64,000 nt of DNA, taken from IMG/VR virus record IMGVR_UViG_3300014050_000012, positions 24,302-88,301 of that record. One strand, given 5' to 3'. The DNA is from a virus. Made by a program: the position numbers and the translations under genes. The notes beneath the pieces are model-generated. The model was given only the letters and a program-made list of their open reading frames with translations. It ran no database searches and was not told the origin of the DNA. Positions 1 to 64,000 of this stretch are shown here, piece by piece (within the stretch, counting starts at the first letter, position 1; every line of letters begins with the position of its first letter).

Positions 1-252
1 CTAAATGAAGTTTTACAATTAAGAAGTGTAACATTTAAAAGCCATAACGATGGAGACAAAATATTTGGTGGTTTAATTGCCGAAGAAGTAGATGAAATAG
101 GATTAACAGAATTTGTACAATATGATAATCAAAATAGGCCAGATGCTATACATTATAGCAATATGGTTTCACTTTTGATTAAAGCTATACAAGAACAACA
201 AATTATGATCAATAACTTAAAAGACCGTTTATCCATTCTAGAGGGAAATTAA
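1..252 (+). CDS. Tail fibre/spike C-terminus with S74-type intramolecular chaperone (partial, 5' end missing)
   Basis: Frame 1 is open from the first base and stops with TAA at 250-252, leaving 83 residues. It begins LNEVLQLRSVTFK, continues with GGLIAEEVDEIG, then YDNQNRPDAIHYSNMVSLL, and ends in a helical IKAIQEQQ...LKDRLSILE segment. This order (L..LR.v.F, GLIAEEV, a tyrosine-containing loop, then a long terminal helix) is the pattern of the Peptidase_S74 chaperone domain. In that family the domain trimerises tail-spike or fibre C-termini and often cuts itself off after folding. The catalytic Ser/Lys lie upstream, outside the window, so self-cleavage cannot be judged. The gene is followed after one base by the next start, suggesting co-transcription of a fibre operon. 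Confidence 0.8.
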   Translation, partial: LNEVLQLRSVTFKSHNDGDKIFGGLIAEEVDEIGLTEFVQYDNQNRPDAIHYSNMVSLLIKAIQEQQIMINNLKDRLSILEGN

Positions 253-253
253 T

Positions 254-577
254 ATGTTACCAGTTTTAAGTCCAGCAATAGTATCCACAGTTCCAGCAAA
301 AACATATGATAAATTATGGGTTGAAGAAATAATTATTAGTGCGGGAACTTTGGGCGGTGAGGCTACCGCTAGAGTTCGTTTGAAAAAATTTGGAGTATTT
401 GATGGTGTGGCAGAATATATGCCCGGCGATAATGGAACTTGGTTAGTTATTGATAATTTATTAAGTAAAAGTGAACAAGATAGTGACCTTGCAAATATAG
501 TGCAATCATTACTATTATATATAGGAAAAGCCGGGGCAGAACAGGGTGTTATTGCTCCAATTAACAGTCCAGAATAA
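254..577 (+). CDS. Small phage structural-region protein, function unknown
   Basis: This 107-residue protein starts at ATG 254 behind a good GAGGG ribosome site that lies inside the end of the S74 fibre gene. It has no signal peptide or membrane segment. The centre (ARVRLKKFGVFDGVAEYMPG) looks like beta strands, and the C-terminal third looks helical (LANIVQSLLLYIGKAGAE). Its place directly behind a fibre chaperone tail suggests a virion or fibre-assembly role, but no family is recognised. Coding status is supported by the ribosome site, the tight spacing to both neighbours and the balanced composition. Confidence 0.7.
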   Translation: MLPVLSPAIVSTVPAKTYDKLWVEEIIISAGTLGGEATARVRLKKFGVFDGVAEYMPGDNGTWLVIDNLLSKSEQDSDLANIVQSLLLYIGKAGAEQGVIAPINSPE

Positions 578-588
578 GGGGAAAAATC

Positions 589-759
589 ATGGAATTAAAT
601 CAAGGCGATATTCAGAATCTAATGGTGGTTATTGATCTTGCTACTCAAAGGGGCGTTTTTAAGGCCAGTGATTTGGTAGCGATTGGTCAACTTTATGAAA
701 AACTAAGTGGTATTAATAAGAATTTAACAGAACAGAATAAAGATAAAACTACTAGTTAA
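589..759 (+). CDS. Very small helical protein (56 aa), function unknown
   Basis: ATG at 589 lies seven bases after an AAGGGG ribosome site, and the frame runs to TAA at 757-759. The product (MELNQGDIQNLMVVIDLATQ..., then FKASDLVAIGQLYEKL, then a polar tail) is amphipathic and mostly helical, with no cysteines. It sits in an 11-base to 8-base spaced run between the 107-residue gene and the large fibre gene, so it is probably co-translated with them. Short helical proteins like this are common between phage fibre genes and may be assembly aids, but that is inference. Confidence 0.65.
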   Translation: MELNQGDIQNLMVVIDLATQRGVFKASDLVAIGQLYEKLSGINKNLTEQNKDKTTS

Positions 760-767
760 GGATATCT

Positions 768-3700
768 ATGGTTAAAATATTAAATTATGCACAAAATATT
801 ACCAGAAGCAGTAATGATAATCTATTAATAAACGGCAATTTTGACGTTTGGCAAAGAGGATCTCCATTTTTTGCTGGTGGATTTACCGCAGACAGATGGT
901 ATATGATTAGTAATGGTGGCAATCAAGCTTCACGGTTAGCTGGTAATATTGGGTTGGACAACGCATCTAATTGTATAAGACTAAAAACACTATCTTCAGG
1001 ATCGTATCCGGTTTTGAGTCAAGCTATTGATAGTGATACTACACTAGATATTAGGGGCAAAACTCTAACATTTAGTTTTTATGCTAAAAAACCTTCTGAT
1101 AGCAATTGGAGTGGTCCGGTATATGGTAACGTATATTATAGTCCTAATTTTGATAACATAAGCAATGGTAAAATAGAGATTATAGATGCTAAATTTAGTG
1201 GTTCTTTAACTTCCGCCGATACTTGGACACTGTTTAAAAATTCTTTTAGTGTTCCGACCAATGCTTCTACATTATTGGTAGAAATATATCCTAGTGGTGG
1301 ATTAGCTAATAATTCTATTATTGATATAGGTAGAGCTAAATTGGAAATTGGTAATGTTGTGAGTAATTTTAAGCCTATTACGTATAATGAAGAATTAACT
1401 AAATGCAAAAGATTTTACCAAAAAGTTGATGCTACTCTAAAAGCTGGCACCGGAGCTGGTAAAAGTAGTAGAAAATTTGGAATCAACATACCGTTACCTG
1501 TACCACCACGATCATCTAATCCAAAAATTAGTATATCTCAAAATAATAATATTTTAATAGATAGTTTTAGTGCAAGTATTACCGAAAACTCTTATCTTAA
1601 TCTTGTTGCTGATACCAAAAATCTATATTCTGAACTAAATTTACAACTAATTATTGATGATGAAATTCTTTATGGTAAAGAACCAGGAGTTATTAATAGC
1701 GCTAGTATTATAAGAGGTAGTGGTAAAGTTGATATCGATTGGAATGCCCCAACTAATAGTGATACAACAATAAGCTATGCTATACTATATGGTAATACTC
1801 CGAATAATATTATTAATATAGCTACTTTTAGTGATTCATCAGGATCAATAACGGGCTTAAGTGATAGTAGTCCATATTACTTTAAATTATATAGTGTTAA
1901 TTCCTATGGCCAATCACCACTATCTAATATTTTTGAGGTTGCTCCGGCTTATAATGTTCCTTCTGGATTAACATCATTAATAGGAGTTTGGGGATTTGAC
2001 ACAACCTATCTATCTTGGGATGGACCAAATAATAATGGAGGATCACCAGTAACAGGATATCGAATAGATCGATCAATGTATAGTAATTTTCCTGATGTTG
2101 AGGATGTTCCAAACTATAATTCTACTTTTTATGTTTCTGGTTCATTAAGAAACTTTAATATTAGCAAGTTTAATCCCGAATTAACAACTACTGGTAATTA
2201 TTATTTTAGAGTAGCAGCAATGAATTTGGCCGGTACTGGCACTCCATCATCTTTCACACTAAGAAAAACAACACCGTCCGCTCCCACAGGATTATCATCT
2301 CTTGTTGGTAATGCTTCTGTTACTCTTAATTATTTACCACCCAGTGGTAATGGTGGATTAATAATAGATCATGTTAGTGTTGAAAAAAGCTCATCAAGTT
2401 CTTTCGCCTCAACAACCGGCTCTTTGCATGTGGCAAATTATCAGCCAATTACTCTGAGTGGCTTAACAAATAGTGTTAATTACTATTTTAGAATGAGAGC
2501 ATATAATGCTTCTGGATATGGACCATATTCATCAACAATATTAGCTATGCCAAACAAGCCCGTTACTGTTCCTAATGCTCCTCAAACTATTAGTGCTTCA
2601 TGGGTAGATGACGATACTGTTCAAGTATTAATGTCGGCCCCAACAGATGACGGCGGAACCCCTATAATAAATTATACCGTATATTCATCATCCGGATCAG
2701 CATTTGCTACAAATTTAACAACTAGTATAACACAAAACAGCATTCCTAATATAAGTTTTGATGTACCAATAACTGGTAATTATAATACTTTTTATTTTAG
2801 AGCTAAAGCTAATAATAGTGTTGGCTCTAGTACGTATAGTCCTACTGGTTCGTTAGCTAAACAAAGTCCAAATGCTCCAACATTAACCAATATTTTACCA
2901 GGAGACGCATCTGCTACGCTATTATATTCTCAACCCATATCAAGAGGATCAGCAATAACCGGTTATCTTATTGATTATAGCACAAGTAGTAATTTCTCTT
3001 CTAGTACCACTACAACATCAACAACTCTTAGTAAAGTTATTACAGGATTAACTAATAATACTCTTTACTATAGTAGAGTAAGAGCAGCTAATATTATTGG
3101 TACTGGTAGTTATTCTAACATAATCAGTTTTATACCAGTAAGTCCTTATTCTGCACCCACAGCCCCGACTAATCTTACGGTTGGAGAATTAAATTACGGT
3201 TCTGTCTCAAACCCTTTACCTATAAATACTTCAAGTTTTTATGGTTATACACTATATGCTGGATGGATATATTCGGTAATAATAAATAATTCTTATCAAA
3301 CTGCTAATTTTAATTATGGAAACACAGCATTTACTGGACAAGTTTATGGATCTAATCCATATATGAGTTTTTCTGATTTTAGACGAGCAGCTGTTCATGC
3401 TGGAGTATTTTCATCATTATCTTCTACTGGAATATTGTATATTTATGGTGGTATCATTAATGACTTTTTGGTTGGTTCTACTAAAAATAATATATCTTCA
3501 TTAAATTCATTATCAACAATATCTCTACAACAAACATTTAATATTATTGGAGCATCAACTAATACTGGATGTTATTATACTAAAGGAAATGTTGCTGGAG
3601 TTACTACTAATACTCATTCTCCAATATTAAACTGGTCTGGACCGTCTAATAATGGAGGATTACCTATTACGGGTTATGAAATTCAATATGCTGCCAACAG

Positions 3701-4604
3701 TTCATTCTCTAGTCAATTAACAACATTATCTGTTCCTGGTAAACTTAATTATCATACTCAATGTATATCTCATAGTGGAGTAGATTTATATGCTAGAATA
3801 AGAGCATATAATGCTACTGGCGTATCTCCATGGTCAGATACTGCCTTTATACTAGGCAAAGGTTTAGGCGCTCCACAACCACCAACTTCTGTAACAGCAG
3901 CAGCAATTGGAACAACAGGGATATTTTTATCTTGGTCAGCTCCTAGCAATCCTATTGGCAGTGGTTTTGATAGTCCATCGAATATTACTTATCGTTTACA
4001 ATATTGGAACCAGACTACTCCAACAGTTCAAACGGCAATTAATTATAGTGGAGTAACATCAGCAGCAGTTCCTATTAATGGACCAGGTACATATACACTA
4101 CAATTACAAACAAAAAATAGTATTTATTTTAGTAATAGTAATAATACTGTATTAATTGTTACGGCAAACACTTCTACTCCAACAACTTGGACTTTATCTA
4201 CTAGTACTCCTTGTTGTGGTACCGCTACTCCTGATATTTTAGTATCTAAATTAAGAGATAATCTTAATGAAAATGGTAGTACTTTTAGCAGTTGTGCTGG
4301 ACCTAGTGGTCTTGCTTTTATAACTGCTGATTTTGGAGGAGTTAAAAAAGTAACAAATATTTCTATTCGTCCACATTATTTCTATGGACCATACTATTTA
4401 AATCATACCTTATTAGAAGGTAGTGTGGATGGTATTAATTGGACTACTATTTGGAATTTTGGAAACTACACAGGTTCTGCATCTATTTTTACTGATAATA
4501 CAACCACACAAACCACAAGCGGTGGCTGGATGAATTTTAGATATATTAGATTAAAATCTGGTAATGTAGGATGTATAGATTTATCGGAATTTAAATTCTC
4601 ATGA
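768..4604 (+). CDS. Large modular tail fibre/adhesin: N-terminal fibre domain, about seven FN3 domains, LCCL-like insert, discoidin-like C-terminus
   Basis: The protein has 1,278 residues. Residues 19-46 (NLLINGNFDVWQRG, then FTADRWYM) start a jelly-roll carbohydrate-binding-like domain familiar from phage fibres. From about 308 come fibronectin III repeats, each with a proline-rich start (VPSGL, APTGL, VPNAP), W-x-x-P and YYFR.RA.N signatures. The sixth repeat is split: its first strand is near 801-815 and the rest resumes near 949. The insert holds an LCCL-like segment (about 820-925; VYGSNPYMSFSDFRRAAVHA, then a G-rich strand and NNISSLNS). Residues about 1150-1278 resemble an F5/8 type C domain (ADFGGVKKVTNISIRPHY, EGSVDGINWTTIW, FRYIRLKSG). 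FN3, LCCL and discoidin-like folds all fit glycan or surface binding at the virion exterior. The start has an AAGGAT site. The stop overlaps the next ATG (ATGA), so the following paralogue is probably translationally coupled. Confidence 0.82.
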   Translation: MVKILNYAQNITRSSNDNLLINGNFDVWQRGSPFFAGGFTADRWYMISNGGNQASRLAGNIGLDNASNCIRLKTLSSGSYPVLSQAIDSDTTLDIRGKTLTFSFYAKKPSDSNWSGPVYGNVYYSPNFDNISNGKIEIIDAKFSGSLTSADTWTLFKNSFSVPTNASTLLVEIYPSGGLANNSIIDIGRAKLEIGNVVSNFKPITYNEELTKCKRFYQKVDATLKAGTGAGKSSRKFGINIPLPVPPRSSNPKISISQNNNILIDSFSASITENSYLNLVADTKNLYSELNLQLIIDDEILYGKEPGVINSASIIRGSGKVDIDWNAPTNSDTTISYAILYGNTPNNIINIATFSDSSGSITGLSDSSPYYFKLYSVNSYGQSPLSNIFEVAPAYNVPSGLTSLIGVWGFDTTYLSWDGPNNNGGSPVTGYRIDRSMYSNFPDVEDVPNYNSTFYVSGSLRNFNISKFNPELTTTGNYYFRVAAMNLAGTGTPSSFTLRKTTPSAPTGLSSLVGNASVTLNYLPPSGNGGLIIDHVSVEKSSSSSFASTTGSLHVANYQPITLSGLTNSVNYYFRMRAYNASGYGPYSSTILAMPNKPVTVPNAPQTISASWVDDDTVQVLMSAPTDDGGTPIINYTVYSSSGSAFATNLTTSITQNSIPNISFDVPITGNYNTFYFRAKANNSVGSSTYSPTGSLAKQSPNAPTLTNILPGDASATLLYSQPISRGSAITGYLIDYSTSSNFSSSTTTTSTTLSKVITGLTNNTLYYSRVRAANIIGTGSYSNIISFIPVSPYSAPTAPTNLTVGELNYGSVSNPLPINTSSFYGYTLYAGWIYSVIINNSYQTANFNYGNTAFTGQVYGSNPYMSFSDFRRAAVHAGVFSSLSSTGILYIYGGIINDFLVGSTKNNISSLNSLSTISLQQTFNIIGASTNTGCYYTKGNVAGVTTNTHSPILNWSGPSNNGGLPITGYEIQYAANSSFSSQLTTLSVPGKLNYHTQCISHSGVDLYARIRAYNATGVSPWSDTAFILGKGLGAPQPPTSVTAAAIGTTGIFLSWSAPSNPIGSGFDSPSNITYRLQYWNQTTPTVQTAINYSGVTSAAVPINGPGTYTLQLQTKNSIYFSNSNNTVLIVTANTSTPTTWTLSTSTPCCGTATPDILVSKLRDNLNENGSTFSSCAGPSGLAFITADFGGVKKVTNISIRPHYFYGPYYLNHTLLEGSVDGINWTTIWNFGNYTGSASIFTDNTTTQTTSGGWMNFRYIRLKSGNVGCIDLSEFKFS

Positions 4605-5770
4605 TATGTAACTATGCCAATATATACGACTATTGCTGTAATAAATATTCATATGCATATGCTAGCTTTATCACTAATAATAATTATGTAATAGCAAATA
4701 CTGGATACGATGGATCAGTTTACCGAACAGACAAAACTACTAATGAAACAGTTTTATTACAACCTAATTCATCATTACAAATAAAAACTTGCGACCTTAA
4801 TGACGAAAGTCCTGAGCTTAATGCGTGGGAATGTTACTTATGGTATAAAAATAATAATTGCGGATTAGTTAGTGATCCTCCGTTAGAAGATTACCAATTA
4901 GCTCAGATTGATCTTATTAATAGTAACTATGATAGTGCTCTAGATAATGGTTTATTAATCACAATATCTAATTTTGCTACTAATATTAGTTTATCAGTAA
5001 ACGGAGCATATTCTAACACTACCATTTCTGAAACTACAAATTTTAGTATAGTATTACCAGCAAAAAAAGATGACGTTATTAACTTTAGCAATATACTATC
5101 ACTAGCCACACTACTAAATGCTAATGATGATTCGTCTCCGTTGCCACCATTGATAGACTACTATAATAATGCTCATTTTTTAAACTATTATAATCTAACC
5201 AATATTTTATCTAACTATTTTAATAAACTAAAGTCTTATAAGATCATAAAAGATAACTTGATAAATAATATATTAAACTCTAGCACAATATCTGATATTC
5301 AAAAACAAACTTTTGCTCCGTCTTACACATCAACCTTAACTTCTGATAAAAATACAAACTTATCAAGTAAAAATAGTATTATTGTTAAATTTAGTTCATT
5401 AAGTTGTGAAGAAAAAGAAAAATTGTGCGATCCTCCATGCGATCCAACTAATTGCCAAAGTTGCGTGGATGGAGAGTGTGTGAGTAATTGCTCAGAAGGA
5501 CAGTGTTGTAGTAATGGAGTATGTGTAGAAGAATGTGATCGAACAGTTTGTACAGATAGCGGTACATGTAGCGAAATATCTTGCGATGACTGTGACTGTC
5601 CAATAGGATACGATTGTGTCTTTTCTGGTTTAACATTTGCATGTATTAAATACTACGAGGTTCCAGACAATGTTGATAATTGTCAAGATTATCTAGGTTC
5701 TCCATCCTATAATTGGACAGGACCCACCACACAAAATGGTACATGCGTTAATGGGCAATGTGAGTACTAA
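4601..5770 (+). CDS. Cys-rich virion adhesin candidate, paralogue 1 of 3
   Basis: The protein has 389 residues and begins MICNYANIYDYCCNKYSYAY, a start shared with the next two genes. An N-terminal region of about 270 residues contains YRTDKTT, AWECYLWY, AQIDLINSNYDSALDNG and a helical NYFNKLKSYKIIKDNL block. Its layout weakly recalls DUF4376-type phage tail regions. From residue about 270 the protein becomes cysteine-rich (CDPPCDPTNCQSCVDGECVS, then CCSNGVC), with knottin/EGF-like spacing, and ends NGTCVNGQCEY. No signal peptide is visible. The ATG overlaps the previous stop (ATGA) and no strong ribosome site is visible, so coupling is likely. I infer a constant anchor plus a disulfide-stabilised variable tip. 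The binding partner is unknown. Confidence 0.7.
   Translation: MICNYANIYDYCCNKYSYAYASFITNNNYVIANTGYDGSVYRTDKTTNETVLLQPNSSLQIKTCDLNDESPELNAWECYLWYKNNNCGLVSDPPLEDYQLAQIDLINSNYDSALDNGLLITISNFATNISLSVNGAYSNTTISETTNFSIVLPAKKDDVINFSNILSLATLLNANDDSSPLPPLIDYYNNAHFLNYYNLTNILSNYFNKLKSYKIIKDNLINNILNSSTISDIQKQTFAPSYTSTLTSDKNTNLSSKNSIIVKFSSLSCEEKEKLCDPPCDPTNCQSCVDGECVSNCSEGQCCSNGVCVEECDRTVCTDSGTCSEISCDDCDCPIGYDCVFSGLTFACIKYYEVPDNVDNCQDYLGSPSYNWTGPTTQNGTCVNGQCEY
5448..5498 (+). repeat. 51-bp block identical in paralogues 1 and 2 (copy A; copy B at 6524-6574)
   Basis: The 51 bases at 5448-5498 are identical to those at 6524-6574. They encode the NCQSCVDGECVSNCSE part of the cysteine-rich joint. The flanking protein sequences are much more diverged, and the third paralogue has only a diverged version (7650-7700). 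The block marks the joint between the shared N-terminal part and the variable tip, and its 3' end in copy B lies at the GC jump. Confidence 0.85.
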
Positions 5771-5772
5771 TT

Positions 5773-6843
5773 ATGATATGTAACTATCAAAATATAACTG
5801 ATTATTGTTTAAATAAGTTTACTTATCAGTATGCTAGTGTTCCCACAGCAACTAGTGGAGATTTAATTACCAGTGTTATTCGCACAGATAAAGATTCTGG
5901 TGAAATTATAACTATTGGTCCAAATACTGAGCTATATGTTTTACCATGCGATAGCAATGATTTAGTAGAAGTAATATCAGTATGGGAATGTTATCAAATT
6001 TTTGTTAATAATAATAATCTAGTTAATAAAGTAGACACAAGTATTATTAAAAATAATAAACAAGCAGAAATTACTAATAATTATGATCTTAATCTTCAAG
6101 ATAGTATAAGTATAAATTTAAATAATTTTAATACCATAATGCTAGACAGCTCTACTGAAAATCAAATTCATCTTGGCAACATATTTTGTTTAGCTAATAT
6201 ACTATACAACGAAGATGTTAATAGTGTTATGCCATATATATTAGACATTAATAATATAGCCTATTATTTTAGCTATAATGATTTAAAAAGCTTGCTAAAA
6301 ACTTATTTTTATAAAGTAGCTAAAGTTAAAAATATAAAAGATGATTTGTTGTTTCAAGTATCATCAGATACTAATAGTGAAGATATAAATAGTAAATCGT
6401 TGTGTAAAAATAAAGTAGCAGTTAATATATTTAAGGAAAATAAAACTATTGATATTTCAACATATAAAAATCCAATACTAGTTAGTTTACCACCAGAAAT
6501 TTGTGATCCTCCGTGTGATCCAGCTAATTGCCAAAGTTGCGTGGATGGAGAGTGTGTGAGTAATTGCTCAGAAGAACAGTGCTGTAACGACGGCGTATGC
6601 GGGGAGTGCTCGGAGCCATGTGAGACAGACGCAGACTGCGGCATCTGTCGCTGTTGCGTAAACGGCTTTTGCCAGGACCCCGGAGGTGTTGAACTGTTTA
6701 CTTTTGAGCCAGGAGGCGCAAACGTATGTCCTGATGGGCGTGACTACGCAGGCGGTCCGGAAGGCACTTCGGATTACTACTGTTGCGTTGGCAACGGTAG
6801 AGCGTTGAATCCATTCCTGTGCCCTGGTGCTTGTTGCCCGTGA
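5773..6843 (+). CDS. Cys-rich virion adhesin candidate, paralogue 2 of 3, with GC-rich swapped C-terminus
   Basis: The protein has 356 residues and starts MICNYQNITDYCLNKFTYQY, clearly homologous to the genes on both sides, with the same AWECY-like block (SVWECYQIF) and helical segment. Up to residue about 267 its codons are AT-rich like the rest of the window (10 G+C in 60 bases at 6421-6480). From about 6575 the composition jumps: 138 G+C in 240 bases at 6601-6840. This GC-rich end encodes a new cysteine-rich module (CETDADCGICRCCVNGFCQ, then a glycine-rich part ending CPGACCP). The reading frame stays open across the junction, so it is a fusion and not a frameshift. The gene follows the previous stop by two bases. 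It probably has the same role as its paralogues with a different tip specificity. Confidence 0.7.
   Translation: MICNYQNITDYCLNKFTYQYASVPTATSGDLITSVIRTDKDSGEIITIGPNTELYVLPCDSNDLVEVISVWECYQIFVNNNNLVNKVDTSIIKNNKQAEITNNYDLNLQDSISINLNNFNTIMLDSSTENQIHLGNIFCLANILYNEDVNSVMPYILDINNIAYYFSYNDLKSLLKTYFYKVAKVKNIKDDLLFQVSSDTNSEDINSKSLCKNKVAVNIFKENKTIDISTYKNPILVSLPPEICDPPCDPANCQSCVDGECVSNCSEEQCCNDGVCGECSEPCETDADCGICRCCVNGFCQDPGGVELFTFEPGGANVCPDGRDYAGGPEGTSDYYCCVGNGRALNPFLCPGACCP
6575..6843 (+). other. GC-rich island inside an AT-rich gene (recent module acquisition)
   Basis: I counted G+C as 37, 33, 34 and 34 per 60 bases in the four lines covering 6601-6840, about 57 percent. The line at 6421-6480 has 10 in 60. 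The composition returns to AT-rich immediately after the TGA stop at 6841-6843. The island therefore covers only the C-terminal coding module. No inverted repeats, integrase or target duplication are visible at its edges. Confidence 0.8.
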
Positions 6844-6876
6844 AGTACCCGATATCTTTGATTTGTAAGGTTTTAT

Positions 6877-8022
6877 ATGATATGTAACTATCAAAATATA
6901 AATGACTACTGCTTAAACCAATACTCTTATCAATTTATTGGTACAATATCTAATAATGGAGTGGTATCCATAGACAAATCGGAAACTGCTCCAGTATTAC
7001 GTACTGATAAAACTACTGGAGAAAATAAAGTTATCTCACAGTTTTCTAGCAATATCATCAAACCGTGCTCTAGCACAGACGACAACGAAAGTACGACAGA
7101 ATGGGAATGTTACATTATATATAGATACATAGGAAGCGGATATATTAGTGATCCTCCACTAGATACCTTAAAAAATGCCCAAATAGATATTATTAATAAC
7201 TCTTATGATAGTTCTTTAGATGAAGGTATTTTAGTAAATATTAATAATACAAATGTTATATTAGGATCAACCATCGAAGATCAGATATACTATCAAAGTA
7301 TTTTAAATTATTCTCAAGCACTATACGACGACGACTCTGATGCTGTTATGCCATCTTTTAGTGATTCTCAAAATAAAGTATATTCAGTATCATATAATAC
7401 TTTAGTTTCTATTTTTAAAACCTACTTTAATAAAGTAATATATTACAAAAATCTCAAAGAATCTCTAGTCTCTCAATGCTTAAATTGTAACACATTATCA
7501 GATATAGAAACTTTAAATTGGTGCGATACTAAGGTTTTGATTAGTAATATACAATCTACAAAAATAGTAACTAATGTAGAAAAAACTAGCGTTCAGAATT
7601 GTGAAGATATCGCGATTAGTGGACCACTGTGTGATCCTCCGTGCGATCCGGACAGTTGTGAAAGTTGTGTGAATGGAGAATGTGTTAGCTATTGTTCAGA
7701 AGGAGAGTGTTGTATTAATGGAGAGTGTACAATAAATAGTTCTTGTTATTATTGTTACCATGAAACCGGAGCACCTGATGCAGCAACTTGCTATAGCTTA
7801 TATTCTGTGCCCGGACTAGAATTTTTGTTTTGTCCTCCATCACCAGAATCTCCTCCTGGAAGTTATGGAGACTGTCATATGTGGGTACTCGGAGACGCGT
7901 CATTAACTACACAACAAGATAGAGATAATTACTGTACATATGATTCCGGTATTCCATCAATACCTACATCTGGTAATTGTAATACAGGATCTTGTGTATT
8001 TGACGTTAGTAATTTATGTTAA
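6877..8022 (+). CDS. Cys-rich virion adhesin candidate, paralogue 3 of 3
   Basis: The protein has 381 residues and begins MICNYQNINDYCLNQYSYQF. It shares the whole N-terminal architecture of the two preceding genes, including TEWECYIIYRY, ISDPPLDT, AQIDIINNSYDSSLDEG and a FKTYFNKVIYYKNLKESL helix. The cysteine-rich part (CDPPCDPDSCESCVNGECVS, CCINGEC) is homologous but more diverged, and the tip differs again: a Tyr/Cys-rich stretch, a proline-rich PPSPESPPGS loop and a NCNTGSCVFDVSNLC end. A 33-base spacer with TAAGGT upstream of ATG gives it its own ribosome site. It stops exactly one base before the stop codon of the opposing minus-strand gene. Confidence 0.7.
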   Translation: MICNYQNINDYCLNQYSYQFIGTISNNGVVSIDKSETAPVLRTDKTTGENKVISQFSSNIIKPCSSTDDNESTTEWECYIIYRYIGSGYISDPPLDTLKNAQIDIINNSYDSSLDEGILVNINNTNVILGSTIEDQIYYQSILNYSQALYDDDSDAVMPSFSDSQNKVYSVSYNTLVSIFKTYFNKVIYYKNLKESLVSQCLNCNTLSDIETLNWCDTKVLISNIQSTKIVTNVEKTSVQNCEDIAISGPLCDPPCDPDSCESCVNGECVSYCSEGECCINGECTINSSCYYCYHETGAPDAATCYSLYSVPGLEFLFCPPSPESPPGSYGDCHMWVLGDASLTTQQDRDNYCTYDSGIPSIPTSGNCNTGSCVFDVSNLC

Positions 8023-8046
8023 TTAGATCTTATAATTAAATTTTTT
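8019..8046 (+). terminator. Possible weak AT-only terminator at a convergent junction
   Basis: TTAATTA (8019-8025) and TAATTAA (8033-8039) can form a 7-bp stem around a 7-base loop, followed by one A and six T (8041-8046). The stem has only A-T pairs, so it would be weak. It lies across the abutting stop codons of the + strand paralogue and the - strand sulfotransferase, where a transcription stop would be useful. Confidence 0.35.
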
Positions 8047-8607
8047 AGCATCAGGTTCCCACCAATTTTTTAATTTTTCTATCATTTCAACCGTTAATAC
8101 ATCTTGATATTTTGGGGTGCTAGAGCCCATACCCGGATCAAACTGATTACTACTTAATAGTTGTCCTTTATGTTGTAATATTTTAAGATTAATCAAATGA
8201 TCTTCTAAAAATTCATTTTTAATAATATAATCATATTCTAGATCTTTAATAATATCACATTGATTAGATCTATAAAAATAAAATTCATACCATTCATTTG
8301 CTACAGCATCAACAAAGTGTTTTAGTTGTGTTACTGGTTGAAAAGTCATTACTTGTTCTTTTGCCATATGAGCCCATAAACTCACCAATCTTTGTAGCGG
8401 ATGTCTCACCACAACAACCACCTTCCACTTGAAGGGTGCTTGTGGTAAAATTATTGAATGATGATCATAATATTTTGGATCATTTCCGCTAGGTCCAATA
8501 CAGAAAACTCCTCTATAAGGAACTCTACACAACGTTTCAAATAGTGCGGTACTACCGGTTTTTGGTAAAGTAATAATTGCGGTTTGTTGAGCATATAATA
8601 ATATCAT
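8023..8607 (-). CDS. Small sulfotransferase-family protein
   Basis: The protein has 194 residues. Residues 14-22 (LPKTGSTAL) match the 5'-phosphosulfate-binding loop of PAPS sulfotransferases. Residues 63-76 (VVVVVRHPLQRLVS) match the 3'-phosphate-binding element, with R68 and S76 in the expected places. A histidine-rich stretch lies between them (YYDHHS). In this family the reaction moves a sulfate from PAPS to a hydroxyl or amine, usually on a glycan. At 194 residues it is shorter than typical members (about 250-300), so it may be a minimal catalytic core. It is the downstream partner of the HAD gene on the same strand (their ATG/stop codons overlap by four bases), so the two are co-expressed against the direction of every neighbour. 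The substrate, phage or host glycan, is unknown. Confidence 0.75.
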   Translation of the reverse strand: MILLYAQQTAIITLPKTGSTALFETLCRVPYRGVFCIGPSGNDPKYYDHHSIILPQAPFKWKVVVVVRHPLQRLVSLWAHMAKEQVMTFQPVTQLKHFVDAVANEWYEFYFYRSNQCDIIKDLEYDYIIKNEFLEDHLINLKILQHKGQLLSSNQFDPGMGSSTPKYQDVLTVEMIEKLKNWWEPDAKKFNYKI

Positions 8608-10202
8608 GATAATATTCTTATATTTTTACGTTTTTCCCATAATGAATGTACAACACTATCGGTATATGTGGCTTTATTCATTAGTTTCATTAGTATCTGA
8701 GTTAAATCTTCTTCCCCATTAATACGATCTCTATATAATATACACCCTTGTATAGCAGACTTTATACAGTTGTCAAATATCTTACAAATGGTCTGATTGT
8801 GCTCGCTCTTTTTTCGAATAGCTTCTCCACCCCATCCTACCATCGGCCCAAGATCCGGAGCAATATTAAATTTTTCTAAAATTGTGCCACAACAACACTT
8901 TAAACCATTTTTAGAAGCTAATCTATTATGATTAAATCTGGTATTTTCTAATGTTTCTGGAAATATTCTATCAAAACACATTATAAAATTTTGCACATTA
9001 ATATTTTTAATATTATTATCAGCATGTTCAGTAACGAATAATATTTTTTGCTCCACGCCCTGTTGTTTAAAAAAATGTCCGGAACTATATCCTGTTCCGT
9101 GTAGATCCACAATTGTTTTATTATTAGTTGTATTTAATACATATTCTTTATATTCGTCACTATATGGATAATAGTAACTATTTCTACAAGACTCCAAAAC
9201 TGGCACATTAGTATCAAAAATACTATCATATATTTGTTTCCAAAAATAACAATCTCTATAAGAAAAAACTATATTTTTAGGTAATAAATAACTACTATTA
9301 ATAAGTAAGGGAATATTATATGATGCTTGCTCTGTCCATAATATGTACTCATCAAATCTGGATGTGTTAATGGGTTGATCAATCCATTGTGCAGATATAT
9401 CTTTTTTATTATATTCGTTTAGTACAGTGATACTGTTTTGATTTTTATACAGATAATAGGTCGTCTCTGAAAAAGTATCCTCTAATATAATTTTTTCACT
9501 ATTTTCATTAAGTTGATTTAATAAAGATATTTCTCCATTTTTTTCTAGAATCCAATAAACACCATAACAGCGGCTCAATGATCCATTATCAAATATTATT
9601 TCTTTATATGGAATAAAATATGGATTGGATAATCTAATATATTTAATCCAATATGCTAAATAGGGGGAATATCTCTCTATAATTTTTTCAGTATTTGTTA
9701 AATAAGAAGATCCATAATATATAGTATTTATTCCATAATTTCTTGGAGTAATAACATCAGAATGAATACTATCTCCTATATGAAACTTAATATCATACTT
9801 TTCTCTTAGTTCATTCCATATGCTACCATTTGCTTTTCTTCCATATGTGGAATATACTTTTACGTCCTTGTCTAAACCATGATATCTTAAAATATCTAAA
9901 ATTTCTTCTGATGATAAATACATATCAGAAACGATAATATCACCATCTTTTATTCTATTAAAATTTTCTTTTATAGGATAACTATATTTTTTTTCTAGTT
10001 CTAATTCTAGTAAGCTGTCATGGCCCGATAAATGTTCGTATATTCCTTGTAAAGTTTTATTACTAGTTATTTTTTCAGCACGGATTCTTTTTTGCACAAA
10101 ATCACTATCGTTTGTATAGTGTGCTATAAGTTCAAAAATACTTTTTGGATAATGATAATATCTTGATATTAAAGTATCAAAACAATCCCACGAAACTATC
10201 AT
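8604..10202 (-). CDS. HAD-superfamily hydrolase fused to a long C-terminal domain (COG5610-like)
   Basis: The protein has 532 residues. HAD motif I is at residues 4-11 (SWDCFDTL, nucleophile D6), motif II at 91-97 (VSDMYLS), a likely motif III lysine at K123, and motif IV at 141-149 (HIGDSIHSD). The start resembles the FDxFDTL hydrolases found in bacterial polysaccharide gene clusters (COG5610 type). The remaining 350 residues have no recognised catalytic motif, although an IVDLHGTGYSSG segment sits where such proteins carry a DxGxxGT-like motif. The gene shares a transcript with the sulfotransferase. I infer a joint role in changing a sugar or surface polymer. The upstream 62 bases contain a palindrome and a TATAAATA box reading toward this gene. 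Confidence 0.7.
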   Translation of the reverse strand: MIVSWDCFDTLISRYYHYPKSIFELIAHYTNDSDFVQKRIRAEKITSNKTLQGIYEHLSGHDSLLELELEKKYSYPIKENFNRIKDGDIIVSDMYLSSEEILDILRYHGLDKDVKVYSTYGRKANGSIWNELREKYDIKFHIGDSIHSDVITPRNYGINTIYYGSSYLTNTEKIIERYSPYLAYWIKYIRLSNPYFIPYKEIIFDNGSLSRCYGVYWILEKNGEISLLNQLNENSEKIILEDTFSETTYYLYKNQNSITVLNEYNKKDISAQWIDQPINTSRFDEYILWTEQASYNIPLLINSSYLLPKNIVFSYRDCYFWKQIYDSIFDTNVPVLESCRNSYYYPYSDEYKEYVLNTTNNKTIVDLHGTGYSSGHFFKQQGVEQKILFVTEHADNNIKNINVQNFIMCFDRIFPETLENTRFNHNRLASKNGLKCCCGTILEKFNIAPDLGPMVGWGGEAIRKKSEHNQTICKIFDNCIKSAIQGCILYRDRINGEEDLTQILMKLMNKATYTDSVVHSLWEKRKNIRILS

Positions 10203-10264
10203 AAAAAGTTGCCTCTTGTAATTTTACTACTACTATATAGTAGTCTATTTATAGGAGATAGCAA
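10203..10264. promoter_or_regulatory. Divergent control region with 16-bp perfect palindrome and minus-strand TATAAATA box
   Basis: This 62-base gap separates the only divergent gene pair. ACTACTATATAGTAGT at 10229-10244 is a perfect palindrome, suitable as a dimeric operator or a small hairpin. On the minus strand TATAAATA (plus-strand TATTTATA at 10246-10253) matches the T4-type late promoter -10 box and lies about 44 bases from the HAD gene start. AGGAGA at 10253-10258 is the ribosome site for the rightward gene. In DNA this AT-rich the TATAAATA match alone is weak evidence; it also occurs inside coding regions here. Confidence 0.45.
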
Positions 10265-10834
10265 ATGAATTTAGATCATGAAATTACTATTCAACCACCA
10301 CCTTTTACAGATAATAATGGTAAATTAGTAGAACCAAAACCATTAGTTTTTAATAGTCTAAATGTAAGTTATATTGATAATCCATCTTCAAAAACAGTAT
10401 TTGCACATATTCAAAATATACCGAATAGGATTTTGTTATTAAGTCCAACAGAATATGAAACTTTTGGTGATTATACTCAAAATCAGATAGAAAATAAATT
10501 ACGAGAAAAATTAGGTGAAAATATAGCTAGTACTTTACGATCATTATTTCCTCAAACACTAGAAGAAAATCCTAATGGTCCTGGTACTATTCTTGCCGGA
10601 ATGTTTAGTTCTTTAGGTATCAAAACCAGCCCAACGTGTTCGTGCAAGAGACATGCATTAGAAATGAATAGAAACGGTGTTGATTGGTGCGAACAAAATA
10701 TATCTACTATTGTTGGTTGGCTAAAGGAAGAAAGCTCCAAGCGCAAAATTCCTTTTGTAGAAAGTTTAGCTATTTTAGTTGTTAAAAGAGCAATTCGTAA
10801 ATCAAAACAAGCCACATATTCTGTTCAAAAATAA
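10265..10834 (+). CDS. Small protein with Cys/His motif, function unknown
   Basis: The protein has 189 residues and a clear AGGAGA ribosome site. The first 90 residues include a proline-rich start (QPPPF) and beta segments. The C-terminal half has C125-x-C127-x2-H130 and C142 in the pattern CSCKRHALEMNRNGVDWC, followed by an amphipathic helix (ISTIVGWLKEESSKR). From memory, a similar CxC...MN..G...C..N...I..WL signature occurs at the ends of some planctomycete glycosyltransferase-type proteins; I could not check this. It may bind zinc. Lying between the surface-modifying pair and the fibre operon, it could serve either. No function is assigned. Confidence 0.6.
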   Translation: MNLDHEITIQPPPFTDNNGKLVEPKPLVFNSLNVSYIDNPSSKTVFAHIQNIPNRILLLSPTEYETFGDYTQNQIENKLREKLGENIASTLRSLFPQTLEENPNGPGTILAGMFSSLGIKTSPTCSCKRHALEMNRNGVDWCEQNISTIVGWLKEESSKRKIPFVESLAILVVKRAIRKSKQATYSVQK

Positions 10835-10853
10835 ATATTATCAATTTAACCTG

Positions 10854-10883
10854 TTGCTTTTTTGGAGACTAAAGGTGTATAAT
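10854..10883 (+). promoter_or_regulatory. Candidate sigma70-like promoter before the fibre operon
   Basis: In the 97-base gap before the 142-residue gene, a perfect TATAAT (10878-10883) follows TTGCTT (10854-10859) with an 18-base spacer. The -35 matches TTGACA at only three positions. The gap is the longest intergenic space in the window and precedes a long same-strand run, so a promoter here is plausible. No clear terminator hairpin is visible in it. Confidence 0.4.
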
Positions 10884-10931
10884 TCTTTTAGTTCTAAATA
10901 GATATGGCTATATTTTCATTAGGATGCCATT

Positions 10932-11360
10932 ATGCCAGCAGCAGACTATAATTTTCAAATAGAAAAAGGTACTAGTTTTTATATATCATTTGATTATAAA
11001 AGCGATGATGGCACTCCAATAAATTTAACCAATTGGTGCGCTAGATTACGATGGTCCGATAGCAATAATACTACAAAAACTTTTACAACAAATACAACAA
11101 ACTCCGAATATCAATTTACAATTGATCCATTAATTGGTCGATTAATTTATAGACTTCCAGCTAGCACAACAGCGGCATTTACTTTTACTAGCGCTAATTA
11201 TGATTTAGAACTTCAAGAACCTAACGATCTGTATGATGGTGGCGGTAAAAAAGTCTTTAGAATATTAAAAGGTGTTATTACTCTAGTCACAAGGAATGTA
11301 CCCGGAGACGATGCGTTCTCATGCTCATACGATCCACAGGACCCATGCAACACATGCTAA
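10932..11360 (+). CDS. Small beta-sandwich tail/baseplate protein (BppU-like N-terminal fold candidate)
   Basis: The 142-residue protein opens MPAADYNFQIEKGTSFYISF, then DGTPINLTNWCARLRWSD, which resembles the widespread phage domain with an IxxGxTF...DG.PxDLTG.....R pattern seen in baseplate upper proteins and fibre attachment domains. A second half (DPLIGRLIYRLPASTTAAF...YDLELQEP) completes the same beta-sandwich pattern. It ends with cysteines (SCSYDPQDPCNTC). An AGGAT site precedes ATG, and the giant fibre gene starts six bases later. I infer that it anchors or caps a fibre. The match is by pattern only. Confidence 0.6.
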   Translation: MPAADYNFQIEKGTSFYISFDYKSDDGTPINLTNWCARLRWSDSNNTTKTFTTNTTNSEYQFTIDPLIGRLIYRLPASTTAAFTFTSANYDLELQEPNDLYDGGGKKVFRILKGVITLVTRNVPGDDAFSCSYDPQDPCNTC

Positions 11361-11366
11361 TATCAT

Positions 11367-14300
11367 ATGACTATAGTAAATATACTAGAAGATTCTAATA
11401 ATCCTAATAAATACCTTATTATTAGTAGTCAGGACGGAACTAGCGAAAGCATTGTAACTACTAATGTTTTTGTAACCAGTACTTCTAATAATAGATTAGA
11501 TCTTATAGAAATTACTAAGATTCCAGGAGATAAAGGCGATAAGGGAGACAAAGGAGATATAGGACCACCGGGACAAGATGGTCTAGTATTCACAGTTTTG
11601 CCGGTATCTAGCGGAGGTACTAGTAACACATCTTTTATAACAGATAAAGTTATATATTATGATGGTACTCAATTAGTAAGTTCTGATTTAGATATTAATA
11701 GTATTCAAACAGATATTATTAGTAATATTAATGCTGGTAATGGCTTATCTAAAGTACAAAATGGAGATGAGGTTACTCTTAATACTAATTTGGGTAATGG
11801 ATTAACAATAGTTGGAGATAATCAAATAGGCGTCGATACCAATGTTGTTATTACCAAATCCACTTTTGATTTATCTAATACTAGTTTTTATCAAGGTATT
11901 TTACCAATAGCTTATGGTGGTACAAATAATACATTTTTTGGCCTCAATTCTTTGATTTACTACGATGGATCAAAGTTAGCCACATATCCTATACCAACCG
12001 GAGGTATTGTTCATAGTGGACAACAAATTAATATTATTGCCGGGTCGGGATTAGTAGGTGGCGGAGATATAACTCTTCCAAATGGCTCTGTGGTTATTAA
12101 ACTACAAAATTCTGATGATATTACCGTTTTTGATGATCGTATAGAACTGTCTGAAATTATTACAACTGGCACATTTACTAAAGTTAATGTTAATAGTAAA
12201 GGCAGGGTTATTGGTGGCTCAAATATTACATTAAATGATGTGGTTACAGCACTTGGTGGAATGCCCTGGACATCTTCAACAGATGGTTCTGGATCAGGAA
12301 TGGATGCTGATTTATTAGATGGTCAGCACGGATCTTTTTATAGAGATGCTGCTAATATTAGCGGAACAATATCCACTGGAGTATTACCAAATATAGTATC
12401 TCCAGCAACCGCATCTAAAGTTCAATTTAATGCTAAAGGATTAATTATAGGTACAGATTTTCTTACTGATACTGAGATTACAGATGCTTTGGGATATGTC
12501 CCATTTGATGAGAGTGGCGGTACTATTTTCAGTAATGTAGAAATATTAGGAAATTTAATAGCTGATAGCGCTACTTTTGATAATAATACTATAACTATTG
12601 GATCACCTACTAATACTAATGATATTAGAGGTATAAGATTCAGATACAATGACGTTCCCGCTAAACATGCAGTATTAGCTTATTATCCAGCAGAAGGATT
12701 ATTCCGTATCTCTGCTGAAAGTCCAGGTACTAGTGGCATAATACTCACACAAGAAAAAGCAGACTCTAAATATGTTGCTGTTACTGGCGAACAACAAATT
12801 AGTGGAATAAAAACATTTCTGGATAACTTAAATGTTTATTCAAGAATAATTATCAGAAATCCTTATCCTGAGCTTTCTCCTTTAGATATTGGATCTAATT
12901 CTACTCTAGTACAGTTTTTAAATGCGGATCTATTGGATGGTCAACATATATCTTATTATAGAAATGCCGTAAATCTAACAGGAATATTAAATACTGGTGT
13001 TATTATTCCTCATATTCAAAATAGAGCAACAGTAACATATTCAAATATTAATAATCCAGATGATGGTTTTGTAGAATATTTTCCTGTTTTTCATAGGCCA
13101 TCTTCTGGTCATCCTATGGTATTAAGATCGAGTAATGTATATCATACTGGATATAATATACATATGAAAGATAGTAGTTTATCTGTTGGCTTCAATATAT
13201 TAGATGATAATATTTCTAATTCTTTAGTTGTAGGAACTAATAATAGCGGTTCTGCTTTAGCAACAAATAGTTTAGCAGTTGGTAGTCAAAATATTATTTC
13301 TGGAGAAAATTCTATAGCATTAAACTATAGAAGCTCTGCTGGTACTTCTAATAGTATTGCTCTAGGTAGATATGGAGAAACATGGCTGGATGACCAAATA
13401 TCTATTGGTGGATTCAAAAATTTTAATGTTGGTCAAGACAACATACCAAGAAAAGATTCTCATGGACAATTATCTTATATACCATTGAAATATCACGGAG
13501 AAGCTGGTGGATATGTTAATATTTTAAGTTTTACTCTACCAGAAAATAAAACATTAGAATATGAAGCTAGTTTATTATTTACTAAACAAATTAATACTGG
13601 AGTAGCTTCATTTAATATTAGTCCTGGTATAGTTAAAAATTATGGATACAGAGATCCATCTCGCGGATATGCTGCATATAAAAAAGCTACTATGGTAACG
13701 CATCATAATGTTACCGAAGTCTATAATAATTCTCAAGAAAGAATATATAATTTGGCTGTTGAATTAGATAACTCATACGATGCAAACTTTAAAGCTAATG
13801 ATTTGGAAGTAACTGCCAAGCCATATCAGTACAATACTCTTGATATACAGTCTTATGGAACCCCAATTGTTATAACTCCTAAGTCTGATCATAGTAGTAA
13901 ATTAAAAGTTACAAGAGGCTCTTCTGATTTAGAAGATACATATCGAGATAATTATGTTATTAAAATAGAACCATATAATAGATCTCCATATAATACTGGT
14001 GCTCCTATTACTTTAGGACGTAATATTAATCATATTACAGAATGTTTATATTACAGACCTTCTGGCAGTACAACTGGTATTATCAAGTTTAGCAATCATG
14101 GATTTTCACCAAGTTGTCCATTTGAAATATCTCAATATATTGGTACTGGAAATATTAAAATATTAGCAAGAAAAGATAGTGTTTTTGATTTTGGACTACC
14201 TACTATTCAAAAAACTGGTACTACAATAAATTCGTTTTATAAAGAAAATAATTCTAATAATGAAATAATATATCGTACCTATATAGATAAAAATATTTTT

Positions 14301-17300
14301 GGTACTATTACTGGTACAGTATCTTTTGATATATATAAAACTAGTGGCGTTTCCTCTTCTGATCCTTTGTTACCCCCAGTTAAACTAACAGGATCTTATG
14401 ATTGGAATCCAATATTTTCTGGTACCCATTCTGTTTATGAAACTACATTATCATTTAATTTTAAAGCAACTTCTCTACAGCTATCTAATAAAAATTGGTC
14501 TGATTTAGATAATCAAAAGATTAGTTTGAGTATTGTTAAAAATAATAGTGCCAATTGGACCACTTATGGATTATCAAATAATATTACGGCATATATCCAT
14601 CCACACCTAGGCTTATTAGAATTTGATCTTAATGCTACTTTACCATTATCTGGACCCAATATTTATTTGTATACATCGGAGCCTGTTTATCCAGATTTTT
14701 ATGGACAGCCCGTATATTTTTATCCAGGTTACTACATAAATGATACCACAGCATCTATAAATATAGAACCATACTCTTATATAAATTATATATATGATAA
14801 CTTTAAATATATAGATTCTAATACTTTGGGCTTTGAACAGAAACAACTATGTTACACAACCGGTACGGATATGATTCTTATCTCTTATCCTTCGATTCTA
14901 AAACATAGAACCAATCTGATAGCAGACGAAAATGAGCCTTTATTTCTACAAATTGGCGACAGTATTAAAATAAATAATACAAACGATACTATTACTAATA
15001 TTTATATAGATAATAGTGGTCAAAAACATTATTCTGTATCTAATTCTTATAGCGCTAATACAGGATATGTTTATTTAACAAGTTCTATTTCTGGAGTAGG
15101 TTTTTCTAGTCAAAGATCTTTTAATAGCATAACAGGATCTTATACTTTTTCTAGATCATCTAATAGTGATTACTCTAGTACTCTAGAAGGCCAGACTTTT
15201 GCACCATTAATAAGTTTGCCTATTCCTGGATGTGTTATTAATGAACCACCATTTTATAGTCCAAACTGTTTATATTCTGTACCAACAGGATATAATTTTA
15301 CTTTTACATTTAATAGTGGATTATATCCAAATGGTCAAGATTATTTATCTAGTAATGTATGGTCTTCTTTTAGTTCAAATGCTCTAATAGTATCTTCTTC
15401 GATAATTCTTTCTTCTGGGCAAAATTATGTAGATTTACCACCACTTTTAGTTCCAAATGGATTTTTAAACAGTACCGGAGTTAATGTTGCTAAATACTCA
15501 TCATCTATTTTTGATTTTAGACTAAATAATTTAAGAATGTCAGACTCCACATATAAGATTAGATATAGTGGGTATGATCCAAATAATAATACAGGAATAA
15601 ATAGTACATTTAATGGCTTACCGGCAATATTAATTAGTGGAGACTATAATAGATTTTATTTTGATACTGCTAGTACCGGGAATGAAATTTTTGCATATAA
15701 ATTTTTAACTATTTTAGATAGCAATAATCAACACTATATTTCCAATACCTTTAGATCTCAAATTAATAATACTAATCCAACTATAGACAATTATGGAAAT
15801 AAATTAATAAGATGTTCTGATTGGGGATTATTATCAGACTCAAGATGGACGGGTGAAGTAGAGTGTAATAACTTTAATCTTGACTTTAGTGTTTCGTTGC
15901 CTCTTGATCTTAATAATAACTTTATAGAAAATTTTACACAAAATACCAGTACAACAGGAACATTTATTATAGCCTCTGGAACTGGACTAATTTTACCAGC
16001 AGATACTGGCACTTGGACAGCTTATGGTTTATCTGGTATAAATAATATATATGGAGATATTGTTTTATATCTAAAATGTAGAGAAAATTATAATTATACA
16101 AATTTTAGTGGCGTTTTATCAACAGGTCAATTAGCCCAGCAATCAATATATAATCGTGGATTTACAGTAACTGAAATTTATCCAGAAATAGACTGTAATA
16201 TTTATTCTGCTAATGGTACAAATACTGGAATATTTTCTATCTCTCTAAGTAATAAGCAAAATTATCATACACTAACAGTAAATTATCCTGACACATATCT
16301 AGATTATTTTAGACTACTACAATCATCGAATACTATAGATATACATAATAATCTAAACTTATCTTTTGCGTTATTAAATGGATCAAATACCACTATAGTT
16401 TCTGGTATATTTTTACCAAATACACAATGCAATAAACATATCATAAACAAACCTTTTAGTAAAATTTATAATGTTAACTCGAATACTTTTAATATTGCTG
16501 TTGTTAGCGGCTATATACCATCTGGATTACCAAGTTCAGGACCAATTATATTAACTATTCCAAAAATTTATGATTTGGTTCCATCAGATCAGATGCCTAG
16601 CTATCACACAGAATCTAGGGGAGTATTTGACTTTTCTTCCAGCAATGCAATCTTATCTAATGGTATTTATACCATAGAAAAACTAGATGATTATAATATA
16701 TATTTATATGATTTCCCCAGATCTTTCGTCACAGGAGCTGATAGCGGAGAAAGTACTATTAGATATAATAATATAGGATTTAATATTACAGATGATAAGT
16801 TTAGTTTGTGGGGTAAAAATTTTGCTGGCGACACTATATTACATCCGTGGAGAGATGTGCCAACATTTGTTTCGGATTCTCCTGGCATTTGCGAATCTGG
16901 GAAATTATGTATTAGATTTTCTGGTATTCCAAATTATTTTCAAGAAAAAGATAATTTTTGGGTAGATATTATTCCAGATATTTATCCTCAATCTACAGGA
17001 CTAGTATATGCTACGGGATATTATGTAACTGGATTAAGCGGAATTAATGATAGTACTGTTTATATAAGATGTACTGGAGCATCTTCTTTAGGCGTTGTAC
17101 TGGGCATGAATATTTATTCAACAAATAATTGGACACCAAATAACTCTTACATATCCAGCTTAGTTAGTGGACAAGTTATAAAACTTAATACAAATATTAC
17201 CAGCGCATCGCCCGGAATATATACTAATATACACTCTAATTCATTCGCATATCCGTATCTATTTGCTTTTAATAAAGAAACCTCCTCACAAAATGCTGAG

Positions 17301-20300
17301 ACAGATATTCTAAGAGAAGCTTGGAGAACTTTCATTTCTGGAGCATATTCTATACATAGAGATGAGGTTGCGCCAACAGTTGTTAGTATTTTAACTAAAA
17401 TTCCACCATTTTACTATAATGCTAATCATCCATATTATTCTGCATGGAATAGTTCTCAGGCCACTAGAGGAGTAAATGTTTGGAAAAATACTGGGTCTAC
17501 TGGTATATCGATGATGATTACGGGTGTTGAAAATATTCAAACCGATAAAAATCCTAACTATGGCTATAGATTTGTAAATACATCGCCATCCATATCATTC
17601 CAACCATCTATCACAGGATACGGCACATCTGGCAACATAGCAAATACTGGAAATAATAGTAAATTTAGATTTGCTCTAGATGAACTTAATAAATATTTAT
17701 GTGTTACTAGTATAAGTGGCATACATAGACCAACACTATCTTCTGGGCTTTTGGGTGCAAATGTTAATTTCCTTTCTGCATCAGATTGGACTATGAATAG
17801 TTCAAAAACAGAAAATACTAATTTATTAGTAAAAGATATAGATAATTTTACACTATTAGGCATAGATACTATTTCATTAAATAATACCCATAACGTAATT
17901 TACAATTCTGGAAATAATATTTTTATAGCATCAGGATTACCACAAAATAGTGGATTAAAATTTAGATTTGGTTTGTGTGGCGGAGCATCAATACCATCAT
18001 TACCACCGGAAATTCAAGTTTTTGGTATTAATTCAAACTTTAACTATACAACAAAACATGTTTATGGTCTACCAACCGGAGATCAAGGATTATCTTCATA
18101 TAGCAATCTCATTACTCCTTATAGTAATGTTTGGTATATTGATTTATATGTTAATGAGCTTAATAATATTCCTTCTTTTTCTTATAGTTTTAAAGATATA
18201 CTTTACAATAAAGTAACCGGTATTATTTATAACAATAACCAAGCTGCGAATCATTATTATATTAATAATTTTACCACAACAACATATTCTAATGGAACTT
18301 TACCGTGGGTAGCTTCGTTTGATTTAGAAAATGTCAGTAGTGGTACTAACATAGGCATTAGTGGTGGTAGTGGAAACAATGTATTAATTCTAAGTAGTGG
18401 ATTGGTATATAATCCTTATATTAGTAAGTGGCAAGGCTATATTTTTGGAAGTGGTACAGGTATAAATACCACATACAGCAATTTACCGGTTGGTATTACT
18501 GGCGCTATAAATCTAGTACATACTGGTAATTTATTAGTAACAGGAGTGAATGCTGCGTATTCTCCAAGAATTAGTAATCTTTTAGATACAATTAAATTTA
18601 GAAATACAGGATTAGATCCCATAGTGCTCTACTTTAATTACCAAAAAGCTATTGGAGAAATAGATAGTCCATCTATTCAATTAAGTAATTATCCATCTGG
18701 CGCCACTATTAGCACAAATAAAATATCAGATATTAATTTAAATGCTTTTGCTCAAGCAACGAACAAGGAATTATGGAAAATAACTATAGGTAATATTGGA
18801 GCCACAGGATATACTCTTAATGGAGTGGCTTCGTTGTCTCCATATATAGATAATTTTAGTAGTAAAATTATTTCTTATGATTTATTTGGTATAAGTAATG
18901 TATTATCTCCTGATCCTATTAATTTAACTAATACTAATTGGTTAATACAGTTAAGCGTTGATGGTGGAGGAGGACCAAATTATCCACCAAATATACAACT
19001 GTTCAACACCCCTTCTGTGTATCAAACCGGAACATTAGCTTATGACTATACTAATAGTCAATGGGATATATCTTTAATAGGTAAGATTGATGATTTACAA
19101 AGATATAATATCGCTACAGGATTATACAATATTCAAATATATGGCCGAGATACTACAGGATATGCAACCAGCAGTACTAGCTTCACTTATTTATGCAATC
19201 CAGAAATTCTAAATTTGAGAAAATGGTATGCTGTTAAAGATAAATCATATTTAATAAATTATGAAGTAAATAATTGTTGTAGAAATGAATACAATGTAAA
19301 TTCTAATACTTTTATAACTGATCCAAATTTACCAACATCAGAAACTCTACTATATAAAAAATATAATCCACTAATTAATACTTATGAATTGAGATATTTA
19401 GGAGATGCACCAGTAGATAAATGGGGAGCTAGATTAGAAATTTCTAATATTGATACAGAATATGCTTATGATGCTGTTAATGCTAATACTTTTACCATAG
19501 ATGTAAAGGGATTAGACTCTGATGTGATTAGTGTTGTTGGACTATTAAAACTTAAAGAACTAGAAACGATTAATTCTGATTATCCGCCAATAGATATTAT
19601 TAATGTTAATCCAGAAGAGGATAAAACAAAAGCATTAACACAAGGAGATAACTGGTCTTTAAGCTTTAATGTTGTTGGTGGTTTATCTAATATTAATTTT
19701 CCTCCTACAATATTATTAAGCGGCTTACCATCTGTATGTAGTGGATATTTTCCTGATATTGAACCTAATGGTCCGCCATGTTTATCATCATTCTCTTTTA
19801 ATAATAGTACATTACGTTGGACATTTAATTTTGCTGGACAAAGCAATTGTACAACTGGATTATATAATATTAGCATTAAAGCTTTTGACTCCACAGGAGA
19901 AGACACAGCATATACCAATCTATTCTTTGAACCATTACCGATACCTGGACCATCAGTTGTTTCTAAACTAACATCAAATTCTTTATTTCCTAACTGTTTG
20001 CCATTTTCTGGAGATATTCATGTTATTTCTCCAAGAAGAGGTTCTCCATGCCCATATATAACTGGTATTAAAGGATGGGAATTAATAGGTTCATTACCAA
20101 ACGGTCTAGCTTTAGTATCAAACGAACTAGCTGGACTAAGTGCTCCTCATTACGTTGGTACTGGTATAGTTTCGATTACAGGAACAGCAACACAATTTGC
20201 TCCAGATAATGTTTATCCTGCGTTTATAATTAGAGCAACAGGATTTAATGATAAAACAGCTCAAACTGTTATTACTCTTAATAGTGCTGGAATAGTTCCT

Positions 20301-22493
20301 ATCGATGAATATCCTCTTGGCTTTACTTTATATTTTCCACATTCTGGATATATGCTACCAACCTATAAACCGAATCCCAATGACACTCCACGAATAAGAT
20401 CAGCGAATCAAAGTGTTTATAAACCATATCCTGGTACTGGAGCGATGATTTGTCGTAGTTCATTATCTGATAATAATTGTCCAATATATTATACTGGAAT
20501 ATATACTTTGCCAACATTTTCTATTACAGGATACGAAATAGCATCAATAAATAATCAAACAAACTTTTATGTGACAGGATCATATGGTTATATACCAGGA
20601 TATCTAAGTGTATGGAAAAATAATACGCTGTTAACTAACAATACAGATTTTACTGCTACTGGAAGTCCATTAATAACTTTGTCTGTTTCTGTTAATCAAA
20701 ATGATGAAATTAGATGGAGTGGATTAGCATCTACCGGAACTGGATTAATTATAGATTTTGGCACAGAATCCATTTCTAGTTCGAATGTATACAGTGTATT
20801 TGATTTTAATTTAACTAATAATAAGAATAATATTTATCAATTAATTAATATTAGTAATGAAGAATTTTTTGATGAAAAAACGCAACAATTCTACTATAAG
20901 TATGGTGGAGAATTATCTAATGTTTGCGATTCTAATCTACTCTTTTCTGGATTATCTCCAATATCTGGACATATACAACTTATGCCATTTGGCGTAGAGT
21001 CTATGAATATGCCAAACAGTTTTAATCTTAAAGGCGTTCCTGCATCAACTATGAACTGTAAAACATGCTTATTGGGTAATGGTGAGTTCGACACGTCTGG
21101 ACCTAATCCTATACTTATTGGTAAAATGAGACCATCTATGATGTTAAATATTACAGGAAATATATATCCATTACAAGAATACGATTCAACAAATACTTGT
21201 ATATCCAATAATTATTATATGGGTGGCGGCGTACAAAATCTGACCCTAATAAGCGGCGTATCTATAAGCTTACTACCAGGATTTTCTAGTGGAGAAATAG
21301 AGGAAATTTGCTATAAAAATTGTTATGAAAGTGGTGTTTCGTATCTTAGTGGCATAGTGGTACCAACTCCAGTAATAGAAATTACTGACCCGATACCTTA
21401 TGTTCGTAATTCACAAAATGTAGCATATGCCCTAAGATGTTCTTTTGGCGACACTAGTGTAAAAAGAGATAATATACAAAACTATAGAGGGGTAGATATC
21501 AAATATTATATTAAACATTTAAATAGTGGATTATACTGGAATAATTCAGAAAATAAATTTGTATCTACAAAAACATTTTTTACACAATCTACAACAACGA
21601 ATCTATCATTACCACAATCCATACCTTACTCAGCGCCAATTTTAACTAGTGGAGCGACATATGAACTATTTATGGAAAGAGCATCAGATGAATTTCCAAC
21701 TGTAAATATTAATTCTTATCCGTATATGAGTAATGCTATTTATTGGATACATCAGGCAAATGACGGAAATTCCTATCCTGCAACATCATCAACATATCCT
21801 GGATTTATGCCTATTCGATATAATAGTGGTATATTTATTGAGACCGGAGTTCCATTTAGAATACCTGCTCAAATTATAGGTGGTAGTGGATCGTATCAAC
21901 CAACAATAACCGGTTATTTAAGTCTTATTGATAGTAATACGGAAGTCTTGGATATTAATGGATTATCTCATAATCTAGCTGTTAGTACTAGTGGATCTAT
22001 TGTTAATGATGGATTATGGAATATTCAAATTACTGGTAATATTACTGGATTATTAAATTCTTATTTATCAAATTATGACTTACATATAGATATTACAGAA
22101 AATATTTTAGCTCCATTTGGTAAAACTACTAATAATATTATTCCAGTAACCATGCTTAGTCCTTTGTCATTTGCTATAACTAGCGATGGAGGATCCACCG
22201 TTTCTGCGACAATCGGATCAGTATGGAGCATATCTTTTACTGTTACAGGTGGAAATAGGCCACCAAGATATCATACTAATACTACTCAATGGGCAATTGA
22301 TAATGAGCCTATAGTAGAAATTGATGGCGAAATTTGTAATCATATATTTACTAAGTCTTATAATATGTCTAATAATACTTGGTCATATACTGTAACTTCT
22401 GCAAATATAGTTTTGGGCAATGAAATCCATACGATAAAATATATTGATAAAATGGGATATAGTATTTCTCAAGTTATTAACATACAAGTGTAA
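11367..22493 (+). CDS. Giant tail fibre (3,708 aa): collagen-like, tail repeats, YadA-like head, Ig-like domains
   Basis: Residues 54-72 are six collagen-type triplets (GDKGDKGDKGDIGPPGQDG). Two fibre repeats follow (LPVSSGGTSNTS...VIYYDGTQL and LPIAYGGTNNT...LIYYDGSKL). Two DLLDGQH units lie near residues 314 and 521 (MDADLLDGQHGSFYRDAANI and its partner). Residues about 608-675 are a YadA-like head segment (NSLVVG, NSLAVG, NSIAL, NSIALG at regular spacing). The bulk, about 700-2500, is beta-rich Asn/Ser/Thr/Gly/Tyr sequence without recognised motifs. Ig-like repeats of about 90 residues, each with W-x-hydrophobic-x-hydrophobic starts and GLYNI-type turns, begin near 2518, 2760 and 3615. No chaperone tail ends the protein. 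It is likely a trimeric surface fibre. It is unusually long for one polypeptide, yet the frame is uninterrupted over 11 kb. Confidence 0.82.
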   Translation: MTIVNILEDSNNPNKYLIISSQDGTSESIVTTNVFVTSTSNNRLDLIEITKIPGDKGDKGDKGDIGPPGQDGLVFTVLPVSSGGTSNTSFITDKVIYYDGTQLVSSDLDINSIQTDIISNINAGNGLSKVQNGDEVTLNTNLGNGLTIVGDNQIGVDTNVVITKSTFDLSNTSFYQGILPIAYGGTNNTFFGLNSLIYYDGSKLATYPIPTGGIVHSGQQINIIAGSGLVGGGDITLPNGSVVIKLQNSDDITVFDDRIELSEIITTGTFTKVNVNSKGRVIGGSNITLNDVVTALGGMPWTSSTDGSGSGMDADLLDGQHGSFYRDAANISGTISTGVLPNIVSPATASKVQFNAKGLIIGTDFLTDTEITDALGYVPFDESGGTIFSNVEILGNLIADSATFDNNTITIGSPTNTNDIRGIRFRYNDVPAKHAVLAYYPAEGLFRISAESPGTSGIILTQEKADSKYVAVTGEQQISGIKTFLDNLNVYSRIIIRNPYPELSPLDIGSNSTLVQFLNADLLDGQHISYYRNAVNLTGILNTGVIIPHIQNRATVTYSNINNPDDGFVEYFPVFHRPSSGHPMVLRSSNVYHTGYNIHMKDSSLSVGFNILDDNISNSLVVGTNNSGSALATNSLAVGSQNIISGENSIALNYRSSAGTSNSIALGRYGETWLDDQISIGGFKNFNVGQDNIPRKDSHGQLSYIPLKYHGEAGGYVNILSFTLPENKTLEYEASLLFTKQINTGVASFNISPGIVKNYGYRDPSRGYAAYKKATMVTHHNVTEVYNNSQERIYNLAVELDNSYDANFKANDLEVTAKPYQYNTLDIQSYGTPIVITPKSDHSSKLKVTRGSSDLEDTYRDNYVIKIEPYNRSPYNTGAPITLGRNINHITECLYYRPSGSTTGIIKFSNHGFSPSCPFEISQYIGTGNIKILARKDSVFDFGLPTIQKTGTTINSFYKENNSNNEIIYRTYIDKNIFGTITGTVSFDIYKTSGVSSSDPLLPPVKLTGSYDWNPIFSGTHSVYETTLSFNFKATSLQLSNKNWSDLDNQKISLSIVKNNSANWTTYGLSNNITAYIHPHLGLLEFDLNATLPLSGPNIYLYTSEPVYPDFYGQPVYFYPGYYINDTTASINIEPYSYINYIYDNFKYIDSNTLGFEQKQLCYTTGTDMILISYPSILKHRTNLIADENEPLFLQIGDSIKINNTNDTITNIYIDNSGQKHYSVSNSYSANTGYVYLTSSISGVGFSSQRSFNSITGSYTFSRSSNSDYSSTLEGQTFAPLISLPIPGCVINEPPFYSPNCLYSVPTGYNFTFTFNSGLYPNGQDYLSSNVWSSFSSNALIVSSSIILSSGQNYVDLPPLLVPNGFLNSTGVNVAKYSSSIFDFRLNNLRMSDSTYKIRYSGYDPNNNTGINSTFNGLPAILISGDYNRFYFDTASTGNEIFAYKFLTILDSNNQHYISNTFRSQINNTNPTIDNYGNKLIRCSDWGLLSDSRWTGEVECNNFNLDFSVSLPLDLNNNFIENFTQNTSTTGTFIIASGTGLILPADTGTWTAYGLSGINNIYGDIVLYLKCRENYNYTNFSGVLSTGQLAQQSIYNRGFTVTEIYPEIDCNIYSANGTNTGIFSISLSNKQNYHTLTVNYPDTYLDYFRLLQSSNTIDIHNNLNLSFALLNGSNTTIVSGIFLPNTQCNKHIINKPFSKIYNVNSNTFNIAVVSGYIPSGLPSSGPIILTIPKIYDLVPSDQMPSYHTESRGVFDFSSSNAILSNGIYTIEKLDDYNIYLYDFPRSFVTGADSGESTIRYNNIGFNITDDKFSLWGKNFAGDTILHPWRDVPTFVSDSPGICESGKLCIRFSGIPNYFQEKDNFWVDIIPDIYPQSTGLVYATGYYVTGLSGINDSTVYIRCTGASSLGVVLGMNIYSTNNWTPNNSYISSLVSGQVIKLNTNITSASPGIYTNIHSNSFAYPYLFAFNKETSSQNAETDILREAWRTFISGAYSIHRDEVAPTVVSILTKIPPFYYNANHPYYSAWNSSQATRGVNVWKNTGSTGISMMITGVENIQTDKNPNYGYRFVNTSPSISFQPSITGYGTSGNIANTGNNSKFRFALDELNKYLCVTSISGIHRPTLSSGLLGANVNFLSASDWTMNSSKTENTNLLVKDIDNFTLLGIDTISLNNTHNVIYNSGNNIFIASGLPQNSGLKFRFGLCGGASIPSLPPEIQVFGINSNFNYTTKHVYGLPTGDQGLSSYSNLITPYSNVWYIDLYVNELNNIPSFSYSFKDILYNKVTGIIYNNNQAANHYYINNFTTTTYSNGTLPWVASFDLENVSSGTNIGISGGSGNNVLILSSGLVYNPYISKWQGYIFGSGTGINTTYSNLPVGITGAINLVHTGNLLVTGVNAAYSPRISNLLDTIKFRNTGLDPIVLYFNYQKAIGEIDSPSIQLSNYPSGATISTNKISDINLNAFAQATNKELWKITIGNIGATGYTLNGVASLSPYIDNFSSKIISYDLFGISNVLSPDPINLTNTNWLIQLSVDGGGGPNYPPNIQLFNTPSVYQTGTLAYDYTNSQWDISLIGKIDDLQRYNIATGLYNIQIYGRDTTGYATSSTSFTYLCNPEILNLRKWYAVKDKSYLINYEVNNCCRNEYNVNSNTFITDPNLPTSETLLYKKYNPLINTYELRYLGDAPVDKWGARLEISNIDTEYAYDAVNANTFTIDVKGLDSDVISVVGLLKLKELETINSDYPPIDIINVNPEEDKTKALTQGDNWSLSFNVVGGLSNINFPPTILLSGLPSVCSGYFPDIEPNGPPCLSSFSFNNSTLRWTFNFAGQSNCTTGLYNISIKAFDSTGEDTAYTNLFFEPLPIPGPSVVSKLTSNSLFPNCLPFSGDIHVISPRRGSPCPYITGIKGWELIGSLPNGLALVSNELAGLSAPHYVGTGIVSITGTATQFAPDNVYPAFIIRATGFNDKTAQTVITLNSAGIVPIDEYPLGFTLYFPHSGYMLPTYKPNPNDTPRIRSANQSVYKPYPGTGAMICRSSLSDNNCPIYYTGIYTLPTFSITGYEIASINNQTNFYVTGSYGYIPGYLSVWKNNTLLTNNTDFTATGSPLITLSVSVNQNDEIRWSGLASTGTGLIIDFGTESISSSNVYSVFDFNLTNNKNNIYQLINISNEEFFDEKTQQFYYKYGGELSNVCDSNLLFSGLSPISGHIQLMPFGVESMNMPNSFNLKGVPASTMNCKTCLLGNGEFDTSGPNPILIGKMRPSMMLNITGNIYPLQEYDSTNTCISNNYYMGGGVQNLTLISGVSISLLPGFSSGEIEEICYKNCYESGVSYLSGIVVPTPVIEITDPIPYVRNSQNVAYALRCSFGDTSVKRDNIQNYRGVDIKYYIKHLNSGLYWNNSENKFVSTKTFFTQSTTTNLSLPQSIPYSAPILTSGATYELFMERASDEFPTVNINSYPYMSNAIYWIHQANDGNSYPATSSTYPGFMPIRYNSGIFIETGVPFRIPAQIIGGSGSYQPTITGYLSLIDSNTEVLDINGLSHNLAVSTSGSIVNDGLWNIQITGNITGLLNSYLSNYDLHIDITENILAPFGKTTNNIIPVTMLSPLSFAITSDGGSTVSATIGSVWSISFTVTGGNRPPRYHTNTTQWAIDNEPIVEIDGEICNHIFTKSYNMSNNTWSYTVTSANIVLGNEIHTIKYIDKMGYSISQVINIQV

Positions 22494-22495
22494 TT

Positions 22496-23158
22496 ATGGC
22501 TACAATTTTACCAACAGCACAACCCAATCATATTGTTAGCGTATTATCCTATAATCCTGTCGATACGGGAGTATTAATGGGAGTAGATCTTACTATAAGA
22601 GACTTATTGGGTAGTCAAGTATCTATTATAGAAACCACAAGAGGCTTGCAAGGATATACGGGACCAAGAGGTAGCGGATTTAGATATTTTACAGATAGCG
22701 ATAATCCATTATCCTTTATTGAAGCAAGTGGAACATCTGATACTTTATTTATTAATTCTTCTGGTAATACTCAGATATTTTTTGATAATACTACAAAAAC
22801 ACTTACAATAGGATCAACCCCGCTAGATACTGGTAATATCCCATTTTCCATAGATGTTGGCGGAACGAATAATACAACTTATGATACCAATTATTTAATT
22901 TATTATGATGGCAACAAATTAACCAGCTCAACAGTAGACGAAACGATGATATCGAATTTTATGTCTACTGGAACAAGTTTGAAAATTGGTGACGGTACGA
23001 ATGTTGTTATTTCTTACAATATGAAAGATAAGCTTAATATTGTCAGCTCAAGTGGTATTGAAATTATATATGATGATATTACTAATACTATTTCTATAGG
23101 CTCTAGCGGAACCAAAAAAACAATGTCTCCGTTAGTTTCTTCATTAATTTTCGGATAG
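22496..23158 (+). CDS. Short fibre protein, compact homologue of the giant fibre N-terminus
   Basis: The 220-residue protein has a small collagen-like stretch (GLQGYTGPRGSG, about residue 50) and a fibre repeat (IDVGGTNNTTYDTNYLIYYD, about 119-138), the same two elements in the same order as in the preceding giant gene. The rest is beta-rich with ITIGSS-like turns. It starts two bases after the giant stop codon, without a strong ribosome site, so coupling is likely. It may be an accessory or truncated fibre that co-assembles with the giant one, or an independent short spike. Confidence 0.65.
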   Translation: MATILPTAQPNHIVSVLSYNPVDTGVLMGVDLTIRDLLGSQVSIIETTRGLQGYTGPRGSGFRYFTDSDNPLSFIEASGTSDTLFINSSGNTQIFFDNTTKTLTIGSTPLDTGNIPFSIDVGGTNNTTYDTNYLIYYDGNKLTSSTVDETMISNFMSTGTSLKIGDGTNVVISYNMKDKLNIVSSSGIEIIYDDITNTISIGSSGTKKTMSPLVSSLIFG

Positions 23159-23167
23159 GAGATACTT

Positions 23168-23527
23168 ATGGCAGATCCAAATATTGTTGATACTACAATT
23201 GTTAAAGGTAAAACCGCTGTAATAGCTAATATAGCAACAACAGGTACCACATTATTAACTAATACCACAAGTAATTCTGTATATAAAATTGGAACATTAA
23301 TTATTAGTAATATTGATGGCGTTGCTCCATATGATGTGAGCGTGAGTTTTGTGCGTAGTACTACTCCTTATAAACTTATTAGTACCGTATCTATTCCTCA
23401 AGATTCTAGTTTAGTAGTTATAAGTCGAGACACTAGTATATATTTACAAGAAAATGATACGCTACAAGCAACAGCAAGTTCTGGAAATGTACTACAAGCT
23501 ATTTGTAGTTATGAGGAAATTTTATGA
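23168..23527 (+). CDS. Conserved small virion-structural-type protein
   Basis: The 119-residue protein contains VYKIGTLIISNIDG, DVSVSFVRS, a STVSIPQDSSLVVISRDTSIY stretch, and LQENDTLQATAS. This pattern (strand, polar turn, P-x-x-S/T-LVVI, LxExD-xLxA-AS, C-terminal SYEE) is, from memory, a recurring family of small structural proteins in marine and environmental phages. It has a strong AGGAG ribosome site. Its stop overlaps the next ATG (ATGA), coupling it to the Ig-like protein. A beta-sandwich decoration or fibre-linking role is inferred. Confidence 0.6.
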   Translation: MADPNIVDTTIVKGKTAVIANIATTGTTLLTNTTSNSVYKIGTLIISNIDGVAPYDVSVSFVRSTTPYKLISTVSIPQDSSLVVISRDTSIYLQENDTLQATASSGNVLQAICSYEEIL

Positions 23528-24546
23528 GATATACTAATGGTGGCTATATTGGCACCGGAATACTCCCACTATCATCTGGAGAATTTGATGGTATTTGGAG
23601 ATATTATACTGATGTTACGAGAAATATTCGTAATAATAAATGGTGTGTAAGTACTGTTCCAGCCAATGCTAGAGTATCACCGTCTAGTGTTGTTGAAACT
23701 ACCGGAACTTTAATCACTTTAAATTGTTTGTATGATGATGATCCTTATGGTTTTATAGAATCTTTTCAGTGGCAAATATCTTCTAATAATATTACTTGGT
23801 CTAATATTTCTGGCGCTATTTCTGGTTCTTATATTTTTACTATGACATCTGGTAACAATAACACATATTATAGATGTAAAATAGATAGAGCTTTTAAAAA
23901 TGTTTTTAGCGTTTCGTCTTCAATATCTGTTGGTTTGAATACTATCACAATTAGTGATCATCCAGATGATACGACTGTATATGCCGGAGAACAAACTACA
24001 TTTTATGTAATAGCAAGCGTAGATGGTGGAGCAACTATTAATTATCAGTGGCAAGTATCAACTAATGGTGGATCATCATGGTCTAATGCTCCGGGATCTT
24101 CTACTTCAGCATCATACAGCGTCACTCCTCCGTATAGTAGTAATGGATACTTATATCGATGTTATTTAACCGCTGCTGGCGCCACACCAGCAACATCAAA
24201 TTCTGCAACATTAACAGTAAACGATAATTCTATTTATATTTATTATCAGCCAAGTCCAGGATATTGCTTATATTCTAGTCCTGTATTTTTCTATATTAGT
24301 GCATATATTTACTATGGATCTCCACTATCTTATCAGTGGTATAAATCGTCTTCACAAGGTGGTCCATTTACGGCCATTACGAACGATTCTGGGTTTAGTG
24401 GTGGGGATACTAGTTCTCTAACTATAGATTGTACTCAACAAACCAGTAATCTATATATTAAGTGTAAGGTGTATTGGAGTATAATAGAACAATATAGCGA
24501 TACTGTTCTTTACGACGCTACCGTATACACGCCTCCGCCGCCATAA
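23524..24546 (+). CDS. Three-domain Ig-like virion surface protein
   Basis: The protein has 340 residues. After about 45 N-terminal residues (GGYIGTGILPLSSGEFDGIW) there are three Ig-like domains, at about 45-140, 141-232 and 235-332. Each has the core tryptophan pattern (FQWQISSN, YQWQVSTNG, YQWYKSS) and a cysteine on the partner strand (YYRCK, LYRCY, IKCKV). Such Ig-like modules are common on phage heads and tails and are thought to help weak carbohydrate adhesion. The start overlaps the previous stop and has a GAGGAA site. It ends in a TPPPP tail. Which part of the virion carries it is not shown. Confidence 0.72.
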   Translation: MRYTNGGYIGTGILPLSSGEFDGIWRYYTDVTRNIRNNKWCVSTVPANARVSPSSVVETTGTLITLNCLYDDDPYGFIESFQWQISSNNITWSNISGAISGSYIFTMTSGNNNTYYRCKIDRAFKNVFSVSSSISVGLNTITISDHPDDTTVYAGEQTTFYVIASVDGGATINYQWQVSTNGGSSWSNAPGSSTSASYSVTPPYSSNGYLYRCYLTAAGATPATSNSATLTVNDNSIYIYYQPSPGYCLYSSPVFFYISAYIYYGSPLSYQWYKSSSQGGPFTAITNDSGFSGGDTSSLTIDCTQQTSNLYIKCKVYWSIIEQYSDTVLYDATVYTPPPP

Positions 24547-24561
24547 ACTAGCGAGAATACC

Positions 24562-25095
24562 ATGAATATATTTGATAGTGTGTTAACGCCACAATATAAA
24601 CAAGTTTATAAAGATGCTATTGATAGTTTAATATCATCTAACGGTTTGGGTACTCAGTGTAAATTATCATATAACAGTAATATAACATCAGCTACAGATT
24701 GTAATAATTGTTTAATAGATCCTATATATAAAAAATCTATGGGCAAATATAATGGTTCTGGACCAAGAAGTTTTCCAGAAGGAGCCGTTTGTCCAGTGTG
24801 TAATGGGGCTGGATTTTTGGTTGTAAATAATAGTGAAACCATATATATGGCCGTACTAGTATCTGAAAAAAACTGGATAAATATAGGTCTTGATCCTGTT
24901 AAAATACCCCAAGGATCTTTACAAACTATTAGCAAGGCTGATACATTTAATAAAATTATGAATAGTTATTCTATGGCCATATCTGATCAAAATGGTACAA
25001 ATAATAATTTATTATATGAAAGAGATAGTGATCCAACATATGTTGGTTTTGGTAATAATGATTATATCATTACAATGTGGAAAAGAATAATATGA
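24562..25095 (+). CDS. Putative head-tail connector (zinc-ribbon type)
   Basis: The protein has 177 residues. Two cysteine pairs (CNNC near residue 49 and CPVCNGAGF near 79) flank YKKSMGKYNGSGPRSFPEGA, which fits a structural zinc ribbon. The layout C-x2-C, then a Gly/Pro-rich loop, then CPxCxGxG is, from memory, found in head-completion or head-tail joining proteins of environmental phages. The C-terminal half is beta-rich and ends ITMWKRII. Its place at the head of the connector, tube and tape-measure run supports a neck role. Its stop overlaps the next gene's ATG. Confidence 0.55.
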   Translation: MNIFDSVLTPQYKQVYKDAIDSLISSNGLGTQCKLSYNSNITSATDCNNCLIDPIYKKSMGKYNGSGPRSFPEGAVCPVCNGAGFLVVNNSETIYMAVLVSEKNWINIGLDPVKIPQGSLQTISKADTFNKIMNSYSMAISDQNGTNNNLLYERDSDPTYVGFGNNDYIITMWKRII

Positions 25096-25727
25096 AATAT
25101 CATATTAATTTAGTAGAGTCTGATTCTACAATTAATAAATTAATTTTACAAAATTTATTGCCTTTAGTTAATAAGAAATTAGATGGTGCTATTACTCAAA
25201 TTATTCGTCTTATTAATCTTGGATTAGAAAACTCTATACGAAACCAAAATGAATACGGCTCTTTAACTATGCCAAATGGTAAACTAAGAGCTGAATTTGG
25301 TATAAGCGATATTGGCTTAGTTGATGGTGCAATTAATGCTATTCTGGATAGTGTGTATGTACAAAGAAAGCCATTGAGAGCTTCTAAAAATGGATTAGTT
25401 GGTGGTTTTTTACTAGGATTTATGCCCAATAATGTGCTTTTGAGCGTAGCGGATCAGTTTAGTGTAATTACTGAAAAGGGACAGTCATTACCGTGGTTAA
25501 AATGGCTATTATTTGAAGGAACATCTTCGATAGTAAAAGACTATGATGTAAAATTTGGACCCAACACAAAATCACGAACTGGCGAAGCTATTATGGTACA
25601 AACTAACAGATCATGGAGAGTGCCACCAGAATTTGCTGGAACAATAGCTGATAATTGGTTTACTAGAGCTATTGATAGTATTGATGATAGTATAGAGACT
25701 ATTATAATAAAATCTATGAAAGAATAA
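25092..25727 (+). CDS. Putative neck/tail-completion protein (HK97 gp10-like candidate)
   Basis: I place the start at ATG 25092, which overlaps the previous stop as ATGA and has GGAAAAG six bases upstream; a GTG at 25077 in the same frame is the alternative. The product has 211 residues. An N-terminal helical half (INKLILQNLLPLVNKKLDGA, then FGISDIGLVDGAINAI) precedes a signature stretch with LPWLKWLLFEGTSSIVKDYD, then SRTGEAIM and WRVPPEFAGTIADNWFTRAI. That second part resembles a minor neck/tail-completion family of large environmental phages. It probably links the head connector to the tail, but the assignment rests on pattern and position. Confidence 0.55.
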   Translation: MKYHINLVESDSTINKLILQNLLPLVNKKLDGAITQIIRLINLGLENSIRNQNEYGSLTMPNGKLRAEFGISDIGLVDGAINAILDSVYVQRKPLRASKNGLVGGFLLGFMPNNVLLSVADQFSVITEKGQSLPWLKWLLFEGTSSIVKDYDVKFGPNTKSRTGEAIMVQTNRSWRVPPEFAGTIADNWFTRAIDSIDDSIETIIIKSMKE

Positions 25728-25729
25728 TT

Positions 25730-26656
25730 ATGTCTGATTGTGGCTTCGGTAATACATTTGATAAAATAGATAGTTTTAACGAATATTCCTTAATGGCACA
25801 AACAGAGGAAAATCTTAAAGCTTATCTAGATTGGGGATTTTTAAACCTGGGTGGTTTTGTTAATTGTACAGGACTAGATACCAATCTTTATCAATCTCAA
25901 GATACTAAAGCAATACATTATGAAACTCCCCAGTATGCTACTGGCAGAGCATGGAGAACACTACATAAATCTTGGGTTTATGAAAGTGGTATTAATTATG
26001 ATGGAAATATTCCAGTATCAATAAGCGGAGTTAAGGTCAATAATACCTTTTTACCTGCACCAACAGGTAGTGGAAATTATGCATATAAATTAGACTATAA
26101 TAATGGACAAATTATTTTTAATAAACCTATACCCACAGGATCACGAGTTAATATTGATCATTCATACAAAAAATGCCAAGTCTACAAAAGTAGCAGCTGC
26201 AATTGGTGGTCAGAGTTTAAAAATGCCATATATTCTAATTTGCCAAATGAATACTCTTTGCAAACTCCAGCTATTGTTATAGAACCCATAAATACGGCCA
26301 CAATGATTCCGTATCAAATTGGAGATAGATCATTTTTTATTAATCAAGATTTTTTACTTTATATTTTTTCTGACTCTGCTGTTGAAAGAAATAATTTAGC
26401 CGATATAATTAGATTACAAAAAGAAAAAACTATTTTTTCATATGATATTAATAAAGTTATAAAAGATAATGTGTATATATTAACGTACAATGGAGAACTT
26501 AATCCTAGTGGTTTGGCTTATCAATCTTTGATAACTAATAATTCCTATAAATATAAAAATATTTTTCTATACAACGTGAATTTAATGGGATTAGAAAGCT
26601 ATAGCAAAAAATTATTTTGGTGTATTCTTAGATTAACCACACAAACAATACATTAA
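25730..26656 (+). CDS. Putative neck/tail-terminator region protein, family not recognised
   Basis: The 308-residue protein starts two bases after the previous stop. Its N-terminal part (SFNEYSLMAQTEENLKAYLD) is helical, followed by a beta-rich centre with a duplicated glycine turn (GVKVNNTFLPAPTGSGNYAY, then DYNNGQIIFNKPIPTGSRVN) and a cysteine pair (KKCQVYKSSSCNWW). The C-terminal half looks alpha/beta. There is no enzyme motif. Lying between the gp10-like candidate and the tail tube, it occupies the usual slot of a tail terminator or neck protein. That role is inferred from order only. Confidence 0.5.
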   Translation: MSDCGFGNTFDKIDSFNEYSLMAQTEENLKAYLDWGFLNLGGFVNCTGLDTNLYQSQDTKAIHYETPQYATGRAWRTLHKSWVYESGINYDGNIPVSISGVKVNNTFLPAPTGSGNYAYKLDYNNGQIIFNKPIPTGSRVNIDHSYKKCQVYKSSSCNWWSEFKNAIYSNLPNEYSLQTPAIVIEPINTATMIPYQIGDRSFFINQDFLLYIFSDSAVERNNLADIIRLQKEKTIFSYDINKVIKDNVYILTYNGELNPSGLAYQSLITNNSYKYKNIFLYNVNLMGLESYSKKLFWCILRLTTQTIH

Positions 26657-26669
26657 AGGGAGAATCCTC

Positions 26670-27773
26670 ATGGCCAATTCCAGAATTTATTATGCTGTTC
26701 AATCCGTAAGACTTCGTGGCCCATCTGGTACAGAGGTTACGCCAATAAATACCGACTGGGATCGCGTTAGAGGCTTACAAACAGTAGGTATTAATACCAA
26801 TTTTAACCTTGAACCAATTTATCAAATGGGTCAGTTAGAGTTGTATGATAATTTCGAAGAAGTGCCTGATGTTGAAGTTACTCTAAACAAAGTACTTGAC
26901 GGTTTTCCTTTAATCTATGGTATGGCCCAAGGTACTGGTACTCTTAATGAAATTGCTAACAATAGATGTGGTGTGCAACTTGGTATATTTAAAGATTCTG
27001 CTGCTGCTGCTACTGGAACCACAGAACAGCTATTACAAATCGAACCCGCATATGTATCAACAGCCACATATACTTTTAGCACAGATGGCAATTTCACAGA
27101 AGATGTTACTCTTGTTGCTAATGATAAAGAATGGCTAACAACTCAAGCAGATTTTGGTTCCTATGGCGATAATGATACATTCTGGACAACTAGTCCAACA
27201 GGGTTTGGTATTGCTCGTAGACAACAATTTAATCTTGGCGCAAGCATTTTACCAAATAGCGGAAATAATGCTGGCCCTCTAGTCCGCTATACAAATGGCG
27301 GTATTGCTCCGGGTTCTCGCATTACTAGCTTAACTATAACAGCTAATCTTAATCGCGAAGAAATCAGAGAACTTGGCCAAAGACGACCATTTATTCGCTA
27401 TATTAATTTCCCAGTTGAAATTACTTGCGAAATTGAAGTTACTGCTGCTAGTGGAGACCTTGTGGGCGTTAATAATACTAATGCGGCTTGTGCTAATCCC
27501 AAAGCTCTAGAAAATAAACAAATTAAAGTTGTATTATGCGACGGCACAACTTTTGATCTTGGCACCAAGAATAAACTTACCACAGTAAACTATCAAGGTG
27601 GTGATACTGGTGGTGGTAATGCTACTGTTACATATAGTTACCAGAACTTTAATGACTTTACATTTATTCAAGGTACTGGATATGATGGTAGTACTGCCAT
27701 TTCCAATAAGATTTGGGAAAGTATGGGTGGTGGTCAAGACTTTAATTTTAATGATGGTAGTAATCCAGGTTAG
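26670..27773 (+). CDS. Major tail tube protein
   Basis: The protein has 367 residues. The N-terminal third contains VRGLQTVGINTNFNLEPIYQ, then MGQLELYDNFEEVPDVEVTL, then KVLDGFPLIYGMA. From memory this run is typical of tail tube proteins of large environmental phages: beta strands around a G-Q-L-E-L-Y-D/E-N loop and a PDVEVTL-x-KVLDG strand. A central insert (about 150-210) and a glycine-rich C-terminus follow. It has a strong AGGGAG ribosome site, and its codons are less AT-biased than those of its neighbours, fitting a highly expressed structural protein. It lies between neck proteins and the chaperone-like genes before the tape measure. No sheath gene is adjacent. Confidence 0.7.
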   Translation: MANSRIYYAVQSVRLRGPSGTEVTPINTDWDRVRGLQTVGINTNFNLEPIYQMGQLELYDNFEEVPDVEVTLNKVLDGFPLIYGMAQGTGTLNEIANNRCGVQLGIFKDSAAAATGTTEQLLQIEPAYVSTATYTFSTDGNFTEDVTLVANDKEWLTTQADFGSYGDNDTFWTTSPTGFGIARRQQFNLGASILPNSGNNAGPLVRYTNGGIAPGSRITSLTITANLNREEIRELGQRRPFIRYINFPVEITCEIEVTAASGDLVGVNNTNAACANPKALENKQIKVVLCDGTTFDLGTKNKLTTVNYQGGDTGGGNATVTYSYQNFNDFTFIQGTGYDGSTAISNKIWESMGGGQDFNFNDGSNPG

Positions 27774-27797
27774 TAAATACTAAGGATTCAAATAGGG

Positions 27798-27926
27798 ATG
27801 GATGATATATTTATACTTATAGGTAAATTATATTTGGAATTGTATCAAGCTCAAAAGCTGATCGAGATACAAAACCAAAAAATACAATCACTATCTAACG
27901 GCACTTCTGTTTCTAGCAATGATTAG
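27798..27926 (+). CDS. Tiny coiled protein (42 aa) upstream of the chaperone-like genes
   Basis: ATG at 27798 follows an ATAGGG stretch, and the frame runs to TAG at 27924-27926. The product is an amphipathic helix (MDDIFILIGKLYLELYQAQK, then LIEIQNQKIQSL) with a polar tail. Its last eight bases overlap the ATG of the 344-residue gene, which itself lacks a ribosome site, so translation of this small frame probably drives the next one. The function is unknown. Confidence 0.5.
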   Translation: MDDIFILIGKLYLELYQAQKLIEIQNQKIQSLSNGTSVSSND

Positions 27927-28953
27927 AAATATTAGTGCCGTTATTGATAGGATAATTAGTAAAAAAATTTATTTTATCTATCAGGACAATGTCTATTATT
28001 ATAAGTATCCAAATTCTGATATTAAACTACAATCTAGCTTAATATACGAAGAACATTATGACAAAATAAAATACGATAATTTTATACAAGAGGATATTGA
28101 TTTTTATTTACAAGATTTTGATATTGCGGATGCTTCGCTAAAACAATTTTTAGAAGGCAAATATAAACAAATAGATAATCTTAAAGTAGAATTATATCAA
28201 AACTTTTGGAAAACTAAAGAGAGCAAAGCGGCTCGCAATAAGCTTAAAATAGTAAGAAAAACTGTTCAGGATACTGAAAATCAATTACATTATTTAGATT
28301 CATTAACTACAGAATTTTTGTGTGCTCAAAGACAAAATGAATTTTTATTTATTAATGGTATCTATGATAAAAATCATCAATTAATTTTTGACTATAATAA
28401 AATAGATACTATTAGTGAACATATGTTTAATGGTATGATTACAGTAATAAATAGTAAATTGTTAAAATCAGCAGATTTTAGATATATTGCTAGATCGTAC
28501 GATTGGCGATCAATATGGAATATTAAAAATCATCATATTTTTAACGAACCAATAGTAGAGTGGAGCGAAGAACAAAAGAGCTTAGTAGCATTTTCTCAAA
28601 TGTATGATAATATACATCAACATTTAGATTGTCCAGATGATAAACTTATAGAAGATGACGATGCTTTGGATGGTTGGTCTATTTATCAAAACAGAAAATT
28701 AGAACAAGAAAAAAAGAAAAAGGGTGTAAATAGTATTGCGGATAAGTATGATAAAGCTCAGGAAATTTTTCTAGTGGCTAATGATGCTCAGGAATTTAAT
28801 AATATTATGGATATGAATGATGATGTTGCTAAGAGTAAAATGAGTAATAGATTTGATTTTGTACAACAGCATGGACGAGTAACAGAAGATAATTTACCGG
28901 ATGTTAGAGCAGATATTAGACAACAATATGCTAATATGAATAAAAGGAAATAA
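27919..28953 (+). CDS. Tail-assembly-region protein, function unknown
   Basis: The 344-residue soluble protein has no membrane segment or known motif. The N-terminal part (KKIYFIYQDNVYYYKYPNSD) is beta-rich. A helical stretch with charged coiled-coil character follows (LKVELYQNFWKTKESKAARN and onward). The centre has DWRSIWNIKNHHIFNEPIVE, and an acidic DKLIEDDDALDGW leads into a lysine-rich linker. The C-terminus is highly charged and helical. It lies between the tail tube and the two small pre-tape-measure genes, the position of tail-assembly chaperones. No frameshift signal was found. Its start is coupled to the 42-residue frame. Confidence 0.5.
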   Translation: MIRNISAVIDRIISKKIYFIYQDNVYYYKYPNSDIKLQSSLIYEEHYDKIKYDNFIQEDIDFYLQDFDIADASLKQFLEGKYKQIDNLKVELYQNFWKTKESKAARNKLKIVRKTVQDTENQLHYLDSLTTEFLCAQRQNEFLFINGIYDKNHQLIFDYNKIDTISEHMFNGMITVINSKLLKSADFRYIARSYDWRSIWNIKNHHIFNEPIVEWSEEQKSLVAFSQMYDNIHQHLDCPDDKLIEDDDALDGWSIYQNRKLEQEKKKKGVNSIADKYDKAQEIFLVANDAQEFNNIMDMNDDVAKSKMSNRFDFVQQHGRVTEDNLPDVRADIRQQYANMNKRK

Positions 28954-28955
28954 TA

Positions 28956-29243
28956 ATGCAAAATAAGAATATAGAAGACTTGTTTGAGAAAAGAATGACA
29001 ACTATAATGATAGGGGCCTTAGCAAGATTCGAAGAAAATTTTGATTATTTATGGGAAGATAACAAAGCTAATGCGGATTATTTTTTATCATTATGGCAAA
29101 AGGCTAGACAAGAAGTTTTGGACTATGGAAACAATCAAATAAGATTAGCGCAAAAGGATTTGGAAAAATTATACAATCAGAAACACACCAAATATAAATA
29201 TCAATATAAATTTGATATGAGGAGATTTAATGATGAGTACTAA
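28956..29243 (+). CDS. Small helical tail-assembly-chaperone candidate
   Basis: The 95-residue protein is almost entirely helical and charged (NIEDLFEKRMTTIMIGALAR, then a WEDNKANADYFLSLWQKARQ helix), with a tyrosine/lysine-rich tail. It starts two bases after the previous stop. It overlaps the next gene by 14 bases, in a frame displaced by +1. The overlap contains AGG AGA codons but no A- or T-rich slippery heptamer. Position and size fit a tail-assembly chaperone, but the family is not recognised. Confidence 0.5.
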   Translation: MQNKNIEDLFEKRMTTIMIGALARFEENFDYLWEDNKANADYFLSLWQKARQEVLDYGNNQIRLAQKDLEKLYNQKHTKYKYQYKFDMRRFNDEY

Positions 29244-30120
29244 AACTAAGACTTTTAAAGTTGAGTTAGATGGTAAAGATGTTGAGTTTATTATTAGGAC
29301 ACCATCGTTGTCTGAACAAAGGGAAGGACAAAAGGTTTATAATCAATCTTTTAGCGATGCTGTCAAAGCTAAGGCTATCGTTAGAGCCAGAATGGACGAT
29401 CTTTTAGAAGAGCAGGGATTATGGGATAGTTCTAAACAAAAAAGACTCACAGAACTACAGCAAATAGTTTTGGATAACGAAAGAGCATTGGCCAAAGGTG
29501 GTATCCCATTGAAAAAGGCTAAAGAACTTGCTATGGAAATGAAAAATACCAGATTAAAAATTAGAGAACTAATAGCCGATAAAACATCTTTAGATAATCA
29601 TAGCGCAGAAGGACAAGCTGATAATGCTAGATTCAACTACTTGGTAAGTGTGTGTTTGGTGTATAATGAAACTAAACAGCCATATTTTAAAAACTTGGAA
29701 GATTATTTATCGAGATCAAATGAGCCGGTAGCGATTTTGGCCGCTCAACATTTAGCGAACATGCTTTATGGTCTAGATAATGATTATGAGAAAAATTTAC
29801 CAGAAAACAAATTCTTGAAAAAATTTAAATTTGTTGATGATAATCTAAGACTTATTAACGATAAAGGAAAACTGGTTGATGAAGAAGGAAGACTGGTAGA
29901 TGAAAATGGTAGATATATAAATGAGGCTGGAGAATTTATTGATAGGCATGGTAATAGAGTTGATGACAAGGGAGAATATGTTGTTGAACATAAACCATTC
30001 TTAGATGATGATGGCAACCCTATTGCAGAAATTCAAAATGAACTACCAGAAACTAAAGTACAAGAAGAAGATGTTGTTAAGGAAAGCGTTGATTCTACTC
30101 CAGTTGAGTCAGAAGCTTAA
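29230..30120 (+). CDS. Pre-tape-measure protein with 7-residue C-terminal repeats (tail-assembly chaperone candidate)
   Basis: The protein has 296 residues. The N-terminus (KTKTFKVELDGKDVEFIIRT) is a beta domain that resembles the start of several tail chaperones. Residues 42-125 are helical and charged, and 130-200 form another helical block (FNYLVSVCLVYNETKQPYF). Residues 206-268 are nine 7-residue units on a G-x-h-h-D/N-x-x plan (GKLVDEE, GRLVDEN, GRYINEA, GEFIDRH, GNRVDDK and so on). The end is acidic. A GGAG site serves either ATG 29230 or ATG 29233. It immediately precedes the terminator and the tape measure, where tail chaperones are normally found. The repeat tail may bind the tape measure, which is inference. 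Confidence 0.55.
   Translation: MMSTKTKTFKVELDGKDVEFIIRTPSLSEQREGQKVYNQSFSDAVKAKAIVRARMDDLLEEQGLWDSSKQKRLTELQQIVLDNERALAKGGIPLKKAKELAMEMKNTRLKIRELIADKTSLDNHSAEGQADNARFNYLVSVCLVYNETKQPYFKNLEDYLSRSNEPVAILAAQHLANMLYGLDNDYEKNLPENKFLKKFKFVDDNLRLINDKGKLVDEEGRLVDENGRYINEAGEFIDRHGNRVDDKGEYVVEHKPFLDDDGNPIAEIQNELPETKVQEEDVVKESVDSTPVESEA
29845..30033 (+). repeat. Nine 7-residue (21-bp) protein repeats
   Basis: Residues 206-268 of the pre-tape-measure protein keep a strict period of seven with no gaps. Glycine opens seven of the nine units, hydrophobic residues fall at unit positions 3-4, and Asp/Asn (usually) at position 5. The DNA copies are diverged, so the repetition is old and kept at protein level. 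Confidence 0.8.
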
Positions 30121-30127
30121 TCCGATA

Positions 30128-30135
30128 TATAAATA
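30128..30135 (+). promoter_or_regulatory. TATAAATA box in the gap before the tape measure
   Basis: An exact TATAAATA lies in the 82-base gap before the tape-measure start. It matches the T4-type late promoter -10. It sits upstream of a terminator hairpin, so a transcript starting here would have to pass that hairpin to reach the gene. The motif is short and also occurs by chance within coding regions of this AT-rich DNA. Confidence 0.3.
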
Positions 30136-30155
30136 TTATTATAGTTTTGTGTGTC

Positions 30156-30191
30156 AAAGGTTCAGTCTTTATCGGCTGGACCTTTGTTTTT
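30156..30191 (+). terminator. Rho-independent terminator between chaperone and tape-measure genes
   Basis: AAAGGTTCAGTC (30156-30167) pairs with GGCTGGACCTTT (30174-30185) over 12 bp with two G-U pairs and a 6-base loop, followed by G and five T (30187-30191). This is the best terminator in the window. It lies only 11 bases before the tape-measure start, so it may lower expression of the tape measure relative to the tube and chaperones. Confidence 0.7.
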
Positions 30192-30202
30192 AGGGAATAA
30201 AT

Positions 30203-33200
30203 ATGGCAGCATTTAATCTAACAGCACAATTAAATCTTGTTGGACCAACAAATATTAGGCAAATTGTTGGAGATATTAGAAAACAATTAGGAACCATTAA
30301 GGGAACTATTAATGTTGGTATTGATCCACAATCAGCTAAGGCTATAGCACAAGCACAATCTCAAGCTGCTCAATTAAGTTCCGGACTAAATAACGTAGCA
30401 AAATCTGGAAATACTGCCGCAGCTGGCATGAGAGATTTAAATGACGCTGCTGCAAAAAATCAGTTAGGATCTACAGCTAAAAATGCTGCATCGGCCGCTG
30501 ATGCTGCTACAAATCTTGGTAAACAAAGTTCCAGAGCTGCTAAAGATGTTAAGGTGCTAGGTAATGAGTTAGCTGAGTTCGGTAGGCAGTCTGGTTTAGC
30601 TATTAGACGTTTTGCTGCTTTTAGTTTGGTATCAGGAGTTATGTATAAACTTAATAGTGCTATTAATCAAGCATTATCTCAATATATAGATTTTGATAGA
30701 GAATTAGTAAGAGTTTCACAAGTTACGGGAAAAAGTGTTCAAGAATTAGGTAGTTTGGTAGATGAAATATCTTCGTTGGCAGGCAGTACTGGCGTAGCAT
30801 CTAAAGAATTAATACAAGTATCATCAACCTTAGCACAAGCTGGTTTGAGTGCCAGAGAAGCAGAACAGGCCCTAAAAGCTTTGGCGCTTAGTGCTAATGC
30901 GCCGTCTTTTGATAATCTTAATGATACTGTAGAAGGTAGTATCGCTTTAATGAGACAGTTTGGTATTAGGGCAAATGAACTAGAATCAGCACTAGGTAGC
31001 ATTAATGCTGTGGCCGCAGCATTTGCTGTTGAAGCTAGTGACTTAATTACCGCAATTAGTAGAACTGGTGGTGTGTTTGCTAGTGCTAGTAGAGGAGTTA
31101 GTGAAGGAACGCAAGCACTAAATGAATTTATTGCTGTATTCACAAGTGTTCGTGCTACAACTCGTGAAAGTGCCGAAACTATTGCTACTGGTTTAAGAAC
31201 TATTTTTACTCGTATTCAGAGAGAGTCCACAATTACTGCTCTAAGAGAGCTGGGTGTGGAACTTAGAGATGTGGAAGGAAAGTTCGTTGGTCCGTATGAG
31301 GCCGTTAGAAGACTAAGCGAAGGATTGGGACAACTAGATCCTAGATCTCAAGTATTTGCTAATATCATAGAAGAACTTGGTGGTTTTCGCCAAATTGGTA
31401 AGGTTATTCCGCTTATTCAACAATTCGCTACAGCAGAAGCGGCTTTGCAAGTAGCGCTCAAGGGTGGAGATTCACTAGCAGAAGCTAATAGACAAGCCCA
31501 ACAATCTTTAGCTGTACAACTAGCTAAAACTAGAGAAGAGTTTGTGGCATTAGTAAGAGATTTTGCTAATAATTCTGTATTTAGAGGATTTTTAACAACT
31601 ACAATTAGTATAACAAAAAGCATATTAAGTTTAGCAAGAGCGGGAAAATCATTATTTCCCTTACTAACTATACTTGGTGGATTTAAAGCATTCTCTGCTG
31701 CTACTCAGTTTGCTGGTGGATTTTTAAAGGGTGTGCGACCAACAGGAGGAAGACCTGGTGGTTCTGCTAGTAGGGGTATAGGACAAAATCTTGGTGAGGT
31801 AATTAGTGGTTCCAAAAGCGAAAGACAATCAGCATCGTTAGACAAGATAGCTAAAGTTTTAGAAAGTAATGCTGGAAATTTTAATACCAGTGTATCATCT
31901 TTAATTCAACCTATCACACAACTATCTACAGCTATACAACAAAATATAGTTAGTCTTACAGATAATACTGGAGCTTTGACAGCAAATACAGCTGCTATTA
32001 ATAATTTAACTGCTGCATTGGGTATGAAGGGAACAACATTAGCTGGTGGTGGCAAGGTTTTAGGCTTCGCCAAGGGAGGAACTGTTCCTGGCAGCGGAAA
32101 AGGAGACAAAGTTCCAGCATTATTAGAGCCTGGCGAAGTTGTAATGAGCAATAGAGCTGTTAATAAGTATGGAAGAGGTAATTTGGTTAATATGAATAAA
32201 AGATATTTTAAAGGAGGTATAGCCCAAGAAAAGCTTCAAACACTAGTTGAAAAAAGCAATAGTATTAAAAAATATATTAATGACACTATCAATCCAGATG
32301 ATGAAGCATTAACAAAGATAGTTCCATTTCGTGTTGATCTTGATGATAATGATTTCAGAGAAATGAAACAAATCATGATAGATACTGAAAGGCAAAGACT
32401 TAGATATTTAGAAACATATCGTGATGATCCCAAAGCAAATAAACAAGTGCAACAGAGAGCCAGAAGCAGCAAAGACCCTAGAACAGTTGTTGGATTTCTT
32501 GGTCTGAAAAAACCAGAATCTCATTGGGGTCCAGGTAATGCTTTTCAACAGCATTTAATTAAAAGACTAAATATTTCACCAAGCGATATGCCCCCTAATC
32601 TTGGCACACCACAAGAACAATTTAAAGATATTATAGACGAACATTATGCTGTTTTAGACTACCAAGACGGTGATGCTAAATTTTGGAAAGATCTAAGTTA
32701 TTTTGATACACAACCCGGAAAAATAGACATACTAAATAAACAATTTAAAAATGTAGTCAATAATAATCAACTAAAACCAAAACCAACCCCAAATTATGAA
32801 CTTTTTACTTTACCGGATACGCGAGTTTATTATCCTGAGATTGGCACAAAAGAACAATTTATGCGAGATTATGCGGCGTTTACCACAGCAGATTATGCAA
32901 AAACACATCTTCCAGCAGGAGCTTATTCTATTGGTGGAAAAATTCAAAAATTTGCTGGTGGAGGAGAAGCACTACAATCTAAATTATCAACCATAAGAAC
33001 TCTTTTAGGCGAATTTTATGGAAACGATGAACAACTGATATCAAAATCAATTTCTAATTCTATGATAATCGATGAGGCTCGTGCTGATAAAATTATTGCT
33101 AATTTAGAATCATCTAGATCACAGTTACCATTATTTAGAAAATTATTATCAGAAAAATCGTCTTCTGTTGGTGTTTTAAATGGATTTCCAATAGCCAGGT

Positions 33201-36200
33201 ATGGTGCTATTGGTGGTATTGAGACTATGAGATTTGATGAACTAAAAGATGAAGAAACCATTAGAGAGTTTATAAAAAGAGGAAAATTAGCAACACAAGC
33301 TTCGCGTGGTCCAGTTGGTAAACGCATAGTTTACAGTGATCAAAAAGCAGCAAGACGAAGGTTTGCGGTTGGCGGAACAGTAGAGGGCATAGCTGCTAAA
33401 GAAAAAAAATCTATTGAAACTGTAATTTTAGAACAATTATCCAGTTTTGGAGATGCTAGCGGAGTTAAAAAAATACTAGGATTAGGAGCTGGAGAAAGAG
33501 AGATTAGCTCTATATTGAATGCTAGTAATATTAGAGCCGGTAAAAACATAGAAAAAGCTATTAAATTTATAAATAGGGCGCTAGCTAAGACAGGAAAACA
33601 AGATGCTGCTAGAGAAGCAAAAGAAGCAGCCATGAGAAAAGTTGCAATTGCCGGATTATTTCCATTAGATTATAATAAAGATTTTTCAGACTGGAAGTTG
33701 GAAGATGGTAGAGAAATTTATGGTTATGTTAGAGGATTTCAATCTAGCTTTTTACCACAAATAGAAGCTATGCAAGAGGCTAATAGAGCTACTCGTCAAA
33801 AATTTGCTGAAGATATTCAAGATACGGCAGCATTAGGCGGATTAGGTAATAGAAATATTCAGGGGCCAATTCAACCATTAGCAATAGATTTTGATGAAAC
33901 ATTGGCTCTTGGAACAAAAATGTTAAAAGTTAACAAAGAGGGTAAAGAAGAAGAAGATTTACCAGCCTATGCGGATAGAAAAAAAGTTATGGAAAGTCTA
34001 GCCCAAGCTAGACCAACCTCACTAGCTAAAAGATTGGCTAGTATAGAACAAAAAAATCCCGGATATGTTAGGATGTATAGTCGTATCTTAACGGCCCGTC
34101 CTCAAAGCACAGCAGATATTATAGCATCTACTCTTAATAGATTCGGATTACCGTATTTAGAACAAGATGTTACTGGAGTTAGTCAAGGATTAGGAACAAA
34201 TATAGCAAAAGCTAAAGCTGCTAATGTTGCAGCAGCGGAAAAATTGATCGATGATAGTGAAGAAAATATTAGAGCAACAATGGCTGCTGGTAAAAGCACT
34301 TTTCGTTATGGCGAAGTTCCAGAACTCAAAGGACCAGCAGAAGAAAAATTTGGACAATCTAATATTGAAGGAGGCTTGTTAGAAGCGGCACTATCGCAAT
34401 TATTGGGTTATAATATAAATGTTGATGCTTTAGAAAGAAATAGGGCGATTGATTTTCCACAAGGACTAGGTAGAGGTGCTCAACTTTTTGGATTACCTCC
34501 GAATATTGAAACAGAAGTAAAAAGAACTTTGGACGGAGATAGTTTTTCAAAAGCCAGAGAAGAATTTAGTAGATACTTTACAGAAAATCCACAAGCCTAT
34601 GCTAAAGGAGGAGCAGCAACATTTGGCTCTGGATCATTTAAATTTCCCAAAAGAATAAGTAATGCTTATGTTCGGGAAATGGAAAAATTATTAGAACAAG
34701 AACAAATGGAGAAGGTTTTTTCAACGTATCCTGGTAATGAAAGAATGATTGTAGACGAAGAGGCTGTGAAAAAAGGTTACGAATCTCCTTTTAGTAGAGA
34801 ACTATTCATAAATTCGTTTAAGGATAAAATAAATAGAAATACAGTTTTTGAAAGAATGGGGCAATTTGCGCGAGTTATAGGATTGCCACCCGCCGATCTT
34901 TTATCTGCAATACCAACTCAATTAGACTTTGGTGTTAATTATCCTGCTACAGCATTATTTAGCAAGGATCCTTCTGGCCCAGGAACCAGGGGACTACAAG
35001 GGGTGGATCTGACACCATATGGTTATACTGAACAAGATAAACAAGATTTATTCGGATATACTAAACTAATAGAAGAAAAAAAGAAACAAATATTAAAAAC
35101 AATTAAAACTCCTGTTACAACATATGAAGATGGTAGTTTTGGTTATGATGTGGCTCTAACAGAAAAATTAAGAGCAGAATTAGACGATTTACAAAAACAA
35201 CAAAGATCTCTTATTGATAAAAACAATGCGGCTATTAAAGCTGCAAAAGAATCCAGATTACAATCCGCAAATCAGAGTGGTCGAGGTAGCGTTGGTATAG
35301 CTACTAATCCGTTCAATACAAGTCAACGTCAAGACTATAGTATTTTATATCATGAATTAACTCATCAACTTTTTAATAGTCTTAGAACTAAAAATGCTCA
35401 ATCATTTGAAGCATACAAGGCAAAAGTTTCTAGTTTATTCGATGGAAACAATGATGATGTGGCAGATGCTTTTGATACTCTGGTAGGAAATAGTGGATAT
35501 AATAGTGCTGATGTTGCTTATGGAAGAAGTTATAAACTTAATGGACTAAGTAGTTTAATGATAGGCTCCGCTAAAAAAGAGTCGTTTGAAAAATATGTTA
35601 ATAGTGATCCAGAATATGTTCCAGAATTAAGAAAAACTTGGGCCGAAACAAATTCCACCACAAAGGCCAAAGCCTTTAAGCCACTTAATCCTAGAGTTAA
35701 TGATGTTTTATTAAGAGGTAAAATAAGTCAAGATGTTATAGATAAATATGAAGATAATGGTAAAGAAGAATTTTTAACCACACTAGTACAAAAATTACCA
35801 TTATTAGATGAAAATTTAAGTGGAATTTTGGATAGTACTCTGGATGAGTTGTTGGGAGGTGCTGAAATAAGTAGACAAAAATTTGCTATAGGTGGTAAAG
35901 TTAATTTATATCATGGTTCGACAACAGGAATAGATGATAATCAATTAAAGAAATTTAAAGAACAAGGAGCTTTATCTAATATAGCTCAAGGATATGGTCA
36001 GGGTGCTGGATTTTATGTCTGGACTGATAAATTAACCGCTATTAAACATGCGGATATGAGGATCAAAGCAGCAAAAGAAGGTATAAATAGTATTATGGGA
36101 GGAGATACTGGTGGAAAAGGAATGATCTTAGAATTCCAAGAATCTTTGGATCCATCCTTATGGGATCTTGATTATGAAATATCTAAAGGGCCAGTTATCA

Positions 36201-39200
36201 AATGGATAGCCGATAATTATGAAACTTTAAAAGATAAAGTTGCCGCATCTGAAGGAATAGCCGGCGTTACCGAAGTCGAAAAATATGATCCTAAAGTTGC
36301 CAAAGAAACTGGATTATTATATGGCGGCGCTAATATTATGACACAAACAGCTACTGGATCCAAAAAATATATAGATGCAGATTCAGCTGGAGATATACGA
36401 GAGGGCGAAATTCTTGGACAAATTATGAATAGGCTTCAGTCTAATGATCCTAGTCTTGTTCACTCATTTGAAAATAGTTTTTTCGGTCAACAATCTTTTC
36501 CAAAAGGATCGGCTCTAAAATATGTTGGATCGTCGCCATTAATACCAGTAAATATTGAAACATTCGCTTCTGGTGGTAAGGCTGGACTAGCAGATGTTAA
36601 TAAAGTTGGAGAACAACTATCTAGTGATTTTAAATTAATGAAAGGAAAAAATGCATGGAATCAATTAGAAAATAATTGTTTAAGTATTGCTAATAAGGTA
36701 TCCGATATGTTTGGCTATGTTGTAGAACCAGATAAAATTAGACAACAACTTGATACTTTCCAAAAATTAAGACTTGGTAAAACTAGCGCATTTGGATTAA
36801 AGCCGACAGAAGAAGTATTAAAGAAAATGCCATCATTGAATAGAATGCTTAATAATCCAACTTTAGCTGCTAGTACTGGTAATATAGTAGTTAGAGAAGG
36901 CGAAGAAATGATGAAACATGTATCATTTGAACATATGAATAAGGAATATAATTTTGGAGCAGCTGGTCCTGACTGGCCCATAGTGTTAAGAATACCTTTA
37001 AAAAAGAAAGATGCTGAGCAAAAACGCTATGGAGGTATGCTTAATAAATTCACTTCGGGAGGAACCATACCAGCACTAGTAAGTAACGGTGAGGCTTATG
37101 TGCCTCCGAAGCTTGCTAAACGCATTGGATATGGAACACTAAGTCGTATGAATATGGCCGATAAAAATGGCATGGGGAGATTTAGTGATGGTGGAATTAG
37201 TGTATTTAAGGGTCCAGGTAGTGGAACTAGTGATAGTATACCAACAAGTTTACCAGTAGGAAGTTTTATAATAAGAGAAAAGGCTACTAAAGCTTTGGGA
37301 TTAAATAAGGGTGGGAGCGTAGGCATTCAAAAATTTCAAGACGGAGGCGCCCCAACAAATAGCGGAGACCTATATTTTACCACCTTGTCATCTGCTCAAA
37401 TACAAGATATAGTTGGTAAAGGATCATCTAGAACAGGAATAGATGTTGAATCTTTAGATTTATTAACAAGATATGCTACAGATGCAGGCATGAGCATAGA
37501 AGATTTTTCTAGCGGACTAATAAGAGCTAGAGATACTGCAATTGAATCTGCTTTAGCACAAGGACAAAGTTTTAAAGAAGCAGCATTAGCTGGACAACAA
37601 GCTGCTATTGCGATGGCAGATATTCCAAATATACAAGTTACAGGAGAAAATCCGTTAGACGTACTAAGATCCTTAACAGCATCGTCCACTAGAGTACAAG
37701 CAAATGTCGAACAACGTAGAGAAATATTAAGTGATCCTGAAATTATTGCTGCTATTAATGAAACTAATGATTTAATGAGTAAACTAACTCCTGCTGAACA
37801 ATTTTCTGTTCAAACAGGAACCGGACCAATGACCCCACAAATGGAAGAAGCAGCAGCATCTAGAAGAAGACAAAAAAATATTGTTGGATATAAAATAGAA
37901 GAAAGACAAACTCAAGCCAATCAACCAGGATTTGTACCACCAACTATACAACAACCAACTAATTTAATGGATATTGATGGTATTAATAATCAATTGAAGG
38001 AAGCTCAAAATAATGCTGCATTATATGCGTCATCTCTTAGGGATCAAGCTAATGCTATTCGCGCACAACAAGAAATTACCATAGATCCTGGCACCTTTGC
38101 TGGATTAGAAGCTAAAGCACAAGCTCTAGAAGAAAAAGCAGCAGCAACCGAAAAAGCTTATCAAGATTTGGCAGATAGTACACAAGAGAGTGTGTCTTGG
38201 TTTGATACAGAATATCAGGCGGCTATAGATAGTATGAGAATACGAGCAGAGTCTGTAGCTAAAGCAACACAAGATGTTGAAAAAGCTATGGTAACAAGAG
38301 CTAAAGAAATAGCCTCTGCAAATCCAGAATTAACAGCTGAAGAAATTGGACAACAGATTAGCACAGAAAAAACAGGAATAGTAGCAGAAGCTAGGGCTCA
38401 ACAAACAGAAGCCGAAACAAAATTTGGTAGAGCACAAAGTAGGGTTGATACACTAGCGGGCAAAGCTGGTGCTGGAGCAGATATTTTAGCGGCTGATAAT
38501 AAAGCTAAGGCAGAAGCACAAGCTAAAGCAGATGCTGAAAAAGCCTTAGAGGCTCGTAAACAACAAGCGCGTGACCTTGGGGCGAAACGTGCGGCTATTG
38601 CTGTACCAGAAAAAAGAGAGTACGAAACAGAACAAGAATTTAACGATAGACGACAAAAGGCAACAGAAAGATTTACCAGACAATCAGCACGAGAATTGGG
38701 TCTTAGTAAAACTAGATTTGTTAGCTCAAGACAAAAAAAAGCTATAGAAGAAGAAGAAGCTAAAAAAACTAAAGTTGAGAGAGAAAAAACAGATGTTGCT
38801 ATTCAAAGCACAGATACTAAAGCTACACTATTATTAGTACAAGCTATTAATGCAAATACTGTAGCACAAACTGGTTCGGCAGATTCTGTGAAATCATTAA
38901 CCGAACAAACAAATGGTCTCATTGCTACAAATGAACAACTAACTAATGCAAAAAATGCTGATATTGAACAGGCTAATGCTTCTCCTGAGAGAAGCGACCT
39001 ATCTAAAGACACCCTAAGAGAAATTCCATTCTTAGACAAACTTGAAACATTAGGATCAGCAGTTGGTGACTTTGCTAATAATTTTGCAGCATCTACTACT
39101 GATATTGATGGCAATATTGGTAAATTTGGTAGTGTTCTTCAGGGCGGTGCTTCTAGATTAGAATCTGGTATCAAAAAACTAGCTGATGGTATCAGAAATG

Positions 39201-42200
39201 CTAATACGGCATTTGCAGATACTAAAATAGGAAAGTTTGCGGATTCATTTAGTCAATATGGCACAGCAATAGGTACTGGTGTAACAAGCGTACTACAATA
39301 TATGGCCGACCAATCTAATGGTTATGAAACACTAACAGGATCAATACTACAAGCAGGATCAACAATAGCTAGTACAGCAACCATATTCGGTACTTTTGGT
39401 GCTCAATTCGGTCCGCTTGGTGGATTATTGGGAACACTTGCTGGCGTAGGGGCTGGAGCAGTACAAAGCATAAGAGATTATGTAGAAGCTCAGAATAAGG
39501 CCGCGGCAGAATTGTTAGAGACACAACGAACAGATGCTTTAGAAAAAGCATCATCAGATATTGCTGTATTTTTAGATAATGTCAATCCGTCTGCGAAAGA
39601 TCTTGAAAGCGCTCTTAGTAATTTGGCTCAGGTAGTAAATATTGAAAAAGAACAAATGTCTACTAATACAGAAGCTAGCAGATATAAATCAACTTATGGT
39701 GGATTATTTGTTGGTAAAAAAACAGAAGCTGAAATAAGAAAAGCAGATGCTGCTGCCGCTGCGGCTAATACTGGAGGAGCACAAGCATCCAAACAATTAA
39801 TATCTGGTATGGCAAATACTGGAATGAAAATGGAAGATATAGAAAAAAGTTTAGGAGCCGATGTTTTTGGTAATCTTAAACTACAAATAGCAGAAGCTGA
39901 TGCTATATTTGTTAAAGAAGCAAGAGATGCTGCCGATCAACTTAAAGCTGGTAAGATTAGTGGCGAACAATACGTTACTGCTGTAGATAATGCTAAAAAT
40001 GCAGCATTTGAACGAGCCACATCCGAATTAAGAGTTAAAGAAGCTAATGAAGAATATAGAAAAAGTGTTACAGATGTTAGAAAAAGACTAGAAAGTCAAG
40101 GAACAGGATTTCTTAAAGAATTAATAACATCTACTCCTAAGCAAAGAACAGAAATGAAGAAAGACTTTGCGTCTGCGGGAGATTTACTAAAGGGTGATTT
40201 TACAAAAAGTCGTGCTCAACAAGAAGAAGCCGCAAAAAAAGCTTTTAGAGAAACTAGCGGCACAGTAAAAGAAAAGAGAGAAGCAGCCGAAGCCGCAAAA
40301 GCTCAAGTCAGAGAAAGTAATTTTCAAAGAGCAGAACAAATTTTAAGTTTTGGAGATCAAAGTAGTGATGAAATTAGGAATGCTAGAGCCAATCTATATG
40401 AAACTCAACTTAGAGAGCAAGGAATAAATCCTAATGAGGGTATGGCAAAGATGGTTATTGATAGTTTAAGAGCGCCAGATCCTGAAAGAGCAGCTCAAGA
40501 AAATCTTAAAAAGGCCACAGAAGAAGCAGCAAAACAACTAGCTATTCAAACAGCGGCAACAAATGCGAATACTGACGCATTGAAAGGAGGAAAAATTACA
40601 ACAAAGTATGCTACAACAGGCGGTGTTGCTGATGCTCAGACCGCTACGAATGCTGTATCTAATGAAGGAATGGGTAATTTGGGATGGAATGCAGCAAAGG
40701 TGATTGGCGCAGGCGCTGTTACGTATGGTTTTGATAGAGCTACTGGGGGAGGAATAAGACGCAGCGTAAAGAAAGGTATTCAAAATTTTCGTAAAGATCC
40801 AAATACACCCGACACGGAATCAGCAGCTGAACAACCAAAGCCTCAAAAAAGAAAAGGATTTTTGGAAAGACTTTTGGGTGGTAGTGAAGTTGCCGATACT
40901 CCTAAACCAGCTGTCGCTACCGACCAAACACCCCGAACACCACCTCGTCGTCAACCAAATGCGCCTAAAGATAATGTTCGACAACCGCCGCGACGAGGCC
41001 AACCATCTGCTGAAGCGCCCCAACCCCAAGCAGCAGTACCAGGACGCAAAGCTAAAGTAAGCGCTAGTGCTAAAAAAGGAGTTGGAGGTTTGGTCGCGGC
41101 TGGTGTCGGTCTTTTTGCTATAGGTAGTAGTTATTTTGGCGGAGGCGCTCAACCAGAATCAGACTCTGGAGCGCAGCAACTAACAGAAGAAGACCAACCA
41201 ATTATTGAAAGTTCTCCAGAAATTATTCAATTGTTATCTGCTATAGAAGCTAATACTAGAGAATGCTGCGCTGGAGGTGGGACTGGCGGAACCGCTAGTG
41301 GAGAAAGAGTAACAACTAATACTGGTAGTATGGAAAATATTCCTACAACTAAAGAACCGGCAGTTGCTGTTGAGAAAAAAACCGATGCAATAGCTAAAGA
41401 AATAACAACTGCTGCTAGTGAACCAATAACAATGATGGAATCATTAAGTGATGAATTTGCAGCTTTTAGTAGTAGGGGCTATCAAAATGCTGAAGTAACA
41501 AATGCAAGTCTTAATACGCTGGGATCTTTTGCTACCGATATAATGGGTACAACAGATGTTGCAAGAACTATGAGGAGTGGTGGAATAGGAGATACTACTG
41601 GTCAAAATAAATTTCTATCTAAACCAATGGGAGTTACGGGATACACCACAAGAGGAATGGGTGCTTATGGAGCAGTACAATCCCTTAGAGCTTTTAGAGA
41701 AACTGGTGCTGTTGATGATGCTTTGGGTATCGTTGCTGGGGCTGGGAATACTGCTGGTGGTAGATATGCTGGATTAGTTGGAGATACGGCCAGCGCTGGA
41801 AGAAATGCGTATAGACTCTTTAGTGGAAAATCTAGAGAAGAAGCAACATTGGCTCAAGATAGTCTTGGCTTAGTTGCAGACTTAGGGCAGGTTGGTCTAC
41901 AAGCTTCTCCAGAAATTGCTAAATATGGACCACAAGCATTACAAACAGCTAAAAACTTTGCACCAAAATCAATACCAGCTCCATCGGTATCCACACCAGT
42001 GTCCACACCATCGGCAGCATGGCTACAAGCTAATGGTTATTCATCTGATGAGATTGCTAAGATAGTTGGTAGTGGTGCAGATGATACGGCCGCAGCAGCA
42101 GGGAAATCTGGTGGTTTATTAAGCAAAATAACAAAACCTTTGCAAGGATTAGGTAAGATACCTGGTTTAGGAACAGCCGCTAGACTTGGCGGCGGAGTTC

Positions 42201-44323
42201 TTGGCGGTTTGGGTGTTGCTATGGGAGGAGTGAGCGGATACTCGGCGGATACCGAAGCAACAGGTAGAAATAAATACGTAAATACAGCTTTGGGTGCTTT
42301 ATCTGGTACGGGAACGACAATGGGCGATGTTGGACAACAATCTACTATCGGAGGATTATTGGGGGTTGAAAAGGGCAGTGAGACTGATCAGATGATTGGT
42401 AATGCGTCTAGCCTTGCTGCGGGTACACTAGGAGTTGCTGGCGCTATTGGTGGTGCCGCAGCACTAGGTGTGGGTGCCGCAGCAGCAGCTCCTGCTCTTG
42501 CTATTGGCGCTACTGTAGCAGGAGGCGCGCTTTTAACGCAAGAATCTATAGGATTATATAACGATAGAAGTGTTCTAGCAGAAAAAGAAAAACAAACAGC
42601 AGCTATGGAAGAAGCTTCACGAAGAACTAAATTAGTTAAAAATAACCAAGGAGAATATGTAAGACAAGCTAAGACAGCACAAGACTTTGATTTTGGATAT
42701 AATTTTACTGCTGATGAAAGTAATGCAGTAAGAGCGTATGCTAAAAATCAAGCAGAATCCAATAGAGCAAAAGAATTAGCTTCAAAAACAAGTCTAACTC
42801 AAGATGAAACATCTGAATTGGCAAATATTAAAAAATCTTTTGGTATGGAAGAAGGCGCATCTAATCAAGATATTTTAGCAGAAGCTCAAAGAAGATCAGA
42901 TACAGCAGCTAGTGACCTAGCAGCTAAAGCTAGAACAAGAGCCACAACAACAAAAGTTGGGTTATTTGGCGACAGATATGATCAACTTGATGAGAAAAAA
43001 CAAACAGAAAATATGCAAAAATATTTATCTGCTGCTCAACAGTATCAACCTGAAACATTTGTGCAACCAGAAGAAATACCAGCCCCTCAAACTACTATTG
43101 TGACCAAAGAACCGACAGCGATTCAAAAAGAACAAAAACAAACACCTATCATTTCTGCACAAGCACCCCAAGGAACAGCCGCTGTTCAAGCCACAAGCGC
43201 AGCATTACAGCAACAACAAGCTGTCCCAGCCCCCGAAACTATAACAGGACAAGGAGGACAAGTAATTCCAGTTGTTGGAGGTCCTGGCTCCGGCGCCGCT
43301 ATAACAAGTGGTCCTGGATTTATTAGAGCAGCCGAAGCTTATGATGCCAAGCAACAAAAAGTAATAACTCCAACACAAGCAACAGGTGCAGCAGCTGTTC
43401 AAGCCACAAGCGCAGCATTACAACAACAAGAATTTAATGTTGAAGAAGAAATGAAAAAAACGAGAGGTATTTCTGTTCCAGGAGCACCCGCCACAGAGAA
43501 GCTACCACAGGCACAAAATGCACCCACAGATGAATCTAGAAGTAAACAATTAAATGATGTTCCCACTTATGGTCTTAGTAAAACAGAACAAGCTCTAGTA
43601 AAAAGTCAAGATGTTTTGAAAAAAGCAAAAGAAAAAGCTTTATCTTTAGGAACTCCAGAAGGTAATATGGAAGCAAATAGATTAGATGAACAAATCCAAT
43701 CTAAGAGTAAAGAGCTGTTAGCATCACGACAAGCTAGCGCTGGTGGAGCTGGCGGAGATGTTATGAAAGATGTTAATCTTTATAGACAAGCAAGAGAACA
43801 AGCTATGGCTGGCGGATTACCCGCCGCAACAGCACAAGCAGCAATACAACCATCTGTAGTTTCAGCAGGTACGATTGATGCTACTATGGCAACCCAATTA
43901 CAGCCCGCACCAGCAGAAACAGATAATTGGTTCAAAAATGCTCAAGCTGATTTGACTCGTATTCAAGCATCTCCCGATGCTAATATTACAGGAAATACCC
44001 AACCCGCTAATGGTGTAATTAATACTAGCACAACTCAGCAGCAACCAACAGCCGCAGGAATGTCTCAATTATTTGATACAGCAGCTATTGGAAATACTTT
44101 ACAAACTGTATTTGGTCAATTTGTTTCCGATCTACAAAATATTCAACTACCAAAAATACCGGATATGGTTACTATGGAAGGCAAACATACTGTTGAGGTT
44201 ATTATTAATGGAGCGGATGTATTAAAATCATTAGAACCAATGCTACAAGATATAATAAAAACAAAATTAACCGAATTTAATAATAAACTTAATAGTGCCA
44301 CAGAGGGTGGATTTGGAGCATAG
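30203..44323 (+). CDS. Tail tape measure protein (4,706 aa) with embedded enzyme-like domains
   Basis: Residues about 150-450 are a TP901-type tape-measure core (LVDEISSLAGSTGVASKELI, then ATGLRTIFTRIQRES). F-A-x-G-G punctuation motifs lie at 622, 917, 1054, 1467, 1894 and 2121, with related ones at 669, 2283 and 2378. They divide the middle into cargo segments. The segment 1059-1466 has HAD motifs (D1229-F-D-E-T, T1297, D1350-D1351). The segment 1471-1893 has HELTH at 1717-1721 and E1855/E1856. The segment 1899-2120 has LYHGS (1902-1906) and GAGFYV (1934-1939). The segment 2126-2282 has C2159 and H2239. The TMP-type loop GDKVPALLEPGEVVMSN follows 622. Residues 2400-4600 are coiled-coil with Ala/Gly-rich hydrophobic stretches, and the C-terminus (MEGKHTVEVIINGADVLKSL) is typical of tape measures. 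At about 0.15 nm per residue the whole chain would span some 700 nm; without the cargo block about 460 nm. Confidence 0.9.
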   Translation: MAAFNLTAQLNLVGPTNIRQIVGDIRKQLGTIKGTINVGIDPQSAKAIAQAQSQAAQLSSGLNNVAKSGNTAAAGMRDLNDAAAKNQLGSTAKNAASAADAATNLGKQSSRAAKDVKVLGNELAEFGRQSGLAIRRFAAFSLVSGVMYKLNSAINQALSQYIDFDRELVRVSQVTGKSVQELGSLVDEISSLAGSTGVASKELIQVSSTLAQAGLSAREAEQALKALALSANAPSFDNLNDTVEGSIALMRQFGIRANELESALGSINAVAAAFAVEASDLITAISRTGGVFASASRGVSEGTQALNEFIAVFTSVRATTRESAETIATGLRTIFTRIQRESTITALRELGVELRDVEGKFVGPYEAVRRLSEGLGQLDPRSQVFANIIEELGGFRQIGKVIPLIQQFATAEAALQVALKGGDSLAEANRQAQQSLAVQLAKTREEFVALVRDFANNSVFRGFLTTTISITKSILSLARAGKSLFPLLTILGGFKAFSAATQFAGGFLKGVRPTGGRPGGSASRGIGQNLGEVISGSKSERQSASLDKIAKVLESNAGNFNTSVSSLIQPITQLSTAIQQNIVSLTDNTGALTANTAAINNLTAALGMKGTTLAGGGKVLGFAKGGTVPGSGKGDKVPALLEPGEVVMSNRAVNKYGRGNLVNMNKRYFKGGIAQEKLQTLVEKSNSIKKYINDTINPDDEALTKIVPFRVDLDDNDFREMKQIMIDTERQRLRYLETYRDDPKANKQVQQRARSSKDPRTVVGFLGLKKPESHWGPGNAFQQHLIKRLNISPSDMPPNLGTPQEQFKDIIDEHYAVLDYQDGDAKFWKDLSYFDTQPGKIDILNKQFKNVVNNNQLKPKPTPNYELFTLPDTRVYYPEIGTKEQFMRDYAAFTTADYAKTHLPAGAYSIGGKIQKFAGGGEALQSKLSTIRTLLGEFYGNDEQLISKSISNSMIIDEARADKIIANLESSRSQLPLFRKLLSEKSSSVGVLNGFPIARYGAIGGIETMRFDELKDEETIREFIKRGKLATQASRGPVGKRIVYSDQKAARRRFAVGGTVEGIAAKEKKSIETVILEQLSSFGDASGVKKILGLGAGEREISSILNASNIRAGKNIEKAIKFINRALAKTGKQDAAREAKEAAMRKVAIAGLFPLDYNKDFSDWKLEDGREIYGYVRGFQSSFLPQIEAMQEANRATRQKFAEDIQDTAALGGLGNRNIQGPIQPLAIDFDETLALGTKMLKVNKEGKEEEDLPAYADRKKVMESLAQARPTSLAKRLASIEQKNPGYVRMYSRILTARPQSTADIIASTLNRFGLPYLEQDVTGVSQGLGTNIAKAKAANVAAAEKLIDDSEENIRATMAAGKSTFRYGEVPELKGPAEEKFGQSNIEGGLLEAALSQLLGYNINVDALERNRAIDFPQGLGRGAQLFGLPPNIETEVKRTLDGDSFSKAREEFSRYFTENPQAYAKGGAATFGSGSFKFPKRISNAYVREMEKLLEQEQMEKVFSTYPGNERMIVDEEAVKKGYESPFSRELFINSFKDKINRNTVFERMGQFARVIGLPPADLLSAIPTQLDFGVNYPATALFSKDPSGPGTRGLQGVDLTPYGYTEQDKQDLFGYTKLIEEKKKQILKTIKTPVTTYEDGSFGYDVALTEKLRAELDDLQKQQRSLIDKNNAAIKAAKESRLQSANQSGRGSVGIATNPFNTSQRQDYSILYHELTHQLFNSLRTKNAQSFEAYKAKVSSLFDGNNDDVADAFDTLVGNSGYNSADVAYGRSYKLNGLSSLMIGSAKKESFEKYVNSDPEYVPELRKTWAETNSTTKAKAFKPLNPRVNDVLLRGKISQDVIDKYEDNGKEEFLTTLVQKLPLLDENLSGILDSTLDELLGGAEISRQKFAIGGKVNLYHGSTTGIDDNQLKKFKEQGALSNIAQGYGQGAGFYVWTDKLTAIKHADMRIKAAKEGINSIMGGDTGGKGMILEFQESLDPSLWDLDYEISKGPVIKWIADNYETLKDKVAASEGIAGVTEVEKYDPKVAKETGLLYGGANIMTQTATGSKKYIDADSAGDIREGEILGQIMNRLQSNDPSLVHSFENSFFGQQSFPKGSALKYVGSSPLIPVNIETFASGGKAGLADVNKVGEQLSSDFKLMKGKNAWNQLENNCLSIANKVSDMFGYVVEPDKIRQQLDTFQKLRLGKTSAFGLKPTEEVLKKMPSLNRMLNNPTLAASTGNIVVREGEEMMKHVSFEHMNKEYNFGAAGPDWPIVLRIPLKKKDAEQKRYGGMLNKFTSGGTIPALVSNGEAYVPPKLAKRIGYGTLSRMNMADKNGMGRFSDGGISVFKGPGSGTSDSIPTSLPVGSFIIREKATKALGLNKGGSVGIQKFQDGGAPTNSGDLYFTTLSSAQIQDIVGKGSSRTGIDVESLDLLTRYATDAGMSIEDFSSGLIRARDTAIESALAQGQSFKEAALAGQQAAIAMADIPNIQVTGENPLDVLRSLTASSTRVQANVEQRREILSDPEIIAAINETNDLMSKLTPAEQFSVQTGTGPMTPQMEEAAASRRRQKNIVGYKIEERQTQANQPGFVPPTIQQPTNLMDIDGINNQLKEAQNNAALYASSLRDQANAIRAQQEITIDPGTFAGLEAKAQALEEKAAATEKAYQDLADSTQESVSWFDTEYQAAIDSMRIRAESVAKATQDVEKAMVTRAKEIASANPELTAEEIGQQISTEKTGIVAEARAQQTEAETKFGRAQSRVDTLAGKAGAGADILAADNKAKAEAQAKADAEKALEARKQQARDLGAKRAAIAVPEKREYETEQEFNDRRQKATERFTRQSARELGLSKTRFVSSRQKKAIEEEEAKKTKVEREKTDVAIQSTDTKATLLLVQAINANTVAQTGSADSVKSLTEQTNGLIATNEQLTNAKNADIEQANASPERSDLSKDTLREIPFLDKLETLGSAVGDFANNFAASTTDIDGNIGKFGSVLQGGASRLESGIKKLADGIRNANTAFADTKIGKFADSFSQYGTAIGTGVTSVLQYMADQSNGYETLTGSILQAGSTIASTATIFGTFGAQFGPLGGLLGTLAGVGAGAVQSIRDYVEAQNKAAAELLETQRTDALEKASSDIAVFLDNVNPSAKDLESALSNLAQVVNIEKEQMSTNTEASRYKSTYGGLFVGKKTEAEIRKADAAAAAANTGGAQASKQLISGMANTGMKMEDIEKSLGADVFGNLKLQIAEADAIFVKEARDAADQLKAGKISGEQYVTAVDNAKNAAFERATSELRVKEANEEYRKSVTDVRKRLESQGTGFLKELITSTPKQRTEMKKDFASAGDLLKGDFTKSRAQQEEAAKKAFRETSGTVKEKREAAEAAKAQVRESNFQRAEQILSFGDQSSDEIRNARANLYETQLREQGINPNEGMAKMVIDSLRAPDPERAAQENLKKATEEAAKQLAIQTAATNANTDALKGGKITTKYATTGGVADAQTATNAVSNEGMGNLGWNAAKVIGAGAVTYGFDRATGGGIRRSVKKGIQNFRKDPNTPDTESAAEQPKPQKRKGFLERLLGGSEVADTPKPAVATDQTPRTPPRRQPNAPKDNVRQPPRRGQPSAEAPQPQAAVPGRKAKVSASAKKGVGGLVAAGVGLFAIGSSYFGGGAQPESDSGAQQLTEEDQPIIESSPEIIQLLSAIEANTRECCAGGGTGGTASGERVTTNTGSMENIPTTKEPAVAVEKKTDAIAKEITTAASEPITMMESLSDEFAAFSSRGYQNAEVTNASLNTLGSFATDIMGTTDVARTMRSGGIGDTTGQNKFLSKPMGVTGYTTRGMGAYGAVQSLRAFRETGAVDDALGIVAGAGNTAGGRYAGLVGDTASAGRNAYRLFSGKSREEATLAQDSLGLVADLGQVGLQASPEIAKYGPQALQTAKNFAPKSIPAPSVSTPVSTPSAAWLQANGYSSDEIAKIVGSGADDTAAAAGKSGGLLSKITKPLQGLGKIPGLGTAARLGGGVLGGLGVAMGGVSGYSADTEATGRNKYVNTALGALSGTGTTMGDVGQQSTIGGLLGVEKGSETDQMIGNASSLAAGTLGVAGAIGGAAALGVGAAAAAPALAIGATVAGGALLTQESIGLYNDRSVLAEKEKQTAAMEEASRRTKLVKNNQGEYVRQAKTAQDFDFGYNFTADESNAVRAYAKNQAESNRAKELASKTSLTQDETSELANIKKSFGMEEGASNQDILAEAQRRSDTAASDLAAKARTRATTTKVGLFGDRYDQLDEKKQTENMQKYLSAAQQYQPETFVQPEEIPAPQTTIVTKEPTAIQKEQKQTPIISAQAPQGTAAVQATSAALQQQQAVPAPETITGQGGQVIPVVGGPGSGAAITSGPGFIRAAEAYDAKQQKVITPTQATGAAAVQATSAALQQQEFNVEEEMKKTRGISVPGAPATEKLPQAQNAPTDESRSKQLNDVPTYGLSKTEQALVKSQDVLKKAKEKALSLGTPEGNMEANRLDEQIQSKSKELLASRQASAGGAGGDVMKDVNLYRQAREQAMAGGLPAATAQAAIQPSVVSAGTIDATMATQLQPAPAETDNWFKNAQADLTRIQASPDANITGNTQPANGVINTSTTQQQPTAAGMSQLFDTAAIGNTLQTVFGQFVSDLQNIQLPKIPDMVTMEGKHTVEVIINGADVLKSLEPMLQDIIKTKLTEFNNKLNSATEGGFGA
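43181..43422 (+). repeat. Direct repeat pair inside the tape-measure C-terminal region
   Basis: The 29 bases at 43181-43209 recur identically at 43394-43422, 213 bases apart. Both encode AVQATSAALQQQ in the same frame, inside a Gln/Ala/Pro-rich linker. The near-identity suggests a recent in-frame duplication. A repeat of this kind could change linker length by recombination. Confidence 0.75.
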
Positions 44324-44355
44324 ATATTTATCAATTAAAATAAGGGATAATTTAT

Positions 44356-47300
44356 ATGACAACATATGTTACTGATTATAGCATAAGTGGTAGCACAATT
44401 ATTGATTCTACTGGTAATTTTAATGCTTTAACTATTAATAATACTGGTATTAGTTTAAGTGGTCATATTCATACCTTTGCTGATATATCTAATTTTAGTA
44501 ATGGTTTGAGCGGATTATCGAATTTGGGTAATATTCCTAGTGGAGTTTATATATATACTACAGGATTAAATCAATTCGGAACAGGAGTATTAACACCTTT
44601 TGCACGAACACTTTTGGATGATTCTGGAGTAGCAGATGCTAGAACAACTTTAGGATTAAATGCGTTATCAACAGTTAGCGGCGTTTTGGTTCTTGGTTCG
44701 GATGTTGCTCAAGATATTATTCTGTCTAATATTCCTGGTTCTGGTACAATATTTAATAATCTGAAAAAAGATATTGATTTTTACGTCAAAGGAACTGGTA
44801 ACAATAGCGCATTTTATTATGATGCTTCGTTGGGCAGATTAGGTATAAATACAACATCACCAGATACCTTATTGCATATTGTTAGTAATTGCACACTAGA
44901 TGGTTTGAAAATAGAAAACACCACAAATTGTTCAACCGGCGTACATTTGCTGTTACAACATAATCCTGGAACATCACCGGTTACTGGTAGTTTCCCCGCT
45001 ACCATATCATTGGCTGGTAGAGATGACAATGCTAATATTATTTATTATGCACAATTAAGGTCAAAAGCAGTTTATACAGATGGTGATGGTGCTAATGGTA
45101 CTCAGGGCGAATTATTGGCTTATGTGGATCATGATGGTACGGGCAATTTGGTATTAAAACTAGCTAATTCTGGAACATATATCGGCCCCCATAATACTGT
45201 AAATGGTACTGCTAATTTTTACAATCTATTAGGTAGTGGGAATAATATTAATGGTAATAGTTTTATTGTGGTGGGTAATGCTAATACCCTTGATCCTGCA
45301 ACAAATAATATAATGGTTGGTTCGTCTAATGATTCGTTCGGATCGTCTAATCAAATAGTTGGTAGACTAGTAGAAGTTAATGGTACTGGCAATATTGTTA
45401 ATGGATATAATATTTATCAAAACGGAAATAGTAATTATTTATATGCTACTAATATTTTATATACTGGAAATAATAATATTATTGCTGGTAATTTAACTAA
45501 TGGTAGTGGACTAAGCAATATTTTACTTGGTAATAATATTTATAATTCTGGAAATGTTAATATATTAATTGGCTCAGGATTAAATAATATTGGTAATTCT
45601 TTAATGGTTGTTGGCCAAAACTTGTATCTTAGAGGAAATAGTGGAGTATTATTAGGCAATAATAGTGCTGTTACTGGAAATAGTAATATTTTAATAGGTA
45701 ATAATTTAAATGTTGTATCAACAGGATTATTTATTTGTGGAGATAATATAACCGTAACAAATGTTGCTGATTCGTTAATACTAGAAAAAAATGTTAGTGT
45801 TAGTAGTTCTTCTGGTATAGTAATTGTTGGACGCGGTAATGATATTACTTCAAATAATAATACATTAGGTATTTATGGATATAAAAATACTACACGCAAT
45901 ACTATAAGAAATTCTAATATATTAGGAGATTCTAATAATCTTAGTAATGCATCAGGATCATTGGTGCTTGGCACAATGAATGTTGCTAGTGGTACACTCA
46001 ATAATGATATTTTAATTGGTAAACAAAATTATCTTATTAATGCTAGTAATAACAATATTTTTATCGGCAATATTAATAATCAGTCTGGTTTAAGATTAAA
46101 TAGTGACGGATCAATTACAGGAACACTAAGTAATAACGGATCAAGATTTGTAAATACTGTTGCGCTCGGTAATCAGAACGTTTTTCAATCTTCTGGTAAT
46201 CTACAAATTGCAATTGGTAATAAAAATGATATCGATGGTTTATATAGTATGGTAATTGGTAGTATAAATACCCTGCGCAATGGAGACTATAATATTTTAT
46301 TAGGCAAATCAAATTATGTTGGTGGGCCTAGTAATATAGTATTGGCTAATGATGGTAGAGTATTTGGAAATAATAATGTTGTGTTGTCTCCTAATGATAG
46401 TGTTAGAGTTTTTGGAGAAGATACTATTTCTGTAGGATCAAACAACGGACAACAATCTAATGGTATTGTTGTAGGATATAATAATAATTTATATGGCGAT
46501 AATATTAATATTTATGGTAGTAATAATACAGCTGGCGACCAAAAGTATTTGTATACTGCCACAATAAGTAGTAATGGATTTGCTAGTTCACTAATAAGTT
46601 TTAATAGTAATATTACGAGCGACATTAAAACTGGCGATAACATTTTAGTATATGTATATAATCCTACTCCTACAGATATTAATGATACTTATGTATTTAG
46701 TAGAACTGTTATTAGTAGCATTTGGGACGGATCTACTACGGCAGTAACTCTTAGTACTAATATTACTTTACAAACTAATAATCCACAAAGTAATCCAAAT
46801 AATTTTAACGATGCTTTCTCAGCAGCTGTTCCAACACTAGCATCAGGATATATTATTAAACAAAACTTAGGATCCAATAACTATATTTATGGTGATAATA
46901 ATACCATACTAGGTACTGGTAATACTGTTTTGGGTTTTGATAATAGCTTATCATCGTATACCACTGGCGCAATAATATTAGGTCATGGATTATCTCATAA
47001 TTATGGCAACAACTATATGGCCATTGGTCCAACAGATGGTACCAAAATTGTTATGGGTCCAAAATTAGTACTTAATACTGGACTAGCTACCACACAAATG
47101 TATGTTGTTAATACTAGTAATCAGTCTTATGTATATTTTAATAATACTAATAGTAGAATTGGTCTTGGCGCTAGTAATAATGCTCCAAGATCTTTATTAG
47201 ATGTTAGTGGTACTATCACAGCATCAGCACTAAGAATCGGATTGTCTGGTAATAATGGAGATCTTTTAAGTACAGATGGCGATGGCAATATATCATATAC

Positions 47301-49050
47301 AACTCCCACTAGAGTTAGTGGATACTATAATGGTTTAACATATGGTATTTCTAGTACATTAAGTAGTGGTATCGATTATCTTAGATGGAATAAGAATACA
47401 AATACTTTGGAAATGTACAATTGGGACGATCCAGATAGTCCAAGTACTAATCCTGGTGATTGGCAACCTGGATTAATTATACGTGCTAATTCTGGTATGA
47501 TTGTTAATTCTAATCACAGTTATAATGATGATGTTTTTAATTTTATAGTATATGGTAGTGGAGATATTGGAGATTTTCCAACACTAATCAAGACAGATGT
47601 TGCTAAAAATACAGTATCTTTACATCATACTTATTTAGTTAGTGGCGTTTTTTCTGGCGGAGTTAGAGTAACAGGATCTTTAGCTTTACCAGGATTGAGT
47701 AGCGATGGCACAATTATTGCTTTGGATAGTAATAAAAATATTACATATAATCAGATATCACCAAATACAATTATTTTGTCCGCATCAGATTCTAAACCAA
47801 CCGGATATAAAAATTATCGTTGGTTTGAAGACGACAAGAGATTTTGCATGGGGAATAGTCTTGCTCATACAGATATTAGCAATAGTTTTGTAGAGAGTAA
47901 TTATAATACTATTATTAGTAATGCTGTTGATGATGCTGCTGGAGCTGCTGGTAAAAACTATACAGTATTTAATAGAGATGGTATTGGAAGTTGGCCTGGT
48001 AGTGGTTTTGTTGTGCTTTATTCTGGCCAAGCTGGTAATGGATTAGGATTTAGAATAGATTATACTAATTCTAAAGTTGGTGTGAATACTAATCATACTC
48101 ATTTAACTGGTATAAATAGTTCTTTAATAGTTAATGGTGGTATTTACGGTACTGGATTAAGAATAGGTCCAACCGCCACATCTGGCTATGTATTAATGGC
48201 TGTGGATAATAATGGTAATTTAGGATATAGGCCAGTAAATTTAAATTTAACATCAAATACTATTCAATATCCATTTGTATTAGAAACATTAAATAATATA
48301 ACTAAATTAAAATTAGCTAATACTGATGAAAATAGTGTTGCCTTAGATAATGATGGACATTATAATGATTTGGGTAGAGTATTAGCTTGGAATGGAAATT
48401 CCGACAAGTGGTATATGCCCAAACACTTTAAGTTGTATGAGGGTACAACATCGCAAAAACACAATATTCTATTTGGTCAATATGCATCAAACTATTATCT
48501 CACAACACAAAATTTACATGCTTTTAGTGCTGGCAGTTTTCATAGTACCGAACCAACATACGAAGGATCAAGTCAATACTTACAGTTTTATTTAAGAGGA
48601 TCTGGTAATGCTGCAAATCCATGCGATCTTACTACAGATTGGTCATACGACGATCCAGAAACTCCATCATCAGCGAATGCTAATGTTATTAGAATGCCAA
48701 GTACCGATCAAAATTACCATGCATGGATGTATGAAGCTATGATTTCAGTATTAGGTATTAATAGCACAGGAATAGATGATCCCACTTCTTATGCTGCTGG
48801 CGCTATTAAATTGGTTGGTGCTGTGCGTAGACTAGGTGGTTCAGCATCTCTTGTAAATATTGGAAATCCGCAACAAACCGTTTTCTCCGATTCTGCTCTA
48901 AATGGTATTGGTGCTAATATGGTTTTTAGTCCAGGAACCGCTGGTGCCGGAACAATGACAATTAGATGTACCGGTGTTGCTAATTATATAACAGCTTGGA
49001 GTGCTACTGTAAAAATTAATCAATTATCTTTACCACAAGTTAAACGATAA
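44356..49050 (+). CDS. Large fibre/tip protein (1,564 aa) with YadA-like beta-roll repeats
   Basis: The N-terminus has phage-fibre signatures: SGHIHTFADISNFSNGLSGL (about 35-54) and LTPFARTLLDDSGVADARTT (about 76-95). Residues about 288-725, and again 840-905, carry many short units of the form NN-x-I-x-I/L-G-N, with spacing near 14 residues (NNIIAGN, SNILLGNN, NVNILIGS, NSLMVVGQ, SNILIGNN). This is the pattern of the left-handed beta-roll head of YadA-type trimeric adhesins. The C-terminal 600 residues are beta-rich, include DVSGTITASALRIG, typical of fibre shafts, and end without an S74 domain. An AAGGGAT site precedes ATG. Directly behind the tape measure, it is probably a central tip fibre or side fibre. 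Confidence 0.75.
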   Translation: MTTYVTDYSISGSTIIDSTGNFNALTINNTGISLSGHIHTFADISNFSNGLSGLSNLGNIPSGVYIYTTGLNQFGTGVLTPFARTLLDDSGVADARTTLGLNALSTVSGVLVLGSDVAQDIILSNIPGSGTIFNNLKKDIDFYVKGTGNNSAFYYDASLGRLGINTTSPDTLLHIVSNCTLDGLKIENTTNCSTGVHLLLQHNPGTSPVTGSFPATISLAGRDDNANIIYYAQLRSKAVYTDGDGANGTQGELLAYVDHDGTGNLVLKLANSGTYIGPHNTVNGTANFYNLLGSGNNINGNSFIVVGNANTLDPATNNIMVGSSNDSFGSSNQIVGRLVEVNGTGNIVNGYNIYQNGNSNYLYATNILYTGNNNIIAGNLTNGSGLSNILLGNNIYNSGNVNILIGSGLNNIGNSLMVVGQNLYLRGNSGVLLGNNSAVTGNSNILIGNNLNVVSTGLFICGDNITVTNVADSLILEKNVSVSSSSGIVIVGRGNDITSNNNTLGIYGYKNTTRNTIRNSNILGDSNNLSNASGSLVLGTMNVASGTLNNDILIGKQNYLINASNNNIFIGNINNQSGLRLNSDGSITGTLSNNGSRFVNTVALGNQNVFQSSGNLQIAIGNKNDIDGLYSMVIGSINTLRNGDYNILLGKSNYVGGPSNIVLANDGRVFGNNNVVLSPNDSVRVFGEDTISVGSNNGQQSNGIVVGYNNNLYGDNINIYGSNNTAGDQKYLYTATISSNGFASSLISFNSNITSDIKTGDNILVYVYNPTPTDINDTYVFSRTVISSIWDGSTTAVTLSTNITLQTNNPQSNPNNFNDAFSAAVPTLASGYIIKQNLGSNNYIYGDNNTILGTGNTVLGFDNSLSSYTTGAIILGHGLSHNYGNNYMAIGPTDGTKIVMGPKLVLNTGLATTQMYVVNTSNQSYVYFNNTNSRIGLGASNNAPRSLLDVSGTITASALRIGLSGNNGDLLSTDGDGNISYTTPTRVSGYYNGLTYGISSTLSSGIDYLRWNKNTNTLEMYNWDDPDSPSTNPGDWQPGLIIRANSGMIVNSNHSYNDDVFNFIVYGSGDIGDFPTLIKTDVAKNTVSLHHTYLVSGVFSGGVRVTGSLALPGLSSDGTIIALDSNKNITYNQISPNTIILSASDSKPTGYKNYRWFEDDKRFCMGNSLAHTDISNSFVESNYNTIISNAVDDAAGAAGKNYTVFNRDGIGSWPGSGFVVLYSGQAGNGLGFRIDYTNSKVGVNTNHTHLTGINSSLIVNGGIYGTGLRIGPTATSGYVLMAVDNNGNLGYRPVNLNLTSNTIQYPFVLETLNNITKLKLANTDENSVALDNDGHYNDLGRVLAWNGNSDKWYMPKHFKLYEGTTSQKHNILFGQYASNYYLTTQNLHAFSAGSFHSTEPTYEGSSQYLQFYLRGSGNAANPCDLTTDWSYDDPETPSSANANVIRMPSTDQNYHAWMYEAMISVLGINSTGIDDPTSYAAGAIKLVGAVRRLGGSASLVNIGNPQQTVFSDSALNGIGANMVFSPGTAGAGTMTIRCTGVANYITAWSATVKINQLSLPQVKR

Positions 49051-49075
49051 TTTTATTACTTATTAAGGATATATT

Positions 49076-51046
49076 ATGGCAAACTGTGTTTGTATTAAAT
49101 ATAATGGTATTTTACTAGCTCCTACTCCAATGATTAGTTTATCACGATCTTTTCAGGACGTTGGTGGACGTCATGTGGGATCTACTCTTACTATTTCTAT
49201 AAATGGAAAAATTGTTGGCGGAACAAAACCCAGAACACAGGGCGTGGCAGACTTTTTAAATAGATATCCTTGTGCTGTTGCCGACATAGACGATGTTGTT
49301 GGTGTTGCTGATCAAGGAGTAAATGGCTTGCTAGATGAAGAATATAGGTTAAAACAAGTATTTGTTCCTAATATTGGTTATTTAATGTCAGAATCTGATA
49401 CTGGTAACAGCTTAGGAAATAATGTAAATAATCCAACTACCTATAATAATACAACAAATAAATTTGAATTAATAGTTAATGGCAATATAATACTGGAAGG
49501 CTATGGTAAAGTAAATAGTTATAATTCTGATTCTGATAATAATTATTTAAATACTATAAATTATACTGCTGAAATTATAATAGAAGAAAATACTTTATTA
49601 TTCGATGATAATAGTACAAAATATCTTATTAGTAGTTATACAGATACTATAAATATTGAACCCATTGAGGAAAGTAATCCATTCAATTCTGCTGATCCTA
49701 TAATTGGTACATATTTTGGTTCTACCGTATCATATACTACAGACTATGTTAATCAACTACTTACAAAAAGATACAGAATAACTAGAAATGTTTCTGCCGT
49801 AGGAAAACATTCTCATAATATAACAAATAGTACTCATGCTAATAGTACTAATGCTCTCGGTAACAGAGGAGTGAGTATAGGAACTCCTTTTAGCAATGCT
49901 AGATTTTATGTGTTAGATAGACTAAAGCATTATCCAACAATATTTTTTATGTCTAGTGATTATACTATTGTTAATAGAGTAAAAGTATTAGAAAATAATG
50001 AGAGTGAAGGTTCTTTCAGCATAACAGAAACTAGTTTGGCTATTAATTATGCTATGCATCCACCATGGATAGATGATTGGACAGCAGAAGTTAGTATAGA
50101 TAATACTTTTTTGCAAACTGTTCGTATAAATGGAACAGTTCAAGGATTGGAAACATATGGTAGTGCTATTTTGTATGAAAATAGTACCTTTATGGACGGA
50201 TCTCAGCCCACATCATGGGGATCGACAAAAGATGAAGCAAGTCCTGGCGACGATGCGAAAATTCATAAATATGGAGAGTTATTGCCAGTTGCTTTGGGGC
50301 ATACGCCAAACAGCGAGACCCCAACCGCCGTAGAGTCTAAAGTTGGTAAATACCAAAATGCATTAAGAGGTATGTCTTGGTTAAAAAATACACCCAATCC
50401 TTATACTAGTCCAGCATATCAAAGAGCAGCTTTGTTCTTTATGAATGGTACTCAACCAACACCAATAAGTTCAAACCTAGGATTGGTCTCGCCCAACCCA
50501 TACAGATGGTTAAATAATCAACAACTATTAGCAGAAAGAGCTACTGTTCCATCTAATGCTTTTGCGGCTCCGATGAATCCGATACCAATTAGTATGACAG
50601 AAAATCATAGAAAAAATGTTGGCGAAATTGATTATAGTTTTGAATTTAATAATAGGCCATTAAATTTAATAGAAGGTTCTATTAGCGAATCCCTAACAAT
50701 AAACGACACATTTCCAACTCAACAAATAGCAGAAATCTTTGTTTTGGGTCGTAAACTTGGTCCAGTACTACAAGATCTAGGAGCAGTAACATCTTCATCA
50801 AGAGAAGTAACTTTCGAAATTGTAATTCCTAGACCACGTATGATTGGTCAAAGATTAATTTTTCCTGCTAATATTTTTACAGCAGCAACTGGTCTGGTTG
50901 AATTATTAAATCCAAAATATACTTTTGGCACACTAACATTCCCAACAAATATTAAAAGTTATGTTAAAACTGATAACCATAATTACAATCCACTAGAAGG
51001 AAGACTCAGTATTACTAAGTCATGGGTATGGCAAAGAGCTAAATAG
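49076..51046 (+). CDS. Putative distal tail/baseplate protein
   Basis: The 656-residue protein begins MANCVCIKYNGILLAPTPMI with an early C-x-C, then SRSFQDVGGRHVGSTLTISI, a beta pattern. The centre is beta-rich and contains a His-rich KHSHNITNSTHANS stretch. The end (EGSISESLTINDTFPTQQIA...KSWVWQRAK) is also beta. There is no peptidase or lysozyme motif. It lies one gene behind the tape measure, where distal-tail and hub proteins are normally coded. The role is therefore given by order; the family is not recognised. Confidence 0.5.
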   Translation: MANCVCIKYNGILLAPTPMISLSRSFQDVGGRHVGSTLTISINGKIVGGTKPRTQGVADFLNRYPCAVADIDDVVGVADQGVNGLLDEEYRLKQVFVPNIGYLMSESDTGNSLGNNVNNPTTYNNTTNKFELIVNGNIILEGYGKVNSYNSDSDNNYLNTINYTAEIIIEENTLLFDDNSTKYLISSYTDTINIEPIEESNPFNSADPIIGTYFGSTVSYTTDYVNQLLTKRYRITRNVSAVGKHSHNITNSTHANSTNALGNRGVSIGTPFSNARFYVLDRLKHYPTIFFMSSDYTIVNRVKVLENNESEGSFSITETSLAINYAMHPPWIDDWTAEVSIDNTFLQTVRINGTVQGLETYGSAILYENSTFMDGSQPTSWGSTKDEASPGDDAKIHKYGELLPVALGHTPNSETPTAVESKVGKYQNALRGMSWLKNTPNPYTSPAYQRAALFFMNGTQPTPISSNLGLVSPNPYRWLNNQQLLAERATVPSNAFAAPMNPIPISMTENHRKNVGEIDYSFEFNNRPLNLIEGSISESLTINDTFPTQQIAEIFVLGRKLGPVLQDLGAVTSSSREVTFEIVIPRPRMIGQRLIFPANIFTAATGLVELLNPKYTFGTLTFPTNIKSYVKTDNHNYNPLEGRLSITKSWVWQRAK

Positions 51047-51054
51047 GATATTTT

Positions 51055-54000
51055 ATGAGTGATAATTTATATAGTTTTCCAGTAGAAAAATCGGAATCAA
51101 CAATACTACCTCCACAATCCTCTGTTACATTAAGGGATGGGACCAAAGCACCAACATTTCAAACAAGATTAGGAGCAGTTGCCGATGAAACGTTATTATA
51201 TACAGATCAAGAAATTTATCAATATGGTCAGCATGGACCTTTTAATCAAACACTATTTTTAGGTTGTAGTATTGTTAATTTTAATGCTAATTTAGGTTGG
51301 GGAGGAGAAGCTAGTTCACTAACAGTTAGTCTAGTAGAAGATGATACTCCACATCCTAATAGTCCACTATGGGATCAGAACAACAATGCCTTGGCAGTCA
51401 GTAATGCTTTGGCCCGTACTCAACCATTGAATGATATTAATACTAGACGTACTTTTTCCAGCGATTTAGCTAACATTAGCCCCGATTTACATAGAAATAT
51501 TTTATTACAAGAAGAACATAAAAAACAAGATAATGATATTACAAATCTTAGACTACAACTTGCAAATCCAAATAGAGCAGACTATGGTAAAGTATACTAT
51601 GATATTCAGGCGAATGGCGAGTATATTAAAAGATATTGGACAGGTAGAGATCCAGGATTTGTTGGTGAAAGCTATGATATATTGGGTGTTGCTGTAAGAT
51701 TTATTTTTAATGATTTTGAATTTGCTGGTATTGTAACATCATGGAAAAATAATGGCGGATCAGGAGGTAAAAATTTATATACTGTAGAAATTAAGAGTTT
51801 TGCTACACTATTAAAAAATACTCAATTAATTATTGATTATTATCCGGGAACTATTTTTTCACAAGCGGATAATATTCCTGGTCCTTTTTCACTATTGGAT
51901 AAGTTTGGTTTTCCCTGTAGTTATGTTGGGGATAGGGTTGGTCCAGCAGAAGGTATTGAGGCAACTCTATCAAGCTATAAAAAAGATGATTTTCAAGGAA
52001 AAGTTTCCGAGGGTGTTTTACCAAATGTATTTAATATTTATGGATATTTACAAACTGTTCGTGGTTGGGGCAAAAGTGATATTAGTGAAAATGGAACACT
52101 GGTTAATGATATATTATTAGGAATAGAAAATTTAATTAATAAATCAGAACCACCGCTAGGATCGAACACAGAGGAACCATCTCAGAATACAGAAGCACAG
52201 TCGGCCAATACTGTTGATAAGCCACTAAGTATAGACGCTAGATTTAGTCCATATGGCAGAATTGTTGGTAAGGCACCGGCATCAACTAAACAAGATGGTG
52301 TTTATAAAGATATTCCAGCTGCTACAATTAAATTTTTAAAAGATAAATACGAGATTGTGGATCCATTGACCCATGCATTTAAAGGTCTAAAAGAAAGAGA
52401 TATTGCTCAAGCACAACTACAATCTGGTAGCGTAACAATTTCGGAACAGTTTTTACAGGATCCTCAGTATGCCGAGGATAGATTTAATGCTACCGGCGGC
52501 ACAATGACACTATCTAAAATGGGCATTATACCAACATCTAACCATGTAGATAATGTACATAGACAATATTATTGTTTGGATTTGTCAGCGCTGCCACCTA
52601 TTCCTGATAACTATACTATTAATGGTCCTATAATTAATATTATAGATTTAATACAAAATGTTTGTGATGCAAATAATTTTGATTATTTTATTGATTTTGA
52701 TTCTCAAACTAGAAATACCATTAAGGTTCGAACAATTTCTCGACAAAAACAGCCACCAAATAACTATATTGCAGAACTAATTAAAAATACAGAAAATAAT
52801 AATATACTAACTAGTTATGACTATGGTATAGAATTTAATGATGAAGCTACTGTTAGATCCATGTATATTGGAGGCAAACAGAAAAGATTACTACAGCTTA
52901 GTTCTAATTTCTTATCTCGTAAAAATAATAGTCTATTATTTGATCCTAAAAATGGAAAAACCTTATCTTATTCTACTAATGATATTAAGAATGTATTAAG
53001 ATCACCAGATCATATATTATATAGAAATCCAGCTTATAATTATTATAATGAATTTAATAATATATCACCTATTGTTGGTACTGGTACCGGATGTTTTGTG
53101 TCCACAACTATGGGTACTACATATTCAAACTCTGATCCGTCTACCAGTTGGAATTGGGGTACAAATGCTGGTAGAGGAAATTATGGCCATGAAATAAAAT
53201 ATATTAATAATTCAAAAGATATTAATACTAAAAATACTGAAGAGGATGTTTTTAAAGATATAGTACGATCTATGTTTCAGGTTACTGGCGAAGGCCCAAC
53301 AACCATTGGCGAAATTCCCGAACAAGCGGAAATTGATGATGAAACTCTTGAACCATCATTTTTTATTAATTATCCACTATGGGATGATTTTATTTGTCCA
53401 TATTTTGGTTTAGATATCGATGGTACTGCTAGAAAAGTATACTTTGATACCGCCATGGAACAACTTCAGGTAGTTTGTAGTGTTGCTGATATACAGAATA
53501 CTTTAGGTTTTGCTTTGACTTCAGCCCTTAAACTAAATGAATCAACTACCAAAGTAACAGAAGATCCTAAACTTCCATCTGATCCTTTAGAGGGAAGTTC
53601 TGATCATACAACATTTACTGGGAATGATGTTGGAAGAACAACTGAAGAAATTCTTGGTACTTTTCCAAAAGATGAAACTGTTGCTACTTTTCATACCAAA
53701 TGGAATGTTCAAAATAGAGAATATTACGACATCACTAGTAAATTTTTATTATTAGAAAATGAAATTAGAGCAGCAATGGCGGGTTTCGAATCTTGGGTAT
53801 ATTATACATTTAATAAAACTTTTACCACCGATTTAGGTGTGATGTTAAGATATAGTATGATGAGCCCAACAGGATTGATAGTTGAAGAAAAAATATCTAA
53901 TGACGATACCAATAAACCAGATCCAAATAAGGGCGAAAAAGTAATAAGTATGGTATTTCATGGACCTGATCCACATTTAATTGGAGATAATACTGCTGAT

Positions 54001-57000
54001 AGTCCAAATAGTAGCGCGTCGTTGATGAATGATAGAGTTAGCGATATGTTGCAAAAAGTACATGCTTATGTTAAAAATATTGGAGATACTTATTATGGTA
54101 AACAATTCATGGTTAAGATACCAGGATTAAGTATTTCTAGAGACAGGCCATCTACAAGTAATAAACAATTTGAGACTATCTATCAAGGAGTCACTGGCAA
54201 TATAGAAGAATTTCGTGGAGTAGGAACATTATATAGTAATTATAAACCAGCAACAGATGGCGCTTGGGAAGAACCTGGAAATATTATTGATGATACTATA
54301 TTGATAGGTTCTATTACAGGAGATTTTTTTACAAATGAGGATGGTCGATTCGGAGCAATACTGGGCTATAAAGCTAGTTATGAATTTTTAGACGATACAA
54401 TTCCAGATGAAACAATCAATAATGCAACAAAGCCCGACAATAGTTCGTCGATACCAGCAGAACCCAGAGCGACAATATTAGACAAAAATAATCAAACTAC
54501 TAATTACACATCTTTTGCAGAAGGAAAAATGCCAGAAGGTGTTAGGTTTAAAAATGTAGAAGATATAAAAAATCAAATAGACCAAAATATTCCAGGGTCC
54601 ACAGAGAGTGAAGAATCTCCATCTGCAAATCCCCCATCTTTGGCTATGATATTAGCACAATCGTCTCAGCCAGCTACGGGTGTTGATATTATACCAAATG
54701 AATGGTATCCATCATTAACCACATCATTATCTAATAGTGAGTATTTATACTATCCGTATAATTTTGGTAAATCATATCCTAATATTAGTCAATTAAGTGA
54801 TTTTACATTTGCAAATGTGGGTGATATGTCATTATCGGCTTATAACAGAGGTATACCAACCTCAACAACTAACCTATATGAGCATCTAGCATATAAATTA
54901 TATGCAAAAGCATCAATAGAAGATAATTTTATTTTTATTAGAACAGATGAATGGTTAGATGGTATATCTCCACAGGATAGTAATCCAAATTATAGAGAAC
55001 CAAGAGCAATTATTAGTATTTCATCTCCAATAGAATGTAATCCTGTACATATAGCTAGTAAGTATGTTCATCATTGCTTAATGCTAGATAGTAGTATTTT
55101 TAAAATTAGAAGCGATGTTAATAAAATAAATAAAATTACTGCACCAAGCGAAGTGGGTGGGGTTCCCACTAGGGTTGGTGGATTAGCTAAATATGATGGT
55201 GGATTTTCTAAAACTAATGATATTATAATTAATGCAACAGATCATTTTTTGGACGCATTAAATGCTGTTGATAAAGATGCGAACAAAGCAGTAACTATGC
55301 CCATAGCGCCAAAGGCTGCGATGCCGGGCTTTGCTGCCGTTCCATTAGAAAGTCAAGCTGCTGTTTATGGACCGTGGATCAATTATCCTTGGATGGTGCG
55401 TAAAGATATTTTTACGCATCCTGACATAGCTACTAATGACAATTATCTTAAAGATGCAATAGAAAATTTAGTTGGTGGACTTAAAGTTCAAGTAGTAGAA
55501 GAACTATGTCCTTGGAAATATGGTAGTGTTAAAAATCTTGATATGGAAGCAATCGCTAGAGTAGAAAATGATTCAAATTATCAAATAACACAAGAATATG
55601 GAAATATTAGCATACCAGGATCTCCGATATATAAATTAGGAGATTTTTTAGATACAGTTTCTCAAAATACAAGTGGTCCAATTATTAATTCTATAAGATC
55701 TAATATTGGTGATGGTGGAGTATCAACAGAATATAGTTTAAGAACATTTACTAGAAAGTTTGGATTATTTAATAAAGAAAACGCAAGCAGAGCTGCTCAA
55801 GTTGGAGCAGAAAGAATATCTAGAAGAAGAGCTATGGCTTTACAAATGGCTGAAATTACCAATAGAAGAGCTGTTGGATTAAAATCTCAAAATTTAAATG
55901 ATGCTCCAACAAGAGATTATACTAATCCACCACTACCAGAATCTTGGAGAAGTTCTAGCGAATTATTGGTTGGTCATAATGATATTAATATCAGAATACC
56001 ACTAGAACTAAGAGAAAATCCTCAAGAAGGTATCATTCATGTCAGTGGAATGATCAATTATGATGCTAGATGGGGTTTTACACCAAGCACAAATGGAGAA
56101 TATGATGTTTTAAATTATCCTAAAATATTTAGTAATACTCAAATTTTAGATAATAGAGAAGCATTGAGTCATATGCAAAACGCTTATGAGAATACTTCTT
56201 TTATGAGTTTAGATGGATTATTATCTCCAATTTCTTTTTATCCGACAGAAAACTTTAGAACCTATCATATTAGTAAATATCCTAGAAAATCTTGTAGATA
56301 TTGTTTTGGAAAAGGAAAATTATTATATAATTTTGGTATGGCTGGACTATATAACAGTATTACTAAATTAGCCGATGGAACATTACTAGGTAGTACTCCT
56401 GAAGATACTCAAAGCGCGGATGAAACCAGTATAAATTGTCCATTTTGTGAGATCGAAACAGATAAAGTCACAAGATTATTAACTGGCACAAAAAGAGGAA
56501 GAGCCAATCCACCATTTATAATGACAACGGGCCTAGACCCATCTGACGGAGCTGCTGGATCTAATGTATATAGAACATTAGGAACAGTTATTAATTATTC
56601 TACTTTAAATCCTATAGTATTAACGTATGGCGAATTTAGTAATTTTCAAAATAGACAAGATGGAGACGAGACTGCAAATTGTATAAGAATGGTTGGTTTG
56701 GGTACCGTACCCCCAAATAAGGCTTCTGATAGTTTAAATCAAATGTATGCTAGCGATAATCGTTTGTGGAAATCACATCATGATTATGATCTATTATACA
56801 TAGATAAAGTCAAAGAACTACATTCTATACCAGAAGAAAAAAGATCAGAAAATATTAAAAAACTTATTAAAAAATTACCAGAAAATATTACTCCATTTTC
56901 TAATAATGCTAGATTTTTTGGTTTACGCGGACCATTAATGGTTCATGGTTGGGGATATGATACCGAAGGATATCCTGTACCAAATGCTTCTGGCGAAATA

Positions 57001-57759
57001 CAAATATTTAATGATGTTCCAGTTAGGGCCACCGGTTTTACCGATAGAAATTATGTGGTTCCTGTTTATAAAAATCAAATTTTTATTAGAATAGATAATG
57101 ACTCTGCTAATGATATTAATTTAAATACTCAGAATAAAACTATTGTAACCAATCCGACAGGAGAAGGACATGGATATTATACTGACCCATATAGAGAAAA
57201 TACATTTGCTAAAGGTTGGGCTCAAATGCCATCAACATGGCCTGTTGGTCCTATAGATTTAAGATGGGATAGTTCCGCTAAGGTTTGGACTTTTGCTAGT
57301 GAATATAAAAATGTTTATGTTTTATTAGAAGAAGATCTTACTACTAAAAATACTGTAGCTAGAGGAGAAATCATAGACAATGCTCAGGATATTGATAATA
57401 AAATACTAGCATTAAATTTTAGAAAAGCTGTGTTTGTTAAAGATAATATGGGAATTTATGCTGCTCCAAAATCATCTATTATATATTGTGCTTATGATGA
57501 AGATGGTGGTTTTTATGAACCAATATCTCAAAATTCTTTTGTATCGTCAGGAAATATTATTAGTTCTAATACTGCAAATATGTATAAACTATTTTATAGA
57601 AAGCGTCAATCTTTAGGTAATAATTTAGGATTAGCTAATGAATCTAATCAATATATTGCTAAATTTAGTAATCCGCTAGGATTTAGAGCTGATCCTGGAA
57701 ATATGGGATTATTTGCTTTTACTAAAGATGGATGGATATTACAATCTAATGGGAGATAA
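51055..57759 (+). CDS. Very large baseplate/hub candidate (2,234 aa) with zinc ribbon
   Basis: The N-terminus has a beta-rich module (LGWGGEASSLTVSLVEDDTP, about residues 82-101) and GVAVRFIFNDFEFAGIVTSW (about 217-236), suggestive of hub or baseplate beta-sandwich/barrel parts that also occur in tail-tip proteins. A zinc ribbon is visible as C1747-x2-C1750 and C1795-x2-C1798. A basic helical stretch (ERISRRRAMALQMAEITNRR) lies near 1585-1605. There is no lysozyme or HExxH signature. Acidic/proline-rich linkers separate blocks near 370-400 and 1150-1200. It begins eight bases after the previous stop and ends two bases before the next start. I infer a baseplate-hub or tip role from size and position. 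Confidence 0.5.
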   Translation: MSDNLYSFPVEKSESTILPPQSSVTLRDGTKAPTFQTRLGAVADETLLYTDQEIYQYGQHGPFNQTLFLGCSIVNFNANLGWGGEASSLTVSLVEDDTPHPNSPLWDQNNNALAVSNALARTQPLNDINTRRTFSSDLANISPDLHRNILLQEEHKKQDNDITNLRLQLANPNRADYGKVYYDIQANGEYIKRYWTGRDPGFVGESYDILGVAVRFIFNDFEFAGIVTSWKNNGGSGGKNLYTVEIKSFATLLKNTQLIIDYYPGTIFSQADNIPGPFSLLDKFGFPCSYVGDRVGPAEGIEATLSSYKKDDFQGKVSEGVLPNVFNIYGYLQTVRGWGKSDISENGTLVNDILLGIENLINKSEPPLGSNTEEPSQNTEAQSANTVDKPLSIDARFSPYGRIVGKAPASTKQDGVYKDIPAATIKFLKDKYEIVDPLTHAFKGLKERDIAQAQLQSGSVTISEQFLQDPQYAEDRFNATGGTMTLSKMGIIPTSNHVDNVHRQYYCLDLSALPPIPDNYTINGPIINIIDLIQNVCDANNFDYFIDFDSQTRNTIKVRTISRQKQPPNNYIAELIKNTENNNILTSYDYGIEFNDEATVRSMYIGGKQKRLLQLSSNFLSRKNNSLLFDPKNGKTLSYSTNDIKNVLRSPDHILYRNPAYNYYNEFNNISPIVGTGTGCFVSTTMGTTYSNSDPSTSWNWGTNAGRGNYGHEIKYINNSKDINTKNTEEDVFKDIVRSMFQVTGEGPTTIGEIPEQAEIDDETLEPSFFINYPLWDDFICPYFGLDIDGTARKVYFDTAMEQLQVVCSVADIQNTLGFALTSALKLNESTTKVTEDPKLPSDPLEGSSDHTTFTGNDVGRTTEEILGTFPKDETVATFHTKWNVQNREYYDITSKFLLLENEIRAAMAGFESWVYYTFNKTFTTDLGVMLRYSMMSPTGLIVEEKISNDDTNKPDPNKGEKVISMVFHGPDPHLIGDNTADSPNSSASLMNDRVSDMLQKVHAYVKNIGDTYYGKQFMVKIPGLSISRDRPSTSNKQFETIYQGVTGNIEEFRGVGTLYSNYKPATDGAWEEPGNIIDDTILIGSITGDFFTNEDGRFGAILGYKASYEFLDDTIPDETINNATKPDNSSSIPAEPRATILDKNNQTTNYTSFAEGKMPEGVRFKNVEDIKNQIDQNIPGSTESEESPSANPPSLAMILAQSSQPATGVDIIPNEWYPSLTTSLSNSEYLYYPYNFGKSYPNISQLSDFTFANVGDMSLSAYNRGIPTSTTNLYEHLAYKLYAKASIEDNFIFIRTDEWLDGISPQDSNPNYREPRAIISISSPIECNPVHIASKYVHHCLMLDSSIFKIRSDVNKINKITAPSEVGGVPTRVGGLAKYDGGFSKTNDIIINATDHFLDALNAVDKDANKAVTMPIAPKAAMPGFAAVPLESQAAVYGPWINYPWMVRKDIFTHPDIATNDNYLKDAIENLVGGLKVQVVEELCPWKYGSVKNLDMEAIARVENDSNYQITQEYGNISIPGSPIYKLGDFLDTVSQNTSGPIINSIRSNIGDGGVSTEYSLRTFTRKFGLFNKENASRAAQVGAERISRRRAMALQMAEITNRRAVGLKSQNLNDAPTRDYTNPPLPESWRSSSELLVGHNDINIRIPLELRENPQEGIIHVSGMINYDARWGFTPSTNGEYDVLNYPKIFSNTQILDNREALSHMQNAYENTSFMSLDGLLSPISFYPTENFRTYHISKYPRKSCRYCFGKGKLLYNFGMAGLYNSITKLADGTLLGSTPEDTQSADETSINCPFCEIETDKVTRLLTGTKRGRANPPFIMTTGLDPSDGAAGSNVYRTLGTVINYSTLNPIVLTYGEFSNFQNRQDGDETANCIRMVGLGTVPPNKASDSLNQMYASDNRLWKSHHDYDLLYIDKVKELHSIPEEKRSENIKKLIKKLPENITPFSNNARFFGLRGPLMVHGWGYDTEGYPVPNASGEIQIFNDVPVRATGFTDRNYVVPVYKNQIFIRIDNDSANDINLNTQNKTIVTNPTGEGHGYYTDPYRENTFAKGWAQMPSTWPVGPIDLRWDSSAKVWTFASEYKNVYVLLEEDLTTKNTVARGEIIDNAQDIDNKILALNFRKAVFVKDNMGIYAAPKSSIIYCAYDEDGGFYEPISQNSFVSSGNIISSNTANMYKLFYRKRQSLGNNLGLANESNQYIAKFSNPLGFRADPGNMGLFAFTKDGWILQSNGR

Positions 57760-57761
57760 TA

Positions 57762-60700
57762 ATGTCAAATTTAGATTGTAATATATTTCAAGCTTCTTTT
57801 GTACAAAAAGCCCCTGAAATTAATAAATGGAATCTACAGTTAGACTGGCTAAAATCTTTGATTCCAGCTTTCGATACTAAAACTAGTGGAATTTGGCAGC
57901 CAATCGTAATATCTAGAAATAATAGTAATTCTATAGAATATGGTAAATTATTAAGTAATCCATATAATACTGAAGATCAACGAATAGCTCCATGTAATTG
58001 TAGTACCGGCACTGCTGTTGTAGCAAGGAATGTTCAGCAAAAAATTGCTTTATTTGGAACATCTTTGGGTGGCGACCCGGAAGATGGTATTTTTTGTAAT
58101 TATTGTGAAAGTATTCGCGTAGAAGATCCCAAATATAATAATTGCATTGTAAATATTAATTATATTCCTAAAGAACCCGGTATAGACCAAAAAGTATTAA
58201 CATGGCCATTTGATGGAGATGCGGCAGAATCCAACGGCGATCCTACAATTTTTAAACCTAATTGTTGTCAAGGTGGATGTGATACTAGAGCATTAACGGA
58301 TGATTTAACTCCAAAAATTCCTTACTTATATACTAGTTATCATTATAATTTTAGAGATTTTAAGCATCATCAGCAATTTCCAGCTATTACTAATCCTGGT
58401 CTTGGATACGAAAAGTTTGGTAAATATAATGGTATATATGATGATATTACTATTAATAATATGAATTTACATATAGATTGGGTTTTGGAACCTAGAATAG
58501 GAGAAATAGAACCTCCTCAAAACTATGCAGATACTAATCATGTTAATATATATTCTCATAAAAAATCTTATAAAAATTATTTAATGCAGAATAAAACATG
58601 TGGTAATTTCATTTTAACAAAAGTTAATACGTCCGCTCCTGGGTCTATATCAGAATTACAGTCGCAAAGAATGCCTAAAATTAGTGGTATACATTTAGGT
58701 TCCGGCGTTTCTGCCCATCGGTCTATGCCAATAACAAAGTTAATTCCAACAGTGGATAAATTTACCATACCGTACGGCATCAGAGATTCTACTCACTGGA
58801 ATATTTTCTTAAAGGAGCCTTTTGATAAAGAGGGTGGATTATGGAAATGGCATATTAATTCTGGAATTATTGGATGGTATAGATATTATGATAAAGATAG
58901 ACAAAACGATACTAGACCAATACCACAAATTGATCTTTACATTAGCGATGGAGATGTTTTTTTTGCCACTAATGATGGTCCAGAACCACTTGCCATGCCC
59001 GGATCAAATAGTAATTGTTATCCCAAATCATGTCCATCTGGTTTAAAATTAACGAATTATACTAATTTAAGCTCATCTGGCATGACTGTTGTACCTAGTG
59101 GATCAGAGTTTATATATATATCACAAAATTTATATGCTCAAACATATAAATATATGAATAAAATTATAGATGTATATAAAAATAAATCTTCATCTTTAGT
59201 ATATAGAGATATATTATATTCTGCTGCTATTTTATCAACTGGACCAGTATTTGATGGTATCACAGTAGATGTTTATACTACTGGTAATTATTCTCAAAAT
59301 GCAAGACAAGAATTTATTGATCTTATTAATAAAAGACCTGAAAATACAGGCACAATAACATTAGAAGAAGTTAACTCCTACTATTCTAGTGATCAGCCCA
59401 GAGATATATATGGTAGGAATGCTGATTTGGTTATGAGGTTGACTAATAAGCCAATGTTATCACACAATGATTTAAATATTATACAAACCACTGGGGACCT
59501 GGTAAATACGCTAATTCATAAATATGGGGGATATTTATGGTTAAATAAAAATTCCACAGGTAGTGTATTGATCAATAAAAAAGCTTATCCAAATCTTGCA
59601 ATAGATATTAATTTTGAGCCGGTTATAAAACATAGCGATACATTTAATGCTGCTGTGCCACGCAATAGACTAGATTGTTCATCCACTATTAGAGGAACCA
59701 CTAAAGTATTTTCTTATGATCAAAAATTTAATATAAGTAATGCTAGTATAAGTAGTCGTATCTTAGATCAAGGATTAGTTTATAACGCAGTATGTGATAC
59801 CGGGACAGGAAGACCGGTATCTAGAATTACTGATGCTGCTAATACTATGAGCGTTTTTGCTAATGATCAAAGAATACATACCCAAGCTATGTGGGAATCT
59901 CAAACAAAATTTGAAGATATCTATTCTAGATTCCCATCCGTATCATCCACTCTAGATCCAACATTTCAAAATTTACAATTTACCAAAGATCCATGGGATG
60001 ATACTAATGTATACTTTTTAGCATCAGATGGACAATATAGACATAAAAGAACCTATAATGCTATTATAGGACATCCGGCTATAGATCTTGTTGCTTTTCA
60101 TAAAGATGGTGGCTTTTACTACGATAGTTCAGCTCTGAATAAATATCCTGGTACTGGTACTGTTGCTTTTATTAAAAATTTTCGTATTAATAATAGAAAA
60201 ACATCGCCCTTTGTAGAGTTTAAAACATATGATGTTGGCTTAAAATTTTATGATATAGATATATATAAGCTTAGAGATGCAGATAATTTATCTTGCAATA
60301 CTATGCCATTGGATCAGTCTTGTAAGTGCTGGGATTTGGATATAGTACAAAATTATCCATATAAATGTAATAATAATGGTCCTGTTGTTTTAGAAACACC
60401 AGACCTGTATACGCCCTATCTATCAACAGCTTCTAATCCAATAAAAGCATACGGAGGATTTCCAGCTGAAAAAGTCCAAGAGCTTTTGGGAGATTTTAGG
60501 TTCTCAAATCATCCTGGTATTGGTGCTAATTTAGATTTTACTAATAAAGTTTTGAATCCTGTCAATAATTTTGGTTGTAAATATACTGCTGGCATTATGC
60601 TGTATACTCTTACAAATTCTACATGGAAAGTTAGATTGCCAGATTGGGATCTAAATGATGCTGATGTATGGGTTTATTCTGCTGATGGAGATATTTTTGG

Positions 60701-63700
60701 CGATAGAAATGCTACATTATTAATTATTAATGGCATAGAAGTTCATCCTAATACTCAGGTTAATCTGGGTAAAATTGGTAGAGACCTAACTATTGTGGCT
60801 AGAAATATTTTTCTAGACGCTATATTTGGAGATAATCATCCTTCTTTATATAGTCCTAATATTTTTCCATGCTCTTATGAAAGAGAAACAATATCAATAA
60901 ATACTCCTGTCACAGCAAAGGTCAGATCAATTAGTGTGATATTCGGTAGAGTTCCATCACAATCTAAAGTAGTATTTTCTTTACCGTCTATATCCAAAAT
61001 GACCAGTGTTAGTGCTGCTAAGTTTGATCCAAATAGCGGAATAATAGGAGGTGAACAAGGATCTACTCTGGAACTTAAAAATAATGGAATGTTTACTTTT
61101 GGTTACGATGATAGGACATTTAATAACTCTGTTAATTATAATACTTCTCATAAAACTTATTCTGGAGTAATATCATTAAATGAAGCATTTAGACTACAAA
61201 CATTATTGGAGTTATTAGATAGTACTAAAAAATTAAGACTATATGTTAAATTAAATAGTAGTTGGTATGAATATCAAGATCATAGAACATTCGGGTATTA
61301 TAATAAAAATATCGACGAACAATATATAGGATGGCCATACATATTTTCAGAAAATCATCTAACAAGTGTTGAAGAATCTATTGGTCCTTTTATACCAGCA
61401 ATTCCAAAAGTGCCACTAGAGATGATATATGTGTTTAACGATCTTGGTGTTCAGTCCGGAAATATGCCTAAAGACTATTATCCATATTTATCTTTTGGTT
61501 TTTTTAGAAATGTGCAAGATAAGAAAACTATCTATATACCAGGATCAAGAGCATATTTTGCATTATTGGATAATGATACTAAAGATACCATAAATAACGA
61601 AGATTTTATAGATTATAAACATGAATCTTATTATGGTTATGTTGCACATTCGTTAAAGGTGTCTATACCAATAGAGATTAAAAATGATAATAATTCTCCG
61701 TTACAGCCAAATCAAATTATAGAAAAAAGTATAGTTGTTAATCCTAAGCTATTTGTTACTGGACAAATTAATCTTCCATTAATAAATAATATATCTAATA
61801 ATATTTATACAGAGCTGAAATTATCTGCCGATCTGCCGAATAGTTTAATTAATGGTTCTTTCTCTGTTAGTGGTAGTAATAGCGATCAACAATTATATAG
61901 TTTGACTTCTTTTGCGTCTGTTCCTCTTATAAATGCGCAAGATACTAATATTATTAGTTTATTTGGTAATACTGGTTCTATAGATATTGGTGGATTGTCT
62001 AAGTTTTCTTCTTTATGGTCAGATAAGTATTATTTATCAAATATGGATATATTAAATAGTCCATTTATAAATAATGCTATTAATCAAGCATATGCTCCAT
62101 ATATATATGATAATCTTTTATCTCATTTAATATCAAATAATTTAATAAAATCACAATATAGAATTAGCAATAGTGGCACAAGCATATCATCTGGTATAAT
62201 GATGTGGCGCGTTCAAACTCAGGGTAATGATACTTCGCCTTTGAGTGCAACAAAAATAATTTCAACCACCGGGACTGGATTATCCTACTATATTCATAGG
62301 CCATTTAGTCTTAATGATAAATTTAATTTTGATCATATAGCTAGAGTTAACGATAAATATGATGGTTCGGCATCAAAATATAATCTATATAAAAATCAAA
62401 ATGGACTTATAGATATAAATTTAGTTTCGCAATTAGATAGTAATGAAGGAGAAGAAGAAGAAGAACCAGATACTTTTGCTGATGCTTTAAGATTGTATAA
62501 TAGCACAAAAAATATTAGATATCCTTTTGGTATATTACAAATGAGTGGTCTTCACAAGCCAGTATATTTTACTCCTCCTACAGGAGCTGTTTTTGATAAA
62601 GTTCCTTTCTTTTTGGATTTGAATCCTAAATTTTTCTTAAAACCAGTACCAGTATCGACAGAAAACGGTATTGTTATTTATAGCGATGATTTTGCTATAA
62701 ATGATCCTTATGATGTTTATGCTGGTATTAGAATAGAGTCTACAATAAATCCTGGCGTGGATACATCACAATGCACAAATATTATTACTCCAAATATCGG
62801 GGCGCCACCAATATTAGCTGATGGTGGTCCTTTTGATTGGTCGAAGTTTAGTAGAGCTATAACTTATGGAAATCCTTATACAACGTATGATATCCTTTGC
62901 GACACGGATAATGGGGGGCCTTGTGTAAAACCTGCGTTAGGTGGTCCAGGATTAAGAACTACATCAATAGGCAAATTTAATATTAGTACTAAATACTATA
63001 ATTATAGTTATAAATATAAAAATATAAGCGAATTACCAAATGAAAATATAGAAGTAGCATTTGGAATAGATGCTGGATTGTATACTAGTATAGGGTCTAA
63101 TAAAAGTATACCTCAAGTTGTAAGAACCAAGTTTGAAACTTATACTCCATTATTTCCTGATATTAATTTATTGGGTAGTACTTCTTGTATTGGTGGCCAA
63201 TCTTTTGTTCCTTTAGAAAGAAATTTACGATCTTGGGATAGTACATTTCAATCTGAAATATCAAGCCATTTAACCAATAATATTACTATAGATACTTGGG
63301 CTAATGAGTTAATATTTAGAACGCTATATGGATCAAAAGAAGATGTCGGATTTAATGATATTTCTAAAAAATCATCTCAGAATGTTATTAGTAGAACTAG
63401 TATTTTAGATAATCTTATCAACAATACTGATAGTAGTTTACAATATTTATATGATAGTATTCCTATGGATTATGATACTGCATCTACAGCAGAAAATATT
63501 ACAATCAATGGTGCTATTAGTATTTATGGTAAGGGTGCTGTTGGCGATAATATTCAGTTCTATTATAATGATGAATTATTTAATATTAGAATAAAGGAAG
63601 ATGATCAGGCTGTGTATGTTGAGTGTGAAGAATTGGGTGCTAAAGGAATGTTATGGGAAAAGTTTAGTAGAAGCGTTTCGTATTTTCTAAGACAGGCTGG

Positions 63701-64000
63701 CTCTAATGCTAGCAGTATTATAGGTGAAGGAACTTCTGAAAAAGTTGTGGGAACTTGTAGAACTGCTGCAAGCACTAGCGTTGGTGTTCAATGTGTCTGC
63801 GCAGGAGACAATTCATATGTTCAGGGTTTGTATCCAACGTGCTCTAGTCCTGGGATGTGTTATGTCGGATGTATAGATTCAACAAATGATTTTTATCCAT
63901 CACCAATAGGTGGTAGTTGGCCATCTTTTTTTACAGAACCGTGTACAGCATTTTCTATTAAAGATAAAAATTCTAATGAAGATAGTGGGCCAATAGATAG
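57762..64000 (+). CDS. Very large tail-tip/baseplate-region protein, partial (3' end beyond window)
   Basis: ATG at 57762 follows a GGGAGAT ribosome site inside the previous gene's end. The frame is open to the window edge, giving at least 2,079 residues. I checked the frame at several points and found no stop. N-terminal cysteine clusters (APCNCSTG, FCNYCESI, NCCQGGC) suggest zinc or disulfide sites. The body is rich in Asn, Ser, Asp and Tyr and looks like repeated beta domains. One segment has a glutamate run (GEEEEEPDT) as a linker, and cysteines return near the window end (GVQCVCAGD, PGMCYVGC). I see no catalytic motif. It continues the run of giant tip proteins and may carry receptor-binding or baseplate functions. 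Confidence 0.55.
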   Translation, partial: MSNLDCNIFQASFVQKAPEINKWNLQLDWLKSLIPAFDTKTSGIWQPIVISRNNSNSIEYGKLLSNPYNTEDQRIAPCNCSTGTAVVARNVQQKIALFGTSLGGDPEDGIFCNYCESIRVEDPKYNNCIVNINYIPKEPGIDQKVLTWPFDGDAAESNGDPTIFKPNCCQGGCDTRALTDDLTPKIPYLYTSYHYNFRDFKHHQQFPAITNPGLGYEKFGKYNGIYDDITINNMNLHIDWVLEPRIGEIEPPQNYADTNHVNIYSHKKSYKNYLMQNKTCGNFILTKVNTSAPGSISELQSQRMPKISGIHLGSGVSAHRSMPITKLIPTVDKFTIPYGIRDSTHWNIFLKEPFDKEGGLWKWHINSGIIGWYRYYDKDRQNDTRPIPQIDLYISDGDVFFATNDGPEPLAMPGSNSNCYPKSCPSGLKLTNYTNLSSSGMTVVPSGSEFIYISQNLYAQTYKYMNKIIDVYKNKSSSLVYRDILYSAAILSTGPVFDGITVDVYTTGNYSQNARQEFIDLINKRPENTGTITLEEVNSYYSSDQPRDIYGRNADLVMRLTNKPMLSHNDLNIIQTTGDLVNTLIHKYGGYLWLNKNSTGSVLINKKAYPNLAIDINFEPVIKHSDTFNAAVPRNRLDCSSTIRGTTKVFSYDQKFNISNASISSRILDQGLVYNAVCDTGTGRPVSRITDAANTMSVFANDQRIHTQAMWESQTKFEDIYSRFPSVSSTLDPTFQNLQFTKDPWDDTNVYFLASDGQYRHKRTYNAIIGHPAIDLVAFHKDGGFYYDSSALNKYPGTGTVAFIKNFRINNRKTSPFVEFKTYDVGLKFYDIDIYKLRDADNLSCNTMPLDQSCKCWDLDIVQNYPYKCNNNGPVVLETPDLYTPYLSTASNPIKAYGGFPAEKVQELLGDFRFSNHPGIGANLDFTNKVLNPVNNFGCKYTAGIMLYTLTNSTWKVRLPDWDLNDADVWVYSADGDIFGDRNATLLIINGIEVHPNTQVNLGKIGRDLTIVARNIFLDAIFGDNHPSLYSPNIFPCSYERETISINTPVTAKVRSISVIFGRVPSQSKVVFSLPSISKMTSVSAAKFDPNSGIIGGEQGSTLELKNNGMFTFGYDDRTFNNSVNYNTSHKTYSGVISLNEAFRLQTLLELLDSTKKLRLYVKLNSSWYEYQDHRTFGYYNKNIDEQYIGWPYIFSENHLTSVEESIGPFIPAIPKVPLEMIYVFNDLGVQSGNMPKDYYPYLSFGFFRNVQDKKTIYIPGSRAYFALLDNDTKDTINNEDFIDYKHESYYGYVAHSLKVSIPIEIKNDNNSPLQPNQIIEKSIVVNPKLFVTGQINLPLINNISNNIYTELKLSADLPNSLINGSFSVSGSNSDQQLYSLTSFASVPLINAQDTNIISLFGNTGSIDIGGLSKFSSLWSDKYYLSNMDILNSPFINNAINQAYAPYIYDNLLSHLISNNLIKSQYRISNSGTSISSGIMMWRVQTQGNDTSPLSATKIISTTGTGLSYYIHRPFSLNDKFNFDHIARVNDKYDGSASKYNLYKNQNGLIDINLVSQLDSNEGEEEEEPDTFADALRLYNSTKNIRYPFGILQMSGLHKPVYFTPPTGAVFDKVPFFLDLNPKFFLKPVPVSTENGIVIYSDDFAINDPYDVYAGIRIESTINPGVDTSQCTNIITPNIGAPPILADGGPFDWSKFSRAITYGNPYTTYDILCDTDNGGPCVKPALGGPGLRTTSIGKFNISTKYYNYSYKYKNISELPNENIEVAFGIDAGLYTSIGSNKSIPQVVRTKFETYTPLFPDINLLGSTSCIGGQSFVPLERNLRSWDSTFQSEISSHLTNNITIDTWANELIFRTLYGSKEDVGFNDISKKSSQNVISRTSILDNLINNTDSSLQYLYDSIPMDYDTASTAENITINGAISIYGKGAVGDNIQFYYNDELFNIRIKEDDQAVYVECEELGAKGMLWEKFSRSVSYFLRQAGSNASSIIGEGTSEKVVGTCRTAASTSVGVQCVCAGDNSYVQGLYPTCSSPGMCYVGCIDSTNDFYPSPIGGSWPSFFTEPCTAFSIKDKNSNEDSGPID

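Follow-up and report, generated by a model that had tools for sequence, protein, structure and literature searches.

The tape measure protein (TMP) encoded in the 64,000-nucleotide stretch of viral DNA analysed here (the window) contains a row of enzyme-like domains, which our analysis confirmed, and its 60 non-redundant relatives bear differing sets of cargo domains in differing orders. Enzyme-bearing TMPs and multi-effector polypeptides were already known, and it is this difference among relatives that is new. The N-terminal half of the TMP has probably become a carrier of interchangeable enzyme modules, which would be delivered into the host at DNA entry.

The TMP gene is one uninterrupted open reading frame of 4,706 aa (30203..44323; window positions on the plus strand here and throughout), which is open also in the full record. 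Its core (aa 188-394; 30764..31384) matches PhageMin_Tail PF10145 with E 8.7e-24 and 84.9 bits (cut-off 33.2), and is weakly similar to YomI-type TMPs (~23% identity). The C-terminal part is rich in Ala, Gln and Glu, and a hydrophobic segment (aa 3627-3645; 41081..41137) and hydrophobic Gly/Ala-rich segments (aa 4070-4112; 42410..42538) were predicted in it by the Kyte-Doolittle method. Tail-family matches could be found at 768-4604 and head/tail-type matches at 23524-24546, and the immediate neighbours of the TMP gene had no PHROG match. The profile match, the long frame, the hydrophobic segments and the tail genes of the window bear out the initial annotation, which had described a TMP with a TP901-type N-terminal core. 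The contig L001 matches positions 20203-35230 with 99.83% identity across 15,028 nt, so that the core, domains A and B, the HAD domain and the start of domain D are not a misassembly; its coverage ends before the HExxH motif, and the stretch from there onward lies outside its match.

The cargo domains occupy aa 672-2275 (32216-37027) between two linker blocks. The first block (aa 606-671; 32018..32215), made of GG motifs and a "DxVPAxLxPGE" mini-domain, opens the cargo region and has a match in 57 of 60 relatives at 33-88% identity, and the second (aa 2276-2385; 37028..37357), which closes the region, has a match in 59 of 60. Within the region, domains are separated by F-A-x-G-G (FAxGG) linkers, observed 469 times in 61 TMPs against 53.8 expected. 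The motifs follow in the order HAD DFDET (aa 1229), HELTH (aa 1717), ADP-ribosyltransferase (ART)-like YHGS (aa 1903), and Cys2159 with His2239 in a piece described as papain-like. Eleven of the 12 histidines of the window TMP fall in aa 612-2385 (Fisher p 1.7e-4), a contrast that is weaker across the 61 TMPs (345/90,490 versus 244/114,198).

Relatives were taken as the best 80 of 205 from the core alignment, and together with a first scan 87 TMPs were read; 76 of 88 TMPs, window included, were longer than 1,400 aa and gave the 61 non-redundant ones (the window and 60 relatives), while tree counts refer to 53 TMPs, that is, the window and 52 relatives longer than 2,000 aa. The core could be aligned in 60/60 non-redundant relatives at 53-88% identity. 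The same alignment gave 24 pattern matches and no relative in genome_contigs, and therefore no host was found. Single-linkage clustering of linker-bounded segments put 199 of 332 into one cluster, and seeded HMM families were used instead. Structures were modelled for domains E and F together and for C1-HAD-C3-D together.

The putative HAD phosphatase domain (aa 1218-1371; 33854..34315) carries the DxDxT, T-or-S, K and DD motifs, of which D14, D16, T18, D135 and D136 are invariant in 28/28 aligned sequences and K123 is kept in at least 90%. Its model matched the T4 Pnkp phosphatase (5uj0) with Z 11.0, 126 aligned residues and an rmsd of 3.3, and nearly all of the 50 listed matches were HAD proteins as judged by name, the closest being polynucleotide 3'-phosphatases; Foldseek gave nothing at E 0.001 or better for this model, with matches at E 0.012 or weaker. 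The preceding segment C1 (aa 1058-1215; 33374..33847) accompanies the HAD domain and was present in 21/61 TMPs.

Domain E (aa 1898-2122; 35894..36568) is predicted to have the ART fold. Two members of the catalytic H-Y-[E/D] triad could be assigned: the His, which like the DYE residues is invariant in 17/17 sequences, and the Tyr, which is kept in at least 90%. The model has a pLDDT of 65-94 by ten-residue block, mostly near 90. As judged by name, 46 of its 50 listed structural matches belong to the ART superfamily, with PARP13 and the Rhs toxin TreX among them; the best Z, 8.4 for Tpt1 (1wfx), followed by 8.2, 7.5 and 7.3, is close to the level that the search tool calls common. No Foldseek match of the domain E model had an E at or below 0.001, and the best BFVD match of the E and F model, to a Phormidium phage Pf-WMP3 protein (E 1.1e-3, probability 0.60), was set aside. 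The ART profile found 22 loci, 17 in long linker-bearing ORFs and five as stand-alone proteins; neither domain E nor the stand-alone relative L102 had a match among phage records.

Domain D (aa 1470-1890; 34610..35872), a putative zincin metallopeptidase, was present in 15/61 TMPs, and its HExTH motif (HELTH in the window, aa 1717-1721; 35351..35365) and the downstream Glu384 (A4 numbering), which we propose as a candidate ligand of the zinc site, are invariant in 15/15 sequences. The domain holds two His only, both inside HExxH. Helices predominate in its model, one of them 43 residues long, and the HAD domain filled the match lists of the C1-HAD-C3-D model. Domain F (aa 2126-2275; 36578..37027) occurs in the window TMP only among the 61 TMPs and has one Cys and two His in an order that suits a papain-like enzyme (Cys2159/His2239), with low pLDDT and no homologues; a search of phages at E up to 10 returned only matches of E 3-7, and the proposed papain-like identity is unproven. 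Cargo domain A (aa 672-908; 32216..32926) carries LDYxxGDAKF, with D124, G128, D129 and K131 invariant in 6/6 sequences, which we take to be a PD-(D/E)XK-nuclease-like signature from the motif; scanning the first cargo slot for nuclease motifs gave a result that was no more than suggestive. Domain B (aa 920-1054; 32960..33364) was found in 4/61 TMPs, and the near-universal C3 module (aa 1384-1462; 34352..34588) in 54/61. The GxxxE..D..(E/D)xK-like pattern of C3 is imperfectly kept among members, and C3 may be structural rather than enzymatic.

Of the four enzymes proposed, three have support, as putative activities. The row that the initial annotation had placed in ~1,600 middle residues held for the HAD, HExxH and ART-like members, which have invariant motif residues and, for HAD and ART, predicted folds, but not for the papain-like one, for which no homologue was found and the model is of low confidence. 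Modelling of C1-HAD-C3-D and of E with F returned HAD and ART folds and not coiled coil, with domain D mostly helical, and a loss of all catalytic residues among relatives was looked for and is absent, the HAD, HExxH and ART columns being invariant.

The window cargo pieces had no significant Pfam match, the best for the ART piece being DUF3990 (E 0.2) and DUF3991 (E 0.064), and the middle region of the TMP had no tblastn match at 1e-5 in 50,697 phage records. No convincing match came from PDB profile searches with the families HAD, ART, D, C3, GNAT-like, second ART and A, and for A there was no match. Across the 61 TMP cargo regions, Pfam at E 0.01 recognised ADPrib_exo_Tox (7), HIGH_NTase1_ass (7), SNase (2) and ART-PolyVal (1), the last only in L061 at 22.4 bits against a cut-off of 31.2 and not in the window. 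Scanned alone, the three pieces from relatives with ART or NTase matches fell below Pfam cut-offs, and seven other pieces, SNase-, GNAT- and kinase-like ones among them, gave nothing better than E 0.1. The GNAT, SNase-like family, kinase-like and T4-style leader labels are our assumptions from motifs. Among the families searched against the PDB, it was only the P-loop/NTase one that had such matches: to UPF0348 (9.4e-5), to nicotin(amid)ate-nucleotide adenylyltransferases (0.011 and 0.015), to bifunctional NadR (0.49) and, through Walker-A, to UvrA. Single TMPs further had Pfam matches at E 0.0003-0.009 to MLTR_LBD, NNH7, AAA_30, ZapG-like, DUF2605, DUF3759 and Bacteriocin_IIc.

Comparison among relatives indicates that modules have evidently been exchanged between phages with distant cores, in blocks ending at or near linkers. 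In L004, the closest core relative (88%) among the best 80 of 205, A and HAD are 33% identical to those of the window, and B, C1, D, E and F were undetected. Five relatives (L021, L023, L027, L028 and L030) have cores of only 56-59% identity, yet their C1-HAD-C3-D is 89-100% identical and their cargo blocks share 92.7-95.2% DNA identity with the window; against L027, DNA identity is 99.4% in A and 99.8% in C1 but 62% in the core. The shared blocks extend over aa 614-1898, 910-1898, 910-1893, 1057-1898 and 1054-1898, and thus end at the FAIGG linker joining D and E (aa 1894-1898; 35882..35896), at aa 1898 in four and aa 1893 in one; the chance of block ends lying at or near linkers, when these are defined by a loose motif, is ~7e-6. 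The family detected next behind D differs: it is ART, and then F, in the window, and a GNAT-like family in L027, L030 and L021, while L028 has a second HExxH family (4/61 TMPs) there and L023 has none. HAD, ART and GNAT-like domains are spread over the core tree nearly as they would be after shuffling, and the presence of D, P-loop and A follows it somewhat. The suggestion that segments are gained, lost or swapped between conserved flanks agrees with the differing domains and with the constancy of the N-terminal core and linker blocks, but not with the C-terminal flank, which between the window and the 60 relatives shows 19-25% identity or has no match. That the domains form an array is upheld by their discreteness, their conserved catalytic residues, the predicted HAD and ART folds and the swapping among relatives.

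Substitution rates evidently reflect purifying selection on most cargo domains. Against the same five relatives, dN/dS was 0.05-0.24 in 21 of 25 comparisons; it was 1.09 for C1 against L023 on almost no changes, zero for C1 against L027, undefined for A against L027 (no synonymous change, dN 0.007), and 0.45 at high dS for A against L028. Against L004, with old divergences, values were 0.25-0.69.

Precedents could be found for parts of this arrangement. The TMPs of TM4 and SPbeta (YomI) carry peptidoglycan hydrolase motifs and open the cell wall, and likewise have an enzyme inside the TMP; the difference is that a wall hydrolase was not recognised in the window TMP. Thermus phage P23-45 gp96 (5,002 aa) is described as a virion RNA polymerase fused to a TMP, and its authors hypothesise that the polymerase acts at the TMP pore during DNA entry (PMC10770324). 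It resembles the window TMP as a giant TMP with an enzyme fused N-terminally and a metallopeptidase present, but as described gp96 has a single RNA polymerase (PMC10770324), and the window TMP has several small enzyme-like modules swapped at repeated linkers. Polyvalent proteins, which occur in phages and in conjugative elements, similarly hold several effector-type domains in one polypeptide; their catalytic classes are described as including zincin-like peptidases, ARTs, GNATs, kinases and nucleotidyltransferases, and they are predicted to enter with the DNA (PMC5512222). In the window TMP such domains are predicted from sequence and models. Those of phages are described as likely capsid-packaged, some fused to MuF or portal, whereas the carrier here is the tail ruler, and the words "tape" and "papain" are absent from the main text of that paper (PMC5512222). 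T4 Alt is likewise an ADP-ribosyltransferase entering with DNA (PMC5512222), but it is a separate head protein and domain E part of a tail ruler, though the five stand-alone homologues of E exist. The contractile injection system effectors Sle1 and Tme, as described in PMC13277306, share a TMP-like coiled-coil carrier and exchangeable functional domains, but belong to bacterial nanomachines and have a C-terminal functional domain, whereas the window type belongs to phages and has several internal domains. In the open-access literature, a tape-measure effector array was not among the matches listed.

Delivery of the cargo into the host at DNA entry appears to be the best explanation, because of the behaviour of tape measures (as described in PMC13190303) and the P23-45 precedent (PMC10770324). 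In the virion, the TMP chain with its cargo would be located in the tail, and on infection the C-terminal part with its membrane segments would exit first and build a conduit. Tape measures of other phages exit in this C-terminal-first order. The cargo would then be pulled through and refold at or inside the inner membrane; folded domains of such size should not fit the lumen of an ordinary tail tube, and therefore it would travel unfolded. It could act on host proteins, NAD-dependent targets or nucleic-acid targets ahead of phage gene expression: modification of a host protein or nucleic acid would fall to the ART and removal of phosphates to the HAD domain, and the peptidase may cleave a host target or release modules. 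The linkers may serve both as flexible spacers and as short common homology with which recombination swaps modules. More tentatively, and with doubt outweighing confidence, the TMP of a large phage group might be a multi-effector injection polyprotein built by recombination, in which FAxGG-flanked cassettes would be swapped at linker DNA, carried down the tail, freed at linkers by a carried peptidase or a host protease, and strike several host targets (by NAD-dependent modification, phosphate/nucleotide chemistry and on nucleic acids) before phage genes are read.

The enzymes might instead act in the producing cell during assembly and not be delivered, the HExxH domain, for example, maturing the TMP or removing cargo before closure of the tube and others modifying proteins of the tail or the host at a late stage. 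Some phages do process their TMP, and domain D lies internal to the chain with its metal motif kept. The P23-45 TMP likewise has a metallopeptidase domain (PMC10770324). We nevertheless consider this unlikely, since D occurs in 15/61 TMPs and the second HExxH family in four, which speaks against a general maturation step (other peptidases may occur in the rest), and module exchange would better suit targets under conflict.

It is less probable still that the cargo is freed at lysis or hits competing cells or phages in the style of polymorphic toxins, with the tail as a mere carrier: the ART fold is frequent in interbacterial and toxin-antitoxin proteins (TreX, DarT1, ParT and MbcT among the listed matches), but the domains lie within a structural protein of the tail, which rather suggests that they are used in the virion. 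We give equally little credence to a non-catalytic filler that lengthens or shapes the ruler or decorates the tail, its motifs being relics; the incomplete conservation of the E/DxK pattern of C3 and the altered Walker A in 2/18 P-loop copies (L066, L067) would fit such a role, but the invariant HAD, HExxH and ART catalytic columns and the low dN/dS in most comparisons argue against it.

Our results suggest that the tail ruler doubles as a carrier by which early-acting enzymes, in a set that can be exchanged, are brought into the bacterium. If so, it would be a second route of enzyme injection by tailed phages in the first minutes, besides head-packaged proteins, and its contents would be traded between phages module by module, which would help to account for the large size and variability of some tape measures. 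The passage of folded enzymes through a narrow tail tube would become testable, and a link would be made between phage tails and those effectors of bacterial injection systems that resemble tape measures. Tape measure genes would then be a readable source of uncharacterised anti-defence and takeover enzymes.

The whole finding lies inside a single plus-strand ORF, the tape measure protein (TMP) gene at window 30203-44323 (the window itself being G000:C1:24302-88301 of a virus record of 88,908 bases), which encodes 4,706 aa and matches PhageMin_Tail (PF10145, E 8.7e-24) in its N-terminal core. Contig L001 matches the window at 99.83% identity over 15,028 nt, reaching window 35230, so that misassembly is ruled out as far as the first part of domain D. 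Downstream of the core, residues 612-2385 are split by GG-containing linkers of the form F/Y-A-x-G-G, between which lie, all on the plus strand, domain A (aa 672-908), domain B (aa 920-1054), C1-HAD-C3 (aa 1058-1462), domain D (aa 1470-1890), domain E (aa 1898-2122) and domain F (aa 2126-2275). The motif F/Y-x-x-G-G occurs 11 times in this TMP against a shuffle mean of 1.31 (maximum 5 in 100 shuffles), and 469 times against 53.8 expected across 61 non-redundant TMPs, a count slightly favoured by setting cargo regions to stop at a linker-type motif. Composition also shifts at the cargo borders, since residues 612-2385 hold 11 of the 12 His and 9 of the 13 Trp of the protein, although the His contrast is weaker across all 61 TMPs (0.38% in the cargo region versus 0.21%). 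Above-threshold hydrophobic segments are C-terminal (aa 3627-3645 and 4070-4112), except that the core has a single marginal segment at aa 267-285. The initial annotation placed the cargo between two conserved flanks, but the C-terminal flank shows 19-25% identity to relatives or no match, and this part of the picture was not borne out.

An initial search using the core yielded 16 loci, and a core profile scan of IMG/VR gave 205 relatives, of which the best 80 were used; a profile scan of GTDB genomes found no core relatives. Altogether 87 TMPs were read, and 61, including that of the window, were non-redundant and longer than 1,400 aa. Families derived from the window are carried by 28 (HAD), 54 (C3), 21 (C1), 15 (D), 10 (E), 6 (A), 4 (B) and 1 (F) of these 61, and families seeded from the relative L006 comprise a P-loop + HIGH-type nucleotidyltransferase (18), a GNAT-like family (14), a staphylococcal-nuclease-like family (4), a second HExxH family (4) and a second ART (3). 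With an E threshold of 0.01, Pfam searches of the cargo regions from all 61 TMPs returned ADPrib_exo_Tox (3+4), HIGH_NTase1_ass (3+4), SNase (1+1), ART-PolyVal (1) and seven further families in one region each, and no match in the window's own cargo region. Among ten lone pieces of relatives, ADPrib_exo_Tox (1.9e-4), HIGH_NTase1_ass (1.3e-4) and ART-PolyVal (2.3e-4) were matched, all three under the curated cut-off, and the other seven had no Pfam match better than E 0.1. The P-loop/HIGH module, found at L006 aa 1652-2053 and in 17 other TMPs, carries TxGH and ISGTxVR motifs, is adenylyltransferase-like by profile search, and could possibly be NAD-related cargo. Another relative, L055, has at about aa 850-1060 what we take to be a protein-kinase-like glycine loop with HxxN...D motifs; this segment had no Pfam match.

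The initial annotation proposed four enzymes, and its HAD and ART assignments are upheld by conserved residues and model matches. All 28 sequences of the HAD family keep D14, D16, T18, D135 and D136, although the members outside the window are only 30-97% identical to it; the predicted C1-HAD-C3-D model (mean pLDDT 76, pTM 0.45) has as its top structural match the T4 polynucleotide kinase 3′-phosphatase domain (Z 11.0, rmsd 3.3, 126 aligned). The predicted model of E has pLDDT near 90 in most ten-residue blocks. When VIA-align was run on Foldseek's top chains, this model matched the tRNA 2′-phosphotransferase Tpt1 (Z 8.4, 8.2 and 7.5), PARP13 (Z 7.3) and the Rhs toxin TreX (Z 7.0), followed by other ART-fold proteins, and 46 of the 50 matches listed belong to the ART superfamily, as judged by protein names. 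Because Foldseek alone gave no significant match for E, the strength of the ART evidence lies in the uniform match list together with the conserved His and Tyr. The HExxH assignment stands as a motif: all 15 sequences of the family keep HExTH and a Glu further downstream, pointing to a putative peptidase, while the predicted model of D is mostly helical and the window's domain D has just two His, both within the motif. Domain F as a papain-like enzyme is unproven. Domain A has a conserved D...GDxK pattern, which presumably resembles that of PD-(D/E)XK nucleases.

The strongest new evidence is the exchange of modules between TMPs. The nearest relative by core among the best 80 of 205, L004, is 88% identical there, yet its A and HAD are just 33% identical and B, C1, D, E and F are not detectable. 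Conversely, five relatives (L021, L023, L027, L028 and L030) have cores of 56-59% identity but match the window at 89-100% across C1-HAD-C3-D. At the DNA level, L027 is 62% identical in the core (dS 1.2) versus 99.4% in A, 99.8% in C1, and 92-95% in B, HAD, C3 and D (dS 0.19-0.28, dN/dS 0.10-0.15). Selection is evident when the cargo is compared with that of the five relatives, since 21 of the 25 dN/dS values lie at 0.05-0.24, the outliers being C1 versus L023 (1.09, almost no changes) and L027 (0), and A versus L027 (dN 0.007, synonymous changes absent) and L028 (0.45, dS 1.6); across the old divergence from L004 the values are 0.43 (A), 0.69 (HAD) and 0.25 (C3). High-identity DNA blocks shared with the five relatives span aa 614-1898, 910-1898, 910-1893, 1057-1898 and 1054-1898. 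Their four distinct junctions (614, 910, ~1055 and ~1896, the last two being averaged values) are each no more than 2 aa from a linker GG when a loose motif is used, with a chance probability of ~7e-6 for a motif chosen after the linkers were seen; by the strict motif, junction 614 is off by 11 aa and junction 1893 by 4 aa. Past junction 1898, the next detected family is ART + F in the window, GNAT-like in L027, L030 and L021, and the second HExxH family in L028, with none detected in L023. On the core tree, the minimum numbers of changes versus shuffled means are 16 versus 18.1 (HAD), 7 versus 8.5 (ART, 9 carriers), 10 versus 12.4 (GNAT-like), 10 versus 13.2 (D), 6 versus 13.9 (P-loop) and 4 versus 5.8 (A), so the presence of D, P-loop and A follows the core more than that of HAD, ART and GNAT-like does. 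In a separate close pair, L078 and L049, DNA identity is 89-90% to the left and 82% to the right of L078 aa 2037-2261, an ART domain in whose place L049 has ~100 other residues.

The ART profile found 22 loci, 17 inside long linker-bearing ORFs and five as stand-alone proteins of ~230-440 aa (L102 at 4941-5654, L104, L108, L109 and L110, on contigs of 31-381 kb), a split that hints at how the cargo works. Four of the five stand-alone homologues have N-termini that, we assume, resemble T4 head-targeting leaders. Leaders of a similar kind also occur on other L102 ORFs; the loose pattern is present in 34 of 1,097 background ORFs as well, and some L108-L110 matches look like chance.

Other features of the locus were also recorded. 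Upstream of the window in the same record, L113:7719-10835 is a 1,038-aa ORF whose residues 70-147 and 533-1029 match terminase large subunit families; endonuclease/HNH-type matches lie between the two parts and tblastn matches are intein-containing helicases, so it is probably a terminase with an intein. Directly upstream of the TMP gene, ORFs 28956-29243 and 29230-30120 overlap by 14 nt and may encode a pair of tail chaperones linked by coupling or frameshifting. Long ORFs lie at 11367-22493 (3,708 aa, no Pfam match), at 44356-49050 (1,564 aa), 49076-51046 (656 aa) and 51055-57759 (2,234 aa), these three without Pfam or PHROG match, and at 57762-64000 (>2,079 aa). The only minus-strand ORFs above 150 aa in the window, 8023-8607 and 8604-10202 (the latter without PHROG match), sit within a plus-strand module.

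The 5,002-residue TMP of phage P23-45 carries one RNA polymerase, which transcribes the pre-early genes and, by hypothesis, works at the pore (PMC10770324); the present TMP extends that case to a swappable array. It resembles the polyvalent proteins, which join peptidases, ARTs, kinases, GNATs and NTases in a single chain, the phage ones being likely capsid-packaged, but here the carrier is a tape measure (PMC5512222). A bacterial parallel is offered by contractile injection system (CIS) effectors, which are tape-measure-like with exchangeable domains (PMC13277306). The linker mini-domain is matched by two T4-like cyanophage proteins, from S-SM2 (766 aa, GU071095.1 6678-8978) and Bellamy (799 aa, MF351863.1 6841-9240), which are annotated as transmembrane or hypothetical and which we infer to be tape measures; unlike the window TMP, they are far too short for an enzyme array. 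An open-access literature search for enzyme arrays in tape measures returned no paper among the matches listed. The results show this carrier, its modules with conserved catalytic residues, selection, and exchange at or near linkers. Linker DNA may supply the shared homology for module swapping and the protein linkers may hold the modules apart, and the cargo would ride in the tail and then enter alongside or shortly after the TMP pore.
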